64,000 nucleotides of DNA, taken from Anthopleura xanthogrammica. Its lineage: Eukaryota > Cnidaria > Anthozoa > Actiniaria > Actiniidae. Location of the stretch: assembly GCA_964019055.1 (NCBI GenBank), contig OZ025210.1, positions 9,828,992 to 9,892,991 of the forward strand. Direction: 5' to 3'. Below are positions 1-64,000 of the stretch, in pieces. A program made the translations under genes and the position numbers. The notes beneath the pieces are model-generated. The model did no database searches. It was not told where the DNA came from and worked only from the letters and a program-made list of their open reading frames with translations. The stretch's first letter is position 1; every line of letters starts with the position of its first letter.

Positions 1-976
1 AGGCAAAGGTCAACGTTTGTCATGTACCCTCCCCCACATAGTTAATGATTTGTCACCAACCGTTGAATCCGTGGCGAGGCTGATCCGTCCGCCGATGAAG
101 TTGTCAAAGTAAAGCGTATATATTTGCGAATTTCGACGGGAAGAAGTGAAGCGATATGGCCATTTTCGGATTGGATGTGTTGGATATTTATTGGGCAAAG
201 GGTAGCCAGTGAAAAATTTGCTGTGGAACAGATTTCTGGCGATTTACGGCCTGTTGAAGCAAAGCACCCGAGTACGAGGATTCCTACCTTGACTTCGTCT
301 TTAGAGAGGAGATAAAATTTCCTAAAATCGCCTTAAAACGCAACCAAACCGTCAGGAAACCACAAAACATGCAATAAAACATTGATATACCGGTAAAGAA
401 ACAATAAAATATGAAATATATTCTATTTTAAAGAAATTTTTTGATCTGCCATACATTCTCTCTATATATATTCAGAACCATAGCTTGGGCTACCTGTGGT
501 ATACAGTGCTAAAAGCTTTTTTTCAGAAGAGGTTGATATTAATGGCACAGAGGTGGGTGTTTTTGTTGATGAATGCACTGTTGTATATGACTTAGTAGAG
601 AATATGGATGGGTGGGGATCACTGTCCCAATATTTGAAATTACAACAACAAATACTGTAACATTGTTTAGCCCCCCCCCCCCCCCCCCCCTCATATATTA
701 TACAGTATTATATGTTGATATGAATGTAAACTGTTTTTTTCAGGTCACCTTGTCTAAGATCTTCATGCGGTACAAACAGGACTTTGGGTCCACTGATACT
801 GATGTTTTGAGGTGTTTATAATCATTTGTATAGACTTGTAAGTTACACCACAAATTCAACAAATCTCTAATAAGAGTATGAATACCAGGGTGGTGAGATA
901 CTTATGGCATAGATAATAAGACTTTTTTGTGAGTATTCATATGTGACGGTGAACTAATTATTGAGGAATAATAAGA

Positions 977-1432
977 TTATAGAATGATTATGATGATAGT
1001 GATGTAGTGATTGATGTAAATGATGATGAAAATGATGTTGATGATGATGATGGTGATGATGATGATGATGGTGATGATATGGTGATGAAGATGATGATGA
1101 AGATGATATAAATGATGAAGATGATGGTGATGGCCGTGATGGTAATAATAATGAAAATGATTATGGTGATGGTCGTGATGGTAGTAATGATGGTGATGGT
1201 GATGATGATGGTGATGATGATGACGATGACGGTGGTGATGGTAATAATAATGATGATGGTGATGATGATGATGGTGAAAGTGCTGATGATGATGGTGATG
1301 ACGATGGTTATAATGATGATGATGATCAATGATGATGATGATCAAGAATAATAATAATATTAATAATAATAATAATAATAATGGTGATGATGATAATAAT
1401 AATAATAATAATATTAATAATAGACAATTGGT
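977..1432. repeat. GAT/AAT trinucleotide microsatellite (copy 1)
   Basis: About 450 bp of imperfect (GAT)n and (GGTGAT)n passing into (AAT)n. Translated frames give only poly-His/Ile/Met, so they are not genes. It repeats in copy 2 (6238-6680) and copy 3 (11463-11905) with small length changes in the AAT part. Confidence 0.95.
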
Positions 1433-2377
1433 GATAAAATGATTTCTTTTTACCTAAACACATTCTTACAAAAGAAATGACAATTTGAGAAAAAAATAAC
1501 TAACTCTTATTGTCCTAATCCTATATTTTTTCCACTTTCGCATATGGATATCTCAGTACCTACCACTACACAAGGAATCAGAAATGAAAGAAGTATTAAA
1601 AGCGAATGGAAAATGACGAAAAGATGGTCATCAAAGCTAAAGAATATAACTGGAATCTAAATAAGCTGTAAAATACAGACCCGTTACTATGACCTCGGAA
1701 GGGGGGCGGGGGTTGTTTTTTTGCCAATCTCAGTTATTGCATTTTTATGCATCCAACTTTACTCACAGAAAGGGGGGGGGGGGTGGGGATTCGTTCGAAC
1801 CGTACAACCACCCCTAGCGACGGGCCTGAAATACAAGAATTATATACTTATTCAACATCATAAGAAAAAAAATCAAATTGTACAATAACCATTTCTATAC
1901 AAAATGATTGAATTAAAACTTTTCTAGAAATATATTTTGCTGTCAGATCTATTGAACTCTGATGCTGATTGTTTGGCGCAATCAGAATTGAATATGAAGA
2001 TGCAAAATAATAATAAATTCTAACAAGCAACAATTCTAATTCTAATGCAGTGAATGCCTGTTCCCTATTGTAATGCAGACTGGCTACATAGTTATGTACA
2101 CAGTTTTGTAATAGTTTTTACTCTCGGCTGCGTAGAAATATTTGGCTTTCATCATCAGCCCAACAGTACTCTTAGGATAAGTACTTGGAGTAATACACAC
2201 TTGGAAGCCTTTTTTCAGGGAGTCGACTTTTCAGAAGATTTCGATTGATGATGTGGTTATTTTCAATGAATCTTCTTCTAGATATACTTCCCTCGTCATG
2301 GATATAGTGCTACTGATGCCTCTATACTAATTGGTCTACTTCCCTTCTGACTTGCTGAGCTTACACCCATTTTTATT

Positions 2378-5254
2378 CTAAGTATTCAATGTTGTGATGG
2401 TGACGTCATCACCAATAAGAAAGAAGGCAGCCCAGTACCTTGGTTCCTTGTAGCTCTCTGTTTCTCGCATTTCTTTCATTGCTTGCTGTAGGCTCTTACT
2501 GGCACTCTCTCCTTTCTTTAGATGCGAATAAAATTTCAGCATGAATACTTTAGTTGCGTCGTCAGCAATGGCCCACAATGACGCTACAACAGCACGGGCT
2601 CCTGCAGCAAGAAATGCTCGAGTCATTCCTACCACTCCCTCTGCCTTGATCTCACCACGACCACTATGGCAGCAGCTCAACACAACCAGTTGAGCTCGGA
2701 GACCACTTTCTTGTGCTTCCTGCATTGTCAAGACGTAGTCCTCTTCATCTGGAATCGTTGCTGACGACGTAGATGGAGCCAGAAGAATCTGTCCATTTTC
2801 ACTTCCATGTGCAGCAAAGTGGATAACGGACACACCAACCCGTAGCTTTTGGAGGATTGCTACTTTGGTGGCTTGTCTTCCTATCAATGGATCCACTTCA
2901 AGGAGTTTGGCAATCTCTTTAGCTTCATGTTCGGCACCAGGTAAATTACTAACGGTTTTTTCTTTGCCTTCAAACTTGACTTTTCCAATTTCAGGATTTC
3001 CAACGATCAGCGCTCCTGACTAATAATAATAATAACTTAATCAACATCATCCTCATCATCATCGTTTTCATCAGTCTATACAAAGCGTCACCATTATCCT
3101 CATCATAACACATGCTCACACTTACACAATATACAAGAGAAAAATCCAAAGACGTAAGTTCGAGTCCTGCCTAGAGCATTGGATATTATTTCTCTTGTAT
3201 CTTTGTTTCACTCACACACCACCTAGCCCATTTTTGTAGATTATTTCAATTCTAGATCTGCTCTGCATCCCAATTCACGGTGTTCAGCTTCCCCTTAGAG
3301 ATAAATATTGTCCTAGGATACCCAAAGATACAAGAGAAAAATATCACTGAAATGCCCTTGGCAGGAATCGAACTGACCCACATCTTCGGTTATCTAGTCC
3401 GATGTGTTACAGCCGTTCTCAGTCACACGTTCGAGGCAAAATATCTTGCTCCAGACGCGAACTTGGTGGGCGTCATCTTGACCATTGTTAAATATTCGAA
3501 CATTATACAACGAAAGTCGCTGTCTGTTAGCAGCTAGGTGCTGGTAAACGGTTGGTTACCTTTGAGAAATACATTTGATTGACCGCGTCCACCAAGTTCA
3601 CGTCTGGAGTGAAACTGAATGCTTTGTCTTGAAAGGTCACTTGTGACTCTGAGAACGGCTGTAACCACTACATTAAGGACCAACCACGCTTGATACGCAG
3701 CCAGTCATCATTGGTAACGTAGAAAGTGCTAACCTTATAATGGTGATCATTTGAGGACTCTTGCAGAAGTTTCAAAGTCGTCAAAGAAGGAGACAGACGA
3801 ATGCGTTTCATTTCTGATAGAAATTTGCCTGTCTTTGGATCTTGAAGAGCAGCGAATGGCACCATGAACAAAGGCCCATCAGGGATTATAACGACTTCCT
3901 TCTGCATGAGCTTGTCTTGTACTGGAGCAACTAATGTTTCAAATAATAACTCCAATGGCTTTTCATCGTAGACGTCTTCTTCGTATATACATCTAGCTTG
4001 GGCGGAAACCTTTTTGTCAATTTCATTTCCTTCTGTGTTTTCTCGTTGGGCAACTTGAGATGACTCCGGCACTGCAGGTTCTTGGACAAAATTTTCTTCT
4101 TCACACTCTAGTATTCCCAGTGATCTGTCCTCACAGTCCACTCCTTCCCTAACTTGCATGTTGTCGTAGCTTTTCTTCACAAAATTGGTGATAAATTCAT
4201 TATCATTTTCATTTTTGTCTTCAGCCGACGTTGGGATCTCACTGCGCACACAAAATGATGGATTTCGATGAGCTAGAACCCAAATCTGAACAGCTGGTGG
4301 GGCTGACTTCTCAATACGGGGCGCATCGTAAAACAGAATGCATGGAGTCAGCACCATCATGTCATTAACATCGGTAATCTTTAGTGAACCACTTTTTGAT
4401 GCAGTTTCTTCATGCATGTTGTGTTTCAAGCTCAAAAGATCCCCCAAAGCACGGGCTCGTCCACGCTCAGATACTAGAAGAGCTTCTTCCATCTCTTCAG
4501 TCTTAATGCAGACTTTGCTTAGGAGCTTGTAGGATTTGATAAATGTATCGAAAATAGAAATCTTGAATTGGTCTTTCTCCTTTAAGTCATCAAACAACAA
4601 CTCAAAGCACTGAATACTCTTATATAAGTGTTCTTTTGATTTCCTAATGTGATCAGCGTTGTCATCATATTCATAGTAGCATACACCTAGAAGTATAAGT
4701 TGTTAAATTGATTTGAGTCAAAATAACTGAAAACAGAAGGTGAAGCTAGGTTACCACGTGACCCAAATTTATGTCTACGCATGCTCTGTTTTGTTCACTG
4801 CTGCAGTTTAATCTTAGAATAAGAAATGTATGATATCAATGACCTTGTAATACTTACCAATATTATGATGTGCCACTCCTTCTCTCTGTCTGTCACCTAT
4901 CTCCGTAGCGATGCTAAGATGCTTTTCGTGATATTTAATTGCCTCGTGGTATTTACCTAATGACATATAGGCATTTCCTAAGTTTCCGTAACCACTTCCT
5001 TCTCCTTGTCTGTCACCTATCTCTGTAGCGATCCTAAGCCGCTTTTCGTGATATTTAACTGCCTCGTGGTATTTACCTAATGACACATAGATATTTCCTA
5101 AGTTTCCGTAAGCACTTCCTTCTCCCTGTCTGTCTCCTATCTCCGTGGCGACGCTAAGACATCTTTCATGATATTTAATCGCCTCGTAGTATTTACCTAA
5201 TGACTCGTAGGCACATCCTAAGTTTCCGTAAGCACTTCCTTCTACGTTTGTCAT
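2378..5254 (-). CDS. Short TPR-CHAT protein, duplicated copy 1 (chimeric start)
   Basis: 5'-truncated duplicate of the full gene at 12864-17444. Exons read 5254-4858, 4686-3734 and 3019-2378, with the same GT-AG sites and phases as the parent, giving 663 aa. It holds about 3 TPRs of 40 residues, a linker, and the whole CHAT domain with the HFAAHG histidine and LSCCHSG cysteine intact. The ATG at 5254 comes from the flank joined at the duplication breakpoint (MTNV), not from the parental exon; a stop lies 8 codons upstream in frame. No frameshift or stop was seen. One distinctive difference from the other copies is Lys for Glu in the MQxE motif. Expression is uncertain: the parental promoter is absent. 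It could be a young chimeric gene or a silent remnant. Confidence 0.6.
3127..3440 (-). repeat. tRNA-derived SINE-like relic in CHAT intron 2
   Basis: On the minus strand, about 3440-3350, an anticodon-arm-like hairpin (tcgg...ccga) is followed by gttcgattcctgcc, a good RNA polymerase III B-box, and then a tail ending tctcttgtatctttgg. A second tail-and-B-box copy lies in opposite orientation at 3127-3205 (aagttcgagtcctgcc). No intact tRNA cloverleaf or A-box is seen, so this is a pair of inverted SINE relics rather than a tRNA gene. The same relics recur near 8387-8700 and 13613-13926. Confidence 0.4.
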
Positions 5255-5726
5255 GTACCCTCCCCCACATAGTTAATGATTTGTCACCAACCGTTGAATC
5301 CGTGGCGAGGCTGATCCGTCCGCCGATGAAGTTGTCAAAGTAAAGCGTATATATTTGCGAATTTCGACGGGAAGAAGTGAAGCGATATGGCCATTTTCGG
5401 ATTGGATGTGTTGGATATTTATTGGGCAAAGGGTAGCCAGTGAAAAATTTGCTGTGGAACAGATTTCTGGCGATTTACGGCCTGTTGAAGCAAAGCACCC
5501 GAGTACGAGGATTCCTACCTTGACTTCGTCTTTAGAGAGGAGATAAAATTTCCTAAAATCGCCTTAAAACGCAACCAAACCGTCAGGAAACCACAAAACA
5601 TGCAATAAAACATTGATATACCGGTAAAGAAACAATAAAATATGAAATATATTCTATTTTAAAGAAATTTTTTGATCTGCCATACATTCTCTCTATATAT
5701 ATTCAGAACCATAGCTTGGGCTACCT

Positions 5727-6081
5727 GTGGTATACAGTGAGGATAATCTACAACAGGGGCTTGCTTCTGCTGCTAAAAGCTTTTTTTCAGAAGAGGTTGA
5801 TATTAATGGCACAGAGGTGGGTGTTTTTGTTGATGAATGCACTGTTGTATATGACTTAGTAGAGAATATGGATGGGTGGGGATCACTGTCCCAATATTTG
5901 AAATTACAACAACAAATACTGTAACATTGTTTAGCCCCCCCCCCCCCCCCCTCATATATTATACAGTATTATATGTTGATATGAATGTAAACTGTTTTTT
6001 TCAGGTCACCTTGTCTAAGATCTTCATGCGGTACAAACAGGACTTTGGGTCCACTGATACTGATGTTTTGAGGTGTTTATA
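5727..6081 (+). other. Possible plus-strand coding remnant inside the duplicated unit
   Basis: In copy 2 an open frame from 5727 to 5924 encodes an acidic segment (EEVDINGTEVGVFVDE), followed across a poly-C tract by a pyrimidine-rich tttttttcag acceptor-like site and a second short frame ending in DVLRCL at about 6081. Counterparts lie at ~508-820 and ~10988-11300. Copies 1 and 3 lack 33 bp (11 codons) that keep the frame, which is mildly in favour of coding. I recognise no family, and no promoter or complete gene is visible, so this may be an old gene fragment. Confidence 0.25.
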
Positions 6082-6237
6082 ATCATTTGTATAGACTTGT
6101 AAGTTACACCACAAATTCAACAAATCTCTAATAAGAGTATGAATACCAGGGTGGTGAGATACTTATGGCATAGATAATAAGACTTTTTTGTGAGTATTCA
6201 TATGTGACGGTGAACTAATTATTGAGGAATAATAAGA

Positions 6238-6680
6238 TTATAGAATGATTATGATGATAGTGATGTAGTGATTGATGTAAATGATGATGAAAATGATGTT
6301 GATGATGATGATGGTGATGATGATGATGATGGTGATGATATGGTGATGAAGATGATGATGAAGATGATATAAATGATGAAGATGATGGTGATGGCCGTGA
6401 TGGTAATAATAATGAAAATGATTATGGTGATGGTCGTGATGGTAGTAATGATGGTGATGGTGATGATGATGGTGATGATGATGACGATGACGGTGGTGAT
6501 GGTAATAATAATGATGATGGTGATGATGATGATGGTGAAAGTGCTGATGATGATGGTGATGACGATGGTTATAATGATGATGATGATCAATGATGATGAT
6601 GATCAAGAATAATAATAATATTAATAATAATAATAATAATAATGGTGATGATGATAATAATAATAATAATATTAATAATA
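6238..6680. repeat. GAT/AAT trinucleotide microsatellite (copy 2)
   Basis: Same array as at 977-1432, with the AAT run shortened by one triplet. Confidence 0.95.
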
Positions 6681-7637
6681 GACAATTGGTGATAAAATGA
6701 TTTCTTTTTACCTAAACACATTCTTACAAAAGAAATGACAATTTGAGAAAAAAATAACTAACTCTTATTGTCCTAATCCTATATTTTTTCCACTTTCGCA
6801 TATGGATATCTCAGTACCTACCACTACACAAGGAATCAGAAATGAAAGAAGTATTAAAAGCGAATGGAAAATGACGAAAAGATGGTCATCAAAGCTAAAG
6901 AATATAACTGGAATCTAAATAAGCTGTAAAATACAGACCCGTTACTATGACCTCGGAAGGGGGGCGGGGGTTGTTTTTTTGCCAATCTCAGTTATTGCAT
7001 TTTTATGCATCCAACTTTACTCACAGAAAGGGGGGGGGGGGGGTGGGGATTCGTTCGAACCGTACAACCACCCCTAGCGACGGGCCTGAAATACAAGAAT
7101 TATATACTTATTCAACATCATAAGAAAAAAAATCAAATTGTACAATAACCATTTCTATACAAAATGATTGAATTAAAACTTTTCTAGAAATATATTTTGC
7201 TGTCAGATCTATTGAACTCTGATGCTGATTGTTTGGCGCAATCAGAATTGAATATGAAGATGCAAAATAATAATAAATTCTAACAAGCAACAATTCTAAT
7301 TCTAATGCAGTGAATGCCTGTTCCCTATTGTAATGCAGACTGGCTACATAGTTATGTACACAGTTTTGTAATAGTTTTTACTCTCGGCTGCGTAGAAATA
7401 TTTGGCTTTCATCATCAGCCCAACAGTACTCTTAGGATAAGTACTTGGAGTAATACACACTTGGAAGCCTTTTGTCAGGGAGTCGACTTTTCAGAAGATT
7501 TCGATTGATGATGTGGTTATTTTCAATGAATCTTCTTCTAGATATACTTCCCTCGTCATGGATATAGTGCTACTGATGCCTCTATACTAATTGGTCTACT
7601 TCCCTTCTGACTTGCTGAGCTTACACCCATTTTTATT

Positions 7638-10514
7638 CTAAGTATTCAATGTTGTGATGGTGACGTCATCACCAATAAGAAAGAAGGCAGCCCAGTACCT
7701 TGGTTCCTTGTAGCTCTCTGTTTCTCGCATTTCTTTCATTGCTTGCTGTAGGCTCTTACTGGCACTCTCTCCTTTCTTTAGATGCGAATAAAATTTCAGC
7801 ATGAATACTTTAGTTGCGTCGTCAGCAATGGCCCACAATGACGCTACAACAGCACGGGCTCCTGCAGCAAGAAATGCTCGAGTCATTCCTACCACTCCCT
7901 CTGCCTTGATCTCACCACGACCACTATGGCAGCAGCTCAACACAACCAGTTGAGCTCGGAGACCACTTTCTTGTGCTTCCTGCATTGTCAAGACGTAGTC
8001 CTCTTCATCTGGAATCGTTGCTGACGACATAGATGGAGCCAGAAGAATCTGTCCATTTTCACTTCCATGTGCAGCAAAGTGGATAACGGACACACCAACC
8101 CGTAGCTTTTGGAGGATTGCTACTTTGGTGGCTTGTCTTCCTATCAATGGATCCACTTCAAGGAGTTTGGCAATCTCTTTAGCTTCATGTTCGGCACCAG
8201 GTAAATTACTAACGGTTTTTTCTTTGCCTTCAAACTTGACTTTTCCAATTTCAGGATTTCCAACGATCAGCGCTCCTGACTTATAATAATAATAACTTAA
8301 TCAACATCATCCTCATCATCATCGTTTTCATCAGTCTATACAAAGCGTCACCATTATCCTCATCATAACACATGCTCACACTTACACAATATACAAGAGA
8401 AAAATCCAAAGACGTAAGTTCGAGTCCTGCCTAGAGCATTGGATATTATTTCTCTTGTATCTTTGTTTCACTCACACACCACCTAGCCCATTTTTGTAGA
8501 TTATTTCAATTCTAGATCTGCTCTGCATCCCAATTCACGGTGTTCAGCTTCCCCTTAGAGATAAATATTGTCCTAGGATACCCAAAGATACAAGAGAAAA
8601 ATATCACTGAAATGCCCTTGGCAGGAATCGAACTGACCCACATCTTCGGTTATCTAGTCCGATGTGTTACAGCCGTTCTCAGTCACACGTTCGAGGCAAA
8701 ATATCTTGCTCCAGACGCGAACTTGGTGGGCGTCATCTTGACCATTGTTAAATATTCGAACATTATACAACGAAAGTCGCTGTCTGTTAGCAGCTAGGTG
8801 CTGGTAAACGGTTGGTTACCTTTGAGAAATACATTTGATTGACCGCGTCCACCAAGTTCACGTCTGGAGTGAAACTGAATGCTTTGTCTTGAAAGGTCAC
8901 TTGTGACTCTGAGAACGGCTGTAACCACTACATTAAGGACCAACCACGCTTGATACGCAGCCAGTCATCATTGGTAACGTAGAAAGTGCTAACCTTATAA
9001 TGGTGATCATTTGAGGACTCTTGCAGAAGTTTCAAAGTCGTCAAAGAAGGAGACAGACGAATGCGTTTCATTTCTGATAGAAATTTGCCTGTCTTTGGAT
9101 CTTGAAGAGCAGCGAATGGCACCATGAACAAAGGCCCATCAGGGATTATAACGACTTCCTCCTGCATGAGCTTGTCTTGTACTGGAGCAACTAATGTTTC
9201 AAATAATAACTCCAATGGCTTTTCATCGTAGACGTCTTCTTCGTATATACATCTAGCTTGGGCGGAAACCTTTTTGTCAATTTCATTTCCTTCTGTGTTT
9301 TCTCGTTGGGCAACTTGAGATGACTCCGGCACTGCAGGTTCTTGGACAAAATTTTCTTCTTCACACTCTAGTATTCCCAGTGATCTGTCCTCACAGTCCA
9401 CTCCTTCCCTAACTTGCATGTTGTCGTAGCTTTTCTTCACAAAATTGGTGATAAATTCATTATCATTTTCATTTTTGTCTTCAGCCGACGTTGGGATCTC
9501 ACTGCGCACACAAAATGATGGATTTCGATGAGCTAGAACCCAAATCTGAACAGCTGGTGGGGCTGACTTCTCAATACGGGGCGCATCGTAAAACAGAATG
9601 CATGGAGTCAGCACCATCATGTCATTAACATCGGTAATCTTTAGTGAACCACTTTTTGATGCAGTTTCTTCATGCATGTTGTGTTTCAAGCTCAAAAGAT
9701 CCCCCAAAGCACGGGCTCGTCCACGCTCAGATACTAGAAGAGCTTCTTCCATCTCTTCAGTCTTAATGCAGACTTTGCTTAGGAGCTTGTAGGATTTGAT
9801 AAATGTATCGAAAATAGAAATCTTGAATTGGTCTTTCTCCTTTAAGTCATCAAACAACAACTCAAAGCACTGAATACTCTTATATAAGTGTTCTTTTGAT
9901 TTCCTAATGTGATCAGCGTTGTCATCATATTCATAGTAGCATACACCTAGAAGTATAAGTTGTTAAATTGATTTGAGTCAAAATAACTGAAAACAGAAGG
10001 TGAAGCTAGGTTACCACGTGACCCAAATTTATGTCTACGCATGCTCTGTTTTGTTCACTGCTGCAGTTTAATCTTAGAATAAGAAATGTATGATATCAAT
10101 GACCTTGTAATACTTACCAATATTATGATGTGCCACTCCTTCTCTCTGTCTGTCACCTATCTCCGTAGCGATGCTAAGATGCTTTTCGTGATATTTAATT
10201 GCCTCGTGGTATTTACCTAATGACATATAGGCATTTCCTAAGTTTCCGTAACCACTTCCTTCTCCTTGTCTGTCACCTATCTCTGTAGCGATCCTAAGCC
10301 GCTTTTCGTGATATTTAACTGCCTCGTGGTATTTACCTAATGACACATAGATATTTCCTAAGTTTCCGTAAGCACTTCCTTCTCCCTGTCTGTCTCCTAT
10401 CTCCGTGGCGACGCTAAGACATCTTTCATGATATTTAATCGCCTCGTAGTATTTACCTAATGACTCGTAGGCACATCCTAAGTTTCCGTAAGCACTTCCT
10501 TCTACGTTTGTCAT
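7638..10514 (-). CDS. Short TPR-CHAT protein, duplicated copy 2 (chimeric start)
   Basis: Exons 10514-10118, 9946-8994 and 8279-7638 keep open frames and the parental splice sites, predicting a 663-aa protein with three TPRs followed by CHAT. As in copy 1, the start codon at 10514 is supplied by the junction sequence. Compared with its sisters it carries Met in place of Thr in the segment between the catalytic His and Cys motifs (SMSS against STSS). The sequence upstream of the start is the region that lies downstream of the ancestral gene, so any promoter would be newly recruited. Alternatively the exons could serve as extra terminal exons for transcripts reading through from the full gene. 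Confidence 0.6.
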
Positions 10515-13500
10515 GTACCCTCCCCCACATAGTTAATGATTTGTCACCAACCGTTGAATCCGTGGCGAGGCTGATCCGTCCGCCGATGAAGTTGTCAAAG
10601 TAAAGCGTATATATTTGCGAATTTCGACGGGAAGAAGTGAAGCGATATGGCCATTTTCGGATTGGATGTGTTGGATATTTATTGGGCAAAGGGTAGCCAG
10701 TGAAAAATTTGCTGTGGAACAGATTTCTGGCGATTTACGGCCTGTTGAAGCAAAGCACCCGAGTACGAGGATTCCTACCTTGACTTCGTCTTTAGAGAGG
10801 AGATAAAATTTCCTAAAATCGCCTTAAAACGCAACCAAACCGTCAGGAAACCACAAAACATGCAATAAAACATTGATATACCGGTAAAGAAACAATAAAA
10901 TATGAAATATATTCTATTTTAAAGAAATTTTTTGATCTGCCATACATTCTCTCTATATATATTCAGAACCATAGCTTGGGCTACCTGTGGTATACAGTGC
11001 TAAAAGCTTTTTTTCAGAAGAGGTTGATATTAATGGCACAGAGGTGGGTGTTTTTGTTGATGAATGCACTGTTGTATATGACTTAGTAGAGAATATGGAT
11101 GGGTGGGGATCACTGTCCCAATATTTGAAATTACAACAACAAATACTGTAACATTGTTTAGCCCCCCCCCCCCCCCTCATATATTATACAGTATTATATG
11201 TTGATATGAATGTAAACTGTTTTTTTCAGGTCACCTTGTCTAAGATCTTCATGCGGTACAAACAGGACTTTGGGTCCACTGATACTGATGTTTTGAGGTG
11301 TTTATAATCATTTGTATAGACTTGTAAGTTACACCACAAATTCAACAAATCTCTAATAAGAGTATGAATACCAGGGTGGTGAGATACTTATGGCATAGAT
11401 AATAAGACTTTTTTGTGAGTATTCATATGTGACGGTGAACTAATTATTGAGGAATAATAAGATTATAGAATGATTATGATGATAGTGATGTAGTGATTGA
11501 TGTAAATGATGATGAAAATGATGTTGATGATGATGATGGTGATGATGATGATGATGGTGATGATATGGTGATGAAGATGATGATGAAGATGATATAAATG
11601 ATGAAGATGATGGTGATGGCCGTGATGGTAATAATAATGAAAATGATTATGGTGATGGTCGTGATGGTAGTAATGATGGTGATGGTGATGATGATGGTGA
11701 TGATGATGACGATGACGGTGGTGATGGTAATAATAATGATGATGGTGATGATGATGATGGTGAAAGTGCTGATGATGATGGTGATGACGATGGTTATAAT
11801 GATGATGATGATCAATGATGATGATGATCAAGAATAATAATAATATTAATAATAATAATAATAATAATGGTGATGATGATAATAATAATAATAATATTAA
11901 TAATAGACAATTGGTGATAAAATGATTTCTTTTTACCTAAACACATTCTTACAAAAGAAATGACAATTTGAGAAAAAAATAACTAACTCTTATTGTCCTA
12001 ATCCTATATTTTTTCCACTTTCGCATATGGATATCTCAGTACCTACCACTACACAAGGAATCAGAAATGAAAGAAGTATTAAAAGCGAATGGAAAATGAC
12101 GAAAAGATGGTCATCAAAGCTAAAGAATATAACTGGAATCTAAATAAGCTGTAAAATACAGACCCGTTACTATGACCTCGGAAGGGGGGCGGGGGTTGTT
12201 TTTTTGCCAATCTCAGTTATTGCATTTTTATGCATCCAACTTTACTCACAGAAAGGGGGGGGGGGGGGGTGGGGATTCGTTCGAACCGTACAACCACCCC
12301 TAGCGACGGGCCTGAAATACAAGAATTATATACTTATTCAACATCATAAGAAAAAAAATCAAATTGTACAATAACCATTTCTATACAAAATGATTGAATT
12401 AAAACTTTTCTAGAAATATATTTTGCTGTCAGATCTATTGAACTCTGATGCTGATTGTTTGGCGCAATCAGAATTGAATATGAAGATGCAAAATAATAAT
12501 AAATTCTAACAAGCAACAATTCTAATTCTAATGCAGTGAATGCCTGTTCCCTATTGTAATGCAGACTGGCTACATAGTTATGTACACAGTTTTGTAATAG
12601 TTTTTACTCTCGGCTGCGTAGAAATATTTGGCTTTCATCATCAGCCCAACAGTACTCTTAGGATAAGTACTTGGAGTAATACACACTTGGAAGCCTTTTG
12701 TCAGGGAGTCGACTTTTCAGAAGATTTCGATTGATGATGTGGTTATTTTCAATGAATCTTCTTCTAGATATACTTCCCTCGTCATGGATATAGTGCTACT
12801 GATGCCTCTATACTAATTGGTCTACTTCCCTTCTGACTTGCTGAGCTTACACCCATTTTTATTCTAAGTATTCAATGTTGTGATGGTGACGTCATCACCA
12901 ATAAGAAAGAAGGCAGCCCAGTACCTTGGTTCCTTGTAGCTCTCTGTTTCTCGCATTTCTTTCATTGCTTGCTGTAGGCTCTTACTGGCACTCTCTCCTT
13001 TCTTTAGATGCGAATAAAATTTCAGCATGAATACTTTAGTTGCGTCGTCAGCAATGGCCCACAATGACGCTACAACAGCACGGGCTCCTGCAGCAAGAAA
13101 TGCTCGAGTCATTCCTACCACTCCCTCTGCCTTGATCTCACCACGACCACTATGGCAGCAGCTCAACACAACCAGTTGAGCTCGGAGACCACTTTCTTGT
13201 GCTTCCTGCATTGTCAAGACGTAGTCCTCTTCATCTGGAATCGTTGCTGACGACGTAGATGGAGCCAGAAGAATCTGTCCATTTTCACTTCCATGTGCAG
13301 CAAAGTGGATAACGGACACACCAACCCGTAGCTTTTGGAGGATTGCTACTTTGGTGGCTTGTCTTCCTATCAATGGATCCACTTCAAGGAGTTTGGCAAT
13401 CTCTTTAGCTTCATGTTCGGCACCAGGTAAATTACTAACGGTTTTTTCTTTGCCTTCAAACTTGACTTTTCCAATTTCAGGATTTCCAACGATCAGCGCT

Positions 13501-15729
13501 CCTGACTTATAATAATAATAACTTAATCAACATCATCCTCATCATCATCGTTTTCATCAGTCTATACAAAGCGTCACCATTATCCTCATCATAACACATG
13601 CTCACACTTACACAATATACAAGAGAAAAATCCAAAGACGTAAGTTCGAGTCCTGCCTAGAGCATTGGATATTATTTCTCTTGTATCTTTGTTTCACTCA
13701 CACACCACCTAGCCCATTTTTGTAGATTATTTCAATTCTAGATCTGCTCTGCATCCCAATTCACGGTGTTCAGCTTCCCCTTAGAGATAAATATTGTCCT
13801 AGGATACCCAAAGATACAAGAGAAAAATATCACTGAAATGCCCTTGGCAGGAATCGAACTGACCCACATCTTCGGTTATCTAGTCCGATGTGTTACAGCC
13901 GTTCTCAGTCACACGTTCGAGGCAAAATATCTTGCTCCAGACGCGAACTTGGTGGGCGTCATCTTGACCATTGTTAAATATTCGAACATTATACAACGAA
14001 AGTCGCTGTCTGTTAGCAGCTAGGTGCTGGTAAACGGTTGGTTACCTTTGAGAAATACATTTGATTGACCGCGTCCACCAAGTTCACGTCTGGAGTGAAA
14101 CTGAATGCTTTGTCTTGAAAGGTCACTTGTGACTCTGAGAACGGCTGTAACCACTACATTAAGGACCAACCACGCTTGATACGCAGCCAGTCATCATTGG
14201 TAACGTAGAAAGTGCTAACCTTATAATGGTGATCATTTGAGGACTCTTGCAGAAGTTTCAAAGTCGTCAAAGAAGGAGACAGACGAATGCGTTTCATTTC
14301 TGATAGAAATTTGCCTGTCTTTGGATCTTGAAGAGCAGCGAATGGCACCATGAACAAAGGCCCATCAGGGATTATAACGACTTCCTCCTGCATGAGCTTG
14401 TCTTGTACTGGAGCAACTAATGTTTCAAATAATAACTCCAATGGCTTTTCATCGTAGACGTCTTCTTCGTATATACATCTAGCTTGGGCGGAAACCTTTT
14501 TGTCAATTTCATTTCCTTCTGTGTTTTCTCGTTGGGCAACTTGAGATGACTCCGGCACTGCAGGTTCTTGGACAAAATTTTCTTCTTCACACTCTAGTAT
14601 TCCCAGTGATCTGTCCTCACAGTCCACTCCTTCCCTAACTTGCATGTTGTCGTAGCTTTTCTTCACAAAATTGGTGATAAATTCATTATCATTTTCATTT
14701 TTGTCTTCAGCCGACGTTGGGATCTCACTGCGCACACAAAATGATGGATTTCGATGAGCTAGAACCCAAATCTGAACAGCTGGTGGGGCTGACTTCTCAA
14801 TACGGGGCGCATCGTAAAACAGAATGCATGGAGTCAGCACCATCATGTCATTAACATCGGTAATCTTTACTGAACCACTTTTTGATGCAGTTTCTTCATG
14901 CATGTTGTGTTTCAAGCTCAAAAGATCCCCCAAAGCACGGGCTCGTCCACGCTCAGATACTAGAAGAGCTTCTTCCATCTCTTCAGTCTTAATGCAGACT
15001 TTGCTTAGGAGCTTGTAGGATTTGATAAATGTATCGAAAATAGAAATCTTGAATTGGTCTTTCTCCTTTAAGTCATCAAACAACAACTCAAAGCACTGAA
15101 TACTCTTATATAAGTGTTCTTTTGATTTCCTAATGTGATCAGCGTTGTCATCATATTCATAGTAGCATACACCTAGAAGTATAAGTTGTTAAATTGATTT
15201 GAGTCAAAATAACTGAAAACAGAAGGTGGAGCTAGGTTACCACGTGACCCAAATTTATGTCTACGCATGCTCTGTTTTGTTCACTGCTGCAGTTTAATCT
15301 TAGAATAAGAAATGTATGATATCAATGACCTTGTAATACTTACCAATATTATGATGTGCCACTCCTTCTCTCTGTCTGTCACCTATCTCCGTAGCGATGC
15401 TAAGATGCTTTTCGTGATATTTAATTGCCTCGTGGTATTTACCTAATGACATATAGGCATTTCCTAAGTTTCCGTAACCACTTCCTTCTCCTTGTCTGTC
15501 ACCTATCTCTGTAGCGATCCTAAGCCGCTTTTCGTGATATTTAACTGCCTCGTGGTATTTACCTAATGACACATAGATATTTCCTAAGTTTCCGTAAGCA
15601 CTTCCTTCTCCCTGTCTGTCTCCTATCTCCGTGGCGACGCTAAGACATCTTTCATGATATTTAATCGCCTCGTAGTATTTACCTAATGACTCGTAGGCAC
15701 ATCCTAAGTTTCCGTAAGCACTTCCTTCT
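10504..15729. repeat. Tandem duplication unit, copy 3 (5226 bp)
   Basis: Right-hand copy. At 15730 the sequence does not jump to another unit but runs on through the remaining TPR repeats of the full-length gene, so 15729/15730 is the original right breakpoint. The poly-C tract is 15 and the poly-G tract 15. The breakpoints share only about 2 bp (ac), which suggests end-joining or replication slippage rather than recombination between long repeats. Confidence 0.93.
11463..11905. repeat. GAT/AAT trinucleotide microsatellite (copy 3)
   Basis: Same array as at 977-1432, in the third unit. Confidence 0.95.
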
Positions 15730-17444
15730 ACCTGTCTGTCACCTATCTCCGTAGCGACGCTAAGACACATTTCGTGATATTTAATTGCCTCATGGTATTT
15801 GCCTAATGATTGATAGTCAGATCCTAAGCTTCGGTAAGCACTTTCTTCTACCCGTCCGTCACCTATCTCCTTAGCGATGCTAAGACATCTTTCGTGATAT
15901 TTAATTGCCTCCAGGTATTTACCTAATGATTGATAGGCAGTTCCTAAGTTTCCGTTATCACTTCCTTCTCCCTGTCTGTAACCTATCTCCTTAGCGATGC
16001 TAAGACTTTTTCCATGATATGTAATTGCCTCGTGGAATTTACCTAATGAATAATAGGCAGATCCTAAACTTCCGTAAGCACTTCCTTCTCCCTTTCTGTC
16101 ACCTATCTCTGTAGTGATACTAAGACATTTTTCGTAAAATTTAATTGCCTCATGGTATTTACCTAATGACTCATAGGCAGATCCTAAGTTTCCGAAAGCA
16201 CTTCCTTCCCCCTGTCTGTCACCTATCTCCGTAGCAATGCTAAGACATTTTTCGTGATATTTAATTGCCTCGTGGTATTTGCCTAATAAATAATAGGCAT
16301 TTCCTAAGCTTCCGTTAGCACTTCCTTCTCCCTGTCTGTCACCTATCTCTGTAGTGATGCTGAGACATTTTTCGTGATATTTAACTGCCTCGTGGTACTT
16401 GCCTAATGACAGATAGGCATTTCCTAAGCTTACGTAAGCACTTACTTCTCCCTGTCTGTCACCTATCTCCATAGCGATGCTAAGATGCCTTTCCTGATAT
16501 TTAATTGCCTCGTGGTATTTACCTAATGAATCATAAGCAGATCCTAAGGTTCCGTAAGCATTTCCTTCTCCCTGTCTGTCACGTATCTCCATAGCGATGC
16601 TAAGATGCCTTTCCTGATATTTAATTGCCTCGTGGTATTTCCCTAATGACCCATAGGCTTTTCCTAAGTCTCCATAAGCATTTCCTTCTCCCTGTCTGTC
16701 ACCTATCTCCGTAGCGATGCTAAGATGTTTTTCGTGATATTTAATTGCCTCGTAGTATTTACCTAATGACTGATAGGCAATTCCTAAGTTTCCGTAAGCA
16801 CTTCCTTTTCCCTGTTTGTCACCTATCTCTGTAGTGATGCTAAGACACCTTTCGTGATATTTAATTGCCTCGTGGTATTTGCCTAATGAATCATAGGCAT
16901 TTCCTAAGCTTCCGTAAGCAATTCCTTCCCCCTGTCTGTCACCTATCTCCGTAGCGATGCTAAGGCATAGTTCATGATAATTAATTGCCTCGTGGTATTT
17001 GCCTAATGACCGATAGGCATTTCCTAAGTTTCCGTAAGCAATTTCTTCTCCCTGTCTGTCACCTATCTCTGTAGCGATGCTAAGATTTTTTTCGTGATAT
17101 TTCATTGCCTCATGGTATTTGCCTAATGACTGGTAGGCTTTTCCTAATCTTTCGTAGACCAGCATTTGTTCTTTTCTGTCACCAATCTCCATAGCGATGG
17201 TAAGATACTTTTCGTAACATTCAATTGCTTTCGCCAATTGATAACTGTTTTCATACACATCACCAAGTCCCAAATAAATGATTCTCTCAGCGAGGTTGTC
17301 ATGTAAAAAAAGAGTCATCACCAAGCATTCTTCATATAGGCAGATTAGTTCTTCATTTTCCAAACCAGTAAAGTAACCACAAGCTGCATACATCACACAA
17401 GCTTTAATGAAGGGCTTGACTTTCTGAATGAACTCCGGATCCAT
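12864..17444 (-). CDS. TPR-CHAT protein, full length (TTC28-like), 1231 aa
   Basis: Three exons: 17444-15344, 15172-14220 and 13505-12864; phases match, giving 1231 aa. After an N-terminal helical region come about 15 TPRs of exactly 40 residues (consensus [17 protein letters not shown] then [14 protein letters not shown]), residues ~70-700. A linker and CHAT domain follow (~residues 850-1231). CHAT (caspase HetF associated with TPRs) is a caspase/separase-related protease fold; the expected catalytic His lies in HFAAHG (His1089) and the Cys in LSCCHSG (Cys1134 or 1135), so the site looks complete. TPRs usually bind partner proteins. The same architecture occurs in animal TTC28 and, in bacteria, in TPR-CHAT proteases. 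Start chosen at the first ATG (MDPEF) of the open exon. AATAAA overlaps the stop region. Substrate unknown; probably cytoplasmic, with no signal peptide or membrane segment. Confidence 0.85.
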
Positions 17445-17639
17445 TGTGTTAGTTTAATGTATAATACTTGGTTGTTTGAGTTCTTAATAAAGAAAAACAG
17501 TAAATACATTTTAAAAACATGGAAAAATTTGAAATACATTTAATAATAAACCTGTTAAATTATCGTCACATTTCGAAGGGTTATCAAAAGAACTGCAAAC
17601 GCCGCTTTCAAGGAGTGGCGTAGCAAAGCTCAAAAGGTT

Positions 17640-18845
17640 GATTGAAGGTAGAGGTATCATAGACCCTAATTCCTTAGTATAGAGGGTAGGGGTATCATAG
17701 ACCCTAATTCCTTAGTATAGAGGGTAGGGGTACCATAGACCCTAATTCCTTAGTATAAAGGGTAGGGGTACGATAGACCCTAACTCTTTAGTATAGAGGG
17801 TAGGGGTATCATAGACCCTAATTCCTTAGTATAGAGGGTAGGGGTATCATAGACCCTAATTCCTTAGTATAAAGGGTAGGGGTACGATAGACCCTAACTC
17901 TTTAGTATAGAGGGTAGGGGTATCATAGACCCTAATTCCTTAGTATAGAGGGTAGGGGTATCATAGACCCTAATTCCTTAGTATAGAGGGGAGGGGTACG
18001 ATAGACCCTAACTCTTTAGTATAGAGGGTAGGGGTACCATATAGACCCCAATTCCTTAGCATAGAGGGTAGGGGTATCATAGACCCTAATTCCTTAGTAT
18101 AGAGGGTAGGGGTACCATAGACCCTAATTCCTTAGTATAGAGGGTAGGGGTATCATAAACCCTAATTCCTTAGTATAGAGGGTAGGGGTACGATAGACCC
18201 TAACTCTTTAGTATAGAGGGTAGGGGTACCATATAGACCCTAATTCCTTAGCATAGAGGGTAGGGGTATCATAGACCCTAATTCCTTAGTATAGAGGGTA
18301 GGGGTACCATAGACCCTAATTCCTTAGTATAGAGGGTAGGGGTATCATAGACCCTAATTCCTTAGTATAAAGGGTAGGGGTACCATATAGACCCTAATTC
18401 CTCAGTATAGAGGGTAGGGGTATCATAGACCCTAATTCCTTAGTATAGAGGATAGGGGTATCATAGACCCTAATTCCTTAGTATAGAGGGTAGGGGTATC
18501 ATAGACCCTAATTCTTTAGTATAGAGGGTAGGGGTTTCATAGACCCTAATTCCTTAGTATAAAGGGTAGGGGTTCCATATAGACCCTAATTCCTTAGTAT
18601 AGAGGGTAGGGGTATCATAGACCCTAATTCCTTAGTATAGAGGGTAGGGGTATCATAGACCCTAATTCCTTAGTATAGAGGGTAGGGGTTTCATAGACCC
18701 TAATTCCTTAGTATAGAGGGTAGGGGTTTCATAGACCCTAATTCCTTAGTATAAAGGGTAGGGGTGCCATATAGACCCTAATTCCTTAGTATAGAGGGTA
18801 GGGGTATCACAGACCCTAAGTCCTTATCGTAGAGGGCAGGGGGTA
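17640..18845. repeat. 38-bp satellite array (~30 units)
   Basis: Tandem repeat of 38 bp (some units 40 bp) with core agaccctaattccttagta followed by tagagggtagggg. The hinge between units varies (tatcat, tacgat, taccat, taccatat, tttcat). Variants recur regularly: the tacgat plus ctcttta unit comes every third unit in the left part and then at a spacing of five, which is higher-order structure. Each unit carries CCCTAA on one side and AGGGTAGGGG on the other, partly self-complementary. The array starts about 200 bp upstream of the TPR-CHAT start codon and decays to the right (18800-18900). Confidence 0.93.
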
Positions 18846-19309
18846 TCCCCTTCGTCTTTAGTATAGAGGGCGGGGTGCCATAGGCATAGACGTCGGGGGT
18901 GCCAAGGGTATAGAAGGTATCAAAGGTATCAGGGGTATCTGGGGTACAAAAAGCATCATGAAATTCATGTGACAGGTGGTCGTGATAGATAAAAGAATTT
19001 CGGGGAATGCCTTTGCTAGGGCTGGCGACACTGTGGTGGATTGACCCATTTACACTAGCAATTTTAAAGTGCGACTCGAGTGGCATTTAAATTGCAATTT
19101 TATCGCAAACCCAAATCGCGCATGTAAACACCCGGCGATTTTATTTCAATTTTAAAGCACCAAATCGAATTCAAGTCGCGACCAATTCGAACATGTTCGA
19201 AATTTAGCGTAACCCGCGGCGATTTTCACTAAAAAATCATTGCAAAAGCTGATTTTCCTCCCCTCGGAAGTAAATCTGGCGATCGAGAATGACCACCAGT
19301 AACACTAGT

Positions 19310-19405
19310 AAAAGTGTCTTAAACAGGGAAAACGTTTTATCAAAAATGTCCTAAACAGGGAAAACGTTTTATCAAAAATGTCCTAAACAGGGAAAATGTT
19401 TTATC
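19310..19405. repeat. Three-copy 32-bp tandem repeat
   Basis: Three copies of a 32-bp unit containing aaacagggaaaacgttttat. The outer copies have one or two changes. No coding potential. Confidence 0.85.
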
Positions 19406-19918
19406 CGTTGACCGTTGAAAAAAGGCAATGCTTTTTACAAAATATCTCTGCAAGTTTGCAATAAAATCACCTGCCATTTACACTCGTGATCGAGAATGTA
19501 GTAAAAATTGCCATTATAATTGTCGCTCAAGTTGAAAGACAAAATTGCTAGTGTAAAAGGGTCTTAAATGTAGTAGTGGATACAGGGTATGACGTCGCAC
19601 AAACTCCCCCCCCCCCCCCCCCCCAAAAAAAAAGACAAGGAAAGGAAAAAACAAAACTACAAACACAATATAATCTTCTCGGACCAACACAGAGTATAGG
19701 GCCTCCACCGCGTTATTTATAATCTAATTTTACTCTCGGCCACTACATACCGAGGAAACTTATTTGCACCCTTAAATCTCTCTTCCACTAACAAGTAGTC
19801 TTGTTCGTATCCTTCTCTCGGCCACTACCGAGGAATTTATTCAAATCTTTTTATTCAAACGAAATTCTCAAAACGAGCAATGTCTTCACGGTGCAGCACT
19901 ACAAAGAATCACCTATGG

Positions 19919-20115
19919 TTAACCATCATTGAAATAAAATATGCTATGCTGATCGTCTTGTGTGAAAGAAGCTCTGACAAACTGCTGTATTGCTTTGTCC
20001 TCCAAATGAGCTGCATTGTGACCCCGATTGCAACCTCTAAAATTTCTGGGACACCCATTTTTCTTAGAACAAAAAAGCTCCCGTCTCTTCTTAGAATTAA
20101 ACATTTCTGGTGCGA
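19919..20115 (-). other. Putative terminal exon of unknown gene, copy 1
   Basis: Minus-strand exon candidate beginning after a ttactacgcag acceptor-like site and ending at a stop after FNDG. It encodes a basic segment with PRNFRGCNRGH, then AHLEDKAIQQFVRASF. A diverged copy lies at 22436-22641 with the same acceptor, same stop position and only in-frame length differences, which argues for coding origin. The matching sequence continues ~200 bp past the stop (to ~19720), so a 3' UTR was copied too. A second frame is also open through much of this stretch, so the frame choice is tentative. I recognise no family. Confidence 0.35.
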
Positions 20116-20197
20116 CTGCGTAGTAAAAACACTACATCGTCACGCAATAACATACTTAAAATTTTGATGACTCTGATGACTGATTTCAGAGATTTAT

Positions 20198-20241
20198 TCA
20201 CAAACATGTTTCGAGGTGTACTCACCTCATCTTCAGTGTGA
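20198..20241 (-). ncRNA. Hammerhead ribozyme motif, left (inverted) terminal repeat
   Basis: Same fold on the minus strand: TCACA, CTGAAGA, a GAGGTG/CACCTC helix closed by AGTA, GAAAC, ATGTT and TGTGA. The only difference from the right copy is in the helix II loop (ATTA to AGTA), where pairing is unaffected. Confidence 0.7.
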
Positions 20242-20269
20242 CTTATTAACTAAGAACACATTTTTTGTT

Positions 20270-21495
20270 CAGAGGACGGTTTTATGAACAAATAGACGGA
20301 GTTGCCATGGGATCTCCCCTCGCACCATTGCTTGCCAATCTATTCATGGGCCACCATGAAAAGTTTTGGCTTGAGTCGTACAATGGCCCTGAATAGACCT
20401 TTTTAGCTTCGTATGCAAATTGCCCATTTCAGACCACATGACATTCCCTTGAGAAATGTTCTTTTGTTAAAATATTTACACATGAAAGAATCAGCTCCCA
20501 AGAGTGGCATCACATGGTCTGAAATGGGCACAACAAACAACGAAGCTGAAAAGGTCTATTACTGTTTTATCGCAGGTATGTAGATGACACGTTTTTGTTT
20601 ATTTAAAACCGAGAACGACTCGATAGAATTTTTGGAATACCTTAATGAAAGGCATCCTAGCATTCGATTTACAATAGAGAAAGAGGCCAATCACACCTTG
20701 CCCTTTCTTGGTATTTGCATAGATAACTCTAATGCTAAATTTACGAAAACTTCAGTCTATCGTAAGAAAACATTTGTGGGGTTATTCACTAACTATTTAA
20801 GTTTTTCTCCTAGAATATACAAGATTAGTCTGATTAAGGCCCTATTAGACCGTATCTACAGAATCAATAACACATGGGCAGGTTTTCATGAAGATTTTAA
20901 GAAACTCAAAGGATATCTACTTAAGAATTGTTTTCCTTCGCACTTAATTGATAACTATGTCAAGGGCTACCTTAAAAAGGTATTTAATCCTAAACAGTTA
21001 GAGAGTCCAAACACAAACCTTGAGACTCGATATTATAAGTTACCATATATAGGGGAATTTTCAAAAATTGCTCAAACTAAGGTAAACAATCTCACTAAGA
21101 AATTCTGTAAAAATCTCAATATCAAACTAGTATTCAACACGTACAAAATAAGCATGATGCTTAACAGTGTAAAGGACTCGATCCCGAGGGAGTTGCGATT
21201 ACATATAGTGTACAAATTCACTTGTGCAAGATGTAATTCTTGTTACCTAGGTGAAACTCGTAGGCACTTTAGTACACGTGTTCGCGAACATCTTAAGGGT
21301 GACAAGTCTTCGCATATCTTCAAGCACTTGGCAAACTCACCGGAATGCCACAAAGCTTGTTCGGATAAGTGTTTCGAAATAATACATCACGGAACTCAAT
21401 ACACTATTAAGATAAAAGAGGCGATTCACATGAAATGGCAAATGCCCGACTTAAACCAACAAGTCGCTCATGTTAATTTAACTTTGAATATTTAA
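20270..21495 (+). pseudogene. Penelope-like RT/GIY-YIG polyprotein, broken
   Basis: The left part (20270-20393) encodes the reverse-transcriptase stretch [19 protein letters not shown]. After the insertion comes RRYVDDTF, the catalytic YVDD box, then a one-base frame change into the 303-aa open frame 20584-21495. That frame contains the rest of RT/thumb and, near the C-terminus, a GIY-YIG nuclease with CYLGETRRHFSTRVREHL and a Cys/His cluster. The N-terminal RT region is missing. The insertion, the frame change and the truncation make this copy inactive; the GIY-YIG part remains open. Confidence 0.85.
20394..20558. mobile_element. 165-bp foldback (MITE-like) element inside the Penelope-like RT
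   Basis: Ends TAGACC...GGTCTA with ~45-bp imperfect terminal inverted repeats (tagacctttttagcttcgt against the complement of acgaagctgaaaaggtcta). It splits the RT reading frame between LLANLF and YVDD. Removing the 165 bp exactly restores a continuous frame up to YVDD, so a target duplication is not evident. Similar TAGACC/GGTCTA termini occur at 30216-30399 and 44195-44310. Confidence 0.8.
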
Positions 21496-21557
21496 TGCAT
21501 TTCGACATATTTAGTTGTTATATCTTCATATAAATATATGTATTCTTAGTTAATAAG

Positions 21558-21601
21558 TCACACTGAAGATGAGGTGATTACACCTCGAAACATGTTTGTG
21601 A
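21558..21601 (+). ncRNA. Hammerhead ribozyme motif, right terminal repeat
   Basis: Read 5' to 3': helix I TCACA; CTGAAGA core plus one extra T; helix II GAGGTG-ATTA-CACCTC; GAAA; minimal helix III AC-AT-GT; cleavage triplet GTT; and the closing helix I strand TGTGA. All three helices pair perfectly. The very short helix III matches the minimal type I hammerheads described in Penelope-like elements. Predicted cleavage is after 21596. The extra base between the CUGANGA box and helix II is a deviation from the textbook core. Confidence 0.7.
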
Positions 21602-22435
21602 ATAAATCTCTGAAATCAGTCATCAGAGTCATCAGAGTCATCAAAATTTTAATTCTTTTCCTGACATATCGACCCTTTGGATCAATAACATACTTCTGAA
21701 ATTCAGTCTGATGACAAGAGTTTCATGACCCAGACTTGACAATAATGATATTTTAATTCTCTCAGACGTTTTGTGTTTAGGAGTATGAACAATCTTGTAA
21801 AAATTTTCGTAGAACTCGATCTTTCGTTTCCAAGAATTATATTTCCTATTTGCACCTGCACAGCTGTCGTGGTTTCTCAGGGTTGATATAGGGATCAAAC
21901 ACTCTGCGTGCTCTGGTTGTTTGGTTTTACTAAAACTAAACTTTTATTAAAATATACAATACAAAATAAACAAAACTGTGAAGCCCAGGATCGAATTTAA
22001 AGGTTGCTTTTTGACTATAGATGAAACAAAAAACTTGTATTCAATATGAGCCCTACGTATAATTAACTTTTTCGAATATATATCACCGATAAATAATTCG
22101 ATGCGAAACCTTCCAAAACAGACGGGGAAAGAAAACCCGAATTTTCAAAATATAATCTTCTTGAACAAACACCGAGTAAACGTATTCGCATCCTTAGTTC
22201 TTTAATTCTTTCCACTAACGCGAGTAAACTTGTTCATATCCTTCTCTCAGCCACAACCTAGTTAAATATATGCTCTCCTCCACTACCGAGTAAACTTATT
22301 CATATCCTTCTCTCGGCCGCCACAAACGAGGAAAGTATTCAAATCTTCATTCAAACAAAATTCTCTAAACGAGCCAAAAGGACTATTTTTTACGTTATGT
22401 CTTCAAGGTGCAGCATTACAAGGAATTACCTATGC

Positions 22436-22641
22436 TCAACCATCATCGAGTTGAATAGATGTGCCATGTTCGTCTTGAGAGAAGGAAGCTCTGAAAAACT
22501 GCTGTATTGTTTTGTCCTCCAAATGAGCTTCTTTGTGACCCCGATTACGACCTCTAAAATTAAAATTTCGGGGAAATCCCCTTTTTCTTGGAACAAGTAG
22601 CAAAAGTCTTTTCTTAGAATTAGAATTAGAATCTGGTGCGA
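22436..22641 (-). other. Putative terminal exon of unknown gene, copy 2
   Basis: Diverged counterpart of 19919-20115: PRNFNFRGRNRGH then AHLEDKTIQQFFRASFS and a stop after LDDG. Length changes against copy 1 are +3 and +6 bp. The flanking similarity reaches to about 22180 on the 3' side and includes repeated tctcggcc / accgag motifs. No upstream exons could be identified. Confidence 0.35.
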
Positions 22642-22849
22642 CTGCGTAGTAAAAACACTACATCGATACATGTTGCAGGCTATATCATTCTGTCCTTGAT
22701 TCTTTTGATATAAACACAGGTAACCATGGCGATCCACTTTGATAAGAAAATGTATGTAGCAAATAGATTTTGCTAAAATTGTATAGATTTCTCTAAGATT
22801 TTGGAAATATAGCTTCGGATACATAAAAAACAGAAGTTTACTTACCGTC

Positions 22850-24850
22850 TTGCCTTGAAATGTTTCGATTTTAAGCGTTTTTTAGCAATTATAGGTACCC
22901 CCTCCACTTCTCTTCCCTATTAAAGTCATCCAAAGATTGGAACCTTGGTCGCTTCCTCCTCCAAGTTACTCTACTTCAGCTCGATTTTTTCGACGAAAAA
23001 CGCGGTCTCTTCCAGATTTCACCCCACCAGGCAAAAGAAGGATGTCCAACGAGTCCTAGAAGGTAAGTCAATGCGAAAGAACTTGTCGGGTACAGTTTGA
23101 AATCGGTTTTAACTTCAGTGAAAATCAGTCGCCATTATACCAGTGAGCGAAATGTTCAACGGATATGAAGGCGTTACTCCACAGGAATCCCAAAACTCAA
23201 CATGGTCTCGAAGCTGATTGGACGAATTTCAACAAGAGTATTCCATATTTGTATGAACTCGTTTGGAATCATTGAGTGAGATCCGTGCTAGACATCATCC
23301 AACATCGAAAAAAAAGTGAATCTTTAATTTGTTAGTTCTAATAACTACATTTTTCTCAAACTTTCTCAAAAGATTGCTTTTTACCTGTTGTTTTAGGAAA
23401 TTCAAAGTAAAATATAGAGTTTAAAATACTTAGGGTATTGCCCTGCTAAAGTTCAAAATGTGTATGGTTCCTCAAAATATTTTCAAGTTTATGCGATTTT
23501 GAGTAGTTTTTGTGCGCGCGCACATCGTGGGCTCAAATAGAACGTTTAAAAGTACCTTTTAATAGTACCTTTTAATAACTAAAATAATCAATACGATCCT
23601 TCAACATTTTAAAACTGATATCTTAAAAAAAAAATCTTAATATCTCGGCTTTTATCCATGTGAGAACGGAGAGAACCTTCCAGTCTAGTCCTGCGCCCAA
23701 AAAAATAGGTACCAATTAAAGACCGTCAGAAAATCTGCAGGCAGCGAAAAATTTTCTGCACGGAAATTTGGTTTCTAAAAAAAGGCGAGGAAGATCAAAA
23801 CGACTTTTTAAAAAATGAGGCATTTTCGGGCAGAGTCAATAGCGCGCGTGATCTTGCCCGAAAATGCCTCTTTTTCATGTCTTTGCCGCGCATCTTGAAA
23901 ATGGTCTATTTCCCCCAAGTTACTAGTCTGTAACTTTGTGTAATATCAAAAGCAAAATATTTTTTTTAAAACTTTATACCTAAACATTTCTTTATTGTTA
24001 CCACAAATATTACAGTTCGATTACACTATCAAAGGCCAACACACAGACAATTGCAAAATAAAATTAACCAATCACATATATGTATACATGTCAAATCTTT
24101 GTTTGTGTAGTAATACTTTTTTTTCACAATACTGAAAATACATGATTTTCAGGGTTGTTTTGAGAAACTGAACGAAAGAATCCAATATACGAACATGCAA
24201 AATACTCAAATATATTATTATTTTCAAATCAAAGGATAAAAAATATGACTAATCCTATCCAATCAGGAGTAAATGAAAGAGGGTCCTGAAGCTGGGATTC
24301 GCCTTTTTTGGGCCTGGAAAAATGGGGTTTCATGCCGTGGGATTGGGATTTAGCAAAAATCTCTAACTCTAACTCTATAGCTCGGACTGAGATTTTAAAT
24401 GACTGGCACTAGGATTTTCCAAAAGTTACGTTTGGGCTGGGAAATGGGATTAAGTCCCCTCCTTCAGGAGGCACATTAAAGGCTTTGCCGGGTAGTGATC
24501 TATATTGATCAATGGAGCACTTTGTTTTGCTACGAACTAGAAGAATCACAACTAAAGGTCACGTGACGACCGTTACCCAATAAAACGTGCAATCAAAAAA
24601 ACATTTTCACGATTCACAAAATAAATACATGTTAACAAAATCAGTTACCATCAGGATTCGAAAGAGCAGCTAAAATGTTAAGTCATAACTAATTCTAAAA
24701 TAGGTTTGTGATATTTGAAGTTCAAACTTTTAGAAGTCTCTAGTTTTGTTATGTGCCATTGAATCCTGAAAATAATGTTACGGTCGCAATTGTGTCATAT
24801 GACCACTTACAAGTCTCTTATTCAAACTGTTTGTAATGCTTAGTGTGATG
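22850..24850. other. Gene-poor stretch
   Basis: No convincing coding region on either strand. It holds a perfect-stem hairpin at 23814-23874 (aggcattttcgggcag / ttgcccgaaaatgcct), A/T runs, and a G-rich patch at 24280-24480 with several gggatt words. Nothing else recognised. Confidence 0.6.
23814..23874. repeat. Short hairpin / foldback
   Basis: Inverted arms gaggcattttcgggca and tgcccgaaaatgcctc around a ~25-bp loop containing gcgcgcg. It is possibly the two ends of a tiny MITE; no gene lies next to it that would make a terminator likely. Confidence 0.55.
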
Positions 24851-24853
24851 AAG

Positions 24854-25176
24854 TTAGATGCAACGACCATTCAATATATTGATGATATTATTGCAAGTGT
24901 AATTTGACTTAACCGAGTGTGGAATAACGGTTATTTGCCGGTTTCCATCACATACTTTAATGTGACTACCCCCAGGCACAACAGTCAAACCGCATTTCCT
25001 GGCGAAGTTTTGCAGTTTCGAAGAACTGCAATCCCCGGGGTATTTGAGCTTCTTCAGTGCTCGTTTCTCTCTCGACTTTGATACCGCAGCCTTCAGTGGT
25101 TGCCACTTGTCATAGAACGTTTCGTCACTCAGCAGGCGGCTGTCATATTCTGGATAGATTTCTTCGTCAAGCTCAA
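24854..25176 (-). CDS. HicA-like (dsRBD-fold) domain exon, C-terminal part of a gene
   Basis: The open frame starts after a ttttgtttttag acceptor at 25177 and ends at a stop after NGRCI, about 107 residues. The N-terminal half is charged (LDEEIYPEYDS, KSREKRALKKLK). The C-terminal half resembles the HicA/YcfA fold: a helix (LQNFARKCGL), a strand, the GGSHIKV motif corresponding to the conserved Gly-Ser-His, then RQITVIPHS and a final helix NIINILNG. In bacteria HicA proteins are small mRNA-cleaving toxins, the His being the key residue. Here the domain sits in an intron-containing animal-type gene, so a different role or a domesticated fold is more likely. No HicB partner is seen. Upstream exons were not found. 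Homology is judged by eye only. Confidence 0.45.
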
Positions 25177-25591
25177 CTAAAAACAAAATCAAAACATATC
25201 GGAGTTTCGTCGTGCTTGTTGATTGGTTTACAAGCTAGAAAAGCCATTTAAGCGTTACAGTACCGTACGTTTCCCCCTCATAAGAAATCTGCTTTCATTT
25301 AAACAATGGAAAGACAAAATTAGAAAGTGATTCAAATAATGAGTCAATGGAAAAATTCAACGACTTTCATACTAAGTTAATTTTTCATAAATCTAGATTT
25401 TCATACTACTATGTAAATGTACCTTGGTCTTGAATATTTTGAATATACAGTGATTTATTACAAAGTATTCACATAGTATCAATGCTGGATGTTTGGACTT
25501 TTCCAGCGAGTAAAGATTTTAGTGGAAATCAGTCGCTTACAATTAAGGAACGATGGCCTTTTCTATGCGTGGCTTGAGTTCGATCAGTAGT

Positions 25592-26159
25592 CCCTGTCAC
25601 AGTTCCCTACGCAATATTGAAAGGTAGCCGTGCCTTTGCATCGAAGCGAGACGAACGGTGAGCTCGCAATGATAGAGACATGTGAATAATTGCCCAAGGT
25701 GTTGAAAAAGGTCTCTATATCATTGCAAGCTCACCTCATGTCTCGCTTCGACGATAGACACGGCTACCTTTTACAGCTAACTTTCGTCACGCGTGACCAG
25801 TAAATCCGAGACTTTAAATGTAGTTTTTAAGGCTTCATATTAACATTTCAAATCTCTGATCAACGGCTCCGATATCCAAAAAAAAAATCAGTTAAAAATT
25901 AGATTTTGCACCCGCTATCATGAATGATTGTGAAATATTTTCCAAAAGAATTCACTTGCCAACCTTATCGCTAAGTATCAGCTTCAAAATATTTATTTTT
26001 AAAATATAAATATTTTGAGTTGCCAGAGTTTTGATCGTACGTAGGCGCCGAGATTTGGAATTTCAAACGAAGCCGCCGAAACTCTAATCAAAACATTCGA
26101 GTTACTGGTCACGCGTGACGTAAGTTAGCCGTAAGATGGCGTAGGGAACTGTGAAAGGG
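25592..26159. mobile_element. 568-bp inverted-repeat element (MITE-like), interrupted
   Basis: Outer arms CCCTnTCACAGTTCCCTACGC and their complement at 26139-26159 (one mismatch). They continue inward with a second matching block (gtcacgcgtgaccagtaa at ~25786 and its partner near 26100). Between the two blocks on the left lies a separate foldback element (25620-25772), so this is an element with another inserted in its left arm. No coding capacity. Target duplication not clear. Confidence 0.75.
25620..25772. mobile_element. 153-bp foldback element nested in the 25592-26159 element
   Basis: Arms aaaggtagccgtg ... cacggctaccttt with ~60 bp of near-perfect inverted repeat including a tcgaagcgagac block. 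The outer element's right arm shows the uninterrupted version of the insertion site, which gives the order of events. Confidence 0.78.
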
Positions 26160-26176
26160 ATTATTCAGCTATAAAT

Positions 26177-26380
26177 TTAATTATTTTCTCTCTCACCATT
26201 TCTTTTCCCAATACGTCTTCGCCGGCACGTTCTGCAAGATGTACATCTCTGTTGGGATCGGCGCCGTGAGCGTCGAACCCTTCTCAATGTTGCACTTCTC
26301 CTTCTACCCCAGAAACCATCCACCTCGGTTGATATGGCGACTACCAGCACCAGAATCAATATCAGAACTGCAGTACGCAT
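26177..26380 (-). CDS. Small secreted arginine-rich peptide precursor (67 aa)
   Basis: Starts at ATG 26380 (MRTAVLILILVLVVAIS), a textbook signal peptide with probable cleavage near STEVDG. The mature part begins FWGRRRSATLRRVRR and is extremely basic, with three Cys in QRCTSCRTC and a terminal RRRRIGKR patch. The size, signal peptide and cationic core are typical of antimicrobial or nucleic-acid-binding secreted peptides. I recognise no named family (not a clear defensin, arminin or hydramacin). The odd number of cysteines suggests dimerisation or a free thiol. The gene is intronless as read here and lies between a foldback element and an AAT microsatellite. An upstream exon cannot be excluded. 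Confidence 0.5.
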   Translation of the reverse strand: MRTAVLILILVLVVAISTEVDGFWGRRRSATLRRVRRSRRRSQQRCTSCRTCRRRRIGKRNGERENN

Positions 26381-26403
26381 GACTGTTGTGTTGGACAACT
26401 ATT

Positions 26404-26600
26404 CTGTTGTAATGATAATAATGACGATGATAATAATGATGATGGTGATGATAATAATAATATAATAGATATAATAATAATAATAGTAATAATATAATAA
26501 TAATAATAATATAATAATCATAAATAAATATAATAAGAAGAAGAAGAAGAAGAAAATAATGATAAGAAAATAATAATAATAAGAATATAATAAAAGTAAT

Positions 26601-26656
<56 letters not shown>
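26404..26656. repeat. AAT/AAG-rich microsatellite
   Basis: About 250 bp of imperfect (AAT)n with a short (AAG)n block, ending in a clean (AAT) run. Tyr/Leu-rich frames across it are artefacts. Confidence 0.95.
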
Positions 26657-26659
<3 letters not shown>

Positions 26660-26969
26660 GGAAAAGTGTCAATCATATAATTCTAAATCTTGTGTGATTG
26701 ACCTCATTGCACACATCTCGATTCCTCCTTGTGCTTTTTCTTTTGAGGCGATATGAACAGGGACGTCGGAGCACATTTTAAAGTGTGTGTGTGTGGGGGG
26801 GGGGGGGGGGGTGGTTGGTATGCAAATTAGAGAGGAAAAGTTTAGGTTTAGGATAAGAAAATTTAGAAGACTAGTATGGAAAAAGTGAAACAAAGTCCCC
26901 CCCCCCCCCCCCCCCCCCGGCCCCTTTCTCCCTGATGAACGTGTGTGATGATTGTTAGAAATCAACTTT

Positions 26970-29380
26970 TTATTCCGCCAGTCAAGAAAATAAAGAAACC
27001 ATCTGTTTGTATTTGTTCGGTAAGGAAAAATGAAATTTAAACTCTATTGTGGTGTTTTTGATTACTCGTTTGAATGCATATCGATATTTCTCTCGGGAAT
27101 TCTTTAACTTAGATTTTGTAAAAAAAAAAAAAAAAATTAAAAGAAGATCCCGTAGAGTTCAGTATGTGTTGTTTGGTTTTGAGAGGTAAACGATCGATTG
27201 ATAACCTTGTTATTTTAGCAAAGTTTGCACATATGCATGCATTTACTTAGTTTATTTTGTCTTTTTTTCACAAAATATTGTTTGTTCGCCCCAAATCATT
27301 CGTAGATCGTGTTGTGTATAAATCCTTCTTAGGAAAAGGGTCGAAAGCACAATTGAAAACCACATTCAAAAATATTTCAAATATATTTGCGATTGGTACA
27401 CTGTGTAGAGTAATCGAAATAAGTCAAAACATGACGGGTTTATGGAATTTTGATGCTTTAATTCTCAAAGAAAAAGAAACAATTCATTTAAACCAAAGTT
27501 TTAAAATTTTTTTTAAAAGTAAACATTTTATGGTTTTAAAAAGTTTACCAAAATTCCTTCCATATTTCCGCTTCATCACAAAAGATATTTTACGGACCAA
27601 GAAAAATATTTTTACACATTATGAAAGGTCACGCTGTCAGGAAAAATATTTTAGTTCTCAATCAACTTATCGCTTAGACGTGCTTTTGCAAACCGGGTTT
27701 TGCAGTTCTTCCCGTTGCTTCGAGACACTATCATTTAATGCTCATTATAAGTTTTCAAACTTGGTTCATTTTTTTTTTTTTTTTTTTGCAAAAGATTTTT
27801 AGAATTTTCGAATTAAGAAGTAATACTTTAATCCTAGACTAATTATCAATCTCGGCAATACTTTGTTGTTTAATGCGAGGCCATCAAATAAGCCTTTAAA
27901 TTAAGCCATCAAATAAGGTCCTCAAATTTTTGCTCTTCACATGTTCGGCCGAAGGCCTGAATTGGTAAGAAATCAACGAACGATTTTCAAAAATATAAAG
28001 ATAAAGAAATGTGGAGTTGTTGAATGTTGCTTCTGTAAATAGGAGTTCTATTGGGCAAATACAAAGAAATTCGACGGTTTGTTTCTCGACTTTTACAGGC
28101 AGTCACTCTTAAAGGCCCAGCTTTGACTGTGATACTTTTTTATTTTATTCCTTTTTTCCTCCGGTGTTGGCTGTCAAGTACGCGGGTTTCATAGTTCAGT
28201 AGGAAAATGATAATAATAACAATAAATTCAAAATGAAAACGAATGAGGAGCAGCAAACTTGCAAAGTAATTCTAGAGGGGAAAAAAACGGCGATTGTTAA
28301 TTTTTTTTGGTTCCCTTTTCGAAGAAGAAAGTGTGAACATACTCGAGAGTGATTATAGCCGGGCAAGGTAAGTTTTCTTCTCCGACAACAATTCTTCGAA
28401 TTCCTTTTTTTAGTTCTAGCCGTTATTAGTATCAGTAAAAGCACTAACACGATGCTTCTTTGTGCTAAGGATATTGAAAATGAAAATGTCGATAAGTAAA
28501 AGTTATTTATGTCTTGAGAAGAGCTGTCAATACAGACGAACTTACTGTTCCTTCGGCTAGTAGTACTTCGCCTTTTTCGCCTTCGCCTTCGCCACGAAAA
28601 TCGAAATATATTCTCAAAAGAATTATAAGAAAAATAAGTGGCTAAAAACTTCCCTAACTAATATCGAATGCTATGTATGTAGTTAACTTTTAACTTAAAA
28701 AAAGTATTCTCAAAGGACGACTCGGCTTTGATGGATCGTAAACTTCCATATATCGCACTTGGAGAATTTTCAGCATCACAAAAATCTCTGCTAATCAATT
28801 GATAATCATGCGCGCTGAGCATGACGGTCTAAACTGAGCTTTAAAAACCTTATAAATAAGGATGTTAGTAGCATATCTCAGTCTTACTTACCGAAAGTGC
28901 GACACACTAATCGTAAAACTTGACCAAAATGAACGTTTGTGGAATCGGTGCTGAGCTTGAGTCCGACAGTCTAGGCGCGTCTGTGAGATGCAGCTAGGAA
29001 CTCACCTTTATAATAATTTCATAATCCGGTTTCTAAACCTGTTTTACTTGTATAAATGTCAGTTCGAGGAACTACAGGAATTAGATTTTAGAACAATTAA
29101 ACCAAAAGGCGAGGGGTATAAGTTCAAAAATAAAAAATAAAAGGTTACTAAGTACAAGACGTCAAAGCGCTCGTATGACAGAAGAATGCGGAAAAAATCA
29201 AAAATAGATTCAATGTGATCAGCAGCAAAACATGACTGTGAAACCATTCACTGGCAAGCTTTCAAATGATGACAGAATAGGAACGTGTCAAAACTTTTCT
29301 CCTACAAATTCCAGACTTGCTCACACTTGATGAGCAAGACCTAGAAATTTGAAACAAATTACCTGTGTCCATGTTGTTAA
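26970..29380. other. Gene-poor AT-rich stretch
   Basis: Long A and T runs (27121-27136, 27769-27787) and one 181-codon frame at 27257-27802 that starts on TTG, has AT-driven composition and no recognisable domain. No gene called. Confidence 0.5.
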
Positions 29381-29381
29381 T

Positions 29382-29731
29382 CTTAAAGGGGCACTTGGAT
29401 GAAAACGCCCCCATTTTCGAAAGTTCGAATAATTCAAATATTTGAGAATAATATTACTCAATTATGATCAGGAAAACCAGATTTGCAAAAATCTTAGCCT
29501 GGGAGCCACTCGAGAAATTTTGGTTTAAAAACTAAAAGAACAATAGGGTTGAGTAAATGACGTCATTTACTCACAATTTTGATGCTGAAAAAAAAGAACA
29601 ATATTTACCCACCACTTTTAACTGTGAAGAAAATATGTTGCTTGGATACTATTAGAGCCATATAGATAGGTTTAACCAAGTTTCAAGTAATTTCCAATTT
29701 TCATCGATTTTCGTTTAAGTGCCCCTTTAAG
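29382..29731. mobile_element. 350-bp MITE-like element, TTAA-flanked, with CRE palindrome
   Basis: Ends cttaaaggggcactt and aagtgcccctttaag. Read as TTAA|AGGGGCACTT...AAGTGCCCCT|TTAA this fits a TTAA-targeting (piggyBac-type) non-autonomous element. Internally it holds a 24-bp palindrome centred on TGACGTCA (tgagtaaatgac / gtcatttactca) near 29553-29577. A related element is at 42631-43213. Confidence 0.7.
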
Positions 29732-30215
29732 CCTACTCCTCGTGGCAAAAGAGCAAATAAGAAAGTTTTTTTTTAATCTTCATATTTTCACTGCCAAACT
29801 TTTAAGTGACAGAACAGGATGTTGGCAATAGGCCGAGCTCATGTCTCAGCAGCCGAGGAACTTAATGAAGTGGCGTATCGAGGTATGGGCGAGTTTGGAT
29901 ATTTTTTTGTGACAGCTTCATTTGCAACAGGGACATACTGAAACATCTCATACACAAAGAAAAACTGATGCGAGGTACAACTGAGTAACGTGCCTTCATA
30001 TCCAAAGGAAAAGAACATCAAATATAAAACAGTGTACTCATCTTTCACATTTTCATGATTTTATATATACTTTGGAGGGGACAATAACAAACATTCTGTT
30101 GCCTGCTAACATACATTGTTTTTGGTAAAATATTTAAGTTTCATAAACTCATACATTATCTGGTTTATAAACAATCTTTACGAAGCTTTTCTTTTTGCTA
30201 AATCGACAGAATCGA

Positions 30216-30399
30216 TAGACCTAATCGGCTAACGCGTTGCAATTTACGTTTCCACCCAATTCAAAACCTCTGGGAATAAGATTCTTTGTCTGTCGTATTT
30301 CGATATCACATGGAAATTTTTTCGAACAAAAGTTCTTATTCCCAGAGGTTTTGAATTGGGTGGAAACGTACATAGCAACGCGTTAGCCGATTAGGTCTA
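30216..30399. mobile_element. 184-bp foldback element with TAGACC termini
   Basis: Nearly perfect ~66-bp inverted repeats, TAGACCTAATCGGCTAACG at the left and its complement at the right, around a ~50-bp centre. Same terminal hexamer as 20394-20558 and 44195-44310. Confidence 0.85.
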
Positions 30400-32080
30400 T
30401 GGTAAACTTTCTTTTCTTCAACTAAATTAGCACAAACCGTGTAGCTATTTGCTTTATGCCATCATGCAAACGGCCTATTTTCTGTTCCATTTTACTTATC
30501 TAGAGTCTAGAGTCGATCCTATTTGTTGTAGACAACTTGAACAAAGTTAACTAATCATAACAGAGAATGAAAGTGAAGCATTCCATCTTAACTCAATCAG
30601 GAACAAGCAGCAGCCTTGATGTGATAAAAACAACTTAGATGTTATAAACTTCACCGTGGGAATGAAACAATGTGATTGGTTGAGGTAAATATGTGATATC
30701 AATTTTGCTCTCTCCTGATTGGCTACATTGTTTAACTATACATTACGATTGGTTAATTTTGTTCGAGTGATCCGCACTGTAAATACTGGGGAGGGGGGGG
30801 GGGGGGACTACAATATATATTTAACTCAAAAACTGATTACAGTCAATACGGCTCAAGCGTACCCCCTGGAATCCATTAATGAATTTATTATGCCAATATT
30901 GAGCTCATTGTTCTACAGGTCTCCCTATTTGTGGTATCCTATCGAACTTATGAGGCAATGTGTAGCGGTTTTGAGGATACCTATCTTTCAAGCCAGGATC
31001 CGAGCCTGGTTTTAGGCTCTTAGTATCATATTATGAGAAAATCTATCGTACAAATGTGAAATAAAGTAAAGACCTTTGAAAAGAATTACTCAATTGTCGT
31101 GTGGTTAGACTTTTAAATCCAGTAGTTGAACATCTTATTTTTCGCTGTGACTATATGCTCGGCACGATCGGTTCATAATATTAAACAGACTAACATCACG
31201 AGATTGAAATCGGAGCTAGATGTTTATTCACTGCTAAAGGTCAGCCGTACCAAAGCAGATTTATTCGACCGTTGGAAACAAAATAAAGCGTTAGTTTTAA
31301 CCCAAATGGAAGCGACTCTGGCGCCCGTGATCCGAACTTTAATTCATTCGGCAAAACAACACAAGTAAACGCAATCCAATGAATTCGAAGCTCAGTGAGT
31401 GGAATCATCTTTCGTAAACGGGATAAACTCCTCACCAGGCTGAAGTTAGCCGCACATTTAGTCGACACTCGACTTTCGCTCATAAATCGCGAAATCGAAA
31501 GTAAACCCCACTCGAAAACGACCTAATATTGTGTAGAACATTACCGGCTTCTTCCTGATTACAATAATATTTAGCACAAATCGGTTGGAAGCTCCCAGCT
31601 TACTATAGCACTCGACACTTAGAATTTTTTTTGATCGTTCGCCCGAATTACAATCATTTTTTTCAATCCTTAATAACTCATCTAAAATGTATTTGATTCC
31701 TGTGTAAATTGTTTGTAAATATGGGGGAATTAACTCGGGCAAAGTGTGCAAAAACAGGTATTCGGACCCAAGCTAGGGGAGGAGTTGTGGTTGTGTGCTT
31801 GTGTGTTGGGGGCTGTGGTGGAGGTTCTTCATTGTTTTGTGTGTGTGCAAAGGGGGGGGGGGGGGGAGTAGTGTGTGGGTAGGACGCTAACCTATACACA
31901 TCCACAGTTCTAGGGATCCGTAAGCGTGCGGCTCGGTTTTACACAACATCTCTCGACTTCTCACAAACTTCCCTCGTGTTTATACCAGGCTATGTAAACA
32001 CGGCAAACGTTTTCTATTTGTTAATTGTTAAAAAATATATTTTAGTATCAAATGGCGAATCTAATAAATAAATCGGTGCC
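30400..32080. other. Intergenic stretch with G tracts
   Basis: Poly-G tracts at ~30786-30806 and ~31852-31867 and a G/T-rich patch. An 80-codon frame at 31126-31368 (SELDVYSLLKVSRTKADLF) has a protein-like composition but no recognised family and no ATG context support. Nothing further called. Confidence 0.4.
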
Positions 32081-32081
32081 G

Positions 32082-32282
32082 TCACTCAACCAGACCAACA
32101 CCAAAACACGAATGCATAATGAAAGAGACAACCACAACAACCAAGTAAGTGAAAACGAGCTCTCTTCCGCGAATCCACACGAATGCTCCAACTGAGAGAC
32201 AGCAGCCAATAAATTTAAAAATTATTTCTAATACGAAAAACAATATAGTGGAAAAACTATTCGTCTTTTCTATTAATACCAT
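32082..32282 (-). pseudogene. Out-of-frame hydrophobic tail of TRAF-like gene A
   Basis: Directly after the premature stop of gene A a different frame reads VLIEKTNSFSTILFF then long hydrophobic runs, aligning with the in-frame tail of gene C (VLIEKMLNTFFTIFFF). It marks a recent +2 frameshift that removed the membrane tail from A. Confidence 0.6.
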
Positions 32283-35200
32283 ATATCTTCGTTTCTTTGT
32301 TCGTGATCTACCTGAATCATGCAGTTAATGGTTAAACTACCATCACCAGCAACATAGCGTAATGGATCATATGCTCCCATGAACCCTTGCCAGTTGAAGG
32401 TTGTGTCCCAAGAGCCAGAGCTAGAATGGAATACGTGGAGTTTCTCTGAAGAAAGATCTTCCATAAAACGTTTTTGGCTTTTTACTGTTAATCTGGATAG
32501 ATTCAAAAAAGTTAATTTCAAGACAATCCTTAAGGTAGTAAAATAACATATTTAATGCTTCAGCTAGAATCCAGCAGTGTTTCATTTTATAAATAAATAA
32601 ATATAATATCTTACCTGCACGATGCGGATATATCCGTATTGTGTACTAGTAGTGTATCGTCAGGATAATTGGAGCCACATTCCTTGTCCAGACAAAGATG
32701 CACTGATACTAGTTTATTCTCCGAGGGGAATAGTCTCAGGTACCAGCTGTAGCCACACAACGAGAAGGTAGAACTTCTGATGGAAGAGTGCCGATATAGA
32801 ATGTAGTAGTTCTTTATTCTCCATGTGTACGTTCTTGAACGTTCCTCGTTTTTCTAAGAAAATAAGTGTATAATGATGTTAACGTGCTTAAAATGTTATT
32901 ACATTGATGTTCATACTTTATATTGTACTTTCCTACCTTAATCTGGTTTAATTCTTCCTTTAGTTGTTTGTTATCTTTGGCCAGCGAAGAACACTGTTCG
33001 GTAAGTGTCGTGTTTTGCTCGGTAAGTGACGAACATTTCTTCGTGAGTATCGAACATTGTCCGGTAAGTGTCGTGCTTTGTTTGGTAAGTGACGAATTCT
33101 GTTTAGTGAGCGATGAACATTGTTTGGCCAGTAACATCATGTGTGCAGCCATGTTGTCTTGTACATGTTTATCAACATGTTGTCGTTCAACTTGGACTGA
33201 ACATCCCTGATCCTTGAATGGACAATCGAGTATTGTCTTGGTACAGTCATTTCTCAGATGGTCGTCTAAGTTACTCCTGCAAACAATCAGAGTTACACTA
33301 TTGTGTCATTCAGTCTCAGCAGGGATGCAGGGATGGAAAAATGTTTTTTTTTCTCCGCCTTTACTTAAAATCGTTCAGTATTTTCCATTTTAACACATAG
33401 GAACCAGGCTGTAAACAAAAGGATACATCACAAGTATCGAATGCCATATTGAACATTCCGTACCTTTTTATCTTGTTCATTTGTCTGGTTCCTGGACATC
33501 TACAGGTGTTGGGACATGGAACCATCTCTTCAGGACAGTCAACATCTTTGTGTACCAGTAGCTCAAGTCGGACCATAACGTTTCTGCATTTCTGACATCT
33601 CACCTTTTTATACTCGAATATCTTGTCGTGATCTTCCAGTTCTCTTCTCTGCATGTTGGTGTTGCAGTTCACATTAGGACACTGTACTTGTTGGAAAGAA
33701 CAAGTTTCTCTGTGTTTGGCAAGTAAGTGTAGCTTTTCAGTCCAGTCACACTTGAACTGACTTTTCTTTGTGTCTGTAGACATGAAACAACGTCAGAAAG
33801 TGGAACATAACATGAGCAAGTTAAAAATGAGTAAATATTGACCAAACGACAAGTGTCGAATTTTGGAACATTCACATTCCCTCTGATGTGCGGTGATAAG
33901 AACATGCAGGCTAGGGATATTTGGATCTGTTCCGCTTGAAACTAAATAAATTAGATGTCTACAATCCTACCTAACACTAAGATTTTGCACATTTGTTTGT
34001 GACAAGAAATACAGAACGTCACGTAAGGCGTCATTCTCAACCACTCACCTTCTTTTGCCGCTGTTTGTCCATCATTCTCTGGTGGATGACAGTAGACTTC
34101 AAGGTTTTCTATCATATTTTTCATAGGCAAACATCGTCCAAGACTGTCGAGTTGTAGTGCATTATTGCCAATGGGGCATATCTGTCTGGCCTCCAGGCAT
34201 CGTGTAATGCAATCTTTACAGAAGCTATGCCCATCTTTACATTGCCAGGGATCCTTCAGTACCTCCAAGCTAGAAAGGAAATGACAAGATGAAAAGGCCT
34301 AAGAAACTGTTGAATTTTAAATTGTATTTGTTTCAGTTTACTGACGTATCCAAGAATGAAAGTGTTGGCTACAATCGTAAGGATACAATCTTACAGCGTA
34401 TCTACATCCCTTTTCTTCCTCTCAACTCTTCTCTTCAAACGAAAAGACCGTTGTGATTTATGAACGCTCATTAAAGTGCACCTATCCCCTATCTAACTTA
34501 TATTAAACGTATAATGTTGTGAAGCACTTCTGCGAAGAAAAAAATTGCTTTATGATTTTCAATAAAGTCGCTAAAAATGTTGTTTGGCAGTCGAGGAACA
34601 TTTTGATAATGAAATGTTGGCATGGAATTGTGTTTTTCAGGAATTTTTAGCCATTGGAAAAATTTTTCAGAAACCGATTCTCCAATAAATTTTGTACAGA
34701 AACGTTTTTGTCCACGCGACGCCCTAACCTGAGTATCAGGCCTTCGAAGCGGGGCTTTCGAAGCAGGGACCCAACCCCCCCCCCCCCCCCCCCCCCTCTT
34801 CCCTCATGAGTAGCCGGAGCCCTTGACGACCAATCTGATTGTAGTTTTGAAAACTACATTCGTAAAGTATTTTCTATGCAAATGAGCATAATACCGATGC
34901 TGAGCTTTGGATTGTCAATTAACACTAGTCTATTCTATAACTTCTTTGCCTGGGGAAACGGTTGCATTCGTTGTACCTGTCAACGCTCTTTTGTAGTTTT
35001 ACATTTCTTTTGCATTTATCAGTTGGTAAATTAGCCGCTTGTACTCGGTAGAAAAGATATTCCATTGAGGAGCGCAGATACGAACTAAAAATCCGCTCTG
35101 TAAAGTTAAATTTATTGGGTTGGCTAAACTGACATGTGATTCCTATTATTCATCTGTCTGTATTAAAACCACAAATATTTGGTTTAACTGGGTTAAGTCA

Positions 35201-35632
35201 ACAACTGAACATAATTAACCCCGCATAGTAACCAGGAGCTTACAGCTCAAATCCGGCTCCGGCTCCTCATGGAGAGCCTGAATAATTTGCTGAAATGTGT
35301 AAAGCAAACCCTGGATATACGTTGGATTTCATTACAGACAACTGATTTCGTCTGTCCCCTCCCCACTAAGTGTATGTTTTGTATTTTCGCTGAATATGTG
35401 ATCTTCAAATTCCGCGTACATCCAGTGCTTTACGAATTAAAAAAAGATTCTGTTAAACAATAAACTGTACACTGCACTACTCTGCACTAGACTGTAATAT
35501 ATTATTTTAAGCACAATACTGCAAAAATTATTCGAGTTGAATACAATTCCAAACACTGAAAGTTGCTTACCATATCGAACATTTGAGGTTTTCATCGACT
35601 TTTCCCACAAATTGTTCTGTCTTGTAACCCAT
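32273..35632 (-). CDS. TRAF-like gene A: RING, zf-TRAF, coiled coil, MATH (475 aa)
   Basis: Six exons with consistent phases: 35632-35571, 34269-34049, 33773-33464, 33276-32937, 32853-32615 and 32528-32273. N-terminus MGYKTEQFVGKVDENLKC leads into a RING split between exons 1 and 2 (CSIC, WQCKDGHSFCKDC, CPIG). Exon 3 holds TRAF-type zinc fingers (C-x4-C / H-x4-C pattern). Exon 4 has a final CPFKDQGC finger and a heptad coiled coil (SSLTKQ, TTLTEQ). Exons 5-6 encode a MATH/TRAF-C domain (TYTWRIKNY, WYLRL, NCMIQVDHEQ). RING proteins of this design act as E3 ligases and adaptors downstream of TNF/Toll-type receptors. The frame ends early (NEDIWY) because of a 2-bp insertion relative to gene C; the lost hydrophobic tail is still visible at 32082-32282. 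First intron ~1.3 kb. Confidence 0.85.
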
Positions 35633-36169
35633 TACGGTAACTGAGATGTTAACAGTAGTGAAAACAATCGAATAAACTTCCAATATCAGCTTCCTAATCA
35701 AAGAATCACCAACCATGCAACAACAGCTCTAACGCGGAAGTCATTGGTAAACATATCAAAGCGTTTACGAAGTTAGTTTCACTTTCAGAAATAATTAGCC
35801 GTGCGAGGAACTGGGGAGACAGGAAGTGGAAAATCCGGCCCCGGAAGTAAAACAACAAAGGTTTAGTGAAATTGACTTCCCTGTGGTTTTTATTGCAGAA
35901 ATGTACTTCATAAAAGAAAACATCGTGCTAATTCTTTTTTATTTATTTTATTTGATCACTCAACAAAGTTTACAATCACGACGCTTGCCCACCCACCCAC
36001 CCCACCCCTCTATTATTTGACTATCGATTCCTTTATCCTCTGACTTTCTAATATTCAAACTCTAACTTCAGTTGTTAAATAATAATTAGAGTAGGAGAAC
36101 CGGGCTGCATTCTCTTTTGATACTCTATGTTACAACCTTGAACTATAGAAGGAGAGACAAAAACTTTGA

Positions 36170-36395
36170 AGTGAACATTGCAACATTTTACTGCTATTTT
36201 CATAAACATGTGAACTCGGTATCTGCGAGCTGCACGCTGAAATTTGGTTTTTCGCTTCCATCGATTAAAAATAATCCGTCGGTACCTTTTATATTTTTGA
36301 CTGGCGGCAGTGAAAAACCAAATTCCAACGGGCAACTCGCAACTACAGAGTTCGCGTGTTTATGAATTGCAGTAATGGCTCCAATGTTCATCGCA
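36170..36395. mobile_element. ~226-bp foldback element
   Basis: Arms tgaacattgcaacatttta... and its diverged complement, with the inner block ctgaaatttggtttttcgct / agtgaaaaaccaaattc. Both strands give similar frames only because the element is palindromic. Confidence 0.6.
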
Positions 36396-36781
36396 CATGA
36401 ATTTTCAATGAATTTTCAACCCGTTTAGAAAACTTATGACTTTAGAAATGGCTAAAAAAATATAGATTATTTTTATAAAACTAGTTCTGGAGGAACTGGA
36501 GGAGAAAAGAAAAATAGTAATTAGTATAGGAGGGGCAAATAGTAACTAGTTAAATGAGGAAACATAATTAAAAAAATGAACAAATGTATAACAAAGGACG
36601 CATAAACTACAGAAAACATAGATGGGATACCATAAAGTTTGGGAAAGATTCCGCAATAGGCCACAGAAAACATCAAAAATAGAAAACTAATCCAAGCAAA
36701 AACCTTGGAACCACAAATGTCACTACGCCGCTCGAGGGTCCAATGAGCGAACCACACAAAGCCAATAAATGATTATACAAG

Positions 36782-36986
36782 CGACTTCGTGCGCTTAAAA
36801 GAACAATAGGTGATTAACAACAAGTCTGGCCATATCAATGCACAACACTTACGTATGCTGAAATTATGACTTGACTACAATTATTGTTCAACAACAATGA
36901 AATACAACTATCTTTTGTTCAAATTCTAAAGATGTCCAAATTTCGTACAATCTTTGATGCACCTATATTGTTCTTAAAGCGGACGA
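36782..36986. mobile_element. MITE-like element, cgacttcgtgc family (diverged copy)
   Basis: Left end cgacttcgtgcgcttaaaag and aacaataggtga match the ends of the element at 41214-41494, as do the internal gttcaaattctaa and cgtacaatctttgat blocks. The right end has decayed. Confidence 0.6.
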
Positions 36987-37257
36987 ATTCAGACCGGAGG
37001 GGGGCGGGAGGGCTTTTGAGGCCGCTCCAAATTTCACGGTGTATAATTTCTGAACAGTAAAAGCTAAAACCACCAAACTTGTTAACTTTTTGTAAAATTT
37101 ATCAGGTAACATTTTTAACATAATGTGTCATGTTCACCAACTTTGATGTTTCCGAGTCACTTCTAGTTTCTAGTATACACACGAGCCAATACAAAGAAAA
37201 TACAAGTGACGAGTGGGGATATCCACGGTATGCCACGAGAAACCATCGTATAACCAT

Positions 37258-37394
37258 TTTATCCCACACCATAGAAAATACAAATGCGTAGATTCAACGC
37301 GCAGTGCATGATGGGAAGGAAGGATGAAATACCGACGAATATGCAACGCTTTCCTGCTTTCCGATTGGCTGTATTTTCTATGGTGTGGGATAAA
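37258..37394. mobile_element. 137-bp foldback element
   Basis: Perfect 25-bp arms (tttatcccacaccatagaaa at the left, complement at the right) around ~85 bp. Confidence 0.75.
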
Positions 37395-37859
37395 TATATT
37401 TGTTAAATTTTGTTACCAAAATGTTGTTGAACACCTAATGAGGTATTTTAGCAAGTTTAAAGTTAATTTCCTTCTTCATTTCTGTTTATTTTTCAACAAC
37501 AATGTATCTATATATATCTGATAAAAGTCAGAATTTCTGAGATTTGGTATCCATCCATCCATCCATCCATCCATCCATCCATATATACAGCCTTTTGCAA
37601 AAATTATGGCCGTTTCAAGTATATGTACAAGTATATCAAAAGTGTATCAGAAATTATGGGATATCATTCCTGATATTTTTTTCAGAAAGCCCTAGTGATA
37701 GGCAACCCGAAAAAAATATCAGCGATGATATCCCATAATTTCTGATATACTTTTGATATACACCTAAAAGGATCAGAGCATTCTTCCTTAAGTAACGGAC
37801 ATTTCTTTGTGAGTAAATAACAAAACAACAAAAAATTGATGGTCAAAAATAAAATAAAA

Positions 37860-38110
37860 AAATAAAAAAATAACGAACATTTCTTCTCGAGTGTTGAATA
37901 TTGTTCGGTAAGTGACGAACAATTCTTCTTGAGTGTCGAACATTGTTCGGTAAGTGACCAACAATTAATATTCTTCTCGAGTGACAAACATATCTTTGAG
38001 AGTGTCGAACACTTCTTCTCGAGTGTTGATTATTGTTCGGTAAGTGACGAACAATTCTTCTCGAGTGTCGAACACTTCTTCGTGAGTGCACAACATTCCT
38101 CGGTAACTAT
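37860..38110 (-). repeat. Heptad-encoding tandem repeat in coiled-coil exon of gene B
   Basis: Repeated gttcggtaagtgacgaac and cttctcgagtgtcgaac modules (on the plus strand) encode alternating SLTEQ and STLEKKC heptads on the minus strand. Stops and frame changes now interrupt them. The right part is in-frame with the zf exon, the left part is not. Confidence 0.7.
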
Positions 38111-40757
38111 CGTGTTTTGTTCGGTAAGTGACGAATTCTGTTTAGTGAGCGATGAACATTGTTTGGCCAGTAACATCATGTGTGCAGCCATGTTGTCTTG
38201 TACATGTTTATCAACATGTTGTCGTTCAACTTGGACTGAACATCCCTGGTCCTTGAATGGACAATCGAGTATTGTCTTGGCACACTCATTTCTCATATGG
38301 TTGTCTAAGTTAATCCTGAGAACAAACAAAATTGTTCTCTTTGTTGTTATTATGCTGGGTCAGTCAGTCATTAGGGTATTGTTATATTCCTAGTCTAAAA
38401 GTCAATTTTTTTCTCTCTTCTCTTATTTAGCAAAGAGGGTGGCAAGCGATTCGGTTTCACAATGCATTTCATTGACAGGTGTTTTTCCCCCGGGGGGGGG
38501 GGGGATCCGGGGGTAAAGTATCGGGTATGCTCGTCGGGAATTTCCAAAAATACCCCTAAAAGATACCGGAAGTTTTTTCAAAAGGGCGTGGCTTGGCAAA
38601 TTTTAAACCCTAAGAGATACCACAAAATAATACTATAGGCTTTTGAAATGTTTTTCCTTGAGTAATATTCTGAGTTTACGCAGGCATACATATTGCGTTA
38701 TTATGCGATGGGCTAGTTCCTTTTCCAACACCCTTAAAGATACCAGAAAGTGCTGATTTGCTAAACCTCAAATTTTAGACCCTAAAAGATACCAAATCGC
38801 TGATTTTTACCCCTAAGAGATACGACGAGCATACCCGATACTTTACCCCCGGATTCCCCTCCCCTGGGTGTTTTTCTTTTTTGATATTTTTTTCTAACAT
38901 GGATGTGATATAATTAGGTGCTGATGTCCCTTCGGGGATTTTGGGGTACGGGAAGGGAACAAGACGATATTTTTTTAGAGTTACTTTACTTCAATACAAT
39001 CGTCCAGTACTTTCCACATAAACCCTTAGAAACTAGGGTGTAAAGAATGAGTATCAAAAACGGCTATGAACATTCCATACCTTTTTGTCTTGTTCATTTG
39101 TCCGATTTTTGGACATGTACAGCTGTTGGGACATGGAACCATCTCTTCAGGACAGTCAGAGTTTTTGTGTACCGGTAGGTCATATCGGACCAGAACTTTT
39201 GTACATTTCTCACATTTCAACTCTTTATATTCGCATATCTTGTCATGATCCTCCAGTTCTCTTCTCTGCATGTTGGTGTTGCAGTTCATGTTAGGACACT
39301 GTACTTGTTGGAAAGGACAAGTTTCTCTGTGTTTTGCCAGTGACTGTAGCTTACCAGTCCAGTAACATTTAAGTTTGTATTCCTCTGCATCTGTAGACAT
39401 AAAACAAAGTCAGAAAAGTAAGAAAAAACGGTTCAATCAGAAATAATGCTGTGCAACTGTTAAAAGTATTGGACAAAACGATTCGGGAAGAGAAAAGGCG
39501 AGCTACGTCCCATTCAAGCATAGGATCAGTGCTGCTTAAGATCGAATGTCTGGAATTACAATCCTAGCCAATAATAACAAGTTTTTCATGCATCAAGATT
39601 ATTCAGACTCCGTGGAAACATTTGTTTGTGCCAAGAAAGCAAAGTCTTAGACACTCACCTACATTTGCCGGAACTTGCTCACCACTCTCTGGTGGATCAC
39701 AGTAGACTTCAAGGTCGTTTACTATGTTGTTAACAACCAAACTTCTTGCAAGATTTTCGATTCGTAGTACATTCTTACCCACGGGGCATAACTTTTTGTG
39801 CATCAGACATCGTGTAATGCAATATATACAGAAGGCATGCCCTTCTTGGCATTGCCAGGGGTCCTCAAGTACTTCCAAGCTAGAAAGGAAACGAAAAATA
39901 ATTGTTAAAGGCGTAAGAGCTTCGAAAAATGCTTGTGGGAAAAAAACATGAATGAAAGTATGACAACGTGATAGCAAGTGGTAGAGTTCAAACTGCAATA
40001 ACTAAAATTACTGTTTTACAACCGTTTTCGTTGAAGTGCGGCGACCGGCCGAAGTTTGATGTCTCGTTTACCAACTAGCGTTTCGACGACCGTCAATCAA
40101 AGAACTAAACTAGAGAAAATTACATTTTTTGAGATAAATTTTAGACTGAATTAAAGATTTTAGAGGATGTAAAATGTAAATTATTTTTCTAGTTTAGTTC
40201 TTTGACTGACGGTCGTCGAAATGCTAGTTGGTAAACGAGACATCAAGCTTCGGCCGGCTGCCGCAACGAAAACGGTTATAACTTCGAACCAAAGTGGATA
40301 GCATGACAACATGCAAAGACATTACGAAGATAAACTAACAACATCATCGATAATGTTTTCTGATGTATGTACCAAAATAATTAGAGAATAAGAAGGAAAC
40401 TTAAACAGCAAGTTCTTGTAAAAACGTTTGGAACAATATTGACGTCTTGAGTACGTATAGAAGGACCGGCGAAGAGCTAACTTCGAAAAGCAGTACTGTT
40501 ACAAACATTTTAACGGTGTTTCCTTCTTATTCACTTGATCAATTTACAAAATGCTTGAGCGTACAAAACTGCACTACACGACCACAAACTGTCAGTGAAC
40601 TGAAGCCGAGAAACAAAATATCCCTTAGATTGGTGTACGAAGATTGAATAGTAAATCTAGAAATATGCAACAAATAAACACACAAAGCTGCTTACCATAT
40701 CCCACAGATGAGATTTGGATCGACCGTTTCAAGGAACTGTTCTGTTTTCAAACCCAT
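38030..40757 (-). CDS. TRAF-like gene B: RING, zf-TRAF, decayed coiled coil, no MATH
   Basis: Exons 40757-40696 (MGLKTEQFLETVDPNLICGI), 39879-39659 (rest of RING: WQCQEGHAFCIYC, CPVG), 39390-39081 (TRAF zinc fingers, AKHRETCPFQQVQCP, CEYKELKCEKC) and 38315-38030 (CPFKDQGC finger and coiled coil). Lengths and phases of exons 1-3 equal those of gene A. The coiled coil runs through SSLTEQ into a stop at 38030. Beyond it the same heptad units (SSLTEQ, STLEKKC) continue for ~150 bp in shifting frames, so the exon is expanded by ~21/42-bp repeats and then broken. No MATH exon was found to 37000. Either a truncated RING/zf adaptor or a pseudogene. Confidence 0.7.
38488..38868. mobile_element. ~380-bp foldback element in intron of gene B
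   Basis: Arms containing ccgggggtaaagtatcgggt and atgctcgtcg and their complements at ~38825-38868. The interior has further copies of acccctaaaagatacc. A poly-G tract sits in the left end. Confidence 0.75.
40019..40278. mobile_element. 260-bp foldback element in intron 1 of gene B
   Basis: ~100-bp imperfect arms beginning aaccgttttcgttg and containing ggtcgtcgaaacgctag-type sequence, meeting in an AT-rich centre. Confidence 0.75.
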
Positions 40758-41213
40758 TATTGAGACTCCAACATTGCAGCTTGCTCACCCAGCTAGCTTT
40801 CACCAACCACGTATCAAAAAAAATGCGGTAGAAACTTAAAAAAATCAAGACTTCCTTTTAAGGACATGAGGTGATTAACTTCAAACAATAGAACTTAGCA
40901 AACCACTGGAGATCCGAAAACTTTCCGATTTCTAACGACAGCTTATCTAACAATAGCCTTTCATTCGGCGGGAAATTTGAATATTTTCCGACAGCTCCTA
41001 ACTAATCCTTGAAACGATAGCTATTGTTCTTTGAAACTGATCGTGGAACGTTCGATAGCTTTCGGATGAGTTTGAATATCCCACTTCCGAGAAATGCTTC
41101 GTTTGTCACGCACAAAGGTTTCGATGTTAGTGAGGCTCCGTGCAAAATACTCAGTGATTCGTGACAGGAGAAAAGAATAAATTTTATTATACTTTTTGAT
41201 TTATCACTATTAT

Positions 41214-41494
41214 CGACTTCGTGCACTAAAAAAACAATAGGTGAGATTAAATTAAGATTGTACGAAATTTGAACATCTTTAGAATTTGAAAAAAAGATGA
41301 TTGTATTTCATTGTTGTTGTACAATAGTTGTAGTCAGGTCATCCTTTCAACATACGCAAGTGTTGTGCATTGGTAAAGCCCGACTCGTTGGGATTACAAC
41401 AATGAAATACAAGCATCTTTTGCTCAAATTCTAACGACGTTCAAATTCCGTACAATCTTTGATCTCACCTATTGTTTTTTAGTGCACGAAGTCG
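41214..41494. mobile_element. 281-bp MITE-like element, cgacttcgtgc family
   Basis: Arms cgacttcgtgcactaaaaaa and complement, ~100 bp long with few mismatches, including acaataggtgag and attgtacgaaatttgaac. Relative at 36782-36986. Confidence 0.8.
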
Positions 41495-41786
41495 AAAATA
41501 GTTAGCCTTGAGCCCGTTCATTTTTGTAATGCGGTATTGTATAAAAATATAAATAAAACGAAGGGAAAACCCCCAGCTCGCCGTTCATTCAACCAGCATT
41601 CACATGTATTTCGATATTTTTTTTATTTTCATAAAAACAGTACGTGTCGAAGGTATTTGAATATATTGAAAGAAGAAAATAAACAACGGATTAAGAGTGC
41701 AATGTTCATGTGAAACTTCTTTGCACCTTGATTTAATATAAACATGCTTTTTGGAAGGGAATTTAGTCGAGCTCCTTTCACCATGC

Positions 41787-42110
41787 ATGGAAGGAGGTTC
41801 GCAGAGTCGTGTTTTTAACTGCGAATTTTGTTTCCATTCGTTTCGACATAAACCGTCGCTATCAAGACATTACATGAAAAACCCAACTCGCCGTTCTAAC
41901 GCCCGTTGGAAGGTGAAAGCTAGTAAATGTTTACCTGACCTGTTAGATAACGTTGACCCATACTATCGTGGAGCACGCTTGCGGCTTATTGTCGAAAATG
42001 TGTCCAAAGATGAATTACGACAGTTGTTTGTACCAAAAATCTCAAATACTTTAACTCTCCTGGAATACGTGGAATTTTGTTGTACTTCTGATACTTCTAA
42101 TGGCTTCTAA
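41787..42110 (+). CDS. Small protein with degenerate C2H2-type zinc finger (107 aa)
   Basis: From ATG 41787: MEGGSQSRVFNCEFCFHSF, a C-x2-C pair followed at normal C2H2 spacing by SLSRH, but the second histidine expected a few residues later is missing (HYMKNPTRR). The rest (LLDNVDPYYRGARLRLIVEN, LLEYVEFCC) is soluble and unrecognised. It could be a single exon of a longer gene or a transposon-derived finger protein. No neighbours on this strand inform function. Confidence 0.35.
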   Translation: MEGGSQSRVFNCEFCFHSFRHKPSLSRHYMKNPTRRSNARWKVKASKCLPDLLDNVDPYYRGARLRLIVENVSKDELRQLFVPKISNTLTLLEYVEFCCTSDTSNGF

Positions 42111-42630
42111 ACCTATGTAAAACCCGCACTGACCAATTATCATTTCGAGGGAGGGGAGCCTCGACGTATTAAAAAACGTTTATTTGATGCTTTACATTTT
42201 CAAGAATGATTTTAATTTATTGAGGATAATTGTTATATCATGTTGTAAATATTGTTGTATATTGATTTTTAAAAAAAATTCAGTTTTAGTTTCGATTTTT
42301 CTGACCGAAAAAAAATAATTCATACCCTACTCTACTGAGGCAGGTTTTGGTGCGCAATTTTTTCCTGTCATGGGCTATGCTAACAACTTGAGCTTGTTAG
42401 CTTCGCGCTGATTGGCTAGTTACATTTTCTTGTATCATATAGTTCGCATTCGATGCAAACCGCTGTTGGCAGTTGCTAATGCTTTGCAAAAGTCAACTCA
42501 GGTAATGTAAAGAATGTGCAAGTTGAATAATACCAATCCCACGGACTTTTAATGAGGTCTCTGAATAGCTGACCTACAAACGAGGCTAACCCTGTGCAAA
42601 TTAGTCTGTGGTATTCAAAAACAGTGGTTT

Positions 42631-43213
42631 GGCACTTGGACGAAAATTGCTCATAATTCAAAGCGACTTGAAGCTTTCAAAAAAAATCTTTGATACCTAA
42701 TTAACAATGTGTGTAAACGATTTCTTCGTATTCCAAGTAGAAGTCTAAAAATGTTACGCTTTTTTCTCGTCCGCCATTGAAATCGTTGTATCACGGCCAA
42801 AAGTAATTTCGGTCAGCGGTTTTCCGTTTGAGGTTTCGTGTGACGTCATTTACTCAACCACTTCAATGGCATACTTCAATTTTAAAAAAGGGAGTAATAT
42901 ATTTTTGGATTCTGAATATTCCGAGACGAAGTTTTACCAAGTTGTCAAAGTTTGCATATACATTAGCCACGAGTGTTATGATTTTGGTTGAGTAAATGAC
43001 GTCATAACTCCGATTCGAACCCATTCTCCCGACCCGAATAAGTGATACAACGATTTCAATGGCGGACGAGAAAAAAGCGTAAAGTTTTTATACTTCTACT
43101 TGGAATACGAAGAAATCGTTTACACACATTGTTAATTAGGTATCACAGATTATTTTTTGAAAGTTTCGAGTCGTTTTGAATTATAAGCAATTTTCGTTAA
43201 AGTGCCCCTTTAA
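42631..43213. mobile_element. 583-bp inverted-repeat element related to 29382-29731
   Basis: Arms of ~150 bp (ggcactt, gacgaaaattgc, ttaacaatgtgtgtaaacga, tctcgtccgccattgaaatc) with their complements ending in aagtgcccctttaag at the right. The left terminus has lost the TTAAAG end. Two tgacgtca sites inside, each joined to a (t)ttactca / tgagtaa half like the palindrome in the other copy. Confidence 0.75.
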
Positions 43214-44194
43214 GAATGAATTATGTCAATTAAAGTGCAAACACTATATCTGTGAAACATCACTAAATATTTAGCATTATAACATAGTCAAAATATAACG
43301 CGCGCTCCGATTGGCTAATTTTCTATGAACGAGAAATGGATATCCCATAGAGATATACCATCTCTTACGCTGCTCTCGTGCTTCCAGAACTGGATATACG
43401 CTCGATAAATATGGACCATTGCTTAAGTATTTAGTACTAAAAGCACTGAAGAAGCAATGGTGAAGAAACAGAAAACCCGTGCATGTGCTGTGTGCAGTCA
43501 TAAAGCACGCAGGGATTTGCAGAAAACGAGAAAAAAGTTAGGAGAAGCACGAGGCGTAGCAGAGTGCTTTAACACTTCTCTCGTATTCGATTCTGCCAAT
43601 CCCAAAGTGCTTTATGATTACACGCATTTTAGTTATAAAATTCAAATTACAATAATCGTTATGAATGACGCAACTGACACAGTACACGCGCGTGCTCTTT
43701 GCCCTCATAAAGCACGCGCTTCCAACCAATCAGAACGCGAGATTTATAAAAGATAATAGACATTGCCCTTTTTGGACTATTTGGTGAAAAATAATTACTA
43801 TTCGATGCCCAAGAATATTGTTTTCTGGCTGCATTATATCAACGAATGCTGAGAGCAAAATCATACGATATGCTACATTATCATAATTAATGTAGTCAGC
43901 TATTTCAGCAGACAGAATTATTAATGATATTGCTATCAGGAGACGGCAATATCAATAATAATGCGGCATGCTTCCTGGATTGAGAAGATGGTAAGCAAAT
44001 GGATCCACCAAGTTAGTAGTTCCACAGCTTTCCAGAGCTTTTCAAAATCCAGGCAGCCGTACCAAAATGAAATAGCTTTTTCACTTGCTGTCTTATACCA
44101 AACATGATGCCTCAGTAATTATCTATTTTAAAAATAACATTTAGCTTGTAGTACTGTTTTTTACAGATTAGTCGCAAGCACTAATAGTAGACAA

Positions 44195-44310
44195 TAGACC
44201 CGTTGCATCACCTTGAAATGCAGCTCGATTTGAAGGGCAAATTTACTGAGAATTGGAACCTATTGTTTTGCCCTCCAAATTGAGCTGCATTCCGTGCTTC
44301 AAGGGGTCTA
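44195..44310. mobile_element. 116-bp foldback element with TAGACC termini
   Basis: TAGACCCGTTGCATCACCTTG at the left end (the first 20 bases carry the motif) and the complement of its diverged copy at the right, ending GGGGTCTA. Arms include gcagctcgatttgaagggca. Third member of the TAGACC group in this window. Confidence 0.7.
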
Positions 44311-44396
44311 TACCATTGTTTTTTTTTGGTTTTACTTTGACTGTTACTCACTATTAATTACACAACTTTTCACGGACCAAGTAAAATCACTCTAAT

Positions 44397-44595
44397 CTTA
44401 AGGTAATTCCCTTGTTTTGCACTGCGCATTTGTCTGAACATGAGAAGCATGGGACTTACACAGTGTAGCCATTTTCTTTTCACATACTAAGAATGTTTTT
44501 TCTAAAAACTGAGTTTCACTTTTTTCTCTTTTTTTAGTCGAAAAGGTTTTGAAAAAATGGCATTTCTCCCTCTATTTCAAGAGGATTACCTTAAG
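44397..44595. mobile_element. ~200-bp element with short inverted ends
   Basis: Ends cttaaggtaattcc and ggattaccttaag. The interior is A/T-rich without an inverted repeat. Weak MITE candidate. Confidence 0.4.
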
Positions 44596-44716
44596 TTAAG
44601 ATTTAAAATTAATCTTAAGTAATTTTAGACAATGTTTATGTATAACTGAAGTATGAAATAGTGGGCAAATACTAAATACACGACGAAACTGAGCAGAAGT
44701 CCCCATTCATCAACTA

Positions 44717-46530
44717 TCAGTCGGTGCCATCCCTAAACCAGAGCTTCCACAAATATGCAAGTCCGACAGCAAATACAGAAAGTACAACAAAAATCGCGAC
44801 CTGACATCTTCTGCGAATCGACACCACAACGGCTCTGGCTAAGCGATAGCAGCCAACAATGAATGTTTTTAATATGAAAAAAAATATAGTGAAAAAAGTG
44901 TTCAACATCTTTTCTATTAATACCGTATCTTCGTTTCTTCTTTCGTGATCTACCTGAATCATGCAGTTAATGGTTAAACTACCATCAGCAACCAAGTAAA
45001 ATGGATCATATGCTCCGATGAACCCTTGCCATTTTAAAGTTGTGTCACAAGAGCCAGAGCTAGAATGGAATACGTGGAGTTTCTCTGAAGAAAGATCTTC
45101 AATACCACTTCTTTGGTTTGTCACTGTTAATCTGGATAGATTCAGAAAATTCAACTTCAAGGCAACAAATCCTTACGGCAGAAAAGCATATTTAGCATAT
45201 TGTAGTTCCTCCAGCTAGAGTCCAGCAGTGTGTATTTAAATCAATAAATAACATATCTTACCTGCAAGACACTGGTATTTCCGTATTGTCTACTAGTAGT
45301 GTATCGGCGTCAGGAGGATTGGAACCACATTCCTCGTCCAGGCAAAGTTGCACTGATACTTCATTCCCCAGGTATAATTGCAAGTACCAGCTGTAGCCAC
45401 ACAACCAGAAGGTAGGACTTCTGATAGAAGAGTACCGTGGTAAGTTGCGGTAGTTTTCTATTTTCCATCTATGCGTTCTTGAAAGTTCATCGTTTTTCTA
45501 AGAAAAGAAGCATAATGTTAACATAACATAGCGTGTCAGATACAGCTAATTCAAAAATGGCAAGTGAAAGTTTTTTGTTCCATTTTGCTTGTTGCATGCT
45601 GCATGTTGCATGTTATTTACCAAGCTTAAAATGTATTTTTATTCATATGTAAATAATGTCGACAGCACAGAAGAAAGTATGCTGGGAAAACCTGCAGACA
45701 AAGTTTAAGAAATTCCATGTTGTTCTGACCTTTCGCTCATTGGATTCACATACCCTATTGTGCATTTCGGAATTGGTATGATATGCAACATGCAACAAGC
45801 AACAAAACCCTCACCAATCTTGGGCAGGTATACGTAGCCATGAGAACAACCCCACAACCCATTTTAATGCTATGTACGTATTGACTAAGTAGGAGGGCTG
45901 GACGGGGAAATATTTGGCTCGAGGTCATGCCACAGCGCATTTTTTTTTATTATATGACCCAATTTTGTTATAAAAAAGAATAGAAAAATTGTTTTAATAT
46001 TGATAAATAGAGCGCGCAACTTTCGAGAGGGCCAAACGAGTTTTTACAGCCCGCTCACGTCAACCTGTCTTACCCCCATCACGTGACTTTTTCCTAATGT
46101 TTTATTAGACCGCTCAAGCAGGGACTTACGGGTTATATGATAAAGTACATTAATATACTACTCTCCTACCTTAACCCGTTTTAATTCCTCCATTAGAAGT
46201 CCATTGTTTTCAGGTAGTGACAAAAGATTTTCTTTTGCTGCAAAACATTGTTCTGTAAGAGTCGTACATTTCGATGTGAGTGTCGAAAATTTTTCGGCAA
46301 GTGCCGAACATTGTGCAGTGAGTGTCATGTTTTCCTCGGTAAGTGACGAATTCTGTTTAGTAAGCGATGAACATTGTTTGGCCAGTAACATCATGTGTGC
46401 AGCCATGTTGTCTTGTACATGTTTATCAACATGTTGTCGTTCAACTTGGACTGAACATCCTTGGTCCTTGAATGGACAATCGAGTATTGTCTTGGCACAG
46501 TCATTTCTAAGATGATCGTCCAAGTCCATC
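44717..46530 (-). CDS. TRAF-like gene C: zf/coiled coil, MATH, hydrophobic tail; RING exons missing
   Basis: Exon 46530-46170 (MDLDDHLRNDC, CPFKDQGC finger, long heptad coiled coil), exon 45497-45262 (MATH first half, TWRI-type motif RWKIENY, WYLQLYLG) and a last exon ending at 44717. The last exon completes MATH (LNFLNLSRL, INCMIQVDHERRNE) and continues in frame into two hydrophobic segments (FFTIFFFILKTFIVGCY and AIFVVLSVFAVGLAYLW), predicting a C-terminal membrane anchor or hairpin. The junction of the last two exons does not resolve cleanly: the only nearby acceptor is one base out of phase. No RING or first zinc-finger exon lies upstream before gene D. Could be a decayed duplicate, or downstream exons usable by D. 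Confidence 0.6.
45571..45808. repeat. Inverted repeat of ttgcatgttgcatg words
   Basis: gcttgttgcatgctgcatg at 45587 and catgcaacaagcaacaaaa near 45790 are inverted. ~180 bp of unrelated sequence lies between. It sits in an intron of gene C. Confidence 0.5.
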
Positions 46531-47149
46531 CTGACAACATACAAGAATTTTTTCTGTTACACTGATGGGTCATTCACTCTCTCTGCAGGAAAGGAAAAAT
46601 ACATTTCTCTCGTACAAGACAATTTCCAGTATAATATTTTTCCCGTAAAAACTTAGTAAAAATAAACAAAAACTTAGTACTTTCAAAAGTATCGAAAGCC
46701 AAAACATGGGGTAAATATAAGAATACAAGAGGAAACATATATACAAGAAACTCTCATTTAGCAAGAAATCATGATGCCTCGTGTGAAATAAACTTTTTCT
46801 GTCCAAAACCTGCCTGGTAAGATTTTTCTCGAAAGTCCATTATATTTACCACTTTTTGAATTCTTGGAACAAAACAGATTGTAGCTTTGATATTTTACTC
46901 TTCCAGAAACAAAAATATCGCCAAAAACTGTTATTTTGTCCTGAAACACCTACTTCATAATATTTGACTTTAAAAAAATTCATGTTCTGAGTATTTCTTG
47001 TTTTCTCATTCGGCTAAGTATTAACCATCAATCCATACACCCACACACCCACACACCCATCGATCTGTCTGTCCGTCTGTCCGCTCCTCTATCCAGCCAC
47101 CAATTCGATTTCCATCCTATAATAATATACATGAAAAAGTTTCTGTAGT

Positions 47150-49260
47150 TTCCAATTCTGATTGGCTAAATGCGGTGCAGTTTTTTGGAACTTATAAAGC
47201 GCAGAAAAAAGGGAATACAGTGCACACAAAAAAAAGAAGGAAATACAGTGCAAATTTCGTTGTCGAATACGTATTCTGATTGGTTGAAAAACAATGGAAG
47301 TTACTAAGAATCAATCAAAAATTACATAGATTTCAATGACGTCAAATTTCAAAGAAATTTTGTATTTGTTGAATGGCGGCGAGATTTTTCCTCCACGCGA
47401 AAACTACTGAAAAAGAAACTGCAAAACTCTATCAACATCGAAGGAAAACCCATAGAAGCACCATGTTTTTGTCTCTTGTGTGGAAAAGTTGTAATGAGCA
47501 GGAGATAAATTCCTTGGCAAACAAGAAAGAGATAAATTCATTGGCAAACAAGAAAGAGATGAATTCATTGGCAAACTGTCAATTGCAATCGGCGAGCGAA
47601 GTTTCGATGAAGTTCTTCAACAACGTACTGTTATGCTTTCACACTTCTCTTTTCATTTAACTACGAAAATCGAGACATTCTTTAGACATTTGGACTGGCC
47701 TTTTTTTTTGAAATGAATAAAAAAATACAGATACTAAAGTGAAAACGGTGCAGCTTTACGTCGTGTTATTGTAAGCTACTCGTTTTTTCCTAAGCTTCAG
47801 ATGTCATTTTTCTGCATAAATTTTCTCATGTATAATTAAAATGAATCATATGGTTTTCTCGTGACTCGTAAGTTTTCAAAAAGCACAAATTAAACTCTTC
47901 GAAAACTCACTCGTACAAATTTATTCCAATTCGAAACCATTTGATTTCCCATACAAATATATCTCCACATCTTTATTTCTGTATCATGATAATATTTGAA
48001 TTTGAATTAACACTCATAACAACTGAGGTGTTCCTGTAGTTTTGTGATCACATCTACTGAAATTGTGTATGCTTTGTGCTGGGAGCTTCACGGGGGTTTG
48101 GGCAATATAAGTGTTTGAGAGAAATATCCGATTCAAATATTTAAAAAAGTCAACATCCTAAAAAGAAAGTACTAGGAAATGAACAGAGTGAAGGAAGTAA
48201 ATGACAAACTAGATGTGTAATAAAGTAGACAACAACGTATTAAAGCAGTTGACACTGACACAATGGTCTTCAGGTTCATAGTGCTTGTAGATAGAATACA
48301 TAGAGTATATGTGACAAAATCTTTCATTCATAACATATTGATTGTTTATAAATTTGGCATTGGCTTTCAAAGCTTTCATTGAGGCTTTCATATACAAAAC
48401 ATTAAACGATCATGGCTTTCCAGGCGTTCAAGGCATTCATAAGTTCGGGGAACGATCCATTCCGGCGAAAAGGCTCGACGTCTTATTGACGCTGATAATA
48501 TCCCTCATGATTTAATTCAAAAAAATTCCTCTGACTGACAAATTGAACAAGCATGTAGTCATATTGCAGATTAATTATATCATTAAAAACTTACAACCAT
48601 AGAAACACAAAAATAGAAAGTTAGAAAATAGTTCAAATATATCAACAGTCGGCCATGGCCACCGTCTAGTACTTTCGAAACTTTTCTGTGGTGAAGGTGC
48701 AATGTTTTGTGAGATTTTACGGTTTCCGCAAGCAGTTGAACACTCGAGCAATCAAATATTATAGAGTGATGATATTCGTATTGTAGTTCATCCCTTTTGA
48801 CAATGGAGCCCATTCGTCACGTTTCCAATCCTTAGGCCATTCGCCCTACTCCAGAGCATTGTTGTATCATCTCTGTTAGAGGGGCGGCAATTTCTTCGGC
48901 TGCAATTTTGAAAACACTTGGGGATACGAGATCAAAGCCCATAGCTTTATGAGGGTTCGACTGTTTGAGTGACATTTTAAAATCATTTAAAATTATTTAG
49001 ATGGATTCAAACATTACTGGTTTATTCCGCTAGCTTGGTTTTACATATGCTTTCTCTGTATAACTCAGGCAATTCAAAACACAGGAAGCCCAATACACTA
49101 CAATTCTCAGTACGACAAAAATACAACATTTCAGTACTAGAGTACCGTTGGAGGTCAGTGGACCACATCAGGTCCAATAGAGACTAATAACCAAAGTAAA
49201 ACGGAAAACTGCATGCAAACAAACAAACTAACAAAAACAAAAAACAAAAACCAATGGAAT
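47150..49260. other. Intergenic stretch between TRAF-like genes C and D
   Basis: No supported gene. A 95-codon frame at 47373-47660 contains a threefold 27-bp repeat (47504-47577) encoding the 9-residue unit INSLANKKE. Blocks at 46990-47120 and 47960-48060 match 51390-51540 and 51560-51660, so flanking DNA was duplicated along with genes C and D. Confidence 0.5.
47504..47577 (+). repeat. 27-bp tandem repeat, three copies
   Basis: Unit gataaattcattggcaaaca followed by agaaaga; in frame it encodes INSLANKKE. The copies differ at two positions. Confidence 0.8.
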
Positions 49261-49272
49261 CGGTGTCTACCA

Positions 49273-51340
49273 CTATTTGCCATTTACAATACTAATTAAA
49301 TACGAATTTATAATGGAATGCATTTGTTGTATTATAGCAGCCAAACTACTAAACATTCCACGAATGTTAATTAATAAGACATTGATAATAAATATACACA
49401 TAAATATTGCTATGACTTTAGCGTTAAAAGTTCGTTGGCACATCTCTCCTAAAAATTGCTCAAATATACTCGGTCTTCTTTCGCAATCTACCTGAATCAT
49501 GCAGGTAATGATTAAACTACCATCAGCATCGCAGTGAGAGAGCACCTCCTTTGCACACATAAAATCTGGCCATTCTAAAGTTGTGTCCCAAGAGCCAGAG
49601 TTCGAATGCAATACACGGCATTTCTCTTCAGAAAGATCTGGATTATCAATTCCGATAGACCGCATAACCGATAGACTTAAGCTTGGCACTCTCAATCTGG
49701 ATATATTCAGAAAAGATAATTTCAAGACAAAGAATGTTTATGGTAAAATTACTTATTTAACGTTTGTAGTTCCTTCAGCTGGAGTTATCCAGAGCACCGA
49801 GAGTGTCATAGATACATAACGTCTTACCTGCACGATACGGATATATCCGTATTGTCTACTAGTAGTGTATCGTCAGGAGGATTGGAACCACATTCCTCGT
49901 CCAGGCAAAGTTGCACTGATACTTCATTCCCCAGGTATAATCGCAAGTACCAGCTGTAGCCACACAACCAGAAGGTAGGACTTCTGATGGAAGAGTGCCG
50001 TGGTAAGTTGCGGTAGTTTTCTATTTTCCATCTATGCGTTCTTGAAAGTTCATCGTTTTTCTAAGAAAAGAAGCATAATGTTAACATGACTAAAATACTT
50101 GAGAAAAGGTTAATCCATTTAAAAAAATGGTTTTTAATTTTGTCCATTCATTAGATACATGGGCATGTATATTGAAGCGGTATAGAGAACAACTCTCCTA
50201 CCTTAACCCTTGCAAATTCCTCCTTTAGAAGTCGATTGTTTTCAGGTAGTGACAAAATATTTTCTTTCAGTGCAAAACATTGTTCTGTAAGAGTCGTACA
50301 TTTCAATGTGAGTGTCGAACATTCTTCGGCATGTGCCGAACATTCTTCGGCGAGTGTCGTGTTTTGTTCGGTAAGTGACGAATTCTGTTTAGTAAGCGAT
50401 GAACATTGTTTGGCCAGTAACATCATGTGTGCAGCCACGTTGTCTTGTACATGTTTATCAACATGTTGTCGTTCAACTTGGACTAAACATCCCTGGTCCT
50501 TGAATGGACAACCCAGTATTGCCTTGGCACAGTCATTTTCCATATGTTCGTCTAAGATATTCCTGACAACAAACAAATGTATATGTTACACTGTTGGGTC
50601 ATTCGGTCTCTCTGCAGGAAAAGAAAATTTTCCCTTACAAGACATTATTTTCCCGTAATTGGGTCGTTCACACCTTTGGTCTTTGGCAATAGCGGCTGAA
50701 TTGGTGCCGAATGTCAGATCTTTTTGAAAAACTTAGCAGAGAAACTCTCAAGAAAGAATAGAGATTCGTATGCTGCAGTGATGACGTGGCTGAGGACTCG
50801 CTTATCTTTTGATATCTTAATATCAGTACACACAAGTATAAGATGAACCCGTCTGCCTTTCCACAGGTACGATGACATTTTAGATGATTTTCATTTGAAC
50901 ATGATTTTACTGAATTAGAATTTTTCTTACACATCTTATATCATTTCTGTCTTTTATCGTTTTCTATATTTTATATCTATATTTTACACTTATGTTCAGT
51001 GTAAGGCTGTTAATAAAGTTGTTATATATTTTTTGTAAGTTTTGTATTTTTTCGTAAATAATTAGTAAAAATAAATAGTCTTTTAAATCAAAAGTATCGA
51101 AAGCTAAAATATCGAGTATTCCATACCTTTTTATCTTGTTCATTTGTCCGGTTTCTGAACTCATACAGCTGTTGGGACATGGGACCATCTCTTCAGGACA
51201 GTCGTGGGCTTTGTGTACCGGTAGCTTATGTCGGACCAGAACTTGTCCACATTTCTCACATTCCACCGTCTGCATCGTTGTGTTGCGGTTCACAATAGAC
51301 CGGTTATAGGGCACTGTTGTTACTGTTGCAATGTGTTTGG
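49273..51340 (-). CDS. TRAF-like gene D: partial zf-TRAF, coiled coil, MATH, hydrophobic tail
   Basis: Exon ~51340-51127 keeps only the second TRAF finger region (VECEKCGQVLVRHKLPVHKA); about 15 residues holding a finger are deleted (VNRNTTMQ joins TVECEKC) and the first finger Cys are lost. Exon 50562-50202 is the CPFKDQGC finger and coiled coil (TTLAEECSAHAEECSTL), and exon 50060-49828 the first MATH half. The last exon, ending at 49273, carries the second MATH half (LSFLNISRLRV, ITCMIQVDCERR) and a hydrophobic helix (VIAIFMCIFIINVLLINI). The acceptor before the last exon is not recognisable (no AG in register). No RING exon up to 52000. Most likely a decaying paralogue of the membrane-tailed type. 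Confidence 0.55.
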
Positions 51341-52034
51341 CAATTTACTGTAGTCACATTTATATCAACCTTAAGAGATAAAGAGAAATATAATCATTCT
51401 GTATTTCTTGTTTTCTCATTGCTAAGTATCACCCATCAATCCATATATCCACCCACCCACCAAACCATCGATCTGTCTGTCCGTCCGTATGCTTTTCTAT
51501 TCACCCACCAATCCCATTTCCATCCAAACATCACTCCAGAGGTTCAAAAAGAAAATTCTACACATCTTTATTTCTGTATCGATAATAATATTTGAATTTT
51601 AATCAACACTCAGGGTATCATAATAACTGAGGTGTTCCTGTTGCTTTGTGATCACATCTACCAATTGTGAGTTGTTGTAGGCTGTTTTTAAGAAGAAGAA
51701 AGATGGGTTGACCGTTTTTGTTTCGGAGATATTTCAATATCTTAAAAGTCGTAAAGTTTGAAAATTTGGCCCCATTTTGAATAACGCGCGGAGACTGGGC
51801 ACTACTATGTATCAAGTTGGGTAAAAAATATTTTTCGTACAATACTGCTACTTTATTTGAGAAGAAAATTCCAGATAAAGCTGTACGTCAAAAATTAGTA
51901 GTATACATTAAAAAAAATTGAAGTATGATTGATTTTTATTATGTAGTTAAAATAGACCAGGCGTTCCTCGCTCATTTGAGAAGCTCGCGCGCGCTCAGAA
52001 AGGATGCGCATAAAAAATGCCCGCAAACGTCCTT

Positions 52035-53712
52035 AAGGTGGCTGCCTACTATAGAAAAATGATGCTACTACGCACGCTACTACGCCATGGCAATGATAAC
52101 ATGAAACAGGCGCCAATTTTACGCCATGATGTGCGCGCCGACAAAAACTGCTGAATAACCTTCAAACTTTTTTTGAGGAACCGTACACGTTTTTGAACTT
52201 CAACAAGGCAAAACCCTCAAATTTTGCACGAAACTATAATTGTTCTTCGAATTTCAAAAAGAGTACATGAGAAAGAAAGTTTTGACAAAGATTGAAAAAA
52301 TTGACAAGGGTTTTACTCATAGAATCAAATGCGCCGGCCCCAGGCGTACTCGTGGATACTCAAGCAGTGCACTGTTCAGAGATTGTGTTCCCTGTGCGCT
52401 CTCTGTGCGTGTTGATAAGACGAGACATGTCAATCTAACTGGTAAGATGGGCTATCGACTTTATATTTTCCTTCCAACTTCTACTTTGTTTAGTTGTTTT
52501 TTATTCTTTTTATTTCTGAAACGAAATCTGTAATAAATTGATTGTTTGAGTTCATTGGGCTTCATTAGATTACCATTTACTTGAGTTTTGCTCATAGTTT
52601 TTTTATGCTCTTTTCCATAGTCTTCCCACAATCCCTTATGATCCAAGAAAATAAACGCGGAAGCAAAAAGTGGGTGGCTAAGCCCCCCCCCCCCCAAATC
52701 TCGAGTGGGGTGCTTTAGCCCCCCCCCCCCCCCCCCCAGCCCACTAGTTCACTGCCTATGCCTTTAAAAAGCGAAGTCAAGCTTTTGGTTTTTATGTTCC
52801 TCAGTGAAGAGTTCATTTTGCTAGGAATCTTTTGAATTACTAGTCTTCAAAAGTGAATACACCTGTGGTACATGATAAAAAGTTATCGATGTTTATAACT
52901 AATCAGTAATATAAGCCAAGTTGAACTTGTTTACGATTTCGGCTTTCTTACTTCAAATAAACATTTGACTCATTGAAAGTTTAGTTTAGACGCTTATTTT
53001 ATTATTTTACTTTAACCTGCATCTTTCCTTCATTCTTTTGATATAAGTAGAGCTATGTCCTTGTGTGCGCATGCTCAGTGCTAGATATCATCCCACATCA
53101 AACACTAGCTATTCAATTTTCTAATATAAATAACTTGGAAGGTCTTGAACACTAAAGGTTCGAGGAGCTTTCGAGAATAAAATTACCTTCGTGTAACGTT
53201 CGTAGACAAATGACGTAATACAATGGATAAACGTTTAAATATCGATCTGCTATCAACTTACTTTGTGAGCGAGTGAGTGACAAATTTGCATATTCAGACT
53301 CCTCACAATAACTCGTTTTAACGCTTCGCGTGTACATTTTTGGCACTCGTTTTAGACAAAAATCGTCAAGGACAAAAGGAATAAAAAACTAATTTTGATT
53401 ATATTTGTCAATATTTTCCAAATCTTTTGGCTTATATTTATAAAACGATGTATAATTTAGGTTTCCTGAAAATATAACGTCAAAAGCTTGATAACTGGTG
53501 AAGTTATGAATTTTTTCGTAGATAGTTGGTTTTCGCTTCTTTTTCTTCAAAAAGTCTTTTATACACTTGTGCTTATTCGTGAATATCTCGAAAACGATTG
53601 CGGGACACCCCTTTTTTCATTCAAGATTTAAAATCAGCATTGAATTTGAGCCTAAAAAATTGTGATTCAAAAACTTTTTCGTGGATTTTTTTCTATTGTA
53701 GGCAGCCACCTT
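52035..53712. mobile_element. 1.7-kb TIR-bounded element, no recognised gene
   Basis: Termini AAGGTGGCTGCCTACTATAG and, inverted at 53687-53712, ctattgtaggcagccacctt. The inside has two poly-C tracts (52682-52695 and 52720-52737) and a 97-codon frame (52240-52533) without a known domain. Non-autonomous DNA transposon or foldback element; no clear target duplication. Confidence 0.65.
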
Positions 53713-53719
53713 TTATAAA

Positions 53720-54026
53720 AAAATTAAAACTTTAAAGCAACCATATCAGAAGCATTTCAATTCATAAAAGTCTTACCTTATGCATTTCGGCAGTATTTTG
53801 CAAAGTCGGGATGGCCTATGAAAATGTTTCTTCTTTGTGTTCTTTGATGAGAAAGCGAGAGAAAGTGTTTCGGTTGTTTTCTCTATAAATTTCATTCCAT
53901 GCAAAAACCCGAAATGTATCGCAGATATCAGCCGCTGACCGGAAATAAAGTTTTTAACAAAATACATATATACGTATTGCAACGTGAACAATTGATTTCA
54001 AACTATCTAGGAAAATAATATCATAC

Positions 54027-54105
<79 letters not shown>

Positions 54106-54265
54106 TATATATTAGTAACAAGTTTCAATTTTAAGTATTAGTATTACCGGTAGGGTTAAGTGTTAGTTTTTCAGTATTCAGTATTAAGTACCATGTTTCT
54201 AATATTTTGTAAGAGCATTGAGATTTTTATTATTATTATTATATATAGATTCAATAAATAGTGGT

Positions 54266-54302
<37 letters not shown>

Positions 54303-55060
54303 CTTTATTCCTCAAAATAAATAACTGAACTGCATAATACAAATAAAGCTTATCCTGAAAATCTACCACAGGCAGCCCGTAGTTGCAATATATCATGAAT
54401 ATGCTCGTTCTTGAGACAAAGTTTCAAAATATTGAACTCAAGACATTTAGAAGAGGAGAAGCAAATGAAAATGAAAAGCAAGCATTTCCGGTCTGATTTA
54501 ATTCCAATCTGTCGAATTTGATTGATTCAGACGTCGAAGTTTTCATGTATTTAATTCTGGAATTAAATTCGGCACATGTGAAATTACTAGGCTGGGCCTT
54601 AGGCATGTAAACTTCGACTTCTAAATCAATTAAATCGGCCAGTCGAATATTCGACAGTTGATTTAAACGTCGTATTTCGCATGTGCTAAATTTAATGCAT
54701 AAATTATATTTAAGTATAATAATCTACGTAGTGAATGTGTCAGGCTTTGTCATTGGTCCTTAGAGATACAGTAGAACCCGCTTAATACGGAAACCAAAGT
54801 GACAGGTCAAAGTGGCCGTATTAGCCGGGTGTCCATATTAAGCGGGCTTTCAAAATATACGTCACAAACATGTGTTTTATTGGTACAGTACAATAAATAA
54901 AGAATACAATGTCGGAAAAACACCTTCAAAGAGGAAGAAGCCAATAAATATGCTTGCAGTAAAGCATCGACATCTAAAAAACTCAAAAAAGTGAAACGCC
55001 ATGCTTTTGAAAACTTTGTTAGTGTTACCAAATAGACGTAGAAGAAGCAAATGAAGAATG
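53720..55060. other. Intergenic AT-rich stretch with AAT microsatellites
   Basis: Clean (AAT)n runs at 54026-54105 and ~54268-54300. At 54768-54850, acagtagaacccgcttaata and a partly inverted ccgtattagccgggtgtcc resemble a pogo/Tigger-type terminal sequence. No gene called. Confidence 0.5.
54026..54105. repeat. (AAT)n microsatellite
   Basis: About 26 uninterrupted AAT units. Confidence 0.95.
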
Positions 55061-55095
55061 AATTTTAAAGAAATGACGCACTCTTAAGGTTTTTT

Positions 55096-55134
55096 ACTGA
55101 CATGTTTTGTCAGTACAACTGTCATCTTCAGAGT
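55096..55134 (-). ncRNA. Degenerate hammerhead motif
   Basis: ACT, CTGAAGA plus T, a GACAGT/ACTGAC helix with one mismatch, then CAAAAC where an active core has CGAAAC, minimal helix III AC-AT-GT, GTC triplet, and AGT closing helix I. The change in the GAAA box (G12 to A) should abolish self-cleavage. Confidence 0.45.
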
Positions 55135-55412
55135 TAATGTACAAGGCAAAAGATTGGATATATATGTTGGATGTTATAAATATGCATGAATTAACAACAA
55201 AGGAAAAGAACAATTAATGACAAAAGTGTAAACCGGTATGCTTGTTTAGGGAGGACTTGAGCCACTTAATATGCAGCGCTTCTTTAATCTTTAAACTACA
55301 TTTGGTGCTAGCTTGATCTATTATAGAGAAGCATTCAGTGGAACATGCCTCACGACAAGTCCTTGATTCAGAAAGATGTTTAAAAATATGTGAGCTTTTG
55401 TGAGAGGCTCGA
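55096..55412 (-). pseudogene. Second Penelope-like element fragment (GIY-YIG C-terminus)
   Basis: On the minus strand from 55412, SHKSSHIFKHLSES, CREACSTECFSIIDQ and KIKEALHIKW align with the end of the GIY-YIG region of the first element (DKSSHIFKHLANS, KIKEAIHMKW). The frame ends soon after and is followed by a terminal region with a degenerate hammerhead. The 5' part is cut off at a poly-G tract (55414-55438). Diverged from the first element, so a different copy or lineage. Confidence 0.75.
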
Positions 55413-55449
55413 ATGGGGGGAGGGGGGGGGGGGGGGGGCTCACCATATC

Positions 55450-56770
55450 AGTTACAGCTAATTTTTTCAGCTAAATCTGGGAAAGCTTTCGAGGTGAAAA
55501 ATTTTACACGAAAGCTAAAAAACTTCTGCTAAAGATAACTGGCTCACGAATAATGAAATTGGTCGCCTAATCAAGAATTTATTTCGAGAAACCAAATGTG
55601 AACGCATTATGAACGAGTAACAGAGGGAAAATTAATGTATACAGAAACTTGTCATATTAAAATATTTACTTGGGATGAACTGAAAACATGACATTCTAGA
55701 TTCTGGTTTTCCTTCTCCAACCTTGCGAAAAATCTAAATTAGATGCAAAAACGGAAGTAAAAACATGGTTTTTAAGAGTCATAGTCTGTAAGGATCAAGC
55801 AAATTTAGAAACATCCGGCCAGTCAACCTCACGGATTTTGCGGGTCCTAAATACGAAATCGATAATATTTTGTCAAAAAAAAATTTACGGAAAAAGTTGG
55901 GGGGGGGGGGGAGAGTCAGTTTTAGGGGCCTTAGATGATTAGTTACAATGCTGTTCGAGCACTGTTTTGGTAGCGCTCCAAAAAATATAAACATTTATAT
56001 TTTGTAAAATATTTTGGTATCAAAATGAACCTCTATTCACATACTTTGATCGCACTTAGGAAACGACCTCCATATGTATAGGTAGTATAAACCTTTGTAA
56101 ACAGCTATCGAAAATGAGGTGATTCTAGAAGCCGATATCTCCACTGGTATGTCGATTTAGAAATTGTCTGTGCTACTGAACAAAGTTCGATTATAGCTTA
56201 TTTTATTTCTAAAATTAAAAAAATGGGCAAGTATTAATGCGCCGCTGCACGATGTAGTCAAACATGAGTAATGTGGACGGTATTTTGCTAAACTTTGAAA
56301 AGCCTTACTAATGTAGCCTCCTGCGCAGCCGCTGTGAGGCGCTTCCGGTTCCCGTCATTCCCCCACTAGCGTCTGCTCCAACTGGAACAACATTCCTTTC
56401 TACATTGTTTTCTATTAGCCAATCAAATCGCTAGGTGATATGCAAATTTTCTATTTTGAATAGCCGTTGCTGTTTATATGTGCTAGTGAAGTTGCTAAAA
56501 CCGTGAGATAATAATTGCTAGATAGTCAAATACAACGAAATTAGGGTCTACTAAAGTGTATTAGTCTAATATATATTTCACTGGTTTAGTGATTTAACTC
56601 TAACCGAAGGAATTAGTGATTCAAACTCTGTAATCGAGAGTAGACTTCTCGGAAATACGGTTTGTTAAGTATCAATAAAAGTACTCGTGAAAAGTTCAAA
56701 TATATTGACATTTAGTCCTACATTATATTGTGATGGACCGAGGAATAGTAGAAGAGAGACCGCCCGTAGG
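55450..56770. other. Intergenic stretch
   Basis: Nothing recognised apart from a poly-G tract at 55901-55911 and short A/T runs. Confidence 0.45.
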
Positions 56771-56775
56771 ATTTA

Positions 56776-59419
56776 GGGAAGGTACGTTTATTATCAGGGG
56801 GGGAGGGCTGGAGAATTCAAAGTAATTTTTCCAAAAAAACGTTTGACCCTCCCCAGCGATTCCAAAACTAAACTCATGACCCTCCCCATCCAGTATACTT
56901 AGAATACCCATGGCCCTCCCCCCATGGTCACACTCAGGTTTGATACACATATGAATTTTTCTCTCGGCCGTTTATTAAATTTATTATTAAAAATAGGTCA
57001 CATTTTCTATTAAATAAAAAAAACTGCAAAAATCATTTGAATTTTATATGTCATTGAAGTAGTATTTGATTGAGAACGAATACAACACATATTAAAACTA
57101 TGCCGACAGACGAGACAAGAGCGAGAGCCTTGCCAGTGCATGATTTCCCAGAGGCCGCAGTGTTCGTAACTCCATCAGCTTTCAGGTTCATCCGAAAACG
57201 AACTGAAGTGGTGGGAGATAAGGTAACACTTATCGCTGACACTGATGACAGTGTTGTAGTTGTGGAGCCTAAGGCATACGTACCAACTCATGCATCTAAC
57301 TGGGCATCAAACCGCATGCGTTTGAGATGGGAGAAGCCGGATCTACATGAGGCACAGAACCTTCCTCCACATAAGGACGACCCAAAATTCTCTGAGAAAT
57401 TCCGTGGTATGTGTGCTCGGATCCACGATTCAGTATATTACTATGTTGATTCAACAACAGATGTTGACATGCAGTCAGTCACAGATGTCGAAAACTGTCC
57501 TCACAGGAAGTACGAAAAGCAGCGTTTACATTGGCTCCACCTTCAACTTTCTTTTGCAAAGAAGCAGTGGGAACCCAACGAGACCATAGAGGCCAACGAA
57601 ACATATGCTGGAGAAAATTTAGTTGGAGCTGTCACTTCTCTTTTAGAGAGCATACAGAAAGCCGGTGATGAAATCAAGCATGTCAAAAGCTCAGAGTTTA
57701 AGAGCACCCTAAGGCCCGCCTTAGATCAATGCAAGGAACTTCTACGGCAAATCGCTGACTTAAGACTCCCACCAGTATATCCAAGATTACTAGAACTTAC
57801 AGATGCTGGCCCGGGCGTCGGTGTATCAAGTGCGGAGTGCAGATGGCGATTGCTTGAGAGAGCAAGGATCCACAATAGTGACAAGATACTTCGAATACAC
57901 TGTGCAAGGGAGGATTCCGGTCAAAATGAAGCTGAACGTTTAAATGCATGTATGGGAGATGCCCTGTTTGACGGAGGAAGCCTTAAGTGGCAGGTTTACA
58001 CGCCGCTCCATGGCTTGTCAGAGGAGGAAGTAAGGTCTCTTACTTCCTCAGAAGTTGAGGAACATCGACACAAAAATATGGAAAAAAATGCATGGGCCGT
58101 GTCCGAAGAAGTATATCTTCGAATCGATGATTCCCCAGCACCACAAGGCTTCATATCGGCATTTCTTGTAGATAAGCCAGAAAACCTATTCTTTATCAAC
58201 CAAGATCTTATGCTGCAATACCACCATACTTCAGAAACTAACAAGTCCTCAGTACCTGGCCACGGCTATTTTGCTAAACTTGAATCGTTTGAAAATAACC
58301 ACTGTGAAAAGGGAGAACTCTACATGGAGTACAGAAAAATGGCCTGCAAAGAAAAGGTTGGTGAGCTCTGTGACTTCTGTAAAGAGAATGACTTTGTAAG
58401 CTCTGAAGCCAAACCAACGCCGCGACCATATCCTGACTACAAGAGACTCCCTGAATTCCACTACCTTCCAATATCACAGACTCCAACAAATGGTCGTACA
58501 CCAGATGATTTTCAGCCAAGAGCACAAATCAAAAGAATGTTTGAAAAAGAGCTAAAACCCGGAGATAGTGCGGCAATTGAGAAGTTTTCAAATGACTACA
58601 TTGTTTCCGAAAAGCTAGTAGCCGAATATATTGAGCACTTATCCCAGATTAAAATTCGAAAAGAGAAAAAGAAAGCAGAAACTGACCGTCAAAGAATACA
58701 GCGAAAACAGCAGGAGTACAACGACATTGACTGGGATTATCTTTATAATTCTGACAGTTTAGCAACACTTAGAGTAAGCGAGCTTGATTTGTATTTGCAT
58801 TACCACAAGATGACCTTCAAAGGAGTCAAAAAACAAAAAATTGCTGTGGTAAAAGCCCATATAGGCAGCAAGATCCTTGCTTCCATTGTGCAGGATACGG
58901 AGCTGGATAAGCGAGCCAACACGCCTCCAACATCATCAGACTCGGAGAGTGACATTATCGAACAAAGAATTGGTTCTGATTGTTCTACTTTGAGTGAAGC
59001 AAGTGACTTCTCAGCTGGCAGTTCCTGTCATGAGGTAACAGAGGCCCCACCTGATGCTACCTCCTCACGCTATGGACGCAAAAGAACCAGAGTCATGCGG
59101 GACAACTTTGTCTCGTGGGCTCAAATTGACATGTGACTAATAAACTCGTAGATAGATCGATACATATCAAATACACTAAACATATTGAAATTACAATTTT
59201 TTATCAAGGTTGAGATAATATATTGTTTCATACTTAAAATAAAAGAACAAAAATGTGATCAAAATTAAAATGAGTAACTTAAAAGGATAGCCCTCCCCTA
59301 GAATAGCTTCAAATGAAATGTGTGGCCCTCCCCTTAAGCTTATAAATTTGACTATTGACCCTCCCCTCTGAGGCTCCAGCCCTCCCCCCCCCCCCCCCCG
59401 ATAATAAACGTACCTTCCC
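56776..59419 (+). mobile_element. 2.6-kb DNA transposon with TIRs and 3-bp TTA target duplication
   Basis: Termini GGGAAGGTACGTTTATTATC and its complement, each followed inward by a G/C tract and agggctggag / ctccagccct. TTA flanks both ends (56773-56775 and 59420-59422). Subterminal copies of tgaccctcccc-type motifs occur at both ends (56845-56930; 59285-59380). It carries a single long intronless gene. The TIRs are well preserved and the gene is intact, so it may have been active recently. Superfamily not certain from termini alone. Confidence 0.8.
57100..59136 (+). CDS. Putative DDE-type transposase, 678 aa, with SAP-like domain
   Basis: First ATG at 57100 (MPTDETRARALPVHDF). Candidate catalytic region: Asp235 in LTDAGPGVGVS and, ~42 residues on, Glu277/279 in QNEAERLN. 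This resembles the D-G-G-P-x...N-P-x-E-R layout of poorly characterised invertebrate transposases. A CDFCKEND Cys pair follows, then a basic coiled segment (KIRKEKKKAETDRQR) and a SAP-like DNA-binding motif at ~557-588 (LRVSELDLYLHYHKM, FKGVKKQK). A Ser/Glu-rich tail ends with a basic patch (RYGRKRTRV). The TIRs around it make a transposition role likely; it probably acts in the nucleus on those ends. The first catalytic Asp is not identified, so the family is inferred. Confidence 0.6.
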   Translation: MPTDETRARALPVHDFPEAAVFVTPSAFRFIRKRTEVVGDKVTLIADTDDSVVVVEPKAYVPTHASNWASNRMRLRWEKPDLHEAQNLPPHKDDPKFSEKFRGMCARIHDSVYYYVDSTTDVDMQSVTDVENCPHRKYEKQRLHWLHLQLSFAKKQWEPNETIEANETYAGENLVGAVTSLLESIQKAGDEIKHVKSSEFKSTLRPALDQCKELLRQIADLRLPPVYPRLLELTDAGPGVGVSSAECRWRLLERARIHNSDKILRIHCAREDSGQNEAERLNACMGDALFDGGSLKWQVYTPLHGLSEEEVRSLTSSEVEEHRHKNMEKNAWAVSEEVYLRIDDSPAPQGFISAFLVDKPENLFFINQDLMLQYHHTSETNKSSVPGHGYFAKLESFENNHCEKGELYMEYRKMACKEKVGELCDFCKENDFVSSEAKPTPRPYPDYKRLPEFHYLPISQTPTNGRTPDDFQPRAQIKRMFEKELKPGDSAAIEKFSNDYIVSEKLVAEYIEHLSQIKIRKEKKKAETDRQRIQRKQQEYNDIDWDYLYNSDSLATLRVSELDLYLHYHKMTFKGVKKQKIAVVKAHIGSKILASIVQDTELDKRANTPPTSSDSESDIIEQRIGSDCSTLSEASDFSAGSSCHEVTEAPPDATSSRYGRKRTRVMRDNFVSWAQIDM

Positions 59420-59429
59420 TTATGACACA

Positions 59430-60190
59430 CGAAAAACAGAATATGAAAAAACAAAGCAAATCTAAATAACAAAGCATTGATGTTTAACAAAGAAAGTTTT
59501 TCAAAAGCGTTATGCCCTAATGAGTAACACAAATGTTAACTGAGCCTCCTGAGATTTCTATTCCTTACAGACATCATATTGTAATTTTATTCCTGAAACA
59601 CACGATATTCAAAACCTATAACGTGGCACTAGATTATACTGCAAAATAATTTTTTATTATTATAGTCTTGAATACAAATGCTCAAAAAATGTTTTTGACT
59701 CTTCATGGGTTTAGAAGTCATGTAAAAAACTCGCATTCGTGTTTTATCGTGGATATAAACACTCGGCCTTCGGCCTCGTGTCTATATCTCACGATAAAAC
59801 ACTCAAGCTCGTTTTTTAAATATCACATAAAAAACTTATTCTGATTAACTTCTAATTCGGTATCTAATTTTATTATTTTCAACGTCTAGGCTTTTAGTTT
59901 ACACCATAAATGATCGAGAAAGCTTACCGAAGTTTCTTTAGTTTAGTCGCCTTCTTCTTACACGACAAAGCTGCCTTTCAATTCCTCGTTGTTGTTTTTA
60001 AAATACTTTTAAGAACTTTTCCACGAGATTTACAGGTCGGTCAGCTTTTCCTCCGCTCTACTATTGGGATTTCATCGATTTTTTCTTTGGTTTTGTCGTC
60101 TAAATTATATTTTCATCCATGTTTTGAACTCAAACTTTCTAGTTTAGGTCTCACCGAAGTCGACTTATTACAAGAACAACTGAAGCTGCC
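59430..60190. other. Intergenic stretch
   Basis: Short inverted segment near 59735-59810 (cgtgttttatcgtggatata / tatatctcacgataaaacac) and a 96-codon frame (59910-60200) without recognised domain. No gene called. Confidence 0.45.
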
Positions 60191-60196
60191 TGCAAA

Positions 60197-60383
60197 CTAG
60201 CGACAGCGACTGCACAAATTAGCGACTGTAAGTTAGCGACAAGGAATAACTATTTAGCGACAGCGAATGCACATTCTAGCGATAAGGAATTGCTTTTTAG
60301 CGACAAAGACTGTAAGTTAGCGATAAGGAACAGCTATATCGCGACAGCGATTGTAAATTAGCGACAACGAATTTTATTTAGCG
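60197..60383. repeat. Degenerate cluster of TTAGCGAC motifs
   Basis: The octamer tagcgac(a/t) or close variants (tagcgata, tcgcgaca) occur about a dozen times in 190 bp at irregular 12-20-bp spacing, often followed by agcga or aagga. It could be a decayed short tandem repeat or a binding-site cluster. Confidence 0.75.
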
Positions 60384-60809
60384 AATTTTGAAACGTTCGG
60401 ACGACCATATTGTAATATGAATTGACAATACATGTTTAGAAGATCTAATGTAAAATGTCTAACTCTTACCTATACTAGATCAATTCTTCTTTATTTTATC
60501 CGAGACTGGTTGAAAGTTTCTCGTTATTCTACGCGATTCCCGAAGAATAAAAACCAGTTGATCGACTGCAGAGACTTTCCCGTGCTTGAGTAAACATAAC
60601 GATTATGCAAATTCGTATGAGTAGTAAGGTTCGCACAGTACGACCCCGGTTGTTGAGGCTTTTGCGGGGCTTTGTGAGGCTTTCCTATTGTTTCAGGTTG
60701 TCATGGTGACCCAGTGACGTAATATGTTCGTTATTATTCATGACTGTACTATTGTTGGACAAGTCTTTTGTTTTGGGATTCGATTTATAGATCGCGGGGA
60801 TTTTGAATT

Positions 60810-61550
60810 TTGAGTAAAGCTTTCACTGAACACCATTTATATGAGTCGCAAAAAATACATCTTTCGAAAACTGAGCTAGCAAGAATTAGAATATTTTTTC
60901 TTGGAAAAGACCATTTGCTGTATTCAGCTCTAGCGGTCATAGGGATCATTATGGAATTAAGAAGTGGTCGTGTCCTCAGTTTTGATTCTGAAATCATACA
61001 AGAACTGAAAACCTTATTTAGATTGTTATTTTATCACATGGGTGAACGACTAGGCATCGATGTAAATCTGTGCGAATTCCGAATAATCCATGGAAGAAGA
61101 CCGAACTTGATTGAATTGCTTTCCTTGAGAGCAAATAAAGAATCCTGGCACACCATATTTTACAAAGTATGGGATCGTATGCAAGTAGAACTCCCTCCTG
61201 AGAAAGTACTTCACTTTATTCCCCACGTTTTACTTCAAGAGTATACCATACAGCCAGAACATCCTCTGTATTCTGCGCCCCATGCAGTACTGACCAAGTA
61301 CATTCGAGATCTTTATGAGAATCACAGCTGTGAGAGAATGATTGATTAAATGTGTGAAGAACACAGGATTAATGAACAGGCCTCGGTAGTACGCAACAGA
61401 AAATTGTATCTGAATCAGATCGCCTCAAGTTTAATCGGGCAGTGGTTTTTCCTACCAGATGGTACCTTCACCAAAATAATACCCTGGGAAAAGATGTTGA
61501 AGTCTGCAAGAAATGGATGCTGTTTCTTCTCTGAGAAAAATGGTGGCTAA
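60810..61550 (+). pseudogene. Unrecognised ORF pair, same frame, separated by one stop
   Basis: 179 codons from 60810 (no ATG at the start, so probably an exon or fragment) end at a TAA at 61347, followed directly by an ATG and 66 more codons in the same frame. The first part is soluble and helix-rich (ALAVIGIIMELRSGRVL, HGRRPNLIELLSLR, LPPEKVLHFIPHVLLQEY); the second has GQWFFLPDGTF. Composition is protein-like rather than AT-random. A single nonsense change in one longer gene fits, or two adjacent genes. No family recognised. Confidence 0.35.
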
Positions 61551-61559
61551 ACAGTAGTG

Positions 61560-63665
61560 AAACTACCTTATACCTACTTTACTATGATTCCTACCTACGA
61601 GTACAAGATCCTTGAAACGGGACAAAAGTTTAGCAGTCGCGAAACTAATGCGCGTAAAGCTCTGTTACTTCACAAGAAATGCACTGAGAAACACTAATGG
61701 TTCTAATACTTTACAAGAAATAGTTTGTGTAGTTTTTTTTGTTTGTTGTATGCCAAGATTTATTCATTTTTGTTCTCAATAAAATCCATTCAATCTGTCT
61801 TGTGCTTTCAAATAACTGTCGTCAAGACCAGACTATTGTCTACAAAACAATACGATTAATGACTCATAAACAACAAACAATGACAACTGCAAGTTACATG
61901 CAGCTAATTATTCAAATACGAAGGAAAGCGTTTGAAGTATAAAACCTTTATTCATCATTTAACGGCAGTAATAGCAACCATTTTTATTATTCTAAGGGTA
62001 TGAACTAGTGCTCGTACTTATAAGGGGAACGGTTCATCTTTACTCGTACTGAATGACACACTTTTTCCATACTGTTTAGTCGGATTGCCTTCTAAATAGT
62101 TTTTCAGTTCAAGATGCGGTCGTTTTCGACGTTTGGGAAGTGAATCAGGTGGGGTCAATAGATGTAGGAGTCTGTTGCATTTGTGGTTCAGTGGAGAGTA
62201 ACAGAGGAGAGGTTGTGATAGGTGATGATGCGGGTGGAGGAAGAAAGTTAGATGGTTCATCATGTAGCGGTGAAATGGCAAACATCGCGACCAGCATTTC
62301 TGTCTGGCATAGGATAAGGAAAAAGTCTTGCAAACATGCAGAGGCTGGTTTTCTAGCAGAACAGAAATTGTCATCAAAATGACAATAGTTTGATTCAAAA
62401 GCACTGGTACGTGGAGGAGGGGGAGGCGTTACTAAATTATCACTGCAGAACTAACAAGAACCACTGATAAATCGCAAGAAAATCTCGCCGAATTGCGGAC
62501 GAACCATGGCTCAAATTAAAAGTTAACTTTAAATATAAAATAAACTCTGAGTTTAGCCTTCTCTGTACGAATTCTCACATGCCTGACAGGAGCGATTTTG
62601 TAGACTTTAGAAACGATTGATAAATAATAATGATCTCACAACGTTCTCATATATTTATTATTCTTTTTCCTGCTTTGGAATTATCAGCGACAATTGTAAT
62701 TTTAGAACTGAGTTTGTTCAAAACGATATTGATAAAATGATAAGAGTATAATAAAAATTTCATCGGTGCCTATCGCCTGGTGCCTTGCTGAAAACATTGT
62801 GCCGGACACACAAGCTCTATAATTGCAAAGTCAATCATCATATTAGCTAGCTCGATCTGATATCTTATTCATAACAGAAGTGTATGATTGAGATTGAATA
62901 TTCATGAAATCAATTTTCAGTCTACGGAATGATATTCATAGCCCATCAGTAGGCTTCGGTTTTTATCCAAGCAATATCACACTCTTTGGCAGTAAGTGTC
63001 TATGGTGAAATTTTTAGCTTTTCTTCAACATTTTGAATAAGAGTCATAAATAAACTGTACAAATAATGAATAAAATCTTTAGTACAAAACCATATTATGA
63101 CCAGAATGTAGGCATATTGAACAGTGATACTAGCGCGGTACTATTAGTGCCAAATCGGCCTTAGTACCTGTAAATCGGAAAACTCTAATGAAAAACAATA
63201 GAATAGAGGATTTTAATCGATAAGTAGAGATTCAAATCTGTGATGTCATAGGTGGCTTTATGCAGTGAGTGTATTTGTTGCGGCGGATTTAATTATTTTT
63301 ATTCCTTATTACCATACAATGACAGGCAAGTGGTGAGCTATTATTTTCGAGGTGGCTTCGGGCAAGTCCAGACCAGGCTATCGTATACAAGACAATGGAA
63401 ACAGTTGAGTTGGAAAAAACAACAAATCAAATCGACCGACCTTCTCCTTTATTATCCTTTCTATTATTAACTTATGGTGGTCTGAACGAGCTTTAAGGTA
63501 TTTTTCTGTGATATGACCATGCGCAGGAGTTATACTGATTATATCCTAGTAGATTCTTGGACAAATCCCACACGGAGAAGGGATGCTAACAGACCGCATT
63601 AGGGGAAGATTTTGTATTGCCTGTCATCATAGCTCAGTAGATAGAGTGAAAGACTTACACGATAA
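61560..63665. other. Intergenic stretch
   Basis: A minus-strand region at 62018-62404 has two overlapping open frames, one Pro/Ser-rich and one with a basic PKRRKRP motif, possibly a terminal exon; neither is convincing. 63626 tagctcagtagatagag resembles a tRNA D-arm but lacks the rest of a tRNA. Confidence 0.4.
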
Positions 63666-63673
63666 CGAAAACT

Positions 63674-64000
63674 ATGGCTACTTTATTGAAGTTAGGCACT
63701 CGGGGTTATTATGCTACGGTCAACGAATTTCAAGGACAGATAAGAGTGCATATCCGCAAGTATAATGATGGATTGGAGAAAGGAAAAGTTCCAACAGTCT
63801 ATGGAGTGGCTCTTTCTGTGGATGAATTCGAAGAATTGAAAAACGTCTTTGGGGACTTGAGCGAAATGGTCAGCACCATACCAGCCATTTGTTCGATGAC
63901 CACCCTTCCAGGAGATGAAATGAAACCGATACCAAGTAACAAGGAAAAGCAACAAGAGTCCTCTGTACTGACCGAAGTGATGCACAAGCACAAAGACATT
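63674..64000 (+). CDS. PC4/SUB1-like transcriptional coactivator domain (partial, runs off the window)
   Basis: ATG at 63674, preceded in frame by a TGA; open to the window end (109 codons so far). MATLLKLGTRGYYATVNEF, then QIRVHIRKYNDG, KVPTVYGVALSVDEFEEL matches the PC4 (p15) single-stranded-DNA-binding fold: strand with LG-x-R-x-Y, strand V-x-I-R-x-Y, P-T-x-x-G-V-x-L and a final helix. Beyond it a Ser/Glu/Lys-rich segment begins. PC4 proteins bind ssDNA and assist RNA polymerase II. In invertebrates, PC4-like domains also occur in mobile-element or orphan genes, so whether this is the host SUB1 gene or such a relative cannot be told from the fragment. Confidence 0.65.
   Translation, partial: MATLLKLGTRGYYATVNEFQGQIRVHIRKYNDGLEKGKVPTVYGVALSVDEFEELKNVFGDLSEMVSTIPAICSMTTLPGDEMKPIPSNKEKQQESSVLTEVMHKHKDI

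Follow-up and report, generated by a model that had tools for sequence, protein, structure and literature searches.

Partial tandem triplication of a TPR-CHAT gene in a sea anemone, with a breakpoint inside the arm of a foldback transposon

In corals, TPR-CHAT genes expand by tandem duplication, and their TPR regions vary in length between 31 and more than 3,000 aa; NAHR or BIR, possibly transposon-aided, is invoked by the authors of the coral study (PMC12314368). In Drosophila yakuba, tandem duplications form chimeric genes, with transcription supported by RNA-seq in 30 cases, and 15 out of 43 putative cases of recruited non-coding sequence are without the parental start codon, as given in the excerpts of that report (PMC5460883). 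About a quarter of the tandem duplications in two Drosophila species are flanked by repeats, according to the portion of the source available (PMC4503668). For Galileo, a Foldback-like element of the P superfamily, the extracts of the published description give long terminal inverted repeats, 7-bp TSDs and a tie to rearrangements, and its authors' proposal is that secondary structure and breaks result from the long TIRs (PMC2775673). On the protein side, the TPR segment of Csx29 relays activation to the CHAT site, as set out in the consulted part of the paper (PMC10028731). A literature query combining transposon, start codon, truncation, tandem duplication, chimera and promoter capture returned no report of such a combination, although the query was narrow and its result is not proof of absence.

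In the present study, a stretch of 64,000 nucleotides from the sea anemone Anthopleura xanthogrammica, referred to here as the window (G000:C5:9828992-9892991), was analysed and the assembly from which it comes (289.8 Mb, 125 contigs) was searched. There are no letters N in the window. Over its first exon, COX1 matches at 100 % identity a cluster of 15 members that carries the label Anemonia viridis; since COX1 evolves slowly in anemones, this match does not name a species. Comparison of the window with itself identified a 5.23-kb unit that is present three times, head to tail, at 99.7-99.9 % identity. This is a clear partial duplication of a known kind, and its breakpoint lies in a foldback element. 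In architecture, number of copies, tandem duplication, and wide spread of TPR lengths the locus resembles the TPR-CHAT genes (TTC28/TPRBK-like) of Acropora and other anthozoans, as far as the seen part of the coral study describes them (PMC12314368). It differs from the Acropora genes in belonging to a sea anemone, in having breakpoints resolved to the base, one of them inside a foldback arm, and in having extra copies without the parental start. As in D. yakuba, the duplication borders fuse gene parts to untranscribed flank; the recruited cases in the excerpts of that report fuse 5′ gene parts to flank (PMC5460883), whereas the present copies, putative as genes, retain the 3′ part. The locus is a base-resolved and very young example of a fast-expanding anthozoan family gaining copies of varied TPR length.

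The boundaries of the units were set from the letters of the junctions, read base by base. At the break, the flank reads ACAAACGT followed by TGACC, the TPR side reads CAGGT followed by AGAAGG, and the fused junction reads ACAAACGT followed by AGAAGG. Read over a longer distance, the unrearranged flank is ...GGGTACATGACAAACGTTGACC, the parental TPR sequence is ...GACAGACAGGTAGAAGG, and the junction is ...TACATGACAAACGTAGAAGG. The microhomology at the switch is 2 bp, GT. The letters of the junction between copies 3 and 2 are identical to those of the junction between copies 2 and 1, which points to a single initial break, followed at a later time by copying of the unit. When a 61-base junction probe was used to search the assembly, there were two full-length exact matches, both at this locus (best 40 of 43 candidates scored).

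The parent gene, which includes copy 3, is on the minus strand and encodes a protein of 1231 aa from a start at 17444 (Table 1). With the parental splice sites applied, the models of copies 1, 2, and 3 contain the terminal stop alone and no frameshift. Both introns retain GT and AG in each of the three copies; donor 1 and acceptor 1 are identical throughout, and the intron-2 acceptor is TTAG in copy 1 and TAAG in copies 2 and 3. By motif count there are 15 TPR units in the parent and three in the short form, a loss of 12. TPR families are found in the short form above the Pfam cut-off, the CHAT domain is present in full (Pfam profile positions 2-289 of 289, E=2.9e-62), and a later in-frame methionine is located at residue 97. 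The first-pass annotation had proposed a triplicate tandem unit containing two short genes, each predicting a 663-aa protein with the parental splice sites, with about 12 TPRs lost, an in-frame ATG ACA AAC supplied by the breakpoint, and an intact CHAT C-terminus. All of these points are borne out, the ATG ACA AAC being read at 5254 and 10514, and the coordinates and counts given there hold on re-reading. Within intron 2 of copy 1 (3100-3700) there is, by eye, an apparent further inverted-repeat element, GTTACAGCCGTTCTCAG...CTGAGAACGGCTGTAAC.

Table 1. Features of the triplicated locus and of the related duplication on contig C2. Positions are those of the window unless a contig is named.
Feature	Position	Strand	Comment
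Copy 1 of unit	13..5243	-	3′ end continues into original downstream flank
Copy 2 of unit (middle)	5244..10503	-	One private SNP and private 33-bp insertion
Copy 3 of unit	10504..15729	-	Parent 3′ part and downstream flank, ends inside foldback-element arm
Unrearranged right-truncated foldback element, window part	1..498	-	Continues below base 1 to ~-225 in L009
Arm fused to TPR codons, copy 2/copy 1 junction	5244..5729	-	Supplies copy 1 with leader and ATG
Arm fused to TPR codons, copy 3/copy 2 junction	10504..10989	-	Supplies copy 2 with leader and ATG
Copy 1 exon 1	4858..5254	-	ATG ACA AAC and 3 TPR units
Copy 1 exon 2	3734..4686	-	Gene model read in frame
Copy 1 exon 3, to stop	2378..3019	-	Predicted protein 663 aa
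Copy 2 exon 1	10118..10514	-	ATG ACA AAC from transposon arm and 3 TPR units
Copy 2 exon 2	8994..9946	-	Copy 1 model read in copy 2
Copy 2 exon 3, to stop	7638..8279	-	Predicted protein 663 aa
Parent exon 1	15344..17444	-	N-terminus and 15 TPR units, 700 complete codons and 1 base
Parent exon 2	14220..15172	-	TPR-region end, linker, CHAT start; offset from copy 1 model, read in frame
Parent exon 3	12864..13505	-	CHAT core with His/Cys pair, to stop
Minisatellite, 38-40-bp units	17641..18883	.	~200 bp upstream of parent ATG, outside duplicated unit
C2 partial duplication	G000:C2:22837610-22849197		Loci L023, L030, L031

The TPR array is N-terminal to a single CHAT domain, which is the arrangement of metazoan TPR-CHAT (TTC28-like) proteins. 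Among the matches listed, Actinia, Exaiptasia, and Actinostola supply the nearest named relatives, annotated as TTC28-like or hypothetical proteins, and the best match of all is 63 % identical. Alignment with the best 120 of 2222 matches shows that His521 is kept in 119 of these 120 relatives and Cys567 in all of them; these two residues, assigned from the caspase pattern, are presumed here to be catalytic. When PDB chains were searched by sequence, the TPR part alone was matched and the CHAT part was matched by none of the best 60 of 71 entries. For structural comparison, a model of the 63 %-identical relative was used (P0001; pLDDT 79, pTM 0.81), and its best matches were Csx29/Craspase (8eey_B, E=2.1e-11) and separase (5u1s_A, E=8.1e-10). 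The likeness to Csx29 and separase lies in these structural matches to the relative's model; the difference is that identity is about 9-13 %, with TM to query of 0.38-0.48 among the best 30 matches, and that protease activity in the anemone family is putative. By analogy, removal of 12 TPRs could alter the control of CHAT.

The flank at the breakpoint is the arm of a dispersed foldback element of 1178 bp, with inverted repeats of 516 bp, about 146 bp between them, and the ends CACAGGTAGCCC...GGGCTACCTGTG. A 75-bp probe from the flank had 40 matches, one of them the window (best 40 of 117 candidates scored), in a count where the two arms of a single element can score twice; the outer 100 bp of the element had 42 matches (best 40 of 346 candidates scored). 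Ten loci were fetched (L010-L019, L011 being the window itself), and three of these, L010, L015, and L018, contain full 1178-bp elements, with arms that are 97.9-99.8 % alike. By eye, a 7-bp TSD is present in four of the five loci that show both ends (L010, L012, L014, and L018; CATAAGA, AAACAAC, ATCAAAC, and CTTTGTA) and absent in L015. The unrearranged copy at the locus is missing most of its other arm. An initial identification of the flank as a MITE of about 290 bp was replaced by this truncated copy of the 1178-bp foldback element. Capture of a promoter from a downstream gene, with ATG ACA AAC as the start of that neighbour, was also considered and rejected: in the unrearranged element this frame runs for just 9 codons before a stop (hand reading), and the nearest further minus-strand gene, a GPCR ORF identified in L009, lies at a distance of about 2.4 kb. 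At L018 847-2024 and L010 1052-2229, the full-length elements have arms 98.8-99.8 % alike and 7-bp TSDs, which suggests that this foldback family has been mobile fairly recently.

The anemone element has the long terminal inverted repeats, the 7-bp TSDs, and the tie to a rearrangement that are described for Galileo. Judged from its letters, it appears to be Galileo-like in form only, because its TSDs do not match the Galileo target consensus, GTAGTAC, given in the extracts of that description (PMC2775673). The Galileo rearrangements described there are inversions caused by ectopic recombination between two copies, whereas the anemone locus shows a tandem duplication that has microhomology at its join (PMC2775673, in part).

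It is likely, at a probability of roughly 0.7, that this locus is the product of a recent partial tandem duplication that later came to have three units, and that copies 1 and 2 are young, little-translated fragments rather than established genes. As read from the letters, one breakpoint lies in the TPR exon and the other near the centre of the palindrome of the foldback transposon, 3′ of the gene; the latter is separated from the loop by about 30 bp. The cause may have been breakage or a collapsed fork at the palindrome, followed by joining via the 2-bp microhomology, and recombination between units would later have turned the first duplicate into a set of three. Copies 1 and 2 are 5′-truncated duplicates in which, fortuitously, a transposon-derived ATG opens onto an uninterrupted frame.

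The donated ATG is at position 476 of the 516 of the arm, and the preceding 475-nt leader is also transposon. Its context is weak, with T at -3 and A at +4. At the parent ATG, positions -3 and +4 are A and G, as they are at the other nine paralogue starts compared (L029 left out). There are seven ATGs ahead of the donated start in the leader, the last of which lies at -16. This one carries an A at its -3 position and begins an out-of-frame ORF of 25 codons that extends across the donated start; relative to the donated ATG, an in-frame stop is located at -21. In simulated joins with the downstream flank in all three phases, an in-frame ATG was found before a stop in 17 % (1180 out of 6804), and in simulated joins inside the transposon arm in 26 % of 1377. 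An in-frame ATG within four codons of the join, as is the case here, was found in 3.8 % of the flank joins. The earlier observation that the joined flank provides the ATG is correct, but the identity of the flank as a transposon arm and the out-of-frame ATG at -16 had been overlooked. Because both junctions are identical, the in-frame rescue of two copies is most simply one breakage event. The suggestion of new-gene birth is not supported, given how often an ATG arises by chance (17-26 %), the weak context, the seven upstream ATGs, and the overlapping ORF at -16.

That both short copies are expressed new genes, with the arm serving as promoter, leader, and start for a short TPR-CHAT protein of altered control, is unlikely. 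In each, a 663-aa frame is open from a start that the parent did not supply, all splice sites are present, the CHAT domain and its His/Cys pair are intact, and an ATG so near the join is uncommon; these observations count against regarding the copies as fragments. The same is true of predicted coral TPR regions, which can be short, from 31 aa upwards, in the part of the study consulted (PMC12314368), and the excerpts on the bacterial TPR-CHAT protease Csx29 have CHAT activity shaped by the TPR (PMC10028731). The start codon, with its weak context, its upstream ATGs, and the out-of-frame overlapping ORF, argues the other way, and the six substitutions among the three copies are too few to gauge selection. 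It is distinctly unlikely that the foldback element both broke the locus and gave a promoter, leader, and start to two working 3-TPR proteins. If it did, this would be a transposon-driven release of a protease-like domain from its repeat regulator, and the duplication on C2, joined within exon 3 and not at this transposon, would show that such reshuffling recurs. If translated, the short copies would provide a CHAT domain with three TPR units and, if expressed, a direct test in animals of the effect of the TPR array on CHAT activity.

Outside the junctions, the three copies differ by six substitutions and at four indel sites. Two substitutions, at copy 1 positions 4743 and 4384 (5′ to 3′ of the gene), are private to copy 3. 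Those at 3901, 3022, and 2214 are private to copy 1, as is a TAT indel at 1413, and copy 2 has a private T at 8029 (copy 1 position 2769) and a private insertion of 33 bp at 5740-5772. Two C/G runs vary in length among the three copies. The coding differences between copies are L/V 234, K/E 395, and T/M 534 (short-form numbering), three nonsynonymous and no synonymous changes in 659 shared codons, which are too few for dN/dS. The 33-bp insertion, a multiple of 3, is inside a plus-strand open stretch, LPVVYSEDNLQQG...KLQQQIL, that has no Pfam match.

A single unequal crossover between a copy 1-type and a copy 3-type unit, located between 4384 and 3901, would produce the observed order of these differences, and the same crossover would hand the middle copy the identical junction. 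By hand count, chance alone would produce the observed sequence of the two copy 3-private and three copy 1-private substitutions in one order out of 10, and in one out of 15 once the TAT indel is included. Unequal crossover is the simplest route to three units, and the order of the differences fits it weakly, since private mutations after the triplication can explain each site. Gene conversion or a haplotype switch in the assembly would produce a pattern that looks alike. Speculatively, the triplication may still be polymorphic in copy number.

Among ten fetched paralogue regions, the one on C2 contains a 5.31-kb partial tandem duplication of its own, at 99.87 % identity. It has a chimeric exon, in which the first codons of exon 3 are fused in frame to TPR codons with the native acceptor in front. 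Its exon 2 has a two-frame match in both copies, and a frameshift into a stop was read in the letters of one copy. Because this paralogue is frameshifted in exon 2 yet carries a chimeric in-frame exon, in-frame joining appears to occur in the TPR-CHAT family where function is doubtful. The usual N-terminus is present in eight of the other nine paralogue regions. In the remaining region, L029 on C11, the N-terminus was not found within its 10 kb; there is a short TPR ORF, and exon 2 is in three pieces. The older three-exon paralogues are under constraint, with dN/dS of 0.14-0.28 for exon 3 (eight comparisons) and 0.38-0.50 for exon 2 (six comparisons), calculated from the ten fetched regions with L023 (C2) and L029 (C11) left out and, for exon 2, also L025 and L028. 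If the dispersed paralogues had a sharp 5′ border in common, this would suggest that a transposon had carried them. Such a border was sought in 36 pairs and no clear one was found; there are two upstream sub-families, and in 21 of the 36 pairs the farthest upstream match is less than 300 bp from the ATG.

Copies 1 and 2 might alternatively act as extra 3′ cassettes for the parent, with read-through transcripts in which exon 1 of the parent is spliced to exon 2 of either short copy. Donor 1 and acceptor 1 are identical and the splice phase is equal in all copies, and the chimeric exon of the C2 paralogue retains its native acceptor, both of which are in keeping with such splicing. Each copy, however, has its own stop and downstream sequence, and read-through must skip the terminal exon of the parent, so this is very unlikely. 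In a variant of the same idea, a lone AG at -7/-6 could, if used, splice parental exon 1 in frame into the fused exon, but this AG in the arm is without a pyrimidine tract and the in-frame stop at -21 (phase read by hand) stands against it.

An assembly artefact, in which a true two-copy locus or two haplotypes were joined and the middle copy came from a haplotype switch, is highly improbable: the order of the differences is what such a switch would give, and heterozygous haplotypes are often less alike than these copies, but copy 2 has a private insertion and a private SNP, which speak against simple duplication by the assembler, the specific junction is present twice in a window without N, and there is a comparable duplication on another contig.

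In the neighbourhood of the locus, tRNA and Rfam scans of the window gave no matches. A plus-strand ORF of 688 aa at 57070-59136 has no Pfam match. Pieces of TRAF/RING-type zinc-finger genes are located nearby, with zf-TRAF above the cut-off at 33361-33783 and 50151-50576, a RING match below the cut-off at 39603-39998, and a further TRAF/RING-type piece, identified by eye, at 118-705 of L009.
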